From Chamaelirium japonicum (Eukaryota; Streptophyta; Magnoliopsida; Liliales; Melanthiaceae): DNA of 64,000 bases. The notes beneath the pieces are model-generated. The model ran no database searches and had not been told where the DNA came from. It saw only the letters and a list, made by a program, of their open reading frames with translations. The position numbers and the translations under genes were made by a program. This document shows positions 1 to 64,000 of the stretch, piece after piece. The stretch covers positions 95,566,195-95,630,194 of the forward strand of contig OX393549.1 of the NCBI GenBank assembly GCA_947650365.1, read 5' to 3'. The stretch's first letter is position 1; each line of letters begins with the position of its first letter.

Positions 1-1550
1 CATGGAAGTCTCTCCCGTATTGTGACATGGACGTCTTTTAAAAAGCTAGAATTCTTCTTCCGTGTGTGAACACAACTCTCTTTTAAATTCATTTAAAATT
101 TATCATAAAGATAATAAATTTTTATTCAATGGCATTTTATGGTCATTTGATGTTAATCTCTCTCTCTCTCTCTCTCTATCACACACACACACACACTAAC
201 AAGTGAATCAAACTCACTTTAGATTTCACATTTCTTTGAACAATTGTGATGTCGCCTTTGCCAAATGAAGTGCATCAAGTACATTCGGGCATTGCTCGGG
301 TTTCTTACTAGTATATATACTAAAATGGAAGCCTCTCTCCCGTGTTGTGACATGTGGACATTTTTTAAAGAGCTATAATTCTTCTTCCGTGTGTGAACGC
401 AACTCTCTTTTAAATCCATTTAAAAATCTATCATAAAGATGATAAATTTTCATTCAATGACATTTAATAGTCATTTGATGTTAATCTATCTCTCTCTCTC
501 TCCCTCTAACAAGTGAATCACACTCACTTTAGATTTTACACTTCTTCAAATAGTTTTCATATCGTCTTTGCCAAATGGCGTGCATCAAGTTCTCTCACGT
601 GCTGTGACACGTGGACCTCATTTTAATAACCAGATCTTTCCCCCGCGTGTGAATGCGGTTCTCGCACATAAATCCTATTGAAAACCTATTATAAAGATGA
701 TAAATACTCATTTAGTAGCATTTAAAGGTCATTTGATTTTAATAGGATAAGAATTAGAAAAACCATTTGATATTAATCTGGAGTGAGTGAGCCAAACTGA
801 TTCAAGATTGCATATTTTTTCGGACGGCTGTGATATTATCGGTGTCCAGTTGCGTACATCAAGTTCATCCGGGCATTGCCCGGGTTTCGTACTAGTCTAT
901 ACTATATACTAAAATGGAAGCCTCTCTTCCGTGTTGTGACATGTGGACATCTTTTAAAGAGTTAGAATTCTTCTTCCTTATGTGTGAACACGGCTCCTTT
1001 TTAAATCCATTTAAAAACCAACCATAAAGAGAAAAAAATTTATTCAATGATATTTAATATCATTTGATGTTAATCTCTCTCTCTAACAAGTGAATCACAC
1101 TCAATTCAAATTTTATATTTTTTTAAACAGTTGTGATGTTGTCTTTGCCAAATGGCGTGCATCAAACACATTCGGGCATTGCCCGGGTTTCTTAATAGTA
1201 TCTATACTAAAATGGAAGCCTCTCTCCCGTGTAGTGACACGTGGATGTCTTTTAAAGTGGTAGAATTCTTCTTCCGTGTGTGAACACGGCTCTCTTTTAA
1301 ATCCATTTAAAAACCTACCATAAAGATGATAAATTTGCATTCAATGGCATTTAATGGTCATTTGATGTTAATCTCTCTCTCTTTAACAAGTGAATCACAC
1401 TCACTTTAGATTTCACACTTCTTCGAACAGTTGCGATATCGTCTTTGCCATATAATGTGCATCAAGTACATTTGGGCATTGCCCGGGTTTCTTACTAGTA
1501 CATTATTTGGGCATTGCCAAATAATGTGCATCAAGTACATTTGGGAATTG
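1..1550 (+). mobile_element. Head-to-tail array of short Helitron-like non-autonomous elements
   Basis: About five units of roughly 300 bp follow one another (about 1-312, 313-592, 593-896, 897-1199, 1200-1499), plus a scrap to 1550. Complete units start near TCTATACTAAAATGGAAGCC and end with a short GC hairpin (CCGGGCATTGCCCGG in the third unit), followed about 10 bases later by CTAGT. A TC-type start, a 3' hairpin and a CTRR-type end without terminal inverted repeats are the known hallmarks of Helitrons. The first unit lacks its start and the second lacks its 3' end. No protein is encoded. The alternative is an unrelated tandem satellite, but the conserved hairpin and CTAGT end favour Helitrons. 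Confidence 0.7.
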
Positions 1551-1552
1551 GT

Positions 1553-1590
1553 GAGCTGTAGACCTCACCAATTCTAACAATCTCCCACTA
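1553..1590 (-). repeat. Polypurine tract and truncated 3' LTR stub of Copia-1
   Basis: On the minus strand a purine tract (AGTGGGAGAT) is followed at once by TGTTAGAATTGG, the same start as the 5' LTR at 9904. After 27 bp (down to 1553) the match with the 5' LTR stops and the sequence folds back on itself into the Helitron-like array. Confidence 0.75.
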
Positions 1591-2327
1591 GGTCTAACGA
1601 GGAATAACGGTGTTGAGCTCTGTAGCTTCTACATGCTGCCCAAAAGCCTTTGCAGGAATTCCCTAAAGGAATTGACAACATTGTCTGTAGATTCCACCTC
1701 AGTACCGCTACTTGCATTTCCTCCTATAACTGTCAGATCAAGTGGAGTTTGTACTTGATGGGTTTCCCCTAACGGTGGTGCCTAGTCTCCTTGAATCTTA
1801 CTTACCGCTCTTCTGTTGTAACAACAGATAACTGAGCCTCTGGTACGTGTCCCAAGTTCTCTAAGAACTTCCTAAGCCTTACCACCTTATATACTACCTC
1901 GCATGCAACTACGTTCTAAGCCACTGTGGTAGAGTCTGTGATGCACTCTTGCTTCACACTCTACCAACTACCGCTTCTAATCCCAAGATAAAAATAATTC
2001 CTGAAATCGATTCTCTGGAACACACATCTGACACCAAAGTCAGATCTTGTGTGTCCAATCGATATCAGGACCTATGAAGTGCAAGCTAACTCACAATCCT
2101 TACTTAATGAGGATTTCTGAGTATACCCTTCACTTCGGTCCAGAGATCTGGACCCGGTTTGACTGAAACCATCCTATCTTCCTGCTGCGCAATAGATATC
2201 TAGCCTCGTAAACCGAATCTGGCTAGAATCTTATCTTTATGCGTAGTCTGTGACAGCAAGAGAATCTTGCTCTGGTAATCTCGAGTTACCTTGATTCCCA
2301 GAACATAACTCGCCTCACTAGGGTCTT

Positions 2328-2570
2328 TCACATCGAATTGTGATGACTACAAGCCTTTACCGTAAACAATATTCCTACGTCATTTTCAATCAGTAGAATA
2401 TCGTTAACGTAAAGTACTAAATACACCCTTGTAGCTATTTCACCTTTCTTGTACCAACTTGGTTTATCCTCATTCTGATCAAATCCGTGTGAGCGGATTC
2501 CCTTGATCAAAATAGGCATTCCATCCTGGATGCTTGCATCAATCCATAAATAGACCGTTGCAACTTGCAT
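2328..2570 (-). pseudogene. Copia-1 reverse transcriptase fragment
   Basis: This 80-codon minus-strand frame has the Copia reverse transcriptase signature. A GFDQNEDKPSWYKK-like stretch is followed by LVLYVNDILLIENDVG. The catalytic motif is normally YVDD; here it reads YVND, so an active-site aspartate is lost. It continues into a frameshifted, stop-filled remainder and is a dead remnant of pol. Confidence 0.85.
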
Positions 2571-2925
2571 TCCATATCTTCCTAACCTACTGACACAAAC
2601 CCTGGGGCTACATCATCCATATGTCCTTTCCAAATTCCCGTTAGGGAATAACTATCTTGACATCCATCAACCAGATCTCCCAACTATAATGGGCTGTGAT
2701 GGATTAAGAGGATCCATTTATAGACTTAGGCATAGCTACCAGTGAGATGGTTTTGACATAGTCAATCCCTTCTCCTTTGGCAACTAATCTAGCTACTTAA
2801 GTCTTAACCGGGTGCTCTTCTTATACACCTCCTATACCCTGAAGGGTGATAGTGCTGTAAGTGTCAAGACTGTTCCAAGGGACATTGATGCAAGCTTGCC
2901 TCCATGGTCTTTTGTCAGTCAAAGC

Positions 2926-3800
2926 TGTCGGAAGCTCCCACTACTTCTTCGTAGCTCTAGGGATCATCCTCCTGAAACTCTGGATTAACTATCGAAGTTT
3001 CTCCATAGTATCTTTTATGGGTGCAAAAATTGTACCGGACCAGATCAGAGCAGCATGGACCCGCGCAACGGCCCAAATGGGTAAGCCCGCTTGGGTCCAC
3101 ATGGGCCCACTCTACGAGGCTCATAGATCAAGCCCTACCCCTTATTGGGCCCGAACAACGGCCCAATAAGGGCCCAGCAAGGAGGCCCAGAACCAGTGCC
3201 ACGTCATCAGCGCCACGTCATCACTGCCATATCGGGCACGTGCCTACGCTATAAAAGGACCCCCAAGGCATCCAGGAAGGGGGTTGGTCATTCGATCAGA
3301 GGAAGAGAGGATTCAAAGCCAGAGCTTACTTCTCTCCTTCGAGTTTCTTTTCTTGTTGCTCCGTGCAACCCCCACTGTAAAAAGCTTCTCTCGGCCTGTC
3401 GAGAGAACGCTTCCCACCTTTATATTTATTATAGTGGAAACTAGGTGGCACCTCTCGCCCGGAGACGTAGGTCGTAAGACCGAACTTCGACAATAACTCC
3501 ATGTGTCATCTCTCTCCTTCTCAACTTTCTAATCCCTAACTCTACAAACAATCCAATTCAATCAAGGCTGTGGGGTGGGATTCTCGATCAAGGCGGCTCG
3601 GAAATTTCCCCCCATATCTTTCAGGAGCTCTGATGGTCCCACAACGACGAGGTGGTGGTGGTACAAAGGAAGCTCCCACTACTTCTTCGTAGCTCTAGGG
3701 ATCATCCTCCTGAAACTCTGGATTAACTATCGAAGTTTCTCTATAGTATCTTTCAGGAGCTCTGATGGTCCCATAACGACGAGATGGTGGTGGTACAAAA
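2926..3800. repeat. Tandem duplication of a pol segment, one copy split by an LTR-like insertion
   Basis: A segment of about 142 bp occurs twice. The first copy is 2926-3015 plus 3613-3665 and the second is 3666-3800. They are nearly identical (for example GGAAGCTCCCACTACTTCTT at both starts). The first copy is split by the 0.6-kb insertion described separately. The intact second copy shows what the site looked like before insertion. Confidence 0.8.
3016..3612 (+). mobile_element. Solo-LTR-like insertion inside Copia-1
   Basis: A 0.6-kb segment without protein coding is bounded by TATGGG on the left and CCCATA on the right. It is flanked by a direct repeat of the target (TCTTT, or TATCTTT if the bounding TA is counted as target). 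The uninterrupted copy of the same site is at 3745-3755. A TATA-like CTATAAAAGG lies at about 3250, so the element reads on the plus strand. Size, promoter-like box and short target duplication fit a solo LTR or a TRIM remnant. The family was not identified. Confidence 0.65.
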
Positions 3801-4249
3801 GTGAATTGTTTCTACAGTGTCTGGTATACTAGTTTCTTGTATCATCTACTCCCACTACGTTTTCAGATGCGCACTCTCTACCAGTACCCAGTAGTTCACC
3901 CAGAACTACCTTACCGGTAAACTTATGGTCTATAATATAATCCTGGTCTAGGTAGATGGTGTTCGTAGAAACGATTACCTTCCAAACCTCAAGATCGTAG
4001 AATAGTCCACCTTATGCCTCCTAAGGGTAACCTACAAACAGATATACCTGGAACTATATCTCCATCTGATCCCTCTTGTCCTTTTGCACAAGTGCAGGAC
4101 AACCCTATATCTCGAGACACTATAGTGCCAGCTTTCGCTTAGACCATAGCTTTCTATAGGTCTGAGGCACTGATCTAAATGAGATATAGTTTCAGATATA
4201 AACTACTGTTTTAAGGTATAACCCCACCAGAATGTGGGTAGTACATTTG

Positions 4250-4460
4250 GCAATATTCATCATACTACGGACCATGTCAAACAGAGTCCGATTCCTTCTC
4301 TCGGAGACTTCATTCTGACGTGTCATCCTTGGAGCATTTAACTGGGAGATAATCTCATGCTCCCTCAGGATCCTATGGAACTCGTCCGATAGTGACTTAC
4401 TCCTTCAATTAAATCGAAGAGTCTTCTATCGTCTAGACGCTCTTGGAACCATAGACGTCA
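4250..4460 (-). pseudogene. Copia-1 integrase core fragment
   Basis: The minus-strand translation of this stretch reads as the integrase core region of Copia elements. It includes SDEFHRILREHEIISQL followed by NEVSERRNRTLFDMVRSMM. The usual QNG before VSERRNRT reads QNE. Stops and frameshifts surround it. Confidence 0.7.
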
Positions 4461-5220
4461 AAATTAACTAACTCCTATACCTTTGTGGCCCTTTTAGTTA
4501 TTCTGCCTTCCAGATTACACTCATAGGTTAGAAGGATCTCCGATGAATCTGTGAACAGAAACTCGGCCTTCTATCACATCTGAATTTATCTAAGGCAAAA
4601 TATCTAAATCAGAGGGGTCACAAATAGGATAGATTCTCCGAAGGATTTAGATGAATTTAAATTAGACGCTGCAGCTGTCATGAAATCTATTTCCGAATTA
4701 GGATTAAATACAAAGAGATTTTTCTGATCTATTCCTCTAACTATGAAGCTATCTATTCAGTTTAAGATACACACCTACGGTGCTGTCTAAAACTAAAAAA
4801 CTTTATTTACCAAGGAGGAAACAGAACTACATCTCTAAAAACAAAATCCGTGTTTCGGAAAAACTAAGACAATCATATCTAACAGCTTCTGCAGCGGCTT
4901 ATGGCATCAGTACCTATGTTAGGATTACTTCACTATAAAGTAGCCTTCTGCTTTCCTTGAATCTCTGTAGACCCGAAGTCTACATTCTAAGAAGCATAAG
5001 TACTGCTACTAGATAGCGACTCAACTCCTAACATCCTAAGGCTATACTCAATCTTCAAATACTCCCTATACTCGCCAAAACAGAAACAATTTCATCCTTA
5101 GCGTTACTAGACTTAGGAGTCCACACCAGTTTCTGCACTAGAATAGTTTTCGATCTCTTATAAGTTACTCCCTTTGGTCCTTCTAAAGAAGACCTAGGTT
5201 AAGCACTAAAGGCTTTGCCT

Positions 5221-5445
5221 TTAATCTTGATCCCATCCTTTGTCTCTTGGAAATCTCCTTAGAAGTTCTGCGTTTATCATCTCTAACTTGTTAAAGCTAA
5301 AGTCTCTGATAACGCCTTCGAAGGTTCCAAACAAGGATGCAAGACAGACGTCTTCCACCACCTCGTCATCTGACACCATGTCTTTGGAATCTAGTTCGAT
5401 CTGGAACTCAAAGATGTGTTCCCGAACAAGCATACCCACTGACAT
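5221..5445 (-). pseudogene. Copia-1 gag (UBN2-like) fragment
   Basis: A 74-codon minus-strand frame resembles the part of Copia gag that carries VREHIFEFQIEL and FSFNKLEMINAELL, a leucine-rich UBN2-type pattern. It lies between the integrase remnant and the primer binding site, as expected for gag. The start and end are degraded. Confidence 0.55.
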
Positions 5446-7562
5446 CTCGGTACCGACAAGTATCTTGGTGGATAAGCGATGAGTCTACCGACTTTGCCTA
5501 ACAGACATCTTATGCAAGTAAAACTTTATTAGAGAAGACCCGGCATATCTCTGACTTGCTTCTAAGGAGTTGTTTGCAAGTCTGCTATGACACAGAACTT
5601 GCACATCTCCTCAGACTCTCGCTAGTCATCATATGTCCTAGTTAGTACCCTAGTGATATCTGAACCCATTAGATCTAGTACAAGGATATTTAGATTACAA
5701 GTCAATGTACGTTTACTACCTTATGCATAAGCTAAAGAAAACACTTCCGCTCTACGTAGTTAGAGACCCGATAACTGGTTCTCTTATGGGATAGCGGATA
5801 GGGGAACTATATGGTTGAATGAAAAACGAATGCAAAATAACTTATTTTATGGATTTTGAAAACAAGCTAATTATATCCAAATGCCAACGCTACCCTCACA
5901 GCGAAGACACATCTATGGATTAATTAACCATGTATGTAAGATCTCAGAATCGACTGCACCTGCCCGAGGGGGCATCATGCAATGTCAATCCGCTTACACG
6001 GGCCTTTTCTTGACCCAGTCCAAATCTGCCAACTAAGGACTTTGATGGACCATGGTTATCTTTTGGCCAGTACCACATGATCACCATTGTCTTTGCAACG
6101 AATACCTCACGTGTACTTCGGATGCTTAACCACGAGCCTAGGCAATTACGGAACGGAAGTTCTAACGACCCCCACGAGGGTGAGTAAAGCCTGAACCCTT
6201 GGCGCCGTAACCGCCATATCCCGAGGGATCACTAAGTAGCTTGGCATGGAAAAACACAGCTCTCACCCGAGGGGGTTGTTGAGTTATGCCCTCCCACCCG
6301 AGCACGAAGTGATTGGCCGTGGAGGCCAGAGGATCTATAAAAGTCCTCTCTTGCATCCCTTATTAAATTTGAGGGTTATTTTATGCAAGTATGAGTGTAC
6401 ACTAAAGTCACGACAACCTATACACTAGACCCTGGTCATACCGTGCTCCCACTAGCGTTTCAAGACTTTCGCGAAGTATTAATCAATCTCGGAATATCAT
6501 AGTCCCTGCCTCGAGTGGATTTCTCCACTTAAGGGTCACATTACATATTCCAAGAAGATCGATGCTCCGCAAATCTAGCTATCACGCTAATGCTCTGGAG
6601 ACTAGCCTAAGGTCAGACTGACAGGAAAGGTCTTTCACTACCATGGCGCCTCGCTTATAAATTTGACAAATGATATCATAGTAGAATTCCAACTCATTCT
6701 AGGTTTCGATGCTGGCCAAATAGGCACACCCGACTAATCGGGTGTTGACCTAATGGTGGCATAACCAAATGTGAGGAATTCATGCTATCATCAAGGGCCA
6801 ATTAAATAATAGGCATCACTAGTGGAATCCTATCCTAATAAGGTCGCTAGGGCCCGAGGGGAAAGGGCATCCCTCTAATACAGATAAACAAATTATCGCA
6901 TCGGGGTTCTCTACAGAAATATAAAGAACTACTAAAAGAAATAAGCACACAACTGAATCAAGTTCAGGGTTCGATCCCTGAACCTGACTGGCACAGCGCA
7001 GGCTCTCTGTCTCCTTTGCAAGGCTCCTCGATCCGGTGCAAGCCTCTGTATACGATCTCCTGACGCTTTCTACCCTTTGCCATCATCGTGTACGCTTCGC
7101 CGGATCGCCATCATCCTCTAAGGTTCCGCTCGTTCTCCCGGTGGTGGATCTCCACGGCAAGTCCTCCTCTTTAATCTGTAACCGAAAAAGATCTAGTACG
7201 CTTCGAGCAAGTGCTCGCTCGTACACAATTTCCTAGAAAGAAAAGGAAAAACAAGCCTAACACAAGCCTGGGAATCAAGGGTGGTCAACTTCCACCACTT
7301 GCCCGACTAAGGCTCTAAAACCTATCCACACACAGAAGAAAAAACATCCAGACAAATTCGCTAACATGGGGTCCGACCCCCGGTAGCAAACAATCACAAA
7401 TCTAGATTATTTTTAGAAGCGGTGCCCTGCAAGAATGATTCATAGAACATACAAAATATATACTATGCATGATCTACTCGTAGAACCCCGATGGCGGCAC
7501 ATACTATTCATGCGCGCACATGACGGTTTCATGAAAAAACATAAAACGCACACCACTAGCGT
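5446..7562 (-). other. Copia-1 leader and degraded 5' gag region
   Basis: No intact frame is visible. The stretch lies between the gag remnant and the primer binding site and is probably the long untranslated leader of the element. At about 6960-6985 it has a perfect small hairpin (GTTCAGG / CCTGAAC arms) that resembles a tRNA T-arm, but no tRNA surrounds it. Confidence 0.5.
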
Positions 7563-7574
7563 GCTCTGATACCA
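7563..7574 (-). other. Primer binding site of Copia-1 (initiator tRNA-Met type)
   Basis: The minus strand reads TGGTATCAGAGC two bases after the LTR end ...TTCCAACA. This is the standard initiator tRNA-Met primer site of plant Copia elements and fixes the orientation of the element. Confidence 0.9.
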
Positions 7575-7576
7575 AT

Positions 7577-9904
7577 TGTTGGAAATAAATCCATGGTAGA
7601 GGCCCGCAGCGGAAGCAAAGAGAAGGTCTGAAGACCGTGAGCGGTGTGCGTTACATATCAAAATTTTCATCGAAACGATCTACACATGCGTGTATGAATC
7701 TAGCATGGCAACTACGCGAACCCCTAACGACGATCTAACGCGAAAGAACAATCTAGCATGCATGCATGTTCTATTTATGTTAGATCTACTTGTTAGAGAT
7801 CATACCTGCGTGCGGACTCTTTCACCGCGACAAATTTCTTCTTTATCGATGGAGACGGGCTCGGATCTGCTCGACATAGCTTCGGTACAACGACCATAAC
7901 TTTTTAATCCGAACTCTGATTGGGATAAAATTTGGACTGCATGTAGCCAACTTTGAGACGCAACTTTTGCAATAAGTTTCACCTCGTTTGGACTTCTGTA
8001 TCTCCCGTAATCGTAGAAACAACATTAATTTTCTGTGCAGATTCTGGACAGCAAAAGGTTGCGGGAGACGCCTTCTAGTTCACCCGATCTCACACGATGC
8101 ACGGTACCTCGTCGATGGATCTCTGAGTGCCTCCATACGACAATCCTTCTTCTTCTACGAAATACCACGCGAGGAAGACGAGACGCCATCCATTGGCGCA
8201 AACAAGGGCGAGAGAGACGAGAGAGGAGAAGAAATAAAGGAGAGGGGGCGGCTAGGGTTTCCCCATTGCTTGGCCTGCCCCCTATGGGTTGCACCATGCA
8301 TTAGGCCGACCTCCCCTCTCCCCATTGCTCTATATATAGGGCCGGCCTTATCCTTTTGGATAGGGCTAGCGGATAATGTTGACTGATTCAAACATCCTCC
8401 CTATATATCTCTTCTTTATCTCTATCTTTTCCTTGATTTTGAAAACGGTCAAAACCAGCCCATTTTCTGTGCCTCATGACTGGCCCTTTCATCGGAGGCA
8501 ACAACCTCCTGAAACCAATAGGGCCGGCCTTGACCAGTCTCTCAACACTTAGGGCCGGCCCCCCTAGTACATAGTGACGCATGGTATGACCAAAACGCCC
8601 TTATATCACTAGTTGGCCGTTCCTCGTGTATGAGACTTTGCAAGGCACACATAAGTGAAGTGCACCAGTAATTTCACTATTCTCTGAGGTTCCCATAGGG
8701 TGCCCCTAGTGAAGTCAACTAGTCAACTCGCAACATGTCCTAGTGCTTCGCACCCATGTAGCAAAGTCCACTTATGACAAGGAATTGCTACATGCGTCTC
8801 TGCACTAACCTAGGGTTTCCCCTTAGTGCACACACATAGCTACGCATCTACCGTGCACTAGTGCGAAGCACTCACGGAGCGTAGGCTTGGACTTCTCGCT
8901 TCCTCTAACTACGTTCTCTGTTTCGAGAAGATGGTACAAGACCCGTACATAATGTCGATAAGGTGGAACCTTCAGGGACCAGGGTTCATGGCTTCCAACT
9001 CAGACTCGATCGACACACTACCCGAGTATACCATCGATCCTCTAAGTCCGAGTTAACCTGCGTAGCCACCCAAAGTGCGACGCAGGCTGCACTCCAATTC
9101 CCCCGGACTTACTATGTTCTCCCTTATACCCCTGCTCTCTGCTTAGTATGGTAAACTCGCTGTCCCTCCATCTGGTGCCATGATGCAACTCGAGCGGTGG
9201 AGAATACCGTCAGACTCGAGTGCTCATTTGACTCGGTTCCTTCCAGGTTGACCATATACATCGTACCTCTGATTACTCTGACGAGCAATCGGATCCGTCA
9301 CCAGTCCAACTGATGACCACCTGGCCAGGGTTTAATACGACGTAGATCAGACCAAGGAACGCACCTCCCATTAGGGGTATGGATAGCCTGCAGGAGTGAC
9401 ACGCTGATGCAACGCTAGCCGGGTAACCCAATACATCATGGTTTTGGATCACTGCATCCGGATCCTCACACATTGGTGCGCCAAAGCACCACACAACTGG
9501 TTAGTCCACCAGACATGGTTCCTCAGGGTTTAGGACCGTTTTACCCTAAGCAGAAACACGGTTTAGTGCACCGGTGTCTGCTCACCGATCTGTGCACCGT
9601 GTTAGTTCCGTTCGGCCACAGACACTGTGCCTGGTAATGACCGTGGTGGAGACACCATGCTCTGTCATCCCAACAGCTTATCCTGATAGGGCGACCAACC
9701 CTAATCAGAGCTGCGAACGTATTTAGGTTACATGAGACCAGTCCCTTGAGTCTCCCACTCAAGTGGATTACCATGTAACCATGGCTCTATGTTCTGTAAT
9801 CAGAACACGTACTAAAGTACGTACCAATATGCAATCCTATACTATCAACCATACATAGCTAAACTATTGGTTTTTACGAGCTGTAGACCTCACCAATTCT
9901 AACA
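7577..9904 (-). repeat. 5' LTR of Copia-1
   Basis: This 2.3-kb LTR runs TGTTAGAATTGG... to ...TTCCAACA on the minus strand, with TG/CA ends. A TATA-like box (CTATATATAG) lies at about 8329-8340, suggesting transcription starts a little below it. It is long for a Copia LTR, so a cryptic insertion inside it is possible. The 3' LTR survives only as 27 bp, so LTR divergence cannot be used for dating. Confidence 0.8.
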
Positions 9905-10183
9905 GCACTGCCTCGTCGTGTCCCTCGTGAAGGTAGTGAAGGACCTCCTGGGAGGTTGCCACACTATCCAGGATGCTCCTGCCCTTGATGAAGCTGACTG
10001 AGAGTGTTCGATCAGGTCTGGGAGCAAAGAGGCCATCCTGGATGAAGTGATCTTCGCCACTGCCTTGTAAATGCAGTTAGACAGGCTAATCAGCCTGAAG
10101 TCCCGGATGGAGCGAGCACCTTCTCTCTTCGGAATGAGGACGATCCAAGAATGATTCAGGAGATACAAAAGTTGGGTTTTCAT
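9905..10183 (-). pseudogene. LINE reverse transcriptase fragment
   Basis: The minus-strand frame contains SWIVLIPKREGARSIRDFRL followed by ISLSNCIYKAVAKI, the early fingers part of plant non-LTR (L1-type) reverse transcriptase. Only about 90 codons remain and the frame ends abruptly at the repeats on its right and the Copia-1 LTR on its left. It is a broken LINE piece. Confidence 0.8.
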
Positions 10184-10880
10184 TAAAAGAGGTCTTACCC
10201 ACCTATTGAGTAGATGAGTCGTTTTTTTTTTTATTTAGCCCTCCTATTATACAAGCGGTTTTTTTTTAATATTGCTGAACACCTGTTGCCCCTGACATGG
10301 TAGATGAGTACAACCGTCTGCTTTATCCAACCCCGATCGGTGAATCACACTAAGCCCAAAGAAGGGTGTGCTTAGGTGACACATCAGGAAATCTCCATTA
10401 AGATGGAAAACTGGATGGCCGAATAGCAGCTCTCAGAGACCCCCTCATCCCCCAGCTTCTGATCCTCCCCCCTGTGTTCTCCGATCTCATCATCATTGGC
10501 GATCTTGCTTTTGAAATTTCCGCCTCCCTCCTCCTTTTGATCGGTGATCTTTCCCTCATGATCGTCGTTGGGGATCGATCCGTGCATGGGATCGGATTTA
10601 CCGGAGGGCAAGAGGGGGATCTCCCCAAGCGCCTCTTATCCCATTTCGCCCCTTTTGATTTCACGACGATCGATCACAAAAAAATACGAGAAAGGAGATG
10701 AACGGCATAACGAGGGTTCGGGAACGAGTGGAACAAACGGGTTGGCGATATTGAAAGGAGTAGAGGAGGGGTGGGGTTTTATCATGATCAAAAATTAAAA
10801 AAAATAAACCCACTGGTACAACAGGCAGTCAACAATATTAAAAAAAAGAACTAATATGTCTATCATGCAGTTTTTTTAAA
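10165..10880. repeat. TIR element, copy A
   Basis: First of three related copies (the others are near 11030-11750 and 13440-13885). Imperfect terminal inverted repeats of about 30 bp lie at 10259-10288 and 10819-10848 (TTTAATATTGCTGAACACCT against its reverse complement). The interior is GC-richer and has no convincing gene; open frames on both strands shift between copies. It looks like a non-autonomous DNA transposon, family unknown. Confidence 0.6.
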
Positions 10881-11030
10881 CCCTAAACCCTAAACCCTAA
10901 AACCCTAAACCCAAATTGGGATAATCAAAGAGTCAAAATGTGACTTAATATATCATCAACAAGTAAGATCATTTAGTGTGCAATAATTTTAAAAAAAAAA
11001 TCATAAAAAATATAATGATAAGAAAAGATA
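10870..11030. other. Spacer with short telomere-like tract
   Basis: It begins with five CCCTAAA-type units, then an A-rich stretch that recurs before the third repeat copy near 13340-13440. No gene seen. Confidence 0.5.
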
Positions 11031-11750
11031 CAAAAGTTGGGTTTTCGTTAAAAGAGGTCTTACCCGCCTAATGAGTAGATGGGTCGATTTTTTTTTTTAT
11101 TTAGCCCACCTATTGTACAAGCGGTTTTTTTTTTTTTTAATATTGCTGAACACCTGTTGCACCTGACGTGGTAGATGCCTACAACCGTCTGCTTTATCCA
11201 ACCCCGATCGGTGAATCACACTAAGCCCAAAGAAGGGTGTGCTTAGGTGACACATCAGGATGTCTCCATTAAGATGGAAAACTGGATGGCCGAATAGCAG
11301 CTGTCAGAGGCCCCCTCATCCCCCAGCTTCTGATCCTCCCCCATGTCTTCTCCGATCTCATCATCATCGACGATCTTGCTTTTGAAATTTCCGCCTCCCT
11401 CTTCCTTTTGATCGGTGATCTTTCCCTCATGATCGCCGTTGGGGATCGATCCGTGCATGGGATCGGATTTACCGGATGGCAAGAGGGGGATCTCCCCAAG
11501 CACCTCTTATCCCATTTCGCCCTCTTTTGATTTCACGACGATCGATGACAAAAATACGAGAAAGGAGATGAACGGCACAACGAGGGTTCAGGAACGAGTG
11601 GAACAAACGGGTTGGCGATATTGAAGGGAGTAGAGGAGGGGTGGGTTTTTATCATGATCAAAAATTAAAAGAAATAAACCTGCTGGTACAACAGGCGGTC
11701 GACAATATTAAAAAAAAGAACTAATCTGTCTATCATGCAGTTTTTTTAAC
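11030..11750. repeat. TIR element, copy B
   Basis: Nearly identical to copy A over about 700 bp, with inverted ends at about 11125-11160 and 11689-11718. Small indels shift all reading frames relative to copy A, which argues against coding. It leads directly into the captured gene fragment on its right. Confidence 0.6.
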
Positions 11751-12120
11751 TTCTCATTTGGTGTCATCTCACACATTTCATCAGGCAACTTCTCCATACA
11801 TTGCGGTGCATGATTTATAAAATTATCCGAGGATCTACAAGAAGAAAGATCGGTTGCATTTTCATATTTAACCCTTGATGTTGCCTGTGGAAAAGAAACT
11901 TGATGTGAGGACAGCTGTAATCCAATGGTGGATAAGGATTGAAAGAGTGTGTGTAACTTGAAGTGGATGCTTCCAAGAAATGCTTTTGCTTGGAAGAATC
12001 TTGAGAAGAATGAGTTTGAGTGAAAACAGGAGAAGAGAGAAACTCCTGATCTGCATACGGTTGCATTTCCTTTCTTTTCTTCTGGTGAGCATCGATTTTC
12101 CATCTTTTTTAGATGCATAT
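11745..12120 (-). pseudogene. Captured gene fragment, possibly LNK-like
   Basis: A minus-strand frame of ordinary amino-acid composition ends in KLPDEMCEMTPNEKLKK at the junction with repeat copy B. The MTPxEK(I/L)xK pattern resembles the conserved MTPQEKIEKLRRRQQ motif of plant LNK clock co-activators, from memory only. A second frame (Q-P-Y-A-D-Q-E-F-L-S-S-P... upstream) suggests a frameshift in the middle. It has no start codon context, no partner exons and is joined to repeats on both sides, so it is a broken fragment. The identity is tentative. Confidence 0.35.
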
Positions 12121-12217
12121 TAACCTGCAGATGTCAAATTGGGATAATCAAAGAGTCAAGAGTGCAGGGATATTTTGCAGTTGAATGCTTTTCTCAGACA
12201 ACACATTAAAACATAAA
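12121..12217. other. Repeat-flanking spacer, duplicated at 13893-14000
   Basis: The sequence starting GATGTCAAATTGGG recurs almost unchanged at about 13917. It belongs to the duplicated composite and holds no gene. Confidence 0.6.
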
Positions 12218-13130
12218 CCAAAATTTTTGAGAAACTGAACAAAAATTATTAATAATTTAATAAACGGAATAAAGTTGTATAATTGGGAAAACAAAAGGAA
12301 TATTATGCCATCTCAAATGGCGTAAAGTATTTATGCCATTTGAGATGGCGTAAAACTGAAGGGGCAAATAAAAACGCCGAAACTGCCCTTTCTTTATGCC
12401 ATTTCAAATGGGGTAAATCCCCTATAAATAATTTACTTTATTTCAAATGGCGTAAAGTCCTACTAAGTTTTAGGATTTAGGGTTAGGGTTTAGGTTTTAG
12501 GGGTTTAGGGTTAGGGTTTAGGGTTTAGGGGTTAGGGTTAGGGTTTAGGGTTTAGGGTTTTAGGGTTTTAGGGTTTAGGTTTTGGATTTAGGGCTTTGGG
12601 CTTAGGGTTTTAGGGTTTAAGATGTTACATTGGCGAAGTTAAAAAATATTTTTTTTTAACCTAAACCCTAAACCCCTAAACCTAAAGCGTCAAACTGAAA
12701 CCCTAAACCCAAAAACCCTAAACCCTAAACCTAACCCGTAAACCCTAACCATAAACGCTAAACCCTAAAACCTAAAACCTAAAACCCTAAACCCTAAAAC
12801 CCTAAACCCTAACCCCTAAACCCCTAAAACCAAACCCTAAACCTAAACCCTAAACCCTAAAACCCTAAACCCTAAATCCAAAACCCTAAAACCTAAAACC
12901 CTAACCCTAAATCCTAAAACTTATTAGGACTTTACACCATTTGAAATGGCGTAAACTATTTATAGGAAATTTACGCCATTTGAAATGGCGTAAAGAAATG
13001 GCAGTTTCGGCATTTTAATTTACCCCTTTAGTTTTACACCATCTCAAATGGAGTAAATACTTTACGCCATTTGAGATGGCGTACTATACCTTTTTTTTCC
13101 AATTATCCAACTATTTAAAAAATATTTAAA
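12218..13130. mobile_element. Fold-back element with telomere-like arms, copy 1
   Basis: A large inverted repeat. Its left arm carries palindromic motifs (ACGCCATTTGAAATGGCGT type, 12300-12450) and then degenerate TTTAGGG repeats (12472-12632). A short centre around GATGTTACATTGGCGAAG follows. The right arm is the mirror image: CCCTAAA repeats (12655-12925) and the same palindromic motifs (12935-13095). There is no coding capacity. The arms could pair into a very long hairpin. It resembles a fold-back or MITE-like transposon that has incorporated telomere-type repeats; the family was not recognised. Confidence 0.7.
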
Positions 13131-13440
13131 TCAATTACGATTGAGCAAAACCGGAAATTCAGTATTCCGGGTGTAGTAAAAACCCACAAGTTAAAAAGGC
13201 AGCCATCGCATGTTGCTTCTTACTAAACTGAGCATCCCAGATACAAGTTTTAAACCCTCCATCCTGGATATCAGGTTTAGTAGTAACCCCTTATTGCACT
13301 AGCTCTAAGGATTGTATATGGGATCTGTAAAAATGTAGACTTGTGAAAAATGTAACTTAATATATCATCAACAAATAAGATCATTTAGTGTGCAATAATT
13401 TTATAAAAAAATCATAAAAAATATAATGATCAGAAAAGAT
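13131..13440. repeat. Spacer repeat shared with the F-box upstream region
   Basis: The stretch from about 13160 to 13380, including GCATGTTGCTTCTTACTAAA, recurs at about 17045-17176 and 17642-17724. There it is interrupted by a hAT-like MITE. No gene is visible. Confidence 0.7.
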
Positions 13441-13890
13441 ACAAAATAGGGTTTTTGTTAAAAAGTGGTCTTACCCGCCTATTGAGTAGATGGGTCGATT
13501 TTTTTTTTTATTTTGCCCACATATTGTAGAAGCGGTTTTTTTTTTTTTTTTTAATATTGATGAACATCTGTTGCACCTGACGTGGTAGATGAGTACAACC
13601 GCCTGCTTTATCCAACCCCGATCGATGAATCACACTAAGCCCAATGAAGGGTGTGCTTAGGTGACACTTCAGGATGTCTCCATTAAGATGGAAAACTGGA
13701 TGGCCGAATAGCAGCTGTCAGAGACCCCCTTATCCCCTAGCTTCTGATCCTCCCCCCTGTCTTCTCCGATCTCATCATCATCGGCGATCTTGCTTTTGAA
13801 ATTTTCACCTCCCTCCTCCTTTTGATCGGTGATCTTTCCCTCAAGATCGCCGTTGGGGATCGATCCGTGCATGGGATCGGATTTACCATC
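13440..13890. repeat. TIR element, copy C (truncated)
   Basis: Homologous to copies A and B from its left side up to about 13885. There it jumps directly to the sequence found at 12097 in the previous unit. The right inverted repeat and the captured gene fragment are therefore deleted in this unit. Confidence 0.65.
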
Positions 13891-14004
13891 TTTTTTAGAT
13901 GCATATTAACCTGCAGATGTCAAATTGGGATAATCAAAGAGTCAAGAGTGCAGGGATATTTTGCAGTTGAATGCTTTTCTAAGATAACACTTTAAAACAT
14001 AAAC

Positions 14005-15020
14005 CAAAATTTTTGAGAAACTGAACAAAAATTATTAATAATTTAATAAACGGAATAAAAGTTGTATAATTGGAAAAAAAAAGGAATATTACGCCATCTC
14101 AAATGGCGTAAAGTAATACCATTTGAGATGGCGTAAAACTGAAGGAGAAAATTAAAATGCCGAAACTGCCCTTTCCTTACGCCATTTCAAATGGCGTAAA
14201 TCCCCAATAAATAATTTACGTCATTTCAAATGGCGTAAAGTTCTTATAAGTTTTAGGATTTAGGGTTTTAGGGTTAGGGTTTATGGTTTAGGTTTTAGGG
14301 TTAGGGTTTAGGGTTTTAGGGTTTAGGTTTTAGGGGATTAGGGTTAGGGTTTAGGTATAGGGTTTAGGGGTTTAGGGATTAGGGTTAGGGTTTAGAGTTT
14401 AGGGTTTTAGGTTTTAGGGTTTAGGTTTAGGGTTTAGGGTTTAGGGGATTGGGCTTAGGGTTTAGGGTTTAAGATGTTACATTGGCGAAGTTAAAAAATG
14501 TTTTTTTTTTAAACTAAACCCTAAACCCCTAAACCTAAAGCGTCAAACTGAAACCCTAAACCCTAAACCCTAAAACCTAAACCCTAAACCCTAAAACCTA
14601 AAACCCTAAACCCTAAACCCTAAAACCTAAAAACTAAAACCCTAAACCCTAAAACCCTAAACCCTAACCCTAACCTAAAAACCTTAAACCCTAAACCCTA
14701 AACCTAAACCCTAAAACCCTAAACCCTAACCCTAAAACCTAAACCCTAAACCCAAAACCCTAAAAGCTAAAACCCTAAACCCTAACCATAAAACCCTAAA
14801 CCCTAACCCTAAATCCTAAAGCTTATTAGGACTTTACGCCATTTGAGATGACGTAAAACTGAAGGGGTAAATTAAAATGCTGAAACTGCCCTTTCTTTAC
14901 GCCATTTCAAATGACGTAAATTCGGTTTTAGAAATGTCATCATTTTTTTCCAATTATCCAACTTTTGTTTCGTTTATTAAATTATTAATAATTTTTGTTC
15001 CTTTTCTCAAAAATTTTTGA
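14005..15020. mobile_element. Fold-back element with telomere-like arms, copy 2
   Basis: Second and more complete copy. The outer arms match from AAAATTTTTGAG near 14006 to its reverse complement near 15019. Palindromic GCCATTTGAAATGGC-type motifs lie at about 14090-14240 and 14835-14930. TTTAGGG-type repeats fill 14252-14470 and CCCTAAA-type repeats fill 14510-14822. The same small centre with GATGTTACATTGGCGAAG lies between them. The element has no open frame of interest. Confidence 0.7.
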
Positions 15021-15592
15021 AACATAAACCATCATGATGACAGAAACCTGCAAGTTTACATCCAAATATGACATTTCTAAACTTTAGATGGCAATATATC
15101 ATCCCAAAGCAAAATGCACAACAAGCAAACCACACCCCAAGATAATTTTCAAACAATACCAGAAGTTGAAACCAACAAAGTTAGAGATCTGATGGGATCA
15201 TTACTCTTTTACAATAACCAGCAAATGCTTCACATCCCTAGGGTATATAGCAGCCCAACACATCAAACATAATTGGTTAAATCTTACCAATCATAATTTG
15301 CAAACGATAACAAACAGATTCCAACAAGAAAGATGCGAGATAATTTTTCAACAACACAAGTTGATTGTATGACAACTTTATCAGACTGATTCAAAAAGAA
15401 ACTCATCGTAATTGTTCACAGAAGCCCCAAATATCGATCAGAAACGCCCTAACAAGACCCGCAAAAGTTACAACCATTATTCCAGGATAAACTGACATGT
15501 TCTGTCCCGATCGGCAACTAAAACACAAAGGAGAGCATAGACTCAACAAATCCACCTACCCATTCCAGTGGTTGCTTATCCCATCCTAAAAC
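15021..15592 (-). other. 3' flank of the F-box gene
   Basis: AT-rich sequence without repeats or reading frames I can recognise. It probably contains the 3' untranslated region of the minus-strand F-box gene. Confidence 0.4.
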
Positions 15593-16708
15593 TCAGGAAT
15601 AAGTTCGGGCTAGCACATCATAGCAATACAAATGGTGGAATTGGCCACAGAACCAGACCTTCTTCTTAGAAACCCAGAGGATTTCTACATGGAATTTATA
15701 AGGAGAGGTCTGCGGGACTAACATGCTGTGTTTTTTCTCCCAAATCCCATTGGTACTGGTAGTGGTGTCCTTGAGAACCCAGATATCCATGAAGGTAGAT
15801 TGATCGGCATGGTACATAAAACTAAGACAGAGGCATCCTTCCAATTCGTGCAGTTGGTGATATTTCCCGGTTTCGGATTGTAATGGAAGTAGGACCCCTT
15901 CAGTGTCGAATGCTTCAAGGCTCAGATCAAACCGCACAATCAGTAGTGTGTTTTCTTCATAGGCCAAAAAGTACAATATCCCGTCGATGCATGCGGTGAT
16001 ATCATAAAATTTGCGAGTGCTGATATCAACTGTTTCCCACTCTGAAGAAGAAGATGAAGATGCTTCTAGCCTGAGCACTTCACACCTGTTTATACCACTC
16101 TCAGTGTGGACCAGTAGCACCAATTTAAACTTCATCGCCGCTGGATCAAACCCTAAGGTGATGAAACCACCAACATCACCCTCTTCCCAGTCGTCGAAAA
16201 AAACATGCTTCCGCTCTCGAGTGGTAGGGTTCACCACCAGGACATGTGTTTCAGATTGGAAGCCGAGAAGGCCGCAGTAGGGGCGAAGGGCTGAGTGGTA
16301 AGTGTGAGGGGGTGACTTGCTTCCTCGTCCGATTATGAATTCTTCGACGTCGATGGTGTTGGTGAGCAGGAAATTCATATCATTAGCGGGGAAGCTTGCT
16401 ATGTGAATCATCCCTCCTCCTCCATTCAAACCCTCTTCTTTATCATCTTCCGTCAGATTGAAAAATTCCAGACTGTCGTAGTAATCCTTCAGCGCCAACT
16501 GTGCAAAAGATGGGTTCGGGCTCTTCTCGTGGATGATGTGGGAGTGATGCATGCGGATAAAAAATGGATCACGGGTAAGGGAGAGCCAGTTCTTGCTGAC
16601 GGATCCGAATCTGACAAGGGACCTCACAGGTAGACGAGAGAGAATGATCATCAGGTGGCCATCGTGGATATCCCATTTTAATCTCTTTTCCTTGATGGGT
16701 ATCATCAT
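15593..16708 (-). CDS. F-box protein with F-box-associated domain
   Basis: A single-exon gene of 371 aa. The N-terminus (about residues 8-50) reads LKWDIHDGHLMIILSRLPVR and continues SLVRFGSVSKNW, the F-box that binds SKP1 in SCF ubiquitin ligases. The rest matches the plant F-box-associated interaction layout: PYCGLLGF, VVNPTTRE, a GFDPAAMKFKLV segment typical of FBA domains (about residues 195-205), and a C-terminal IWVLKD/W-rich part. By family knowledge it would select a target protein for ubiquitination, but the substrate cannot be told from sequence. The start is the first of two Met codons. The frame is intact although repeats surround the gene. It is one of a very large plant family, so orthology is unclear. 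Confidence 0.9.
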   Translation of the reverse strand: MMIPIKEKRLKWDIHDGHLMIILSRLPVRSLVRFGSVSKNWLSLTRDPFFIRMHHSHIIHEKSPNPSFAQLALKDYYDSLEFFNLTEDDKEEGLNGGGGMIHIASFPANDMNFLLTNTIDVEEFIIGRGSKSPPHTYHSALRPYCGLLGFQSETHVLVVNPTTRERKHVFFDDWEEGDVGGFITLGFDPAAMKFKLVLLVHTESGINRCEVLRLEASSSSSSEWETVDISTRKFYDITACIDGILYFLAYEENTLLIVRFDLSLEAFDTEGVLLPLQSETGKYHQLHELEGCLCLSFMYHADQSTFMDIWVLKDTTTSTNGIWEKKHSMLVPQTSPYKFHVEILWVSKKKVWFCGQFHHLYCYDVLARTYS

Positions 16709-17044
16709 CTACAAAATCAGTAAAAACCCAAGAAATTAAAGGCAAAGAAATTTTTGAAAGATGATTTCTTGAGGGTTTTCTTTTTTTAAAAAAAAGGGTT
16801 TGCAAGACGAGAGAAGAGAAAGAACGTCGACTTTGATTCCGAATCCAGGAGCGATAGCTGCCGAATAGGCGGTGTGGGAGAAACAGAGACTCTTGGAGTT
16901 GGATTCCTAGAGAGACGGGGGGGAGAGGGTAGGCTTAAGGAAACTAGGGGATAAGTAGGGCGGTGGGGGAGAAACCGGGAATTCGGGATTCCGAGTTTAA
17001 AACTGGGAATTCAGGATACCGAGTTTAAAACCGAGAATTCAGGA
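16709..17044 (-). promoter_or_regulatory. Upstream region of the F-box gene
   Basis: This is the presumed promoter and 5' untranslated region. I see no clear TATA box. Toward its right end are three short degenerate repeats of GGGAATTC(G/A)GGAT(T/A)CCGAG type (16976-17050), which mark the start of the repeat shared with 13131-13440. Confidence 0.35.
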
Positions 17045-17724
17045 TCCCGGGTTTAGTAAAAACCCCCCAAGCAAAAAAGGCAGTCATCGCATGTTGCTCC
17101 CTACTAAACTGAGCATCCCAGATACAAGTTTTAAACCCTCCATCCTGGATATCGGATTTAGTAGTAACCCCTTATTTAGGGGTGGCAATGGGTTGGGTAG
17201 GGTCGGGTTGAGACATAGGTATAAGGGCAAAACACCCAACCCGAACCCAACCCGTTTGATAAAGGGGTCAAAAACTTAAACCCATACCCGACCCGCCTAA
17301 TAAACGGGTTGACCCGACACGACCCATTAAACCCATTTACTAAATAGGTCGGGTCGGGTTGGCTCGGGTTGGGTCAACATAACCCATGTAAACCTGTCGG
17401 GTTGGATCAAGACGGGCCGGATTGGGTCAGGTTGGCTCGGGTCAGGTCGGGTTGACACGACCCATTTGGTAAACGGGTCAAGTCGGGTTATAAGTACAAT
17501 CCAAACCCGACCCATTAAATAAACGGGTCAATCGGGTCGACCCGTTTATGACCTGAACACGTTTAGGCCAAACCCAAACCCGCTAACTTTGGGTCGGGTT
17601 TGGGTCGGGTTGGCGGGTCGGGTCAAGGATTGCCACCCCTACCCTTATTGCACTAGCTCTAAGGATTGTATATGGGATCTGTAAAAATGTAGACTTGTGA
17701 AAAATGTGACTTGATATATCATTG
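17045..17724. repeat. Spacer repeat homologous to 13160-13380, interrupted by a MITE
   Basis: 17045-17176 and 17642-17724 together match the spacer at 13160-13380. The 465-bp hAT-like MITE sits between the two halves. Comparison with the uninterrupted copy defines the insertion exactly. Confidence 0.8.
17177..17641. mobile_element. hAT-like MITE with 8-bp target duplication
   Basis: The element begins TAGGGGTGGCAATG and ends ATTGCCACCCCTA, which are inverted repeats. It is flanked on both sides by CCCTTATT, an 8-bp target duplication as made by hAT transposases. The empty site is preserved at about 13290. The interior consists of GGGTCGGGT-type repeats with no coding capacity. Confidence 0.85.
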
Positions 17725-19257
17725 TGTGCATAGAAAAAGATATGGGTCGTCTTTATTGCAAACACACGAAGATTACAGATGCTGGGACCCGGGGGCTCGG
17801 GGGTGGTGAGCCGGGTGTGGCGAAGATCTAATCAGGAGATTGTGGGAGAGATCCTCTGGAGGATCCCTTTGATCTGCGTCTCCACGTGGTATTTGTGCGA
17901 GAGCTCTGAAGGGATTACCCAGGACATGATATTTACAGGGTGGGTTTCTCCAGAGGCTAAGGATTTTGTTGCCATTGCTTTTATCCCTTCCGTGCTTCAC
18001 GCTTTCTCGGCTAGGGATTTTTTGGCTTCGTTCCTCGGTCTTCGTGTCTCCCTCGATCTTTGCTAGACCTTGGCGTCCTTGATCGTCGGTTCGCGGCGTT
18101 GATTGTGCTTTTGGCATTGGCTTTAGCTTTGGCTTTGCTTTGGCGTGGCTCTGGCTTTTGCTTTGCTTTGGCACTTGCGCTTGAACGTAGATGGGTAGAG
18201 GCTTGCGATGCTTTGGTTCTTCCGGACTTCGCGTCGTATTGGCTAGAATGTGCGGTGCTTTGCTCGTGACCGGCGTAGTTGCTTGGCTTTGGCACTTGCG
18301 TTGCTTTTGGCGCGGGCTTTATCGGTGCTTTTGCTTTTGATTTTGGCGTTGACTTTTGCTTTGGCGTTGACTCGATCTCCTTCTCGAACGATGATGGCTA
18401 CGTCTTCAGGACTTTTTTAATCTTCCGGCTTCCTCGACGGTTGTGGCGTCGGCTTGACTTCTCTTCTTTTTCGGGCTTCTTTGGCATGATCAGAGTTGAA
18501 GGCTTTGTTCTGAAGACGAAGGGTGTAGCAACACTTTGGGTGTCCTTCTCTAAGCTTTCTTCTTCGTGAATAGAGCAGGTATTGTTGAAGGCGACAGGGT
18601 GATGCCGCTTCGGTCTTCTTCTCCGGGCTTTTGGGCTTGATCGGAGTCGAAGGCTTGTTGGAGACGACGATGTGATGCCGCTTCGATCTGTTTCTCTGGC
18701 CTTTGCTTCTGGTGTCTTCGGAGTTGAAGGGTTATTGGAGACGACGGGATGATGACACTCCAATCTTCTTCTCCGGCCTTTGCTTCTGGCATCTTCGGAG
18801 TTGAAGGGTTGTTGGAGACGACGGGGTGATGCCGCTCCGATCTTCTTCTCCGGCCTTTGCTTCTGGCGTCTTCAAAGTCGAAGGGTTCTTCTTCTCTGCG
18901 CTTTCTTCTTCGTGCACGGAGTTGAAGGGGTGATCTTCTTGTGTAAGGGTCTTCACGTTGATGAGGACTTTCAATGGATTAAGCCAGTCTTGAAGGATAG
19001 GCTTGTCCGAGCGTCGTGAAGCCTTGGGTCGATAAAGGGGGCGTCTCCTCCTTTGCAGAGATTCCTCGCCTTTGTCATCATCTTCGACCTTTTGAGCCTT
19101 CCCCATCCCCCTCTATTTATAATTGAAGGGGGATGAGAAAGATATGTGAAGATTTATTTGAATCCCTTTAATATCTCTCCCATAACTACCCAAGATTTAT
19201 TCCATCATTGATGAGGGGAATAAACCTTCATTTATTTTCCTTTTCTGGCAGAGTAGA
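17725..19257 (-). repeat. Truncated solo LTR of the long-LTR retrotransposon family
   Basis: On the minus strand this matches the downstream part of the LTR at 60560-63469. Shared features are the TATA region (CTATAAATAG-type; here TTATAAATAGAG at about 19110), the tandem CCGGAGAAGAAG blocks, and the end with AATAAAGACGACCC. It ends near CTATGCACA at 17725. About 0.75 kb of the upstream LTR, including the purine-rich region, is missing where it meets the CACTA element. The long frames on both strands are by-products of the repeats. Confidence 0.75.
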
Positions 19258-19267
19258 TATTTTACGC

Positions 19268-19459
19268 ACCGGATAATACCACTTCAGGTTTACAAATTGT
19301 AGTCAGGTCACTACCTAGAGATTATTACGACATAGGAAACAAAGAACCCGTCGAGGATGATTTGGATACGTACCAAAATGATAAGATAATCATTGTCGAC
19401 GCAGCACACGACGAAAATAAAAAGATCGACAATATAAACTTGACTGCGAATGAAAATTA
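19268..19459 (+). pseudogene. CACTA transposase (TNP2-like) C-terminal fragment
   Basis: The plus-strand frame reads ...FYAPDNTTSGLQIVVRSLPR followed by DYYDIGNKEPVEDDLDTY and then an acidic tail to a TAA stop at 19457-19459. This is the usual ending of plant CACTA TNP2-type transposases. Everything upstream, including the catalytic core, is absent. Confidence 0.7.
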
Positions 19460-19469
19460 AATGAAAAAA

Positions 19470-19740
19470 GAAGAGAAATGCGATAAACGTGACGAATATG
19501 AGACATAAAATGACTATTTTACTATTTTATATGTAAATTGGACTGTTAGAAAATAAATATCTTACTATTTCATATGTAAATCAAACTGTTTCATATATAA
19601 ATTATATTGTTTTATATGTATATCATATTGTTTCATACTATTTCATATGTAAATTAAATTGTTCCATATGTATATCATATTATTTTATATGTAAATCAAA
19701 CTGTTTCATATTTATATCATATTATTTCGTTTGGAAAAAT
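19470..19740. repeat. AT-rich degenerate tandem repeat
   Basis: Short units of the kind TTTCATATGTAAATCAAACTG recur about ten times with variation between the two CACTA genes. Confidence 0.7.
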
Positions 19741-19754
19741 ATTACTGCTTTCAG

Positions 19755-19925
19755 ATGGCATCACGGTCGAAGGCTCATACAGGCAAGGGTGGGCCAGCTC
19801 GGAGCACTCTGTCTGCCACCCTAGGGTCCGAGGCCAAGCCCTTTGGATCTGCGAGTGTCGTTCCATACCAGCTCCCGAGGTCGCAGCCACCGGAGCTTCG
19901 AGCAGCGTTAAGTATCCGGCTATAG
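19755..19925 (+). pseudogene. Start of the second CACTA gene (TNPA-like position)
   Basis: An ATG-initiated frame beginning MASRSKAHTGKGGPARST lies at the place of the second CACTA gene. It stops after 57 codons (stop at 19923-19925), and a possible splice donor (GGTAATAC) follows at about 19939. Family membership is inferred from position only. It may be a first exon or a broken copy. Confidence 0.4.
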
Positions 19926-20360
19926 TGTCTGCGTCCACAGGTAATACTTTGATCTAAAGTTTTAAACATATTGTAAATACTAATTCAATACTGATATATA
20001 TTTTATTTGCAGAGTTGATCATCACCAGGCACGTAAGTGACTGGAGTGTGACGACAGCCCGATGCTTATCGAGCTTACGCGAGCCACTTCCCCTACAGTG
20101 GAGCGACAGATCCTTTGTAGGCGACCACGCTTCGGACGCCAGGCACATATTCATATATTGCCGACAGATTATCCATATCCATCGGTATTAATATTTATTA
20201 TCGATGGAAATACGACATTGTCGTCTTTTTCTTTCCCGACGCCATCTTTCCCGACAGGCAGCGACGGAATTTCTCTTTGTCTCAATAAATCTTTACCGAT
20301 AGAATAATGATCGTACCGACAAATATATTCCGTCGGTAAAAAGTAATTTTTTTTGTAGTG

Positions 20361-20620
20361 TTTGGATCATCAATTTTTATATTGTTATTTTTTTATGTGA
20401 ATAGGAGTAATAATGTGGTAATTATATTGTTTTTAGCAATTTCCTTTTAACATATCTTATCCGTAGCTAAAAGCTATGAAAGCCCAGTTTTAAAGAGATA
20501 AAGCAATAAAAGCCCAGTTTTTAGAGAGAAAATCATGAAAGCCTAGCTTTTAGAAAGAGCTATAGAACCCAATTTTAGAGAGAGAAAGCTCTGGAAGTTC
20601 AGTTTCTAGAGAGAGCTGAC
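20361..20620. other. Unassigned spacer with short tandem units
   Basis: Four or five degenerate copies of an AAAGCCCAGTTTTTAGAGAG-like unit lie at about 20470-20615. No gene seen. Confidence 0.45.
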
Positions 20621-20635
20621 GGTGGTTGCGAGGTC

Positions 20636-21396
20636 AAAGAAGAAGAAGAGGCAAGGCACTTGTTGGAAGTGCAGAAGATCCGGGCACTTCAAATCGGAGT
20701 GCAAGTAGAAAGAAGGAGAAAGACCTGATTGCTCAGGGTCATCCAAAGTCAAAATAATGCATTCATCGGTTATGCCTTGTCGAGGGATTCCAATGAGGGG
20801 GATGTTCTGATGGCTACCACTGATGTTATATCATATCAGGACTGAAAAATCGACGGCGGAGCCACACATAATATTTGTTCTCACAAAACATGGTTTGACA
20901 GGTATGTGGAGTGCGATGGTGGCAAGTTAACGGCTGGCGATGGTTCCAATGTGTCGATAAAAGGAGTCGAGAATATTCGACTTGAGATGTATGACGGGCA
21001 AGTAGGGACACTCAATGATGTCCATTATGTTCCGGGATGGAGGGGTAATCTATTCTCTCTTTGCAGGCTAGATTTTCTCGGATGCACCTTCACCTATCAA
21101 GGTAGAGTTTTGAAGGTTTGGGATGGAGCCTCCATGATCGTAAAGGGGGCCTTGGGTGGATGCCTATACGGATTAGCCGGGAGGGCAACGGAACTTGCAC
21201 AGTGTTCGGTTAAGAACAAATCTACAGGTGCAGCATACTCAGGGGCCGAAGATGGTCAACAGGTGAGTTCCAGTGGCCAAGTCGAAAGACTTGGGCAATC
21301 ACCAAGCTCAGTGATTAGGCTTCCGGTTCAGGGGCAAAGGTGGCGACAACGATCAAGCAATGTATTCACGATGCAAAGAGTGGTTTGTGTTTAAAA
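20636..21396 (+). pseudogene. Unit 1 gag-protease remnant
   Basis: It starts inside gag with a zinc knuckle, CWKCRRSGHFKSEC (20661-20702), followed by a stop. It continues as the protease-region frame with DGGATHNICSHKTWFDRY and a long KLTAGDGSNVSIKG-type stretch to about 21394. The usual protease D-S/T-G reads DGG. The frame ends in sequence from the RNase H/3' end of the parent element. Confidence 0.75.
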
Positions 21397-21433
21397 AGAT
21401 GCTCATGTCTTGTTATGAAGCCAAAGTGGATTT

Positions 21434-21521
21434 TGTTGAAGATGTAGCTCCAAACAAGTCGCATACAACTCCAAGGTTCGTGAGTGAAGAAACGGTGAAA
21501 GATAGAGCTCTAGAGCTAGGA
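21434..21521 (+). repeat. LTR stub between units 1 and 2
   Basis: After a purine-rich tract comes TGTTGAAGATGTAGCTCC, the LTR start shared with 22977 and 25442. After 88 bp it jumps directly into gag leader sequence, so most of this LTR has been deleted. Confidence 0.7.
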
Positions 21522-21540
21522 GAAGTTTATAATGAAGTAT

Positions 21541-22346
21541 TCAGAGATGACAACCCAAAGTTCAAATCTATAGTTCAAGATTGAGATGTTCGATGGCCAA
21601 ATCAACTTTGCCTTGTGGCAAATTCGAGTCAGGGATGTGTTGATTCAAGGCGGATTGCACAAAGCCCTAAAAGGCGTCAAGCAGGACGTGATGTCGGATG
21701 ATGATTGGATTAAGTTTGATTTGAAGGCGGCAAGCGCGATTCGGATGTGTCTCGTGAAGGTCGTATTGGCAAATTTCTCCAAGGAGACTCCGCGGCAAAA
21801 CTGTGAAAGAAGTTGGAGAGCATATACATGACCCGGTCGCTCATGAACATGTTGTATCTTAAGCAGAAGATCTACGCTCTTCAGATGGCGGAAGGTACAA
21901 GGATCTTGAAGCATATCTCGGCCTTCAATCAACTGACGGAAGAACTCCTTAATATCGATGAAGACATGAAGGAGACGAAAAAGACGCTTCTTTTTCTAAG
22001 ATCATTGCCCCGATCCTATGAGCACATGAAGGTCACAATGCTCTATAATAAAGAAACCATCAGGTTGGAGGATGTCACAAGTATACTTCTCGCAAACGAG
22101 CTTTGGTTGAAGGAAACGATCGAGACAGGAGGTGATGTTCAGTCCAAAGCGCTAATGGTGGTTGCGAGGGTGAAGAAAAAGAAGAGGCAAGGCACTTGTT
22201 GGAAGTGTAGAAGATTCGGGCACTTCAAATCGGAGTGCAAGTGGAAAGGAGGAACAAGACTGGATTGGTCAGGGTCATCCAAAGTCAAAGATGACGCATC
22301 CACCAGTTATGCCTTATTGAGGGATTCAGATGAGGGGATGTTCTGA
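21541..22346 (+). pseudogene. Unit 2 gag
   Basis: Two overlapping frames (21586-21831 and 21813-22346) together give a near-complete Copia gag of the UBN2 type. Visible landmarks are FDGQINFALWQIRVRDVLIQ near the start, LRSLPRSYEHMKVTML in the middle, and the zinc knuckle CWKCRRFGHFKSEC near the end. A frameshift at about 21815 separates the parts. Gag would form the particle shell around the element RNA. Confidence 0.85.
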
Positions 22347-22976
22347 TGGTTACCACTGATGTTATATTAGATCAGGACTAGATAATCAATAGCGGGGCCA
22401 CACATCATATTTGTTTGCACAGGGCATGGTTTGACAGGTATGCGGAGTGCGATGGTGGCAAGTTGATGGCTAGCGACCGTTCCAAGGTTTCGATAAGGGG
22501 AGACGAGGATATTCGACTTGAGACATCTAACGGCCATAAACGGACACTCAAGGATATCCGTCATGTTCTGGGGAGGAGGGGTAATCTACTCTCTCTCTCT
22601 TTCCAGGCTAGATTCTCTCGGATGCACCTTCACTGGTCAAGGTGGAGTTGCGAAGGTTTGGGACAGAACCTCTATGATCTTGAAAGAGGCCTTGGATAAA
22701 TGCATATACAGATTAGGCGGGAGGGCAGCAACACTTGCACGGTGTTCGATAAAGAACAAATGTGCAGTTGCAACACGCTTAGGAGGCTGAAGATGGTCAG
22801 AAGGTGGGTTCCAATGGCCAAGGCAAAAGACTTGAGCAATCACAAAGCTTGGTGATTGGGCTCTCGGTTCAGGGGCAAAGGCGACGACAACGATCAGGAG
22901 ATGGATTCATGATGCAAAGAGAATGGTTCATATTCAAGAAGATGCTCATGTTTTGTTATGAAGCCAAGGTGGATAT
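22347..22976 (+). pseudogene. Unit 2 protease-region remnant and 3' end
   Basis: This region is homologous to the protease part of units 1 and 3 (SGATHHICLHRAWFDRYAEC can be read across stops). It is followed by the same jump to the 3' end and the purine tract before the LTR at 22977. Several frameshifts are present. Confidence 0.7.
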
Positions 22977-23957
22977 TGTTGAAGATGTGGCTCCAAATAA
23001 GTCACATACAACTGCAAGGTTCGTGAGCGAAGAAACGACAAAAGACAAAGCTCTAGAGGTAGGGTACCCTCTCCAAAGGGCCAGATTGACAGGCCTAGTG
23101 ATGGTGTTTTCCTTTATCATTTTTACTTAAAAAAAAAGGAAGAACGATCAAAGAAAACAACCTTATCTTGATATCGAAATGGGCTTGCAATAGATTTATA
23201 TGGAGAAACAGCTATTCCACCATTCGGATTGGGCCATCCGGACGTAGTACCTAATTGTTGAAGATGTGGCTCCACACAAATTGCATACAACTCTAAGGTT
23301 CGTGCGTGAAGAAACGACAGAATACATAGCTCTGTAGTTAGGAGGAGTCGGCCAGCCACAGTCGTGCGCACAACCTGGAAAGTCGTGCGCATGACTGGCA
23401 TCGAAATATTTTTCGGGCAAGTAAACAGGATTGGGTCATGAGCACAACCTCCCAAGTCGTATTCACGACTTGATTTGGCTGCTCGTTGGTGAAGCGATTC
23501 AGGCTGCGTTTTTTCGTGGAACTCCTTCTATAAGTTGTGCACGAATATATCCCGATAAAAGGGATGACCTAGGATGAACCTAGGAGAGAAGAGAAGCTTC
23601 AAGGGAGGGCAATCATCTTCAAAGGAGATGGAGAGCGATCCAAAGAGGCTTGTGGGCTTTGAGAATTATTTTTCTTTGTTTCTTCGAGGTGAGTGGGTTG
23701 CAAGTAGTCTCTTGTGGGAGGGCTTTTCTTTGTGGGTATTGTATGGGATTGGGCGAGGCAAAAGATCTTGTACTTGGTTATTTCCATAATAGTGAATCCA
23801 GATATCGTCGTTTCCTGATATCGTGTGTGATTGCTTTGTGCTTTGTTTCTTTGATCATCTTCTCGGTAGTGAAGAGACATCATCTTCTCCGTGGAAGTTC
23901 CTCGCTTGTCATATTCTTCTTGCTCCTTCCGCTATGCAAGGGCCTCGGATCATAATA
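22977..23957 (+). repeat. LTR between units 2 and 3
   Basis: This 981-bp LTR starts TGTTGAAGATGTGG and ends next to a tRNA-Met-like primer site (TTGGTATCAAC at 23960). It carries a second copy of its own start at about 23260 after a 0.2-kb insert of unknown origin (23063-23258). The CAACA end seen in the last LTR (31231) is here TAATA. ACGACT-containing inverted motifs (23350-23470) recur in the LTR-like sequence near 60230. Confidence 0.75.
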
Positions 23958-25441
23958 AATTGGTATCAACGTATCTTGTTCGTGATTCGGAGGCACCAGT
24001 TTGATAACGAAGAATTTGGAGATGACGACTCAAAGTTTGAATCTATGGTTCGAGATCGAGAAGTTTGATGGCCAAATCAACTTTGGCTTATGGCAAATTC
24101 AAGTCAGGGATGTGTTGATTCAAGGCGGATTGCACAAAGCTTTAAAGGGCGTCAAGCCAGATGCGATGTCGGACGACGATTTGATTGAGTTTGATTAGAA
24201 GGCAGCAAATGCGATTCAAATGTGTCTCACGAAGGTCATGTTGGCAAACGTCTCCGGAGAGGTCTCCGTGGCAAAACTATGGAAGAAGTTGGAGAGCATG
24301 TATATGACCCGATCACTCACGAACAGGTTATACCTGAGGTAGAAGATCTACGCTCTCCAGATAGCAGAAGGTACAAGGATTGTGGACCATATCTCGACCT
24401 TCAATCAACTGATAAAAGAACTCCTTAATGTCGATGAAGATATGAAGGAGACGAATAAGGCGCTTCTTCTTCTATGATCATTGCCCCAATCCTACGAGTA
24501 TTTATAGGTCACAATGCTCTACGGAAAAGAAACCATCAAGTTAAGGATGTCACAGGTACGCTTCTTGCAAACGAGCTTCGGTTGAAGGGAATGATCGAGA
24601 CGGGAGATGATGTTCAGTCCAAGGCACTAATGGTGGTTGCGGGGGTGAAGAAGAAGAGGCAAAACACTTGTTGGAAGTGTAGAAGATCTGGGCACTTCAA
24701 ATCAGAGAGCAAGTGGAAAGGAGGAGCAAGACCGAATTAGTCAGAGTCATCCAAAGTCAAAGATGATAGATCCGCCAGTTATGCCTCGTCGAGGGATTCC
24801 AATGAGGAATTTGTTCTGATGTCCATCACTGTTATATCAAATCAGGACTGGATAATCGATAGCGGGATCATATATCATATTTATTCGCACATGGCATGGT
24901 TTGATAGATATGAAAAGGGCGATGGTGGTAAGTTGATGGCTAGTGACGGTTCCAAGGTGTCAATAAGGGGAGTCGAGGATATTCAACTTGATATGTTTGA
25001 AAGGCAAGTACGGGCACTTAAGGATGTTCGTCATGTTCCAGGGTGGAGAGATAATCTAGTCTCTCTTTCCATGCTAGATTCCCTCGGATGCACCTTCACC
25101 GGTCAAGGTGGAGTTGTGGAGGTTTGGGATGGAGCTTCCATGATCATGAAGGGGGCATTGGGTGGATGCCAATACAGATTAGCCGGGAGGGCAGCGACAC
25201 GTGCACGGTGTTCGGTGAACAACAAATATGCAAGTGCAGCATGCTCAGGGGGCGAAGATGGTCAGGAGGTGGGTTCCAGTGGCCAAGTTGAAAGACTTGC
25301 CCAATCACCAAGCTTGGTGATTGGGCTTCTAGTTCGGGGGAAAAGACAACGATAACGATCAAACAATGGATTCACGATGCAAAGAGAATGATTTGTGTTC
25401 AAGAAGGTGCTCATATCTTGTTATAAAGCCAATGTGGAGAT
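23958..25441 (+). pseudogene. Unit 3 gag-protease remnant
   Basis: The primer site is followed by gag (24001-24198, then frames broken by stops to 24740) with zinc knuckle CWKCRRSGHFKSES, in which the last cysteine is lost. The protease region (24819-25355) begins with SNQDWIIDSGIIYHIYSHMA. The D-S-G triad is intact here. After 25350 it jumps to the polypurine end as in the other units. Confidence 0.8.
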
Positions 25442-25838
25442 TGTTGAAGATGTGGCTTTAAACAAGTTACATACAACTCCAAGGTTAGTGAGCGAAGAAA
25501 CAGTGAAAGACAGAGCTCTGGAGTTAGGAGGAGCCGGCCAGCTACAGTCGTACACATGACCTGAAAAGTCGTCCGCCCAACTGGCATCGACATATTTTTC
25601 GGGCAAGTAAATAAGATTGGGTCGTGTGCACGACTTGATTTGGCAGCACATTGGTGAAGCGGTTCGAGCTGCTTTTTCTCATGGGGCTCATTCTACAAGT
25701 TGTACACAAATGTATTCCTATAAAAGGGATGGCCTAGGACGAACCTAGGAGAGAAGAGAAGCGTCAAGAGAGGGCAATCATCTTCAAAGGAAAGGGAGAG
25801 CGATCCAAGGATGCTTGTGGACTTCGGGATGGTTTTCT

Positions 25839-26984
25839 TGTTGGAAATTCTAACCATTCTATACTAGCAAACTTAGGAATTAATCAAATTCTTAATATTA
25901 AATGATTGGTTGTTTAGCAATTATAATATTTGCAAGCAAAGGCACATCACAAATTTCTTTTAGAAATTGTTTGCCAAGGCAGAGCGGGTTCTATGGAATC
26001 GTCATTCACCTTGCCAAACTTTTCTAAAAGAGAGAAATGAACTATATAAATTATCTATAATTATTTAGTGTTTAGAATTAGATGCAAATCGTTTTCAATA
26101 GATCTACTAATAGCAAGAAATTAGATTTAGAAACTCTGGCCTGTGGTCGAAGCACGCTAGGCGCTGTCCCAAGAAACTTATTGCCCCCCTCGTGCGGGTC
26201 TCGTGGCAATGGTTCTCGGAGATATGACGACCCCGGTTAGGCGACCCCCTTCTCGTCGGCACGACTTCAAGAAGGCTTTGCGAACCTCGTAGACTTTCAG
26301 AAATCCAGCAACTCGATCAAAAACTTCTCAAAGCAGGGAGACAGCACTGCAGCAGAGCTTTGATTCGAAAGAGGGAGTCTTCTCAGAGCAAGGGGGCAAC
26401 ACCAAATCATGAGAGAATGGGAGAGGGAGAGGCAGAAATTAGAGAACAATTCCGATATTCAGACTGTGCTCATCCTATGGTTGCACTGGGCCTTATATAG
26501 GCCTCAGGCTGTTAATAGGAGGCTAAAAGAGGGGAGTCAATCGTGGGCTACGATTAAGCCCATTAACCCCGCACGCATTATAGCTCGTAACAGCTAGCAT
26601 GCAGCGACGCTTCTCGCGTAACAGCTAGCATGCAACAACGGCTAGTAGCCCCAAAGGAATTTCATAAATGGTAGAGGACTTAAGAGCAAAAAACAAAAAT
26701 AGGGCAGGTGCGAACCAGCCCATTTCGGAGGTGCTATCATGTCCGGGTTCGCGGGTGCACACACACGCACCACCCAGCCCATGCCCATGCCCAAGCCCAA
26801 CCTGGCTCGGCACGGCACGCACGCATGCACGTGCGTGTGTGAGCTAATAGAGCCCTTCCTCTAGTGAGATGACTAGTGGGGGGAAGTGGGCAATCCCTTT
26901 TAAGTTGGTAGAGGATTTCTTCCCTTACCGATATGGGACTAAACCACTTTGGTTTTGTGTGGTTTTTTAAACACACCCAACAAT
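25839..26984 (-). repeat. 3' LTR of Copia-2
   Basis: 1146 bp from TGTTGGGTGTGTTTAAAAAA (minus strand, at 26984) to CCAACA at 25839. A TATATAAGG-type box lies at about 26490. The 5' copy survives only as about 45 bp at 30902-30946. Confidence 0.8.
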
Positions 26985-27555
26985 CCCCCACATATGTTTA
27001 AAACCACTAAATATTTAAATAATTAATAAAAATTCAAAATGTAAAGTAACAGGACTTTACTGGATTCCTTGTACTGCGCAGTAGGTGTAGGTACCTTTCG
27101 GTTTGAACCTCCACTTAGTACAGTTGTATACTTCCGTAAGGGCTTGGTGGACTACGCCTTGAACCAGCCTCAATTATCGAGTTTCTACAAGTAGTACATG
27201 TAGTACAGTTTTCGATGGTTCTAAGCGGGTTGCGTTATTAATGGCCTTGCACAGATATCTTTTCTTGTATGTTTCTAGGGAGCAGCCCTGGTCCCAGAGT
27301 TGTGGCCTCACAACGACATACATATATGTAAGTCCTAATAGGGGTGTGAGCAAGGTGACACCCCGCCTTATGGGTCTTGGACTTATTAAGAGTTTTAAAC
27401 TCATCATACCCCTTGCTTTTAATAAGCACTGACGTCATAGGGACGGGAGCATTATTCAGTGCTCCTCATTTTCAATCACTACTACAGTTTGTTTCTACCC
27501 ATTGAACTTCTGTGAGGTTGGGTTCCCACTGCGGTGATTTTTCTTATGGGCTTAA

Positions 27556-27804
27556 TCACATCCCCCTCGACGATTCTAAGACCACTGTCCTAGAGAGGCC
27601 CTTAGTTAGATGATCTGCCAAATTCTTTTCAGATTTAACAAAGTCTAAGATAATTATTTGATTTTTTATCTTATATCTGAGAGATCTATGTCTCACTTTC
27701 AGATGTCGATTTATTTTCACATCAGTATTTTCTTGATTATATTTATCAATAGCTGATCGACAATCACAATGGATAGATATAGCCGGTAAAGGCTTTTCTA
27801 TCAA
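27556..27804 (-). pseudogene. Copia-2 RNase H fragment
   Basis: The minus frame contains ISIHCDCRSAIDKYNQENTD and then KHL-type RHLKVRHRSLRYKIKN, ending ADHLTKGLS. This is the classical end of Copia pol. It is separated from the reverse transcriptase frame by a stop at about 27832. Confidence 0.85.
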
Positions 27805-27831
27805 TGAGATCTCATATAGGAGATCTTGAAG

Positions 27832-28494
27832 CTATTCTGCTTCTGTGCTAGTGGTATCTAGCGCTATCATTTCTGATTCCATGGTACTCCTAGCTATAAC
27901 GGTCTGTTTGGTGGATTTCCAAGATATGACTCCACCTCCTAGTAATAATACATACCCGGTTGTGGACTTAATATCTATTGAGTCACTAATCCAGTTAGCA
28001 TCAGAGTATCCCTCTAATACAGCTGGATATCCACTATAGTAGAGACCATATGATATAGTTCCCTTAAGGTATCTAAAAACTCTTTCTAACGTATTCCAAT
28101 GGGACTCATTCGGGTTAGACGTATAACGACTAAGTCTATTTACCGCGTAAGCGATATCGGGTCGAGTATAGTTTGCTAGAAAACCTAACGATCCTATGAT
28201 TTGAGTATACTCACTCTGTAGTTTAGGAAGTCCAGTGTTCTTTGTCAGATGGGTATTTGGATCATATGGTGTGGATACCGGTTGGCAATCGGGATCGTAG
28301 AATTTTCTAAGGATTTTCTCGACATAGTGGAATTGGGATAGCACTAAACTATTGTCATTCCTAATAATCTTAGTGTTCAAAATGATGTCGGCTTGTCCTA
28401 GATCTTTCATGTCTAAGTTTTGGGATAAAAAGTGTTTGATATCATTTATGATTTGTATGTTTAAACCGAATATTAGGATATCGTCAACATACAA
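27832..28494 (-). pseudogene. Copia-2 reverse transcriptase C-terminal half
   Basis: 220 codons start with [10 protein letters not shown], the catalytic YVDD box, followed by [11 protein letters not shown], the [20 protein letters not shown] connection region and [12 protein letters not shown]. The part before YVDD lies in another frame (see 28801-29085). The catalytic residues are kept, but the gene is split. Confidence 0.9.
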
Positions 28495-28800
28495 ATATAA
28501 GAATATTGTTACTATCTACTTTATGGTATACACATTCATCCGTTGTATTGATGTCAAATCCATAGGATAAGATAACTTCATCAAATTTCATGTACCATTG
28601 TTTTGGGACTTGTTTCAGTCCATAGAGGGATCGAATTAACTTACATAACTTTTCCTCTTATCCAGGTGCAGTAAGTCCCTCGGGTTGGTCTATGTATATT
28701 TCCTTATTAAGGTCGTCATTTAATAAAGCAGTCTTAACATCCATTTGATGTATGACTAGCTTTTAGATTGAAGCTAAGGCGATAAGGATCCTAATTGTGG

Positions 28801-29085
28801 TTATCCTAGCGATAGGTGAGTAGACATCAAAGTGTCTACCCCAGGTTTTTGGGTAAAGTCCTTGGCTACAAGTTGTGCCTTAAATTTATCTATAGTACCG
28901 TCGGGTCTAAGTTTCTTCTTAAACACCCATTTACATCCTATGGTTTTGGACCTAGGAGGTAAATTGGTGAGTTCCGAGGTATGGTTTTGAATTATGGATT
29001 GGATCTCGTTATCTATGGCTTCCTTCCAAAAGGACAAGTCTATGGACTTCATTGCATCTGTATAGGTGGAGGGAGAGTTCTCCAC
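28801..29085 (-). pseudogene. Copia-2 reverse transcriptase N-terminal part
   Basis: The frame reads FWKEAIDNEIQSIIQNHT followed by GCKWVFKKKLRPDGTIDKFK, the beginning of Copia reverse transcriptase. It breaks before the palm region; a frameshift separates it from the YVDD half. Confidence 0.85.
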
Positions 29086-29214
29086 CAGAAGTGCATAGAA
29101 GTCATCAAAGACTTTTTCTACACGGGCATGTTTACTTCTCCTAGGTTCGGTTTGGGTTATCGGTTCAGTATGGTCTTTAGGTTCTAATTAGACTTCGGGT
29201 TCGATCTGGGTTAC

Positions 29215-29466
29215 CTAATTAGAATTGAAGGCCTGGTTATTGGTATTGATCTTAGTCTTATAAGGGAAGATATTTTCGAAGTATGAGGCATCTCTAGCTT
29301 CGATTATGGTGTTATTGGCTATTTTGCTTATTTCAGAGTTAAACACTAAAAATCGATTAGCGTTACTGTCTGAAGTGTAGCCGATAAAGATGACATCTAC
29401 AGTCTTAGGTCCTATCTTCTTTCTTTTGTTATTGGAGATCTTTACCTTAGCTAGGCACCCCCACAC
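29215..29466 (-). pseudogene. Copia-2 integrase C-terminal fragment
   Basis: The frame shows MWGCLAKVKISNNKRKKIGPKT and VIFIGYTSDSNANRFLVF, the conserved GYxxxxxAYRF-type box near the end of Copia integrase. Upstream parts continue in other frames toward 29868. Confidence 0.8.
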
Positions 29467-29867
29467 TTTTAGATATTCTAAGTTGGGTTTTTTATGTTTT
29501 CATACTTTGTATGGGGTCAAGTCATTATGTTTAAAGGGAATGCGGTTAAAGATAAAACAGGTCGTCATTGGGGCTTCCCCCATATGTTCTCTGACGCTCC
29601 AAAACTTAGTAACATGGAATTGACCATATTTATTAGGGTTCTGTTTTTCCTCTCCGCTAAATCATTGGATTGGAAAGTGTAAGGAGCTGTGACCTCATGG
29701 AGTATTCCATAGTCTTCACAGTACTCACTTAGTTCATTTGAGGTATACTCCCCTCCTCGGTCTGACCTAAGGATCTTAATATTTTCGTCTAATTGGTTCT
29801 CAACCTGAGCTCTATAAATCTTAAATTTACTAAGTACTTCATCATTAGTCTTAATAAGATATAGGTG

Positions 29868-30900
29868 TTAATATTTTGAAGCATTATCTATGAACGTTAC
29901 AAAATATCTATTGCCACCTCTCGAGCTTCTCCCAGAATCACAAATATCGTTGTGAATTAGTTCAAGTATTTTGGAGTCTCGATCGATGGTTTTAAAGGGT
30001 TTCTTAGGTTGTTTGGCTTCTACGCATATCTCACACTTGTCGAGATTCCTAGTATCGGATTTAGGAATAATGTTTAGGGTTATGAGTTTCTTGATTGAGT
30101 TATAGTTCACATGACCTAACCTTTGATGCCAAGTGGCCGAAGACTCAATATTCAAAATAGTAGAAGAAGGGTTAATGACCTTCAATTTAAATAAGCCATC
30201 ACAGAAAAATCCTTTTCCAATAAAATGTGTTCCCTTAGTTATTACAACTTTATTAGACTCGAATACAAGCTTGTACCCATGTTGTACTAACAAAGACCCA
30301 CTAATAAGATTTCTTCTAATCTCTGGAACATGGTGAACTCCGCGTAGGGTTAGGATCTTCTCCGAAGTCAGCTTCAGGTCGATCCGTCCTATCCCTAGCA
30401 CACGAGCCTTAGCGTTATTCCCCATGCTTACAGCTCCTCCACCTGAGACCTGATAGGTGGAAAACAAAGATTGATCAGAACAAACGTGAATGTTAGCTCC
30501 TGTGTCAATCCACCAATCAAATGCTTGAAAGATCATGTTAACTTCAGGGGTGAAGAGAACATACCTGAAAGCGGTCCCAGAAGAGCCAGCTCCAGAGGTC
30601 ACCATGTTGACTTGGGAGCTGGGTGGCATTGGACCATTCCTTCTTGGATTTGGTGGTGGTGCTGTCTTCTTATAGAAGCATTGGTTGGCCATGTGATTGG
30701 TCCGACCGCAGACATAGCAGCAGCGCACTCCTTCCTTCTTTTGGTCCTTGGAATGGTTAGGGTTATGGTTGCTATGGTAGGTCTTTTTGGTGTATGGCTT
30801 AGGCTTAGCGTGGAAGGGTTTCTTTTGGAACTTATGCTTAGGTTTTTGGAATGGCTTGGATGGTTGACCCTCTATGTTGTTGACCTTAGATTTGGATTCA
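29868..30900 (-). pseudogene. Copia-2 gag end, protease and integrase start
   Basis: A continuous minus-strand frame covers a basic stretch, the zinc knuckle CYVCGRTNHMANQC, the protease site WWIDTGANIHVCSD (D-T-G intact), and the integrase zinc domain with WHQRLGHVNYNS and CEICVEAKQ. It ends with the first integrase core residues (HNDICDSG, then FVTFIDNASKY). In the genome the frame extends rightward out of the element into the host LTR, which creates a chimeric N-terminus (to 31088) of no meaning. The frame stops at 29868. Confidence 0.9.
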
Positions 30901-31231
30901 GAAGATCCCTTTGGTTTTGTGTGGTTTTTCAAACACACACCCAACAATTCTCTTGTTTCTCCGAAGCGAGCGAGTTGTGGATAGTCTCTTGTAGGATGGC
31001 TTCTCTTTTTGGGTATTGTACGGGATTGAGAGAGGCAAAAGATCTTGTACTCGGTTATTCCTACAATAGTGAATCTAGAGATGGCCATTGCCGGATATTA
31101 TGTGTGATTGATTTGTGCTTTGTTTCTTCGATTGTATTTTCGATGGTGACGAGACGTTTTCTCTGTGGAAATTTCTTGCTCGTCGTGTTCTTCTCGCTCC
31201 TTCCGCTGCACGAGGGCCTCGGATCACAACA

Positions 31232-31485
31232 CTAATCACATCCGTCCCTTTGCTTGTAGGACTGAGTGTGATTTACTCTTCGGGTTACAATTGTGATCAG
31301 GCGCCACATCAGGATGGCCCAATCTGGATGGAAAGCAGGATGGCTGAGAAGCATTCTTTATTTGTAAATTGTAATATATATGCTTTCAAGGAACATTTTT
31401 TTAAAAAAAGATAATAATAAGAATGCTATATAAAATAATTATTTCTAAAATATTATAAATGGGTTCGGTTGGTAGTTTTGGATGG
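31232..31485. other. Unassigned spacer
   Basis: A short stretch after the Copia array. No gene or clear repeat is visible apart from a run of A at about 31399. Confidence 0.4.
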
Positions 31486-31650
31486 ACTTCATATCTCCTC
31501 CATTCTGTCGGCCCGATCTGTGGGCCCGGCGTGCATCACAGTCGCACGGTGGCAGGCGATATGAAGGTGAATCATACGCCAACCTACTGCATGCGGCTGT
31601 GATGCACGGTATGCCCGCCGACAGTGGCGACAGACCGGAGGAGATGTGAA
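31486..31650. repeat. Fold-back (inverted repeat) element
   Basis: Left arm 31486-31543 and right arm 31588-31650 are imperfect inverted copies (TTCATATCTCCTCC against GGAGGAGATGTGAA, and GTGCATCACAG against CTGTGATGCAC). A loop of about 45 bp separates them. Likely a MITE remnant. Confidence 0.65.
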
Positions 31651-31929
31651 CTCGGATGGGGGGCATTCGTACTTGATGAGAGGGATGGGCATTTGAAAAT
31701 CCAAAGTTGGGAGGGGATGAACGAACAGGGGAGTGGGACTTGGTGCTTGCACATGACAATGGGACCCCTGCATAGGATAAGGATTCCACATGCTTATTAT
31801 TCTCTCTTTATGGTTGCATGTACTAGATGACGAAGTCAATTTCCAAGAACCCTCCCTTTAGGAGCTCAACACAGGTTAGTCCACTTTCAGTTGTGACAGG
31901 TTGCCTGCCAATCACCCACTGCTCTGCTA

Positions 31930-31975
<46 letters not shown>

Positions 31976-32149
31976 GTTATTTTAAATGCTATGGTTCACA
32001 TAACATTGGAGGTCCTCAAACCTTGTATAGTAGTACCACTAGATCAATGATCTTGAAGATACACAAGCATTAGGCCATTTTGTTCACCCTCATGCAAGGT
32101 GGGTGAGCGTCACCGCCCCTCTGAGCCATTGGATGTACTTTGGCTGGCA
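31651..32149. other. Unassigned spacer with (ATT)n microsatellite
   Basis: A (TTA)n run lies at about 31932-31975. No gene is seen in the rest. Confidence 0.6.
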
Positions 32150-32846
32150 CCATGTAGGGGATGATCTTCGTGCCGATCCGAAGACTCCGCCCAACTAGTC
32201 AATTAAAGTTGAGTTAAAGGTCCTTGATCGATCTGTTGACTGGAAAGTAGGTTCGAAGGTCGATGCCTTGGTGACTAAGTTAATGCTTTCGATATGCAAA
32301 CAGAAAGGAGGTTGACACAAGGTGTAATCTCGGAGTTCAGTCGAAGCCTACGTCTCCGTGCTATAGGGTGCAACCCGAATTCACTAACACTTTACTCGAA
32401 GTGACCTCGATAGGCCGAGTGTCACTGATCTCTCTTCGTAAAGAATATCGAAGGAGATGAAATATCGAAGTCAGAGCTCTGGGTATTTGAATTCTGGTTC
32501 TGGATTTCAGAATTCGATCCTTTTACTTTTGAAGTGTCTGCTATTTATAGGAAAACTCTGGGAGGAAATCCGGGGCAAATGGCGGTTTCTGCCTTCGTAT
32601 CCGGGGATTCCCTAGGCAGGGCTGGTGGGTCCCGCCGTCGCCTCTGTGGATCTTCGAGATAGGGCTGGTGGGTCCCGTGGTCATCTCTGTGGATTCTCCA
32701 GGCAGGGCTGGTGGGTCCCACGGTTGACTCTGTGGACCCCCAGGCAGGGCTGGTGGGTTCCGCTGTAGTCTCCGCGGCCCCCCAGGCAGGGCTGGTGGGT
32801 CCCACGTGGTGTGAAGCACCTGACCAAAATTTGCACCCACACACCA
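32150..32846 (-). repeat. LTR fragment with tandem repeats
   Basis: The minus strand has a TATA-like box (CCTATAAATAG at about 32549). About five repeats of roughly 50 bp carrying CAGGCAGGGCTGGTGGGTCC lie at 32611-32800. The left end reads CCCCTACA on the minus strand, followed by TGGTGCCAGC, which could be a primer site. This fits a Gypsy-like solo LTR or 5' LTR, but both ends are uncertain. Confidence 0.45.
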
Positions 32847-33180
32847 CACGCTTGCATCAAATTAAATAACTGGTAGGGGGCTGCCATAACCCCCCCTCAA
32901 ATAAGACGCTGAGGGGTTCTAAAGAAAAAAAAAGATTACAACCAAAAATGATGCAGATTACAAAAAAATCATTAAATCTCAATAACATGGTAGATGAGGG
33001 GGTAATGTTCACCTACCTGATCGAAGGGTTAACAAAATCGCTCCCAAAAGTGTTATTGTGCGTCTGTTTTTTTTTTGTTGATGGACCAGCCAGACGTTCT
33101 AAAGATAGGGTGCTAGAGTATGGACTCAAAGAGGTCCGAAGATCAAAATCAGAAAAGCAGCATAACTACTACTATTATTA
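32847..33180. other. Unassigned spacer
   Basis: AT-rich with a T run at about 33067; I see no gene or element. Confidence 0.4.
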
Positions 33181-33400
33181 AATTTTATAATCTTGTGAAC
33201 TTGATATCAAGAACCAAGATTTGTTTGCGCAAACATGGCAGCAGTGGCCGTGAGGGAAAGTTCGCTCCACGGTGGCCATACCGATTTCTCAAAAAAAAAA
33301 ACGGTGTCCATGCCAAGAGTCGAACAAGAAACCTCTCCAACATAGGAGAGAGGAAGTACCACGCAGACAACAGTTCGTTGGTATAAGGAAGATTATTAGT
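33181..33400 (-). mobile_element. tRNA-derived SINE, copy 1
   Basis: On the minus strand it reads TGTCTGCGTGGTACTTCCTC, then GTTCGACTC (a B-box-like promoter element), then CTTGGTTCTTGATATC toward its end. It aligns over most of its length with the plus-strand copy at 34545-34830. A B-box-like motif, a GTGGTA-type A-box region and a poly-A-like run fit a plant SINE. Confidence 0.6.
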
Positions 33401-33439
33401 TTTTTTTCTAGAACCCTCGAAGTGAGGGGGGTTTGGCAT

Positions 33440-34110
33440 GGATCCCAACCGGTTTATTAACTAGGCACCAAAGGAAAGGTTTAGAGACGATTACATACTA
33501 CACGAAGGCTACCCGATAGGTCGGCGGACATACCCATGCTCCACTCGACCACAGAACATCGAATACACCCAACCACCTCATCTACCGAGCGACGTTTGTT
33601 GGAAAAGATTCTAGCATTGCGCTCTCGCCACACGTGCCAAACCATGGCAAGTACTAGAACATCCCACTCATCTCGCTGTCTCCGACGAACATAGCTCCGG
33701 CACCAAGTGGTCCACAAAGCCTATAGAGATGGGGGGGATCGCCTTTGCACTCCTGCCGCTGCACAGACACGCCTCCACACCTCCCTTGCTAGCGGACAAC
33801 GAAGCAACAAATGTGCGACAGTCTCTCTTGAGCCCAAGTCACAACACAGACAAAACAGATCTACAATGCCAGGGTGTCTACGTCGTTGAAGATTGACCCT
33901 CGTCAAAATGCGGCCCTTAAATGCTATCCACATGAAAATACGAATTTTTAACGGAACCTCGCCTTCCACAAATAGCTCGCCAATGAAAAAACGAGCTCCC
34001 CATTGTTTATAAATCTGTAGAACGAGCGAACTGAGAAGCTGCTCCTTGTTAGCTTGATATACATTGTTTGTCCATTCCCTAATAGCTTAAAGCTTTTGGG
34101 TGAGGTGGCA
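33440..34110 (-). pseudogene. LINE C-terminal fragment (zf-RVT region)
   Basis: Minus-strand frames read EGEVPLKIRIFMWIAFKGRI, then CLCCDLGSRETVAHLLLRCP, then VLAMVWHVWRERNARIF. These are the reverse-transcriptase zinc-binding region (CxxC...H...C) and the tail typical of plant L1-type LINEs. A frameshift lies at about 33718. The reverse transcriptase and endonuclease are absent (5' truncation is usual for LINEs). Confidence 0.85.
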
Positions 34111-34540
34111 AATCCCAAGCTACTTGATTAAGAGTGGGGCACAGGAGTTAAAGGGGGGAGGGGGGGGGGGAGGGTTTCCTATCATGCCTCAGTAGATGTA
34201 GAAGGATTATGTTAGCCCAAAATCTCCAAAGAGAACAATTTCTTAGTAGAGAATAGTGGGCTGAAGCCCTATGGAGAAAGAAACTCCTCTCGTTTCGCTT
34301 GCCCCACGGAATTATGAAATCCAGAGAGGCTCAGAGCGCCTCCCCCTTTCTTCCTCTCTTTCCCTTCACGTCTAGGGTTAGGGTTCTCCCTTCATTTCAA
34401 CGGCCTTGTGATTTATTCACCTCTTTATAAGCAAGAGATGGTATGAACTTTTCTCGAAAATAAATAATGTTGTTATTATTTGGACGGAAGATTATTTACT
34501 AAAAAGCAAGTGAGCATAGAAGAAGAGCACCACAGAGATA
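34111..34540. other. Unassigned spacer with G-run
   Basis: A G-rich run lies at 34153-34173. No gene or element identified. Confidence 0.4.
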
Positions 34541-34544
34541 AAAG

Positions 34545-34830
34545 ATATTACCAATGGACTCTTGGCCTGGTGGTATTTCCTCTCTCCCATGTGGAGTGAT
34601 TCCCTGTTAACTCCTCATATGGACACTGGAGCTAACTTTCCCTTAAGATCATTATGCCTTGTTTGTGCGTGTGAATCCTGGTCTTTGATTTCATATTCAT
34701 GGGATTATGGAATTAATAAATATCAGTTGTTACCTCCCGGCCCTCATTTTGATCTCCGGATCTCTTTGAGCCCTTGCTATAGCGCCTTGTCCTCTGACTA
34801 CCTGGCCGGTCCAGTAAAAAAAATAAGATA
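34545..34830 (+). mobile_element. tRNA-derived SINE, copy 2
   Basis: It starts near GGACTCTTGGCCTGGTGGTA, an A-box-like TGGCCTGGTGG start as in tRNA-derived plant SINEs. It shares the CCTCTCTCC...TGGACAC and GTTTGTGCG...CTTTGAT blocks with the reverse-oriented copy at 33181-33400. It ends with CCGGTCCAGT followed by an A-rich tail at about 34816-34825. Confidence 0.65.
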
Positions 34831-36240
34831 AAAGATATTAAGTGCATGTGTGGGAGAGATAACGAGTAGAAAAAGTGTAGGAGTTATCTAAAGTAAGAAC
34901 ATAATGACAAAAAATAGATTTAAATATGACAAAATGTATAATTAATGGAGAGCATAGACAATTCTTGTTAGGAGAGGATATCATATTATTATAGAGACGG
35001 CAAGAAAGAACGTATAACCTAAATATAGGTAAAATAACTAGAAGGGATTGACGTCAGGTTGACAATCGATCAAAAAGTTCTTGTTTTTCTTTGGAGCCGA
35101 CCTCATCTTGAAGGGTTAAGACTTAGATGATGATCGGCCGAAGATAATGTTAGTATTGGGATAAGAATTAGATGATTATGGATGGAAGATAATGTTATTA
35201 TCCCTATCTACACATAGCCCAATTCATGTAACCTCCATTTTCTTCTCTTTTACGTAGGTGTCCGGTCGTACCCGGCTTAGCCATGTTTAATTGGATATGT
35301 TAAATCCACCAGGGGATAGGAGGGTTGGCAAGCAACTGATGCTTTGGTGAGGAGGTTGTGTGCTCAACTTTTCCTCCCCTCGATTTACCTAGGAGCACTG
35401 TGGGAAATTCCGAGTTCTTTAGACTTCACTTCTGGAGGGATTTGTCCAAGCCGAAAGTGGGTCATTGCCTCAAAGGTTTTGGGAAGGAAAATTTAACAAA
35501 TCTTTTTTTTTTTGGACATCGGCATGTGTCCCTTCACAAAATTCACGCACAGAAGACATGAGTCATCCAATTCGAGACCCAGGCCTTGCTCGATGGTCGG
35601 ATATATAAACATTATAATGTGTTGACGAATAGTCTCACATCGATGAGAGAGGCACCCATCACCTGCTTAATATACCCCTATGGACCTCCTCTTACGATCG
35701 GCAAACTCAATCTTTATCTTATCTGTTTGAAGTCAACGCCTAAAGCCTTATCTATTTGTCTCTCTATCAACAGTGACATCCTCTTTCTTAAATCTCTTAT
35801 CTTGCAAATTCTTTCACTCCTCAATATTCTAGCTCATACAAGAATTTGGTCCTGAAGGCACAAAGAATCAATATATACCGCTAAATGTATATATTTTCCC
35901 CTCCACCAAAATATATATCCGACTTTGATCTTTGCTCCGAAGGATTTTGTGAAGCGTCGAGCATGAATCGCACCCTCCAACCTGCTCCAATCTCCGCTCT
36001 CAAGGCCTACGTGGCACCCATGCTGCTCTGCTGGCACTTGGCAGCTCCGAAATGAGAGGTAAAGATCGGAGCGACTTCGGAGCTCCCAACAAGTGGATCC
36101 ACCACCCTTGGATAAATTAAGTATTTTAGAAGGGTTTTGGGTAATGTAAAAAGTTATAGGGTTTATGGTTGAAATTAGCTAGGAACTAATTTGGAGGGGA
36201 TACCTCCCCCTAAAGTGGGGCCCAAATACGATCCTTAGGA
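34831..36240. other. Intergenic region, nothing identified
   Basis: No coding signal. There are a few short inexact repeats (GGGATAAGAATTAGATGAT at about 35158 and nearby), but no element ends that I can define. Confidence 0.4.
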
Positions 36241-36673
36241 GCTCCCAACTAAGAGTCGGTCGGCGAGAGGATTGAGATGCCGCTTGCAGCTTGCTTGTCC
36301 CACGGAATCGGATTCCCGGGTTGAATATCTTCCTGCCAAGCACTCCAAAACTGTTTCACGTGAGGGAATCACTTTCCTTTCCCGATCTTAAGTTGAATAT
36401 TCCGGCTACCAAATTCACCCTTCTTTCATACCCACAACAGACAATTTTTACAATTGCACAGATGATACATTACAGTTCAGAGAGAAGGGTTTACAACCCA
36501 AAGACACTCCAATCCTCCTCTCACTGGTAATGCCTAACAAAAAGGCTTAGCAAACCAGTAGGAGATTGGACTAACACTACACCACACTTGACTCCATCTC
36601 TACACAGCTACAGGTGTCAAAAATCCCACCTGCAGCCAGCCAGCCAGCCACCCACCTGGGAAACCAAACCAAA
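36241..36673 (-). other. 3' flank of the AP2/ERF gene
   Basis: Probably includes the 3' untranslated region of the minus-strand AP2/ERF gene. No other feature seen. Confidence 0.4.
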
Positions 36674-37564
36674 TCACAAGGTGAGAATCGAGTCCCAGTC
36701 GATCTCCAACGAGGGGTACTTGCGCAGCACGAAGCTCTCGGATTCATCCCATGGCACCTCCGTGAAATCCAAGTGCTGCATCATCTCAGACACCGGCGAA
36801 GAGGACTCCTCGCCCTCCGACGACCAGTTCTCCGACTTGCTCTCCTCCCAACTCAACAAACCCACTTCACCCTTCCCGTCAACCTCACCGAAAGCAGAGA
36901 CGGGGGGGTTCGAGGCGAGATTGGGCGACCCAGCCCCCTGTTTGGGGGGTTTGGACGAGCCCGGACGAGCGGCTTCGAGCTTGGCGTCCAGGAGGGCGTG
37001 GGCGCCGCCGTGCCGGAGGTCCGGGAAGTTGAGCCTGGCGGAGTCCCCACGCAGCTTGAACGCGGCCCTGTCGTAGGACAGGGCGGCCTCCTCGGCGGTG
37101 TCGAAGGTGCCGAGCCAGAGGCGGGTCCGGTTCCTGGGGAGCCGGATCTCGGCGACCCATTTCCCCCAGTGGCGCTGCCGGACCCCGCGGTAGAGCTTCA
37201 CGGGCTTCGGCGGGAGGGGCGGCGGGCCGGCGTGCTTCATGGGCTGGTGCCGGGGTCCGAGGAGGCTGCCGGGATGCCGGTGGGGAAGGGGCGTCTGGAA
37301 CTGCAGCTGGGTCTGGATCTGCCGGATTTGAGCGGGGCTGAGGTGGGTGAGGCCGATCGGCCCCGGTCGATCGAGACCCACGTGATGATCCAGGCCGAGG
37401 AGGCCTTGGGGGGTCTTCTGGTGAGAACAGGAACGGCGGGTGTTGGAGGAGGGGAGGGAGGTGCCTTTGATGAAAGGCTCAAGTGCCTCCATCAGCCCCT
37501 CCTTCCTTAGAGGGTCTGGTGAGAGAACAGGCCAGCTACTGTACATATCTATAGCTGCGGCCAT
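36674..37564 (-). CDS. AP2/ERF transcription factor, DREB A-6 (RAP2.4-like)
   Basis: A single-exon 296-aa nuclear DNA-binding protein. The AP2 domain spans about residues 124-182, from [20 protein letters not shown] through [20 protein letters not shown] to ARLNFPDL. Val at domain position 14 (WVAEIR) marks the DREB subfamily. The N-terminus [14 protein letters not shown] with [15 protein letters not shown], and the C-terminus ending LEIDWDSIL, are shared with group A-6 (RAP2.4/ERF053-like) proteins as I know them. Such factors bind DRE or GCC-type promoter elements and act in light, ethylene and drought responses. A glutamine-rich segment precedes the domain and an acidic serine-rich stretch (about 240-260) may activate transcription. 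The gene is intact and GC-rich. The exact ortholog was not assigned. Confidence 0.95.
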
Positions 37565-37710
37565 GGCTTCTCTCTCCTAACGACAACCTAAAAGCTCTGA
37601 TGACACAACAATGGAGGTTGAGGGAGGAGGGAGCGATGAAGAAGCCGAAGCAGAGGTCTCTGTTTATATAACCCGGCATCTCTTCCACAAAGCTGCCGTT
37701 AATCCCGTTA
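37565..37710 (-). promoter_or_regulatory. Core promoter and 5' UTR of the AP2/ERF gene
   Basis: A clean TATA box (minus strand TATATAAA, 37663-37670) lies about 100 bp upstream of the ATG, placing transcription start near 37635. There is no sign of a 5' intron. Confidence 0.65.
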
Positions 37711-37984
37711 CTGATGGCCAATGAGTACCAGCCACGTATGTCACCAACTGCTTGCCAACGACAGGTGCCGGCGGGGGCACCGTCACGTGCCAGTTAGGAC
37801 ACGTGGTGGTTTTTGATTGGGTGTGGCTCTGGTCGTCTCATTTAGATTCCCATGCGCTTTTGGTTCAGAAGTAGTGGGTTCGTTTTTTTTTTTTCCACTG
37901 CATCAGCACCAACCGGTTCGGCTATTTTATTAGTTGGACAGAGTGGTTGGTGCCCATGACATGGAGTGTAGATGGAAAACAAAG
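37711..37984 (-). promoter_or_regulatory. Upstream promoter region of the AP2/ERF gene
   Basis: Contains CCACGTATG at 37731 and two CACGTG-type cores (37785 and 37801, with ACACGTGG), candidate ABRE/G-box sites. The MULE-like MITE starts at 37985, so it lies about 0.35 kb upstream of the presumed transcription start. Confidence 0.45.
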
Positions 37985-38476
37985 GGGTAAATTATACTAA
38001 GCCCCCCATGAAGTTTAGCTCATAAACACTTAAACCCCCTATAGTTTAAAAATTACATTTTACCTCCTTCAATTCAGTTTTAATCAGATAAAAATCGAAC
38101 AACTTAAAATAGTCGCTCCGAACCACGGAATCACTATGGCTTGGGCTTCAACCAATGACACCTGTCCCCACCCGTTTGATCAACTGGCCCTTATAATGGG
38201 AGCCCCCTGAGGTTCTCTCAGTGGCCTGTAGATCTCAACAATCCGAAACCGTCCAAAGGGACGAAACTAACAGGGGTCGATGGTCGGGGTCTATGGTTCG
38301 GGGCGATTAAGTTAAGGGCTTTAGTAAAAATTACCAAATGAGGAAAATAAGTAGTTGACAAAAGGGTTATTGTGCTAACATTAATTCAAACTTTATGGTG
38401 CGATTTGGAACAAAATAAACTACAGGGGTTAAGTGTTTTTTATCTAAACTTCAGGAGGGTAAAGTGTAATTTATCC
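37985..38476. mobile_element. MULE-like MITE with 9-bp target duplication
   Basis: Inverted ends of about 60 bp pair GGGTAAATTATACTAAG at the left with the right end (reverse complement GGATAAATTACACTTTACCC). AAAACAAAG (37976-37984) and AAAACAAAA (38477-38485) flank it, a 9-bp target duplication with one mismatch, as made by Mutator-like transposases. No coding. Confidence 0.75.
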
Positions 38477-38485
38477 AAAACAAAA

Positions 38486-39796
38486 ACAAAGTTATCCGCC
38501 ATGAGGCTTTTGTCTTTGCCCCGTCCACCCTCCCCCCGGGACGCTGTGATCAGATGCCATATCATCTTGTTTAAAAATTCAATAAAACCTTTAGGATGAA
38601 TAACATTGCTCATTTTAATAAGGGAAAAAAAAACCTCTAATTAAAAGAAGTTGAATTTACAATCTATACCTAATAGGCATCATACATCCGAAAAGAAACC
38701 TCGACCAACACTACCTGACTCGAACAGTCCAAAAACTGTAATAAGAAAAAGCAAAAGACCCTCAAGATTTCGAAGCTCTCGACTTTTTCAACTCACGGAT
38801 ACGAGCTAGAAAGACCTTTAATTTGTAGTTTGTACCCTCCGTCTCACTTGAAAAGCCGATTGGCAAAGCTATCTTGAGGATGGTGTTGTCTTTCCTCCAG
38901 CATATTAAGAGGTTGGTTCTACTCGTCATTATCAAGGGCTAACAATTGACCCCGAAGATTCTAAATGAAAATATCCGATTTGTCGTAGGTTCGGAGCAAC
39001 TATCATGCACTTCTATGGACTAACTTAGTCCTCCGTCTACCCACTTCGTTATGGCAAACCAACTGCTCCGCCTCCTCTTCTTCTTGTTGATCATCCTCAA
39101 TGAAAATGGCAGTGACCTCAAGACCTTCTCCCAAATCTAAAGAAGTCAGAGACGCATTGGAACCAAAAACAAAGTCGCCTCATGTTTAGTTAGTATGTTT
39201 TTCGACTCTTACGAGTCAACTATCGGATGTGCGACCTCCGTACTTTAACGATGTTGATTGATCCCCGTACAAATGGATATGAACCCGGTTTAAAACAAAG
39301 AGGTCCATCCATGCATTCAAGAAAGGAGATGCAAATTAGAGCCCTAAATCACAAGATGTCATAACTTTTGGTTTTTATTTGGAGAAATGAAATTTTGTGT
39401 TTTAAGTTTAGTCTCGTAAGGTGTACCAAAAAAAAAAAAAAAAGTTTAGTCTCATATAACATTCGGTTGAGTTATGACTCCTCTCCATTTATAGGGAGGT
39501 TCACTGGTTGTGGGGAGCCATCTGAGGCACTCACTCACCTTTTTGTGGCGAGCCATCTGATGCACTCTCAGACACGTTCGGTTGAGGGAGTTGTAGTTCG
39601 AACTACAGCAACTCGGACTACAAACCTTCACCACCGTTGTTTGGTTTGTTTAGTAATAATCAAACTTATACAAGTCAAACTTAAATATTAGTCAAACCAA
39701 TGTATTTCAAGTGAGCACTTGATGAGGGAAGCACTAACCAGTTGGCTGAGTTGGACAGAATTCTTGAAGGTCGCTATCACCATACGGTCTTGTCCT
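38486..39796. other. Intergenic region, nothing identified
   Basis: No convincing gene. An A-run lies at 39428-39443. Between 39495 and 39575 two copies of a short GAGCCATCTGA(G/T)GCACTC motif sit about 55 bp apart. Confidence 0.4.
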
Positions 39797-40129
39797 TTAG
39801 GGTTTGCTCTTCAGGTCAATGAACCATGAGGTAAGATCCCCGAAAGGAAAGATAGATGAGGCGCGTAGCTTGTGGATCCACTCAAGAGGTTTCCCCGTCA
39901 AGCTATTGTTGAAGGTCATGCGGAGAACGTGGTCTTCCTCGTGCGAGACTAAGGTATCCCTAAAGGCAAGCAAATGCTCAACATGGTCTTTGGTACCGTC
40001 GAACTTCAATAGGCGAGATGGATTCCAGCTATGGGGGAAGGGCATCCTGAGGAGTTTCGAGACGAGTGGCGACTGGTCAGCTCCCCTAAAAGCTACCTCC
40101 TCCAAGCGATAGGAAAGTGGTGCTCCCAA
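39797..40129 (-). pseudogene. Ty3/Gypsy gag fragment
   Basis: The 110-codon minus frame contains FPHSWNPSRLLKFDGTKDHV, EHLLAFRDTL and MTFNNSLTGKPLEWIHKL. This is the retrotransposon gag core pattern (DGTxDPxxHL...LxGxAxxWF) of plant Gypsy elements. It continues from the LTR at 40262-41760 and is cut at about 39790. Confidence 0.8.
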
Positions 40130-40261
40130 GTCTCGTGCTAAATCCTAGTGAGTTATGACTGAGCACCATCAAGGTGTGGTTTCTACGGGAGTGGATCTTC
40201 ATGCGTGATTTGCAAACCACCTTCAAGCGAGAATCACCGGGCCAACTCTAGGCAAGCATTG

Positions 40262-41760
40262 TGTTGGGGGAAAATTCACCGGGCTGGTCTCTCCACCTGC
40301 AAGGCAAGGGAATCACGTGAACGACTGGCTCTGTGAGGAGCGCAGACCCTCCGACGCTCAAGTCAGTGTAGGTTCGAAAGAGAGGGAGCTTTAGTAGTAG
40401 GAAAATATCTGGGTTTCAAAATTTTGAACATTTACTTTTGAGCTGGGGATCGTACCTTTATAAATCTTTTGCAGACTGCCAGAGTTAACACGTGGCCGCT
40501 TTTTCCGCGCCTTCTACGCCTTCCGTGTCAGCCAACATGGGCCTTTAATGGATCTTGTCGTCTAGCCTGGCAGGCAGTGGCCCTGGGCCACGTGGGGGGA
40601 TGCACTGGTCTTATCTAGGCCAGGTGGGCATTCTGAAAGGCTTCAGTTGGGGGCGCTCTAGACTGACCTTGGCCGGCGAACGCGACTCATAATCGTCCAC
40701 GTAGTTTCACGGGATGGTGACATCTGTCGACTAGCTACCGCCTTACTGTAGGCGACACCCGCGAGCAGGTAGGCGAACTCCTTTGTGGTCGCGTGATAGG
40801 GCGAGCTAATCAACACGGTAGTTTGGCAACCCAACTGTTGTTGTTGCTCAGTGCCTTTCTTCTTCCTATTGTCAACAGGCGAGTTCCCGCGAGTGAGCTG
40901 GCGAGCTCTCAAGCGAGCTGGGGGGTGTCGTGGATATCCTTCTAAGCTTCCTATAAGTAAAAAGTGATATCCTTCGCAGGCGAGCTAGCCGCGTGCGACG
41001 TGGATATCCTCTTAGTTTGCTATAGGCAAAAGACAGTCTTCCCGTGGGCGAGCTAATCGCGTGCGAGCTGGGCGAACGCCTGGGTGAGCCAAGGGTGATG
41101 AATTTTCGAGAGTGCTCTTTAAGCTCTATGCAGGGGGAGACCTCATCCGTGTGTGAGCTGATCGTGTGCGATCAGGGCGAGCTCTCCGACGAGCTGAATG
41201 GGATGACTAAGTGTTCCGCGTGCGAGCTGACCGCAGGCAATGTGGTTTAATCTAGAGAAATGTAGCCGCCATTCTGCCTCTCGCCATTTCCGGGGTCGTA
41301 ATGGCGAGTAACCGCTGGCGAGTTGATCACGCGTGATCTAAGGGCGTGCTAATAACGAGCCACCTTACGGTATGTACTGCCTATTGGCAAAAGTGGACGA
41401 ACTCCTAGGTGAGCTGATGGTGGGACGACCGCGGACGAGCTAATCACTTTTCCGGACTAAATGATGTCCTCGTCCGACGCCTTATACTGGGCTCTTATGC
41501 GGCTAGCTGGTGCTGTTTTTTTTCGGGCTCCATCAAATTGCATGCCCAAGATTTCTACTGGTGAATCTCGATTTGGCCTACCTTCCAAAATGCAGGCTTC
41601 CCATAATGCCAACCGCCCAAAATGTACTGACCTCCTGAAATATGATTGCCTCCAAAATGTACAGGCCTCCCGAAATATGCCGGCCAGGTCAGTCGACCTC
41701 CATTGGGTGGCTTTCCGCTGGGGTGACTTAATCAGGCCGCCTCCGCTTGTTAGATCAACA
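40262..41760 (-). repeat. LTR of a truncated Gypsy-like retrotransposon
   Basis: It runs on the minus strand from TGTTGATC (41760) to CCCCAACA (40262), with TGTTG/CAACA inverted ends. A TATA-like ATTTATAAAGG lies at about 40455. The region around 40860-41420 holds many GCGAGCTGATCGCG-type degenerate repeats. Gag follows in the same orientation. No second LTR is in sight, so the element is broken. Confidence 0.7.
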
Positions 41761-42127
41761 CTTGCGAATCGCCGCAGCGTTCGAATCATGTATCATATCA
41801 GGACTTCAAGATTTCTCAGCTTCAAATTTTTACAAGCACAATCATAAAAGGATCGCAAACAAAACAGACAAACAAACGAACAACGAAGGAGAGCAGCACA
41901 AAGGTCATTCGTTCTCGTACAACTCCCATATGTACACTGCAAAACCTCCTCCCTCTTCTCCAAAGAGGGTCGTTTCCCTATACAACCCACGCAGAAGCTA
42001 GAGGCATCTAATGCTAAATATATACTCCACCATTTGATGTCGTCCACCCGCCAATCTATAATAACTTCCTACTATGCACAACCTCGAACTGCGACTGATT
42101 TTGCGGGTGTTGGGGGGGGTTACTTTA
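41761..42127 (-). other. 3' flank of the WD40 gene
   Basis: Probably contains the 3' untranslated region of the minus-strand WD40 gene next to the Gypsy-like LTR. A G-run at 42109-42118 is the only notable feature. Confidence 0.45.
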
Positions 42128-42618
42128 TCATAGGAAGGAGTCTAAATTGTGGTATCGACGCCTCCTGGTGAACTCTAGCAGGCTCCCGTAGGTGCGGTCC
42201 GCAATGGCAACAAAGAGAGCCTCTGTATCAGGGCTGAATGATAGGCCGGCAATCTCACCAAACAGATCGATTTCTTGAGCCCTGCGGTAATCAGCACTGG
42301 CGTCGTACACATGCACAAAATCCGCCGGCTCCGCCAAGGCCAAGAAACGCCCGTCAGACGAGAACTTGATGCCTCGTATCGCTCCCATCCTGCCCTTGAG
42401 AACAGCCAGGGACTCGGAGAGGTTCCTCACGTCCCACAGCCTGCAGGTAGTGTCCTGGTTCCCAGTGGCCAGGATCCGGCCATCTGGATGCCAGGCTGAT
42501 GCAAAGGAATAGTCCAAGTGACCCTTAAGGTTTCCAATCACCTAAGGAATCCAACATGTACCGAGTGAGAATAGAATATCACACCATGAACCGAACCACA
42601 CACACACACACACGCACG

Positions 42619-42677
<59 letters not shown>

Positions 42678-45600
42678 CTTCCGGCATAAGGCACACTTAC
42701 TTTGCCGGACTGCGCATCAGCAAGAAGGCAATCTGTGCTGTCCCCAAGGACAGCGAGGAGCTTGCCATCGGGGCTAACAGAAGTACTCTGAGTGGATCCA
42801 AAAGGACAATCAGATTAGAAGAAGCAAAAGAGTAGCCAATAAACAATCAAAGAAGAAAAAAAATATTGGTGATCAATGGACACTCACGTTTACAGACCAG
42901 GGAAAGGAAAAGCAATTGTGCAAAGCAAAATTCTCAGTGCCATAGATCCTCACATTACCGTCGTTGTTGGCAGTCATAACTCGGAGGGAGGCACTGAAGA
43001 AAAATCAAGTCAGACTGACACTACTAACTAGAACATTTAAAACGAAGAGATTTTTACATATAGCCCCTAAAAACAGGCTAATTGTATATTAACCCCTGGA
43101 AACGTTATATTATATATATTGACCCCTAAAACCAAGGTTACTTGTGCAAATCTATCCCTCAAGTTAATCGGCATCTATTTGGGGGGGAATATTCACGGTA
43201 TATTTATGTTTGGCAGGCACTTCCATACGACAGTTTTACTGGGCTGATTTTACACTTGTTTAGGATCGGAGAATCAAACAAAAACCCTAAATTAGGGCAA
43301 ATGGAGATCAGATAAGGTTGGATTAACTCTGAAATTGAGGGTAAAATGGTTATTTAAAACCCCAGTTAAAGCCAGACCATGGCTGAAGTCTACCCGGTAA
43401 CGGTGGGTGTAGGTGAACTATGAATAAACATGGATTATACCCCCCAAATCGACGACAATTAACTTGAGGGCCTGATTTGCACAAGTAACCTAGTTTGTAT
43501 AGGTTGATATGTAAATATAACGTTTCCAAGGGTTAATATGCAATTAGCCTAATTTCTAGGGGGTTACATGCGAATATATCAAAAATAAAAGCCGGTGAAT
43601 TGGTTCTCACTTGCAAGTCCGATAGATATCCACTGCATTGGTGATGGCGTTCTCGTCATTAGTTATCTTTGTACAGAAGTCGACTCCGGGGCGATTCAGA
43701 TACTGGCAAAAGCAGGAAAGTAAGAACTTCAGCGACCACCCTAAATATACAACAAGAATAAGGTATGAGAAAGTAAATATACCTTACAAATAAGCTCCCC
43801 CTGGAAACCACCAGCGACAATCAAACCTTCCTTTACCGACATAGTGCTGATTTGTACCCTCGATAAGGGTTGAACTGAAGATCCACGCGGCTTCTATAAA
43901 ACAGCCAAGGGAAAACATTAGTGAGCCGGAAGAAGGAACGCATATGAAAATGAATAAACCTGGGTGCATGATAATATAACCTGAGTTGGTAAAATTTGAC
44001 CAGCTACATTTAGTACTTCTTTACTCCTTCGAAGCAGCGATGACCAGTGCATGACTGAGTAGTTCTGCATCATGTAGACATCGTGCTTTGATGTCGCCCA
44101 CAAGAGATTCCTCAGCTGCAAAAGACAACAGTTGTCAGACACGCCATTGAAAGCCATATGAGAGGCAAAAAAGAATTCATTAATGACTAGACATTGTTAC
44201 GCCGAAAATGTCATAAAAGATTCAAACACTCTTTTGCTTTGATGTAGGTTCTTGAATCTAAGTGAAATCAAAGTACCAACTAACTATGGTAAAGTGGACA
44301 AGCAAATTGCAATTAACTACATCTGATGGGTAGATGTGCATCGGGAGGCGTTTGAGGCAAGGCATAAGCTATCAAGACATAGGGGCAAAGTAGCTAATAA
44401 TGGTTCTTCCATTTCACATGGGAAATGTCAATGAATCATAAATTACGAAGAAAACAGAGGACATTAGTGGTAGCTTTGTATATAGAGTTTGTATTAAACT
44501 TCACCTCACCGCACTCCTCAGACACGCAAACCTCAAAGCATAAAGTCAAAAAATAATTTCTATTGGTTCGATATCATTGGGGTTTTAATGTGCGTGTAAA
44601 GCCCAAGGCATACAATTACATAATGTATCATTCCAAGTTTTGCATTAGTGCATATACCAAAAAATAGCCATGCATTAACTTTGCCAAGGATCCCATCTAT
44701 ATTTACCTTTCAAAAATAAAAGATCTCGCATAGCATACTCCTAAATCCTAATACACGCAAACCTCAAGAGCAAATATATCAAAACATGCTCTCCTTTTGT
44801 GCAATATTATTGCATGATAAGGGATATGTAAATCTAAAGCATACATTAATGCATTATGCCACACCTAAGTATCACACTTAGATTTCATGCATAAACAATG
44901 CAAGAAATATATGCAACACAATCATTCCCGTATAATACTGGAGGAAAGAAATCGAAGCCAAGTTATGCCTCAAATAAAACACTATATGAACCGCATATAC
45001 TCAGCATATATAACTTCACCAATGGCATAAAGCTTTTTTTTATGAGACTAGCCTCAAGCATCAATTTGGCCTTCTGAACAATGGTTCCAATTTTCTTCTT
45101 GGTAATCAGGAGCTTAATCAGTCGCTATAATCTAACAAAGACTGTTAAGACTTAATCGCTGACCATCTATCACTCTGAATGATTCACTCGTTTTTACCTT
45201 ATAGTAGTTCTGTGCTCTTTTTGCTGAAACAGCTATGAAGAAAGAATATAGTATAACAAAGATCCAATAAAAAAGAAATAAAAGTATAATCCATAATTTC
45301 CACAACAAAATTAACATGTAACAAGGCTTGTTCTTCCTGCAGAATAAGATCAATGGAGGGAAATAAGCAGACAGAAAAAAAGATGGCAAGGCATGGAATC
45401 CACTAGGGAAACAGAGAATCCAATCAGACAGGCCCAGCACGAACTATGTTCATAGATAGCACGAAACCATCATCAAGATGGTAAAAGCTGTCAATCTAGG
45501 AAATTCTCTCAAATTGAAGTACGAAGTTCTCAATAATGTAAAACGGTAACTCAGTATCAAGAAGGATTATGAGAGAACTTATCCCCCCTTAAAATAGCAA

Positions 45601-48600
45601 TTTATTGTGCACAATCCAAAACCCAAGTATGAGATAGAGGTTCATACTACCACAAGTCGGACTCTCTAAGAGATCTGACTAGCTTCTTCAAAAAGCTTTA
45701 GTTATTCTATATGGAGTTCTATATATCAACTAGTTCGCAGCCTTAGTAATGCTATAAATGCTCACACGTCAAATCCTAGTAAGAAACCTGTTATATCCTC
45801 AACTTTCAAATACCATTCTAGAGGAAGAAAGAGTTATTAGCTTTTAACAGTAGGACAATATAATCACAATGAGTGTTGGTCCAGAAAATGTAACAGATCT
45901 TTTGACAAGCAATTTGGAAGTTTTTGATTGACATAAAGTCAAAGCAACACAGCATGGAGATTAGATTTTTGGTGATGAAGCTTACTTATCCGCAGGACAT
46001 GGCATGAGCATCAAGTTATGAAGCATAAGCCTTTAAGATTTGTTTTTTTATTAAATTGTTCAAACAAAAATGGAAAAATCATGAGAGCAAGAGATACCAG
46101 GATATGAATGTGGTAAAGATCAATTGCACCAAACTTTGGTACGCAATGATCAGACCGTGTTTCCTCCAGAACCAAACCTTCCACAAGAGCTTACGAGAAC
46201 AAGAGACATTGTTCCATCAATGTTGATTACTCAAACTTGTTTTTGTTTCATGTCATCACGGTTTTAAGGTTCACACCATCAAAGTCGGTAAAGCTTACTC
46301 AAACCAGCTCTTGTTTAGTGTTACCAAGTCAGCTGGCTTTTTCCTCTCAAAAAAACGCGTACAGAACAAGACTTAACATGTAAGCATTTACTACGAGAAT
46401 AAAACACATTTATTTAAAAAATTGGCAAGTCGGGAAAGAAACGTGTAGATCGCGTTTTAATCATTTTTTTTTTGTTAACGCATTATTTACTTGTACTTGC
46501 TTAGGTGCTTATTAATTTATTATCAATGTATCAATGTAGTCTTACGTGTTTAGACTTATTTTTAATGTGAACTTTAGAGTCTTTACTTGCTTAGTTGTTC
46601 TTGTTATTGTGGACGTTATACTCTCTACTTACTTGCTTAGTTCTTGTTCCAACAATGTGGTCTTTAGACTCTCTTAGTTCTTTAATGCATTACTTGCTTG
46701 TACAATTGCACTTGCTTACTAACGTGGTCGCTACTCGCTTATGGTTAAAGTGAATCCATTGTTTATTTCATTATTTGTAATTAGTGTTTTGCTTATTTTA
46801 GTGCTAATATACTAATATTAATTATGGCAATTTAGGTCTAGGTCCTTAACTACTTTGCAATATTAGCCACAAGACATCATAATTTGCTATAATAGCTAAC
46901 GTCCCTACGAGTATACATTCGCCTTCAGAAAGAGTATATATTCCTCAGGAGGGACTTGAGCTATATTTCGAAATGAACATGCTCTGCAAACTAAAAGTAA
47001 ATTCTCAAAAAGGACTTATGTCAAACTTCCCCTATTAATTATGATATAAAAATAACATATACTACTCTAAATATTCGAACATATATAAGAAATTACTAAA
47101 ATAATTTCTTTTTTCCCAACTTTCCCGATTTTTTCTTACGTTTACCCAAAACGACTTTTCCCGACTTCCGACTTGTTAAATTTGCAGTTTTGTTTAATAT
47201 TGTCATGTTTTCATATTTTTGTATTGCTTAAATTTCACAACATTGCCTCCATAAAAATTGTAACAGATGCTCTACAGCAAAGGTTGGAATTTAACACCAT
47301 ACACAATAAAAACATGCAGAAGTAAATGGCTTGTGCCTTTCATTTTTTTATTGACTCTGAAAATAACCAATTATAAGCAGTTGGTCTCAGAACATGTCGT
47401 GACCGTGAAGCAATAAGCCTTGTTAAACAAGGTTATGCGGAACATATATATCAATCTTAGCAATTTCAGACTTGTTGGAAAGCTTAGAGCATCTACAATG
47501 GACTCCCAGGTTCCTTCCATATTCTTGGGGCTCCTAGATGCCACATAAACAAAGTATGGAATGGGAATTGAAGCGCACTCCAACGGGCTCCTCAAAACTC
47601 CCTATTTTCTTGTGAAAAGACCAAATCGGGGATCCACTAAAAAAAATAAGGTAGTTTGTTTTGTTCAAACCCAGAGGCCCACTATCTAATTTTATCTACT
47701 CCCCTCTCCAACCCTATGGAGAGAAGGGAGAGAAAACCCACTCAGGCGAAAGATTTGGAAGCCCGTTAGAGGGGCCTTTTCCACCCGGGACCACTTTATT
47801 TCCCTACATTTCTGAAGGATGAAAGCAATAGGAGCCCGTTGGAGATGCTTAGTATTTCGATATTCTACACACCATTTATAAGCTTTTAGAAGTGCAGCTT
47901 ACATTTATTATAAAGGTTGTTGATATCAAGCGCAGACAGACGAGATACATCTCGTCATATTTCATTCTTGGGGGTGTGTAGATTATCCAAACACTAAGCC
48001 TTCAACAAACTAGCCATGTTAGATCTTATGGTGGGGAAAACTACAAAAGAACAGGTAGGGATATCACTTCAACACTAAGCCTTCAACAAACTAACCATGT
48101 TAGATCTTATGGTGGGGAAAACTACAAAAGAACAGGTAGGGATCATGGATTTGCAAAAGCTGAACTGATCGGGAAGGGGTGAGGCTAAATAGTTGGAATT
48201 GGGATGTTAAGTCTGAAAGTAGGATTGCAACATTAATTTGGTTGAAAATCATGGGCCACATAGATAGTGAACTATTATGAATGAATAGGTTAGTTTGACG
48301 CTCCGCTTGGAGAACCGATTATAGGATGAGAAAGGACAACTGAAATCAAGTGAGGGAAAAGGTGCATTGTACAGGAACACATGATTTGAAGTTCATGGAC
48401 AATTAAAGATCATTGGAAAGAGAAGATGATGATTATTACTAATTTTCTTTACACCCTTTGTATCCACATGATATGATGTGATGTCACGGGAATGTAGACA
48501 TGAGCGACCGATCTAATGTATAAAACTATTCATGTTAAACATAGTCAACAAGTTATACAGGATATCGAACACTATTTTGAATAATCAATCACTATGTTAC

Positions 48601-51600
48601 TTGATTTTTTATATTATTAAGGAAATTTTTCCACATGTTTGATCTCACATTATGGAATATATGCAAATAGTTTCACGGAACCAATTAAGTTTTGTATTTA
48701 TATCAAAAAGACTTTAAATAGAAGTTTGCATTTCCGTAGATAAACCACCATACCTCAGCTCCCATGAACGTTAAAAAAATGCATTAAACTCAGACTAAGG
48801 GGAAATAAAGGTAGTTAATAAAAATAAAAAGTAGATATTTCATGGGACTACTCTCTTTCTTCCTAATTTTTTTAAAATTTGTATTTAAATGTTTGGGTCG
48901 CGGTCATAGCTAAACCCCCCTCCAATAACTAAACCCCCTCCAATAAAGAGGATGTTCTCCATTTTCTAAGTTCTAAACTCAGCCCCCTCCAAAATCGATG
49001 GTGTTCTCAATTTTTCGAGTTCTACACTCTTCTGATTATTTTTTATTTTTTTAAAATCTCCTGATTGTAATTTTAAAAACGCACAGAAGGGACATGAGAT
49101 TGCACAATCATATATGTGATCACCGTATGTAGAGTTGTACAATTGCACATCGCACTTGACAACATTGATAAGGCTACACATGAAATGAAAAACCAATATA
49201 AACTTGCATGATTGTTGGTATCTACAATCTGAAACAGCAAAACCATACGAAATATTTTGACATGTCTACCGCCTTACTTGAAAAATAAGCTAGAACCAAA
49301 CTTGCTACATTGAAACAGATAGGCAGGGAACTTACAAGTAGGGATGTGAATCAACCAAGCCTAACCGAGCTTTACGTTTAATCAAAGCATGCTAGGCACA
49401 TTTCCTTCACAAATGAGATTGAAGGAGCACTCAAACATGCTTGATGTCTTAGTTTCTAAGGCAGGATTAAGAATCCACGAGGATAATATAGTGAGGTCCT
49501 CGGGAGGCAAGAGGCAGTGACAATATGATGGTAGCAACCCAGCAACCCTGATGGCAGCCGATATCGAGAAGAGGGATGGTGAGCAAGGAGTGATGGGTAT
49601 GGGAAGTGACAGAAGGATGGTAGCAACTCAACTTCATTTTTAGTTCCACCATTTGCGGCGCACCGATGTGACTTGCACAATGGCTAGCCTTCTAGAGTCT
49701 TTAGCCTAGACACAAAGTACTGCACAAAACTCATAAACAATTGCCAAGATTGCACAAATGTTGCTCAGCGCTCGTCCACCTTGAACCTCATGGAATATTT
49801 AAGTGCTCTTAGAGCAACCCAACCGCCAAGTCTGCCACCACGCCCTTGCATAAATCCAGAATGTCTATTTTATCACAATCGAGAATGGATTAATAAATCT
49901 ATTTCCCTTTAGAAAGTATATTATATTAAAATAATCATTATTAATGACAATATATAACTATTACCGAGCCAAAATTGAGCTGAATTTGATCAATTCACAC
50001 TTGGTTGATCTAACTTTGAATTGGGGTTTATGGTAGAGTATTTCCTTCAAAAACAATTTTGAAGGAGCCTAAACAGAACCAAACTTGTGCAGAGTAATTT
50101 GATTAGCACCCTATTTATAAGTCATTTAATCAATGCCTCAGTACCCATTAAATCCGTTTACAGAGAGATAAGGTTTCTATTTACTGTTCACAACACAACA
50201 CATAATTTAACACAATGTCAAGAATGTGTACTTCTCCTGATTAGCACCCTATTTATTTACTGTACATCCACAACACAATGTCAAGAATGTGTGTATTAAG
50301 TAGTAACTATTTACTGTTCACAATGCAAGGATAGTCATGTAGCAAGTGCCTAACACAAGTTTATTTCAACAAATAATTTAACATCAGGAGAAGTAAATTT
50401 TCTCAAAAATAATCAAATCGATCTACCATAAGAGTATCACTAAAATATCTCAGAAAAGATGAAAAGTACTAATTGAAGGTATAAATTTATTGAAACAACG
50501 TACTAAGTTTATTGAAACGACACACAAATATATTCAACACAGGCAAAAGCATTGTAGGATGATTACTAGAAGTCAGGTCAAAGTCATAGCGTAAATGAAA
50601 TTGTTCAGAACTCAAAGCAAACATCCAAAGAAAACTTATAGCCTGCATGATAAGATTCAATGATATTAAAAACGACACAAAGAGATGATGTCAGACAATA
50701 TTTAGACACCGATCCAGCACATGAAGCTGCAAGTCAACTGTTAGATAGCCACTTAACGACCCAAGCACACCTACAAAAATTGGGTTTTTCTCAGAGAGGC
50801 CTGTAAATACATAAAACGTCCCATCATACCATATGGAAAGAATCCCCTAATCGCACCAGCTGCTCAGAAAGTACTTCCACCCTGATTATAATTCCTGTCA
50901 GAACATATTGCATCCCAATCCTAAATACCATAATGAGTAAAAAAGTCATCAAATGATCATAAGCCACATTAAGTAGATCACCATCTTTCATAGCAGTTGT
51001 GCAAGGCTATTAGAGTTGTTCAAACTATCAGTAGTCAGGGGTCTGTTGGCTGTAGAACAGCACATATAAGGCAATAACAACCACTAGCAGAGCTGTGCTA
51101 AAATATGAACACAAAAATCATGCAAAGCTTGGACTTATAGCTTACAAGATCTACGAAGTAATGAAGTGTTAGACTAGATGCCTTTGCCACGGAACAAATA
51201 GTTGCCGACATTAGAGGACAAAGCATAACAGAAAAAGATAGTCGTCCTGAATGGCATATCTAAAGATTGTAAACAGAAAAAACACTAATACTCACAGGTA
51301 AAATATAGAAGTTAATTAATTTTGAAGTTTAGGATAATTAGTGCATGTGAACCTCTTGTGCTCATTCACAAGGAACTATCATATGCAAAATGATGAAACT
51401 ATATGATATTGAATTATTGATCTACTAAGATATTTTTCCACATTGAACACCATGGATAAAAAAATTCCTACTATGCGCAACCATTTTCAAATAAGAAATT
51501 ACCACTGTTAGAAACCCTCATCCCCCAAAACCCGAGTCTTAAGGGGAGGTCTACAGTGGGTATATTAAGCGGGCAGTGGGTGCCCCCTTACCGATGTGGG

Positions 51601-54449
51601 ACTAAACCGGTGGACTATCCCCCCCCCCCCCCCTCCTCACGCGGAGCATGTGTCTCAAGGCACAATAGCTAAGGGTGCAACTCACACCCCAAAACCCGGG
51701 TCATAAGGAGAGGTCCACAGCGGGTATATCAAACGGCCGATGGTTGCCCCCCCCCCCCTACCGATGTGGAACTAAACCGGTGAACTATCTCAATAACCAC
51801 AAAGTCAAACATAGACGTGTTAGGTTGACAACTTCGTGAGTATATTCCACACTCAAGAGGAAAAAGAATGAAGAAAAAGCCACCTGCTTAAGATCAAGCT
51901 TTCTAAACCAATATTAGTGCAATGCCTAAAGCAAATGATTAGGCAACAAAAGATGTCAATAGAGAGGGTCTAAGCAATATGCATTGCAATTGCAACTTAT
52001 GTTCTTACAGTACGATGAAGATTCTTTGAAGAAAGTGTATGTCATATGTTCACCGCCATACAATGATTTAAGAAATAATCTCTCAAAAGTGAGGCTTTTC
52101 AGAATATTCAGAATAAAAACATTAGTACGGAAAACGACATTGGTATAAAATAATTTTAGCGTAACTGGATCTGGGTGATGGCCTATCTTAAGCACAGACT
52201 CCATTGAAAAAAAAAAAACATTAAGGATAACTATCCATTGAATCATGAACCACAAAACACTAGCTTTGATGTTACAAATCAAATCCTTACCTTTCTAGAA
52301 AGACAATGATGCTCGAGGATGTAAATGCTTCATTAGAGTCGAAAGGCTTATATAGTTGGACTATATTTCCATACAATAATAACATTTAAAAGTGTACACC
52401 TGCAAAACTATAAGACTAAAAATGGAAAATGGAAGAATGTTGCCAACAATAACAATAACTGTAAACTAAAGTACTAAACAAGGTGTATGTTGCCCTAAAA
52501 TTCCAAACCATCAAAATAGAAGATGCAAAAGTGATGCAGTCCTTCATTGCCTAATAGAGAAAGTACCTCCAATAGGCCACTGCTTTGGATCATGAATGCA
52601 AAGGAACGATTTGGATCTCATTTTTCAACAGCTGCATTAGATAATGATTCCACCACAACAATTTTGATCCAGCAATATGACAGAAAATCGCATGAAAAAT
52701 TAAATGCTCATATTTATTCATAAGAGTGATGCAAGTGTTCGAGGTAATGTAATTCAAAACAGAGATAAGGAAATGTTGGATGAAATCCATTTAATGTAGA
52801 CGATGTAACTCCAGAAAATACGTACAAGATAATTTTAAACAAAGAAAAAGAGAAAAGAGACTGGCCGTGGAAGGAAATGTGTCTGATTGTTAGAAAGGAA
52901 AATATAAATACAATATTACGAGGATAGATTTCACCATAAGTTACCTAGCGAACTAATTTTTAAAAAAATTAACAATTACAACCTGGGTTTTGGGGTGTGA
53001 GGGTATCTAACATTTAAGGGGTTAGATTTCACCATAAGTTACCTAGCGAACTAATTTTATAAATAAAAAAAAATGGCCGAGTGAAGATTTACAAACACCT
53101 AATATGATATTAAAAGCAATTAAACCAAAACTAAAAAAAGACTTTAAAACTGCTAATTCACAGCTACAAGAAGAGAGCAACTGTCCAAAATAGTACCTGG
53201 AAATGTACAATTGTTGACTTGACAAGCCTTGTATTGAGCTGAAAATCATAGAAAGTGCTTCCCTTCTCCACCTGCTCGCAATCCTAGAGAGTAACAGATT
53301 ACTTTAGCAATTCAAAAGTAAAGGGGCCTACATAAGTTGGGATGTAATAAAAAGACAACAATTAGAAGATTTTATAGCATGCACAATCCTCATAACAGAA
53401 TTTATATCGGAAAAAAAAAAAAGAATGTGAACACTACAATGGTACAGATCATGGTTCGAAAACTCTATAGATAACAAGTCGTACAGGTCTTCTACCGAGT
53501 GTAGATACAAGAATCGATACCGGTATGAGTCCCCACTTGGCCAATATCCGTATCAACCCGAGTCAAACCCAATACGTCCGAGTTGTATCAGTCTGACCCA
53601 CAACCACAATCACTAACATCCGGCCAAGGTTCGAAAACACGGTTTCCATCGAAATTTCAGAATGGGAAAAAAAACGGTTTGGATCGAAATTTCAGAAGAG
53701 GAAAAAACGTGATATTTCGTCAAAATTTCAGCCCCTCTTGCAATAGCTGTACAACATGGGGGATAAGTATATATTTTGTGAACTTTCGTGATATGTATTC
53801 ATGCCTTACTCTCTTTTTTCTGAGTACTATCGCTTATACGGACAAAGATACCGAGTTTTTGAACCTTGGTACAGATTCAAATCACCAGCTAGCTATATAT
53901 TACAGTATTACAGATTATAAATTTGGTCCCCCAAAAAAAAAAACACAGGAGCAGAACAATATACTAATTTTTTTCGCTCCAAAAAGCCTTTTTTGTTTTA
54001 AAAACCAATGATCTCTCCCAAAGTCGTCACCCAAAACATGAAAGAGCAGTGGGTCGAGAAGCCAAACCTTATCCCGAACCTTAGGAGATCCAGAGAGGTT
54101 CACATAGTTCTTGTACTGCTTCAGCCTCATCTCGCGGTACTTATCCCTCGAGTAGTTCAGCCTCCCCCACGGGATCCCCTGTATATCCTTTCCTTCACGG
54201 TACTCGGACGCCGAAGTGTCAGTCTTCTGATCGCCCTGAATGATCGAGAACAGAGGGTAAGACTCAAATACCCAGATAAAAACCCAACCTTTTCCCCACA
54301 ACTATTCAACGATATGATACCTCGCCAACATCGGAGCCCTCGCCGTCCCTCTGCCGATCGCCCTGTTCGAACTCATCGCCGTCGGGCTCAGCCATGTCGA
54401 ACCCATCCTCGACCATGTACTCCAGATCGTCGTTCAGGTACTGTGCCAT
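42128..54449 (-). CDS. WD40 repeat protein (transducin/WD40 superfamily), nine coding exons
   Basis: A 438-aa protein can be assembled from nine exons on the minus strand: 54449-54321, 54235-54080, 53283-53197, 44115-43981, 43893-43783, 43702-43611, 42993-42888, 42787-42701, 42541-42128 (with stop). All introns have GT/AG ends and the phases fit. Landmarks are the acidic N-terminus MAQYLNDDLEYMVEDGFD, KDIQGIPWGRLNYSRDKYRE, the beta-propeller start LRNLLWATSKHDVYMMQNYS, VAGGFQGELICK, and a clear WD repeat in the last exon (GHLDYSFASAWHPDGRILAT...LWDV). This matches the conserved plant family similar to the uncharacterised WD repeat protein C2A9.03 of fission yeast. The molecular function is unknown and a scaffold role is assumed. 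Intron 3 is 9.1 kb. The reading frame is intact throughout. Confidence 0.93.
42597..42674. repeat. (CA)n(GA)n microsatellite in WD40 intron 8
   Basis: A run of CA repeats (42597-42626, with CG interruptions) is followed by about 24 GA repeats. It lies in the intron between exons 9 and 8. Confidence 0.9.
43049..43580. mobile_element. MITE with long inverted ends in WD40 intron 6
   Basis: About 125 bp at each end are inverted copies. For example, AACCCCTGGAAACGTTATAT on the left pairs with the reverse complement of the right side, and TTACTTGTGCAAATC is shared. The ends resemble MULE-type MITEs. A target duplication is not clear (A-rich flanks). The element lies wholly inside the intron between exon 7 (42993) and exon 6 (43611). 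Confidence 0.75.
47487..47848. mobile_element. PIF/Harbinger-like (Tourist) MITE
   Basis: It is flanked by TTA on both sides (47484-47486, 47849-47851). The ends GCATCTACAATGGACTCC and the reverse complement of GGAGCCCGTTGGAGATGC match at 15 of 18 positions. A TTA target and GAGCATCTCCAACGGGCTCC-like ends are typical of Harbinger-type MITEs in plants. No coding. Confidence 0.75.
47990..48142. repeat. Short tandem duplication (81-bp spacing)
   Basis: About 72 bp starting AACACTAAGCCTTCAACAAAC occur twice, 81 bp apart, with one or two differences, in intron 3. Confidence 0.85.
51508..51800. repeat. Duplicated LTR-like repeat with C-runs
   Basis: Two copies of a segment starting CCCCAAAACCCG(A/G)GTC, about 167 bp apart (51523 and 51690). 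Each holds TACCGATGTGG(G/A)ACTAAACCGGTG and a run of about 12-14 C. Its start (TGTTAGAAACCCTCA) recurs inverted at about 52981-53012. This could be a pair of LTR tips, but no internal region was found. Confidence 0.5.
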
Positions 54450-54463
54450 CGTATCAAGAAATC

Positions 54464-54640
54464 CTAGCAAGAAAAACCCACATGTTAAAACCCCAAATCT
54501 ACAACAGATATCAGACCGGAAAAGGCTCCACTCCACGCACCCAAATCGAATGGAAGCCATCACTACACCCGAACAAACCAGAGATTCACGAGAGGGGGGG
54601 GGGGGGGGGGGGGGGGGGTAGAGGCGATGCCCATACTCAC
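54464..54640 (-). other. 5' UTR intron of the WD40 gene with a 25-bp C run
   Basis: A donor GTGAGT (minus strand, ending exon at 54641) and an acceptor TTGCTAG (54464) define an intron between the 5' UTR exon and the ATG exon. It contains an uninterrupted run of 25 G on the plus strand (54594-54618). Confidence 0.6.
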
Positions 54641-54861
54641 AGTCGAGAGGACGGCTCCAAGAGCTGCTCAAAGGTATCAGATCGGCGCAGCTCCGATCTC
54701 CTCACCGGAAAACGAGAGAGGATCGAACTGAGGCGATGAAGTGAGCGGAGGAATTTCAGAGAGAGAGAGAGAGAGAGAGGAGAGAGAAGCAACGGAAATC
54801 TTTCTAGAAAGCAGGGTTGGAAGCGACGGAGAGATGCCAGAAACCCTGCCCTGATTTATAG
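54641..54861 (-). promoter_or_regulatory. Core promoter and 5' UTR exon of the WD40 gene
   Basis: A TATA box (minus strand CTATAAAT, 54854-54861) suggests a start near 54825. The 5' UTR exon carries a GA/TC microsatellite (54758-54787). Confidence 0.6.
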
Positions 54862-55647
54862 AAAAGGAGGCCGGAGGGCGGAGGGGGTGGGTCCCCCACG
54901 GATGGGCGTAACTAACCATCTGAACCCGGAAAGAGGGCCGTCAGCTACTCCGTTATCGTCGGCGGCCGGTAACGCCGCCCACCTAATAGCGGCCGGTGCG
55001 CTGTGGGTCCCAGCCCGATCGGGGTCGGTAGTGGCATGCAGGTGTTGGCGAAGGGAGCCTCCCTTCACTGGTACGGCAGACACCAAGCAAGTTGACTATC
55101 TTTACGTTATGTCAAGAGTGCAGGTCGCTATTTGAGTGCCACTACCAGGCGACCCATCCAATGGGCTCCATCCGAATATGGGTAATATCGTTCCATTTTA
55201 AGACTTCAGTGGATGATCTATATGTACAACCCCCATAGTTTTTAAGTAAATCCATCTGTATCTTTGTATATGGTTTTCGACGATCCAAATGAGATATGTG
55301 GTAGTGATGATGATTCGACGGACTAGGCCTACTTACCTTTCACTGTTGACCTAAAACTTTAATCAAAAGGTTATTATCTTTTGCGCAAGCTGATTTTTTT
55401 TTTATTTTTTATAAAAATATCATATGAGTAAACCGTTGGAGTTTTTTTTTCATCTTATGCATAAGCTAAGTTGGCAATCATTTGGCTATGCAAAGTACAG
55501 ATGCATATGGGTCATCCGTTGGAGATGCTCTTACGGCCCAATTTTACTCCCACGAGTGATGAGGGGAAACATTTTCAGCACATCCTGTGTAGCATACAAC
55601 CGCGGGGCCCATCGTGATTCAATGAGACATGGGGTAGCATGCCCCAG
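54862..55647 (-). promoter_or_regulatory. Upstream region of the WD40 gene
   Basis: GC-rich near the gene, then ordinary sequence to the LTR element. There is no second gene and no clear motif. The young LTR element begins at 55648. Confidence 0.4.
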
Positions 55648-56976
55648 TGATGCAGACCTGATCCGCACCTTTAGTTCGTCGCTGCATCTTCAGTCATCCC
55701 CAGAGACCGTTTATTTCAGTCGTTTTATTTTTAGGCTTGGATGACATTAGCCGTTTGGGCTTGTTAGTCGTTTATTTCAGTTTTTGGCCATTTTTCCCTC
55801 TTTTTGGCCTTATTTCAGCATTTAGTTTTATTTCTGTTCTTGCCCAGTTCATGGGGGATGTCCATGATCTCATCCGAGGGCTTTTCGGATTGAATCCGGG
55901 TCTTCTCGGGTGAGTTTCAGCATGATATTAATAAAATTATGGGTGTGTGTGTTTGCGGGGCACCGACGGACGAGATTAGATCTCGAAACCGACGGTTAGA
56001 TGGCGAAATAACTTAAATTTGATGATGTGGCATCAATTGGGCTTCAATTAGGGCTATGTGGGCTTCAATTAGGGCTTTTCCGTCCCTTGCCCGTGCGGAA
56101 ACCGAGCCAATCCGCCCCCTCTTCCGTCCCTTAACTTCTCTCTCTCTTTTCCCCTTATTTCTCTCTCTTTTCCTTTCCTTTTTTGGCCCATTGCATCCCC
56201 ACCATTCCCCCTTGATTTCCCTTTGATCTTGGCCATCCAAAAAGAAACCCTAGTTCTACAAAAAGGGGAAGATTGAAGGAGATTTCAGATTTTGATAGTT
56301 GCTGAAATTCGTGCCTCTTCGTGAGTGCTACCGGGCGAGACTCGTGTCCCCGATCCTCGCCGATTCCACGACTTCGCCTCGTGAAGGCTTTGGGCTTCGT
56401 TTTCCGAAGGTTCCGGCTTCTCCCGACGTCCGGCCTTGCTCCGTGTGCGGGATCATCGGCGCATCCTCGCAATCGACCCACGGCGGGAAACCCCAGGCAG
56501 TATCTACCCTTTTCCTTTATTTTCCCCATCGCATCCGCTTCGTTTTCATTAGTTTCCATTGCCTCCGCTCCGCATCGCAGCCGTCATCATCCTTTTCATC
56601 GCTAGTTGAAGCCATAACTTTGCCTATTTATTAGATTCGCCATATATCGTCTGTCGGTAACCCTAGCAAGCATTCGTAACCTATTTTAGTGAAAATCTGT
56701 TGCATGCCTATTGTCCAATTTACATATCTATTGCTGCGATTGACCCTATTATGTGCTGAAATCAGTTTTTTTGTGATAGTATTGCGCTCTTTAATTGTTT
56801 TAAGTCTTAACCCTGCTTTATGTTGATTGCATAAACTTTAGAACTGCATAAGATAACTTCTGGTTGCTGTCCTTTTGATCTATACGTCGCTATATTGATA
56901 AATAAAACCTAGTCATTGACCAAAGAAAACCCTAAAGGGTTCAGGATTGTAGTGTGCCTTATTGGTGCCTGCATCA
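55648..56976 (+). repeat. 5' LTR of the young element
   Basis: 1329 bp, TGATGCAG to CTGCATCA. No base difference from the 3' LTR was noticed. The small frames inside recur unchanged in the other LTR and are not genes. Confidence 0.95.
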
Positions 56977-56978
56977 AG

Positions 56979-56991
56979 TTGGTATCAGAGC
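56979..56991 (+). other. Primer binding site of the young element
   Basis: TTGGTATCAGAGC lies two bases after the LTR end. It matches the 3' end of initiator tRNA-Met. Confidence 0.9.
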
Positions 56992-57144
56992 TCGAAAGAA
57001 CCTGTTCGGGTTTCTTTTGAGTGCTGAATTTCAGCAAACCCTAATCTTTTCTTTGCTGATTTTGCATAGGTCATCGTCTTGCTTGATTTGCATTTAGTGT
57101 TAGGTTTACGTCTAGCGTTAGGATTGCATCGTGTATCTGACGCC

Positions 57145-58263
57145 ATGTCCTGTCGTCGCGTTCGATCCCATCCTTATTCGCTTGACCCACTAGATACCCA
57201 CACCTATAAACAATTTGTCAGGCTATATAAATCTCTTGAGCCATGTCCTACCCTTTTCCCGAGATCTTCGATGGAACGTAGATACTCCTCTTCGATTCGA
57301 GATCAAGCCCATGACCTGGATCTATCTTCTAAACCTTTTGTTCAATGGGTTTTACGGAGTCCTTCAGTGCCAACCTTGAAAATCAGATATATCGAAACCC
57401 AGCTCTTACTTGATGATATTGAGGATGAGTTGGCATGGAGGGAGAAGCAGAACCAGAGGCTTGCCCGATACAGCAGGCCACCACCTCCAGCAGAGCCTCC
57501 ACCTCCTGTGGAGTACCCGGTTCCACCAGTAGCCCCACTTGAGAAGCATCCGCCTCCTGTGGAGCTTCCTCGGCCAATGCCTACGGAGGAGCCACCTCTT
57601 CCGTCAGCGACTACAGAGGAGTTCCTTCCGCCTTCTCCAGTGCCTACAGCGGTGCCACCTCCCCCTTCAGTGGCTTCAGAGGAGCTCTTTCCACCTTCAG
57701 CAGTGCCTACAGAGGAGCCACTTCCTCCGGTAGTGACTACGGAGAGGCTTCTCCTACCTTTCACAGAGCTTACAGAGGAGACACCTCCACTTGCAGTTCT
57801 TCCTACAGCAGAGACACCCATGGAGCCTCCGTCTTCCGTGGAGCTTCCATCACAGCTACAGTCAGAGCCAGTTGGGGAGCTTCAGACAGCTAAGCCACTT
57901 GCGCGCTTTGACTTTGTCGGGACTGACCGACCACCTACAGCTCGTGCGCTTCTGTTTTTGTACTTCAGTACCTTCTGGCCCTCGCTCGACGCCAGCACTC
58001 CCTTCGCGAGAGGCCCAGAGGTTGTTGACTGCCCGAGACATCACTTGTTGGGGATTCATCATCAGATCCAGACACAGCGACGTTCCCACGGTGGTGGTCT
58101 CCCTCCTGCTACCGGCGATGTCTTCCGGCGTAAACTCGAGGACGAGTTTTTCGCAGCGGAAGCGATTGATGCAGACCTGATCCGCACCTTTAGTTCGTCG
58201 CTGCATCTTCAGTCATCCCCAGAGACCGTTTATTTCAGTCGTTTTATTTTTAGGCTTGGATGA
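57145..58263 (+). CDS. Proline-rich ORF of unknown function in the young LTR element
   Basis: 372 codons from the first ATG of the frame (MSCRRVRSHPYSLDPLDTHT) to a stop 97 bases inside the 3' LTR. Residues 1 to about 115 look like a folded domain, including TYKQFVRLYKSLEPCP, SSKPFVQWVLRS and a charged helix IETQLLLDDIEDELAWREKQ. About residues 115-260 are a proline-rich tail with irregular TEEPLPP, SEELFPP and PVELP units. The C-terminal part (near RRKLEDEFFAAEA) resembles the final segment of a retroelement polyprotein. I recognise no gag, protease or polymerase motif. It could be a degenerate gag, a captured host exon or an accessory protein. The frame is open, but expression is unproven. 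Confidence 0.55.
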   Translation: MSCRRVRSHPYSLDPLDTHTYKQFVRLYKSLEPCPTLFPRSSMERRYSSSIRDQAHDLDLSSKPFVQWVLRSPSVPTLKIRYIETQLLLDDIEDELAWREKQNQRLARYSRPPPPAEPPPPVEYPVPPVAPLEKHPPPVELPRPMPTEEPPLPSATTEEFLPPSPVPTAVPPPPSVASEELFPPSAVPTEEPLPPVVTTERLLLPFTELTEETPPLAVLPTAETPMEPPSSVELPSQLQSEPVGELQTAKPLARFDFVGTDRPPTARALLFLYFSTFWPSLDASTPFARGPEVVDCPRHHLLGIHHQIQTQRRSHGGGLPPATGDVFRRKLEDEFFAAEAIDADLIRTFSSSLHLQSSPETVYFSRFIFRLG

Positions 58264-59495
58264 CATTAGCCGTTTGGGCTTGTTAGTCGTTTATTTCAGT
58301 TTTTGGCCATTTTTCCCTCTTTTTGGCCTTATTTCAGCATTTAGTTTTATTTCTGTTCTTGCCCAGTTCATGGGGGATGTCCATGATCTCATCCGAGGGC
58401 TTTTCGGATTGAATCCGGGTCTTCTCGGGTGAGTTTCAGCATGATATTAATAAAATTATGGGTGTGTGTGTTTGCGGGGCACCGACGGACGAGATTAGAT
58501 CTCGAAACCGACGGTTAGATGGCGAAATAACTTAAATTTGATGATGTGGCATCAATTGGGCTTCAATTAGGGCTATGTGGGCTTCAATTAGGGCTTTTCC
58601 GTCCCTTGCCCGTGCGGAAACCGAGCCAATCCGCCCCCTCTTCCGTCCCTTAACTTCTCTCTCTCTTTTCCCCTTATTTCTCTCTCTTTTCCTTTCCTTT
58701 TTTGGCCCATTGCATCCCCACCATTCCCCCTTGATTTCCCTTTGATCTTGGCCATCCAAAAAGAAACCCTAGTTCTACAAAAAGGGGAAGATTGAAGGAG
58801 ATTTCAGATTTTGATAGTTGCTGAAATTCGTGCCTCTTCGTGAGTGCTACCGGGCGAGACTCGTGTCCCCGATCCTCGCCGATTCCACGACTTCGCCTCG
58901 TGAAGGCTTTGGGCTTCGTTTTCCGAAGGTTCCGGCTTCTCCCGACGTCCGGCCTTGCTCCGTGTGCGGGATCATCGGCGCATCCTCGCAATCGACCCAC
59001 GGCGGGAAACCCCAGGCAGTATCTACCCTTTTCCTTTATTTTCCCCATCGCATCCGCTTCGTTTTCATTAGTTTCCATTGCCTCCGCTCCGCATCGCAGC
59101 CGTCATCATCCTTTTCATCGCTAGTTGAAGCCATAACTTTGCCTATTTATTAGATTCGCCATATATCGTCTGTCGGTAACCCTAGCAAGCATTCGTAACC
59201 TATTTTAGTGAAAATCTGTTGCATGCCTATTGTCCAATTTACATATCTATTGCTGCGATTGACCCTATTATGTGCTGAAATCAGTTTTTTTGTGATAGTA
59301 TTGCGCTCTTTAATTGTTTTAAGTCTTAACCCTGCTTTATGTTGATTGCATAAACTTTAGAACTGCATAAGATAACTTCTGGTTGCTGTCCTTTTGATCT
59401 ATACGTCGCTATATTGATAAATAAAACCTAGTCATTGACCAAAGAAAACCCTAAAGGGTTCAGGATTGTAGTGTGCCTTATTGGTGCCTGCATCA
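58167..59495 (+). repeat. 3' LTR of the young element
   Basis: 1329 bp and apparently identical to the 5' LTR. It is preceded by the short purine tract GCGGAAGCGA. Confidence 0.95.
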
Positions 59496-59529
59496 CCCAG
59501 CCCATGAGGGTAGTGACCCCCATAGGCTG

Positions 59530-60002
59530 AAAATTTGGACTTGATACAATAAACACGAAGCAGGTCTAGGTTTGGCTTAAATGGGTTCGGGTCGTAAACA
59601 GGTTGACACGACTAACCCGTTTAATAAATGGGTCGGGTTCGTGTTTAGGGTCTAGATATGGTATACCCGAGAAGACCCGTTTAAAATTCGTCGTGTCAGG
59701 TCGGGTCGGGTCTACCCGCAATCCGATACTATAGTATGTAGGCTAATATTGTAGTATGTAGTATGTAGACTAATATTGTAGTCTTATTTCCAGCGGGTCA
59801 GGTCAACTGAATACAACACGTGTGGTAAAACGAGTCTAATGGGTCTTATCGGGTCTTCCCGTTTATAAGCGGGACGGGTATGGATTTAGGGTCTAGAAAT
59901 GATTAGTTAAATGGGGTTGGGTCTGGGTCTAGGGGTTCTGAACACGATCTGAAACTAGATACAACACAAACACAACTCGACACGACCCATTGCCAGCCTT
60001 AG
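59530..60002. mobile_element. hAT-like MITE remnant with GGGTCGGGT repeats
   Basis: Its ends read TAGGCTGAAAAT and ATTGCCAGCCTTA, imperfect inverted copies. The interior is made of ACCCGTTTAATAAATGGGTC-type repeats like those in the element at 17177-17641. A target duplication was not found. Confidence 0.45.
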
Positions 60003-60559
60003 GTCCCCCAGCACTTGAAGCATGATGATTGGCTCTAGGGACAGTAGGCTCCGCGATTGTATGGTACGTAGGATGTGCTAAAAATCCCCCCCAAATTGAG
60101 GATCATCATTAACGCAATGCCATAGATGCTATCGTATGCAACAGTGTTCTTGAGCAGTCCTAGTCCATGGATACAGGCTCATGTTGGAGAGAGATCCTAG
60201 TTGAAGAATGAATATGAAACTGTTTACAGATAGTCATACGCACGACTGTGGAAAGTCGTGCGCACAACCTGAAGCCCGAGATTTTCGACGCATCTTTGAC
60301 AAGACAGTCGTGCCCATGACTGTGGCAGACAGCACAGGAAGACCTAGTCTTGCACGATTTGATTTTCCTTTGGAAGCTGTTTTAAGGTGAATTTCAGGAT
60401 TGGGCTTATGTTACATATTCCCTTGATATATAAATTGGATCTAGGGTTTTTGGAAGGTAGATTTGAGAGGGCCTTTGGTGGACAGAATATTGTTTGCTTG
60501 AGAGGAGAGATTAGAGAGCCATCTTTGAGGGTTCTCAATGGAGGGTTCAAGGAACTATT
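60003..60559. other. Unassigned sequence with LTR-like motifs
   Basis: Inverted ACGACTGTGG/CAGTCGTGC motifs at 60235-60320 resemble the LTRs of the Copia array near 23350. No gene is seen. Confidence 0.4.
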
Positions 60560-60631
60560 TGTAGACACACAAATTGTGTCTAAACCGGACCCGACTTGCG
60601 TGCACCTATGCGGATGCGGACCCGACATGCG

Positions 60632-60839
60632 CTCGGACCCGGACCCGACTCGAAGGCCCCTACGTGGATGCAAACCCGACGCGCTCGGACCCGGACCCGA
60701 CTCGAAGGCACCTACGTGGATGCAAACCCGACGCGCTCGGACCCGGACCCGACTCGAAGGCCCCTACGTGGATGCAAACCCGACGCGCTCGGACCCGGAC
60801 CCGACTCGAATGCCCGTACGTGGATGCAAACCTGACGCA
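60632..60839. repeat. 52-bp tandem repeat (four copies)
   Basis: CTCGGACCCGGACCCGACTC-type units start at 60632, 60684, 60736 and 60788. The period of 52 is not divisible by three, so it is not protein coding. Confidence 0.9.
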
Positions 60840-62460
60840 CACCACGACTCAGACCTGATTCGCACCCAACAAGGGGGCCCGATGGGCCCATCCTCAAGTG
60901 GGGCCCACCCGGCCCCCTACTACAAGACCGAACCCCTTTAGGGGGGGTGGCCGGCCTTGCATGCAAGGAAAGAAAAGAAAGAAAGAAAGAAAAGAAAGGA
61001 AAGAAAAGAAAAGAAAAAAAAAAAGGGGCCGGCCTTGCAAGGGAAAAAGAGAAGAACGGAAAGAAAAGAAAGGAAAGAAAAGAAAGGAAAGAAAAGGAAA
61101 AGGAAAGAAAAGAAAAGGAAAAAGAAAAGAAAGGAAAGAAAAGAAAAGGAAAGAGAAGAAAGAAAAGGAAGAAAACACCGCCATGCGCGGGGGGAGGTTG
61201 CGTATGACGTCTGCACACACGCGGATCTGCGCCGATCCCTCGATCCGACGCACAAGAAGAAGCGCCCGATCGCCATCGATTTCGTGTGCGAAATCCAGCC
61301 ATAATTGCCTCGCCAGAAAAGGAAAACAAATAAGTGTTATTCCCCTCATCAATGGATGAATAAATCTTGGGCAATTATGGGGGAGATATTAAAGGGATTT
61401 AAAATTAAAACTTCTCATATCTCTCTCCCCCCCCCCCCCTTCGCCTATAAATAGAGGGGGAGGGGGAAGGCTCAAGGGGTCGATTCGGATGGCCAGGCGA
61501 CGAAGCTCTGCAGAAGAGGAGACGCTTCTTCATCGACCCAAGGCTTCACGAGGCACGGTCAAGCCTGTCCCGTCGGGATCGGCTTACCGAAAGCTCTCAT
61601 CAACGTGAAGACCCTTGCACACGAAGATCAAGCCTTCGACTCCGTGCACGAAGAAGAAAGCTCGGAGAAGAAGAACCCTTCGACTCCAAAGACGCCAGAA
61701 GCAAAGGCCGGAGAAGAAGATCGGAGCGGCACTACCCCGTCGTCTCCAACAAGCCTTCGACTCCGATCAAGCCCAAAAGCCTGGAGAAGAAGAGGAGCGG
61801 CACTACCCCGTCGTCTCCAACAAGCCTTCGACTCCGATCAAGCCCAAAAGCCCGGAGAAGAAGATAAGCGGCGCTACACCCGTCATCTTCAACAAAGCCT
61901 TCGACTCCGATCAAGCCCAAAAGCCCGGAGAAGAAGAGAAGCGGCGCTACACCCGTCGTCGTCAACAAGGTCTTCGACTCCGATCAAGCCCAAAAGCCCG
62001 GAGAAGAAGCCGACGCCATAAGGTCGATGGTTGAAGACTGAAGACGAAGCGCGGGAGCTCTGCAGAAGAGGAGACGCTTCTTCATCGACCCAAGGCTTCA
62101 CGAGGCACGGTCAAGCCTGTCCCTTCGGGATCGGCTTATCGAAAGCTCTCATCAACGTGAAGGCCCTTGCACACGAAGATCAAGACTTCAACCCCATGCA
62201 CGAAGAAGAAAGATCGGAGAAGAAGACCCTTCGACTCCGAAGACGCCAGAAGCAAAGGCCGGAGAAGAAGCTCGGAGCGGCACTACTCCGTCGGCTCCAA
62301 TAAATCCTCGATCCCGATCAAGCTCCAAAGCCCGGAGGAGAGAAACGAAGCGTCATCACCCCATCGTCTTCGACAAACATCTACGCCATCCACGAAGAAG
62401 AAAGCCTGGAGCAGATCGTTTGAAGCGTCGCTACCCCGTCGTCTTCATCAAGAAAAGCCG

Positions 62461-62700
62461 ACGCTACAACCGTCGCACGGAGACCGTCGTCACCCCCGCT
62501 GTCTTCGACAATAAAAGTCGACGCTACAACCGTCGCACGGAGACCGTCGCTACCCCCGCTGTCTTCGACAACAAAAGCCGACGCTACAACCGTCGCACGG
62601 AGACCGTCGCTACCCTCGTCGTCTTCATCAACAAAAGCCGGCACCACAACCATCGCACGGAGAGCGGTGCTACCCCCACTATCTTCGAAAGCATCCTTCG
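62461..62700. repeat. 60-bp tandem repeat (four copies)
   Basis: ACGCTACAACCGTCGCACGG-type units start at 62461, 62521, 62581 and 62641. The fourth has diverged. Confidence 0.9.
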
Positions 62701-63475
62701 ACTCCGATCACGCCAAAGAAGCCCGGAGAAGAAGAGAAGTCCAGTCGACATGCAAACCATCGAAGCACCGGAGAAGTAGCCCACATCGTTCGAAGAAGAA
62801 GATCGAGTTGACGCTAAAGCTAAAGCCTTCGCAAGAAGCCAAAGCAAAGCCCCAGTAAAGCCCGCGCCAAAGCAACGCAAGTGCCAAAGCCAAGCGACTA
62901 CGCCGGCCACGAGCAAAAGCACCGCACGTTCTAGCCGATACGACGCGAAGTCCGGAAGAATGAAAGCATCGCAAGTCTCTCCCAGCTACGTCCAAGTGCA
63001 AGTGCCAAAGCAAAGCAAAAGCCAGAGCCACGCCGGAGCCAAGCCAAAGCCAAAAAGCCAAAGCCAAAGCCGATGCCAAAAGCACGATCGACGCCGCGAA
63101 CCGACGATCAAGGACGCCAAGGTCAAGCAAGGAACGAGGAAGACGCGAAGACCGAGGAACGAAGCTGAAAACTCCCTAGCCGAGAAAGCGCGAAGCACGG
63201 AATGGACAAAGCAACGGTGGACACTCCTTAGCCTCTCCAAAACCCTCACCCTGTAAAGACCCCTGTCCTGGGCAACTCCTTCAGAGCTCTCGCACGAACA
63301 CCACATGGAGACGCGGATCAAAGGGATCCTCCAGAAGATCTTTCCCACAATCCCCTGATCAAAACTCGCCGCAACCCGGACTCGCGACACCCGAGCCACC
63401 CGGGTCCCGGCCACACTTGTAATCTCGTTCTGCGCAATAAAGACGACCCGTGCTTTTTCCCGCGCTACAGATTTC

Positions 63476-63492
63476 TGGCACGCCCGGTGGGA
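63476..63492 (+). other. Primer binding site of the long-LTR element
   Basis: TGGCACGCCCGGTGGGA lies six bases after the LTR end. It has the TGG start expected of a tRNA-primed site of the kind found in plant Ty3/Gypsy elements; the tRNA was not assigned. Confidence 0.6.
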
Positions 63493-63541
63493 CATCTTCT
63501 CCTTTCATCCGTATGGCTGAAGAAGCTGCTTGAAGTTTGCA

Positions 63542-64000
63542 ATGGCCGGAATAAACAACGATGCGTTTGCTCCAAGCCTCTCACCAATTGCCGAGTCCCC
63601 TCTACTCCGACACGGTGATCCAGTAAATCCGAAGGGTGATGCTCCTCCAATGGTGCACGTCTACACTCGGCATACTCGGACTCTTGCGGACGTCTTTGTG
63701 CCAGAAGCTACTGCCGAAGATACTCGCCAAAGCACCGATGAGGCCCTGGTGCATGAAGAAATAAGCCTCAATCCTGGAGTCCATGTCCAGAAGTTTGGGG
63801 AGGACCAGCCCCAGCCCCGAACCCGTTTGGGTTCTCCAGCGGACGTTGCACCTCCTCTGCAGGGGGCAAACATCAATCATCAGCCAGAAGCAAGTCGGCG
63901 TAACTACGTCTCCGATGATGACGGCGAGGATGCGAACATGCAACACCGAGACGTTCTCCGTCACCATCCTCCGTCCGCTCTTCAGCTCCAAGTCATGCAG
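63542..64000 (+). CDS. Partial gag of the long-LTR element, open to the window edge
   Basis: An ATG at 63542, 50 bases after the primer site, opens a frame of 153 codons without a stop to base 64000. It reads MAGINNDAFAPSLSPIAESP..., then VYTRHTRTLADVFVPEATAE and a hydrophilic stretch with SDDDGEDANMQHRDVL. Position and composition fit the N-terminal part of a Gypsy (Tat-like) gag. No zinc knuckle is reached before the edge. The frame looks intact, so the element may be fairly recent. The start is chosen as the first ATG after the primer site. Confidence 0.65.
   Translation, partial: MAGINNDAFAPSLSPIAESPLLRHGDPVNPKGDAPPMVHVYTRHTRTLADVFVPEATAEDTRQSTDEALVHEEISLNPGVHVQKFGEDQPQPRTRLGSPADVAPPLQGANINHQPEASRRNYVSDDDGEDANMQHRDVLRHHPPSALQLQVMQ

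Follow-up and report, generated by a model that had tools for sequence, protein, structure and literature searches.

A young, probably trans-mobilized LTR retrotransposon family of Chamaelirium japonicum with Gypsy-type ends and a single orphan open reading frame

Under the Inpactor rule, LARDs are elements of at least 2 kb with two LTRs and no mobility domain, and TRIMs are elements of less than 2 kb. The element analyzed here lies in a window of 64,000 nucleotides of Chamaelirium japonicum DNA (contig OX393549.1), the window being the whole stretch examined, and with its 3848 bp and no such domain it falls within the LARD class and outside the TRIM class. Like LARDs, its family is non-autonomous, uniform in structure, present in many copies, longer than 2 kb and devoid of gag-pol domains. 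The interior of LARDs, however, is conserved non-coding sequence, and barley LARDs are reportedly non-coding, whereas the window family presents a long frame whose N-terminal part appears to be under purifying selection. TR-GAG elements (e.g. AT5TE33540, a Copia member) likewise combine two LTRs with a single ORF and are described as moving without a pol of their own (PMC8704663), but their sole ORF is Gag, and the window ORF is not recognizable as Gag. The noaCRM elements of hop are described as having PBS motifs and LTR in common with an autonomous Gypsy element (PMC12371157), and sharing of LTR and PBS with a Gypsy partner is seen in the window family too. According to the same account, RT, RH and INT are missing from the dominant noaCRM, which retains further parts of gag-pol (PMC12371157), whereas in the window family no gag-pol is recognizable except for a possible pol-end tail. 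Since one-ORF non-autonomous elements such as TR-GAG and noaCRM are known, the original prediction that this kind of element is unusual does not hold for its architecture; the oddity that stands is the orphan sequence of the ORF. As in the window element, the 5' LTR of the Gypsy elements Retrosat2, RIRE3 and RIRE8 is reported to be followed by an orphan ORF that evolves fast (PMC3485330). That ORF0 accompanies a full gag-pol ORF1, in Retrosat2 within more than 12 kb (PMC3485330), whereas the window ORF stands alone in 3.85 kb, and the LTR ends given for RIRE8 and Retrosat2 (TGTCACACCC; PMC3485330) differ from those of the window element; this comparison with ORF0 covers the published descriptions. 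Maize Bs1, finally, is an LTR element whose chimeric ORF has a foreign origin (PMC13317346), but its segments are described as tracing to named host genes (PMC13317346), and the window family has hundreds of copies.

The window element (Table 1) is an LTR retrotransposon, with direct LTRs, inverted TG..CA ends, a target-site duplication and an adjacent primer binding site. Base-by-base comparison of the LTRs gave 0 differences across 1329/1329 bases, not a divergence of several percent, with the identity ending sharply at both edges (left and right extension 0), and the ends TGATGCAG/CTGCATCA form a perfect 8-bp inverted pair. The alignment therefore bears out the identical LTRs, the 8-bp end pair and the CCCAG on both flanks that had been read from the sequence, and the element is a very recent insertion. 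Its primer binding site is presumably of the initiator Met-tRNA type; the junction of LTR end and primer site recurs in other family copies. The polypurine-tract-like stretch adjoining the 3' LTR is also kept across family copies, though pyrimidines interrupt it.

Table 1. Features of the LTR element and its flanks, in window coordinates.
Feature	Position	Strand	Details
Target-site duplication, left copy	55643..55647	.	CCCAG
Whole LTR element	55648..59495		3848 bp
5' LTR	55648..56976	+	1329 bp, TGATGCAG...CTGCATCA
Leader, LTR to ORF	56977..57144	+	168 nt; first part common to gag-bearing elements
Primer binding site	56980..56991	+	TGGTATCAGAGC; 3 nt after 5' LTR
ORF	57145..58263	+	372 codons, continuing past the 3' junction into the LTR
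N-terminal domain	57145..57480	+	residues 1-112; predicted helical (low confidence); apparent purifying selection
Proline-rich linker	57481..57903	+	residues 113-253; 63-nt (21-codon) repeats; ~31% proline
C-terminal region	57904..58164	+	residues 254-340; predicted helical (low confidence); no significant selection
Polypurine-tract-like stretch	58153..58166	+	GCAGCGGAAGCGAT; inside ORF, adjoining 3' LTR
3' LTR	58167..59495	+	1329 bp, same as 5' LTR
Target-site duplication, right copy	59496..59500	.	CCCAG

The ORF comprises 340 interior codons, one codon across the junction and 31 within the 3' LTR, and its interior part exceeds chance expectation, as 1000 dinucleotide-preserving shuffles of the element interior yielded no frame longer than 231 (mean 68). 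As had been claimed, the interior holds this single frame and no gag or pol: Pfam listed no family for the window ORF at E values up to 10, a result to be read in the light of HMMER filters that discard most matches above E ~0.1, and neither Pfam nor PDB sequence searches returned gag, pol or any other curated domain. The PDB search gave 0 matches with either the N-terminal domain or the family profile, and a tblastn comparison of the ORF with 16 slices of other elements returned only proline- or lysine-rich low-complexity matches (best E 3e-5). Modeled by itself with AlphaFold2, the window ORF reached a mean pLDDT of 49.8, too low for a usable fold. The ORF was also considered as a remnant of pol and this was rejected, DNA comparison of its C-terminal part with the pol end of a gag-pol relative giving chance-level matches only. 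The last ORF codons (LEDEFF...) look, by eye only, like the relative's pol end. The minus strand also carries a 159-aa frame overlapping the ORF.

The element belongs to a young family of hundreds of copies. In the 1.52-Gb genome, 306 exact ORF-end/LTR junctions were found, against 0 for the reversed control. Among the 36 copies whose boundaries were detected automatically, 32 have matching 5-bp target-site duplications and seven show no LTR substitution; the LTRs of these 36 begin with TGATGAAG in 30 cases and with TGATGCAG in four, the start of the window copy being a minority type in the family. Solo LTRs with target-site duplications occur at two loci. In 40 of the 47 copies read, a sample that is biased to young copies because it was drawn as best matches, the ORF stays open as far as the 3' LTR, and it is accordingly not broken in all other copies. 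The 40 include the copy at locus L043, with a frame shift in its last codons; one further copy (the second in L024) is cut by the locus edge, and three loci (L029, L033, L035) were left out as repeats of copies already included. Broken ORFs were found in six copies (L013, L014, L026, L050, L051, L055), and L013 and L014 probably represent one duplicated insertion, since they have flanks and target-site duplication in common. Size changes of 3, 15 and 63 nt among copies keep the frame, and the ORF is present behind both leader types.

A search for a partner, suggested along with the original prediction, identified a gag-pol relative with the same LTR start (TGATGCAG), related LTR sequence, the same primer site and a similar leader. 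Its Pfam matches (Retrotrans_gag, Ty3_capsid, RVT_1, RNase H, H2C2, rve, SH3_Tf2-1) are those of a Ty3/Gypsy element, and the gag and pol with RT-RH-INT order that mark own coding capacity in this group are present in the relative and absent from the window ORF. As to the chromovirus hallmark, a chromodomain at the integrase end, the relative has a chromodomain-like stretch, discerned by eye, that is stop-interrupted and has no Pfam match. The relative's LTR is 82.8% identical to the window LTR over 1217 aligned bases (84 gap columns) and its leader 87% identical over 134 nt, and the exact window-type leader stretch lies 290 bp before gag in five of ten comparable gag copies, one of them read directly. 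Its purine tract, CCGGGGGAGTT, is unlike that of the family. Exact gag sites number 29 in the genome versus the 306 ORF-end junctions, a comparison that is only rough because both are exact-match counts. Since the relative is decayed, with frame breaks and stops, and its LTR is 17% diverged, it can count only as a candidate for the present mobilizer. In one further element (L074), the slice examined holds a satellite-like repeat and not pol.

The LTR, primer site and leader held in common with this relative point to a non-autonomous, Gypsy-derived family that is probably moved in trans. We therefore favor, with a probability of about 0.72, the reading that the window element is a recent copy of a young non-autonomous Gypsy-derived family, copied in trans and encoding one orphan protein that aids its own RNA. 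The prediction of a very young non-autonomous element with an unassigned ORF is in this respect supported by the identical LTRs and the lack of a Pfam domain. The family would have kept the parental Ty3/Gypsy cis parts (LTRs, primer site, leader and terminal purine-rich tract) but no gag-pol, in whose place would stand the orphan protein, made up of the N-terminal domain, the repeat-built proline-rich linker, the C-terminal region and, translated across the 3' junction into the LTR, a short tail. LTR-driven RNA would be packaged and reverse-transcribed by proteins of gag-pol relatives having the same LTR ends, primer site and leader, and the orphan protein would presumably help this RNA, rather than the plant, to be packaged, to assemble particles or to escape silencing. 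More speculatively, and in our view unlikely, the ORF may found a new class of non-Gag accessory protein, evolved or captured and under selection acting on the element itself, by which the family out-copies its helper lineage; the gain proposed for such a protein would be access to the relative's particles or evasion of silencing.

Selection on the ORF was measured in the plus-strand frame only, with region omegas taken from a grid of values in an IQ-TREE analysis. The ORF could instead be a passenger, a captured host-gene fragment with no element function that is intact only through youth, and we consider this somewhat unlikely. Plant LTR elements are known to capture genes (Bs1; PMC13317346), the family copies are very young, and selection on the frame is uneven: the best omega of the linker lies at the grid edge of 1.5, with no constraint like that of the N-terminal domain, the omega of the C-terminal region (0.7) is not different from 1, and widely shared polymorphisms carry no purifying signal, amino-acid changes not being depleted among those present in at least five copies (6 silent vs 22 replacement; P = 0.97 for that many silent ones). 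The N-terminal domain argues otherwise, with an omega of 0.4 and an omega of 1 fitting worse by 2dlnL 18.7 (50 sequences). Ratios for this domain between the window copy and eight stop-free short-leader copies range from 0.29 to 0.56, but some pairs lie at 0.8-1.0 (maximum 1.00, L012 vs L063). The in-frame size changes and the retention of the ORF behind both leader types also count against a passenger. The genome searches revealed no donor gene among the 40 top-ranked candidates that they scored, a coverage too narrow to have revealed one. The N-terminal domain seems to be held intact by natural selection.

The ORF directly follows the leader, the position of gag in the relative, helices are predicted with low confidence at both of its ends, and movement of a TR-GAG element has been observed (PMC8704663), all of which would suit a strongly diverged or reduced Gag whose helical N- and C-terminal parts and proline-rich linker form the particle while relatives supply pol. 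That reading is nevertheless improbable: among 18 family members Pfam found no gag family, the sole match being BPS in one member at chance level (E 0.2), a motif check found no CCHC zinc knuckle in the ORF, and profile comparison, with a shallow profile (Neff 1.2), gave a probability of 0.6% against the relative's gag and 0.1% against its N-terminal part. A match to a known gag was thus found neither by Pfam nor by comparison with the related gag. Least probable of these readings, and very doubtful, is an accessory gene resembling ORF0 that the gag-pol relatives have lost or that went unsampled in them, for which the ORF0 of Retrosat2, RIRE3 and RIRE8, upstream of gag-pol, fast evolving and described as being without known relatives, provides a precedent (PMC3485330). 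In four elements (L065, L074, L075, L083), however, the frame into gag begins no more than a few hundred bases from the primer site and so leaves no room for an ORF0, gag itself being confirmed behind L065 only, in the next slice of that element; the starts that look like gag in L065, L069 and L073 did not match any gag family. In L082 the ORF is likewise absent from the stretch that separates pol from the 3' LTR, this check covering a few relatives read in slices.

The success of some enzyme-less non-autonomous plant LTR elements is an open question, and this family could make it testable, being young, present in hundreds of copies, near to gag-pol relatives and equipped with one non-Gag frame partly under selection. 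The gene beside the window element, on the minus strand, had been taken for a WD40 gene at a distance of 0.8 kb; seven ORF fragments of it gave 0 WD40 matches in Pfam (two matches fell below the Pfam cut-offs), and the distance is revised, with a candidate start codon at 54449. The family is a source of recent insertions, and the one in the window starts ~1.2 kb upstream of this candidate gene start.

Base comparison bore out the original prediction that the two LTRs are identical, with the identity breaking off exactly at their ends and CCCAG on either side of the element. The LTR termini are TGATGCAG and CTGCATCA, the primer binding site (PBS) TGGTATCAGAGC, which we take to be the complement of the 3' end of the initiator methionine tRNA, lies 3 bases past the 5' LTR, and the stretch resembling a polypurine tract is GCAGCGGAAGCGAT. 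The predicted lack of gag and pol in the interior and its single long open reading frame were likewise found: the interior part of this ORF, 340 codons, is longer than any frame in 1000 dinucleotide-preserving shuffles, whose longest frames average 68 codons and reach at most 231. A 39-bp inverted repeat (55571-55609 / 60047-60085, 85% complementary) lies on both sides of the element, as if the insertion had gone into a small MITE-like element with terminal inverted repeats. Beside it, at 60565-60855, lies a tandem repeat whose frames look, by eye, made of short repeated peptide units, and window positions 10259-14987 and 20639-25829 hold clusters of direct and inverted repeats with units of ~150-300 bp.

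Coordinates of the LTR element and its parts within the window
Feature	Position	Remark
LTR element, whole	55648-59495	
5' LTR	55648-56976	1329 bp
3' LTR	58167-59495	1329 bp
ORF, 372 codons	57145-58263	most of the 1190-bp interior; stop within 3' LTR

The window element belongs to a young family. In a DNA search of the genome (1,518,659,071 bases, 3253 contigs), the LTR gave 2377 first-look candidates and the interior 1082, the best 40 for each query being scored. The exact junction between ORF end and LTR occurs at 306 sites (138 forward, 168 reverse), and a 32-base stretch running from within the PBS into the leader at 388 (197 forward, 191 reverse), with no sites for either reversed control; the 388 sites do not represent the window family alone, at least 5 of 100 listed places running into gag. 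Among the 36 distinct full copies measured, which are those with automatically found boundaries, 32 show matching 5-bp target duplications and seven, the window copy among them, have no LTR substitutions (two of the seven with small indels). Median LTR divergence is ~0.0016, equivalent to ~0.06 Myr at an assumed 1.3e-8 substitutions per site per year; the description of the window element as very young is upheld by its identical LTRs. Of five loci inspected with wide flanking sequence, two (L025, L027) are solo LTRs with target duplications. Family interiors also occur in pairs ~2.45-2.52 kb apart (G000:C9:34512678-34516387, C133:387915-391559 and C291:197858-201504), as expected for LTR-interior-LTR-interior-LTR tandem arrays, and at L010 (G000:C3:78283300-78287950) a family copy lies inside the LTR of another.

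The frame is open to the 3' LTR in 40 of 47 distinct copies, broken in six and truncated in one where the retrieved sequence ends, so that it is not broken in all other copies; the 47 are the best matches to the window, and old, decayed copies are therefore under-represented. Length variants of 3, 15 and 63 nt all preserve the frame, those of 63 nt corresponding to a proline-rich repeat. Neither a Pfam search with the window protein (no family) nor a PDB sequence search (no match) assigned the ORF, a Pfam scan of 18 family members gave a sole, chance-level match (BPS, one member), and the protein has no CCHC knuckle. Its predicted structure (pLDDT 49.8, too low for a usable fold) has helical ends and a linker free of helices.

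Selection was assessed on 34 intact ORFs through pairwise dN/dS counts. For the 101 pairs with at least 50 differences, dN/dS was 0.50 overall (N domain 0.37, linker 0.68, C region 0.43), and for all pairs 0.73 (0.43, 1.05 and 0.57, respectively). A codon-model grid placed the N-domain omega at 0.4 (50 sequences; omega 1 worse by 2ΔlnL 18.7), that of the linker at the grid edge of 1.5 (44 sequences; 1.0 worse by 12.3), a value that may be inflated by misaligned repeats or recombination, and that of the C region at 0.7 (40 sequences), no different from 1 (1.7). In the 34 ORFs, silent changes were in excess among singleton polymorphisms (57 vs 44.7 expected, P 0.015), weakly so among those in 2-4 copies (22 vs 17.1, P 0.087), with no excess among those in at least 5 copies (6 vs 10.0, P 0.97). 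N-domain ratios between the window copy and divergent or short-leader copies were 0.28-0.71, the copies at L061 (0.71) and L064 (0.48) both containing a stop; L018, L019 and L028, with at most 3 N-domain differences from the window copy, are uninformative. Ratios among divergent copies spread wider (L012 vs L063, 1.00; L022 vs L063, 0.83). We take these values to mean that the N domain is constrained in the main lineages, and the rest of the ORF hardly at all.

The pattern of LTR end plus PBS followed by a base other than T occurs at 195 places in the genome (control 0). Among 20 stretches read downstream of it, eight have a short leader followed by the ORF, three (L065, L074, L075) have the long leader in common (87-88% identity over 107-134 nt) but then run into a different frame, and in the remaining nine the sequence is another one, with frames in some that by eye resemble a second kind of gag. 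The L065 element, followed through four additional slices, encodes Retrotrans_gag (E 2.1e-16) and Ty3_capsid in the next slice, then RVT_1, RT_RNaseH, Integrase_H2C2 and rve 3-5 kb along, with frame breaks and stops, and beyond these SH3_Tf2-1 and a 3' LTR starting TGATGCAG that matches the window LTR at 82.8% of 1217 aligned bases; its purine tract, CCGGGGGAGTT, differs from that of the window element. Downstream of the L074 leader, where pol was expected, lies a satellite-like tandem repeat (L081, G000:C5:78895000-78896600). A 36-mer from the start of the L065-type gag frame has 29 genome sites (control 0), and among the gag sites on C1 and C2 and in the part of C3 that was listed, an exact window-type leader stretch precedes it by exactly 290 bp at 5 of 10. 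One of these five, read through, has a leader 86.6% identical over 134 bp, LTR pieces 81-82% identical and a ~1.2 kb insertion in its LTR; on these identities, the gag-bearing relatives are classed as a sister lineage and not as the window family. A partner lineage sharing LTR ends and primer site is thus present, and the non-autonomous interpretation stands.

We infer that this sister gag-pol lineage mobilises the window family today. The LTR would drive an RNA carrying the lineage's primer site and leader, the relatives' Gag and Pol would package and copy it, and integrase would insert the copy, giving the 5-bp duplication. Most likely, the single ORF protein helps the packaging, copying or insertion of its own RNA, since it is difficult to account otherwise for the constraint on its N domain. 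That the ORF is an unrecognisable Gag is improbable, and was made slightly more so by profile comparison of the ORF family with the L065-element gag, which gave probabilities of 0.6% and 0.1% and no relation, the profile being shallow. Further rivals to a helper protein are a passenger gene fragment and an ORF0-type accessory gene. In the portions of the literature consulted, Retrosat2 ORF0 (PMC3485330) is among the nearest known kinds to the window family, together with TR-GAG (PMC8704663), noaCRM (PMC12371157), Bs1 (PMC13317346) and Retand (PMC11963269), and a survey of oil palm, as excerpted, lists 174 groups of putative non-autonomous elements (PMC4608283), indicating that such elements are common. 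Among the matches listed for non-autonomous LTR elements whose ORF is conserved, captured or rich in proline, no title or abstract describes this ORF. The kind of element is hence already known, and the novelty is its orphan, partly constrained ORF.

In two copies, L050 and L051, the differences between a copy's own 5' and 3' LTRs are far above those of the other measured copies. At L051 (G000:C12:28669546 region) and L028, the LTRs of a single insertion differ by ~8%, which suggests chimeric reverse transcription between subfamilies. Since the 5' and 3' LTRs of L051 do not share their nearest relatives, despite a matching target duplication, its pattern fits template switching between packaged RNAs.
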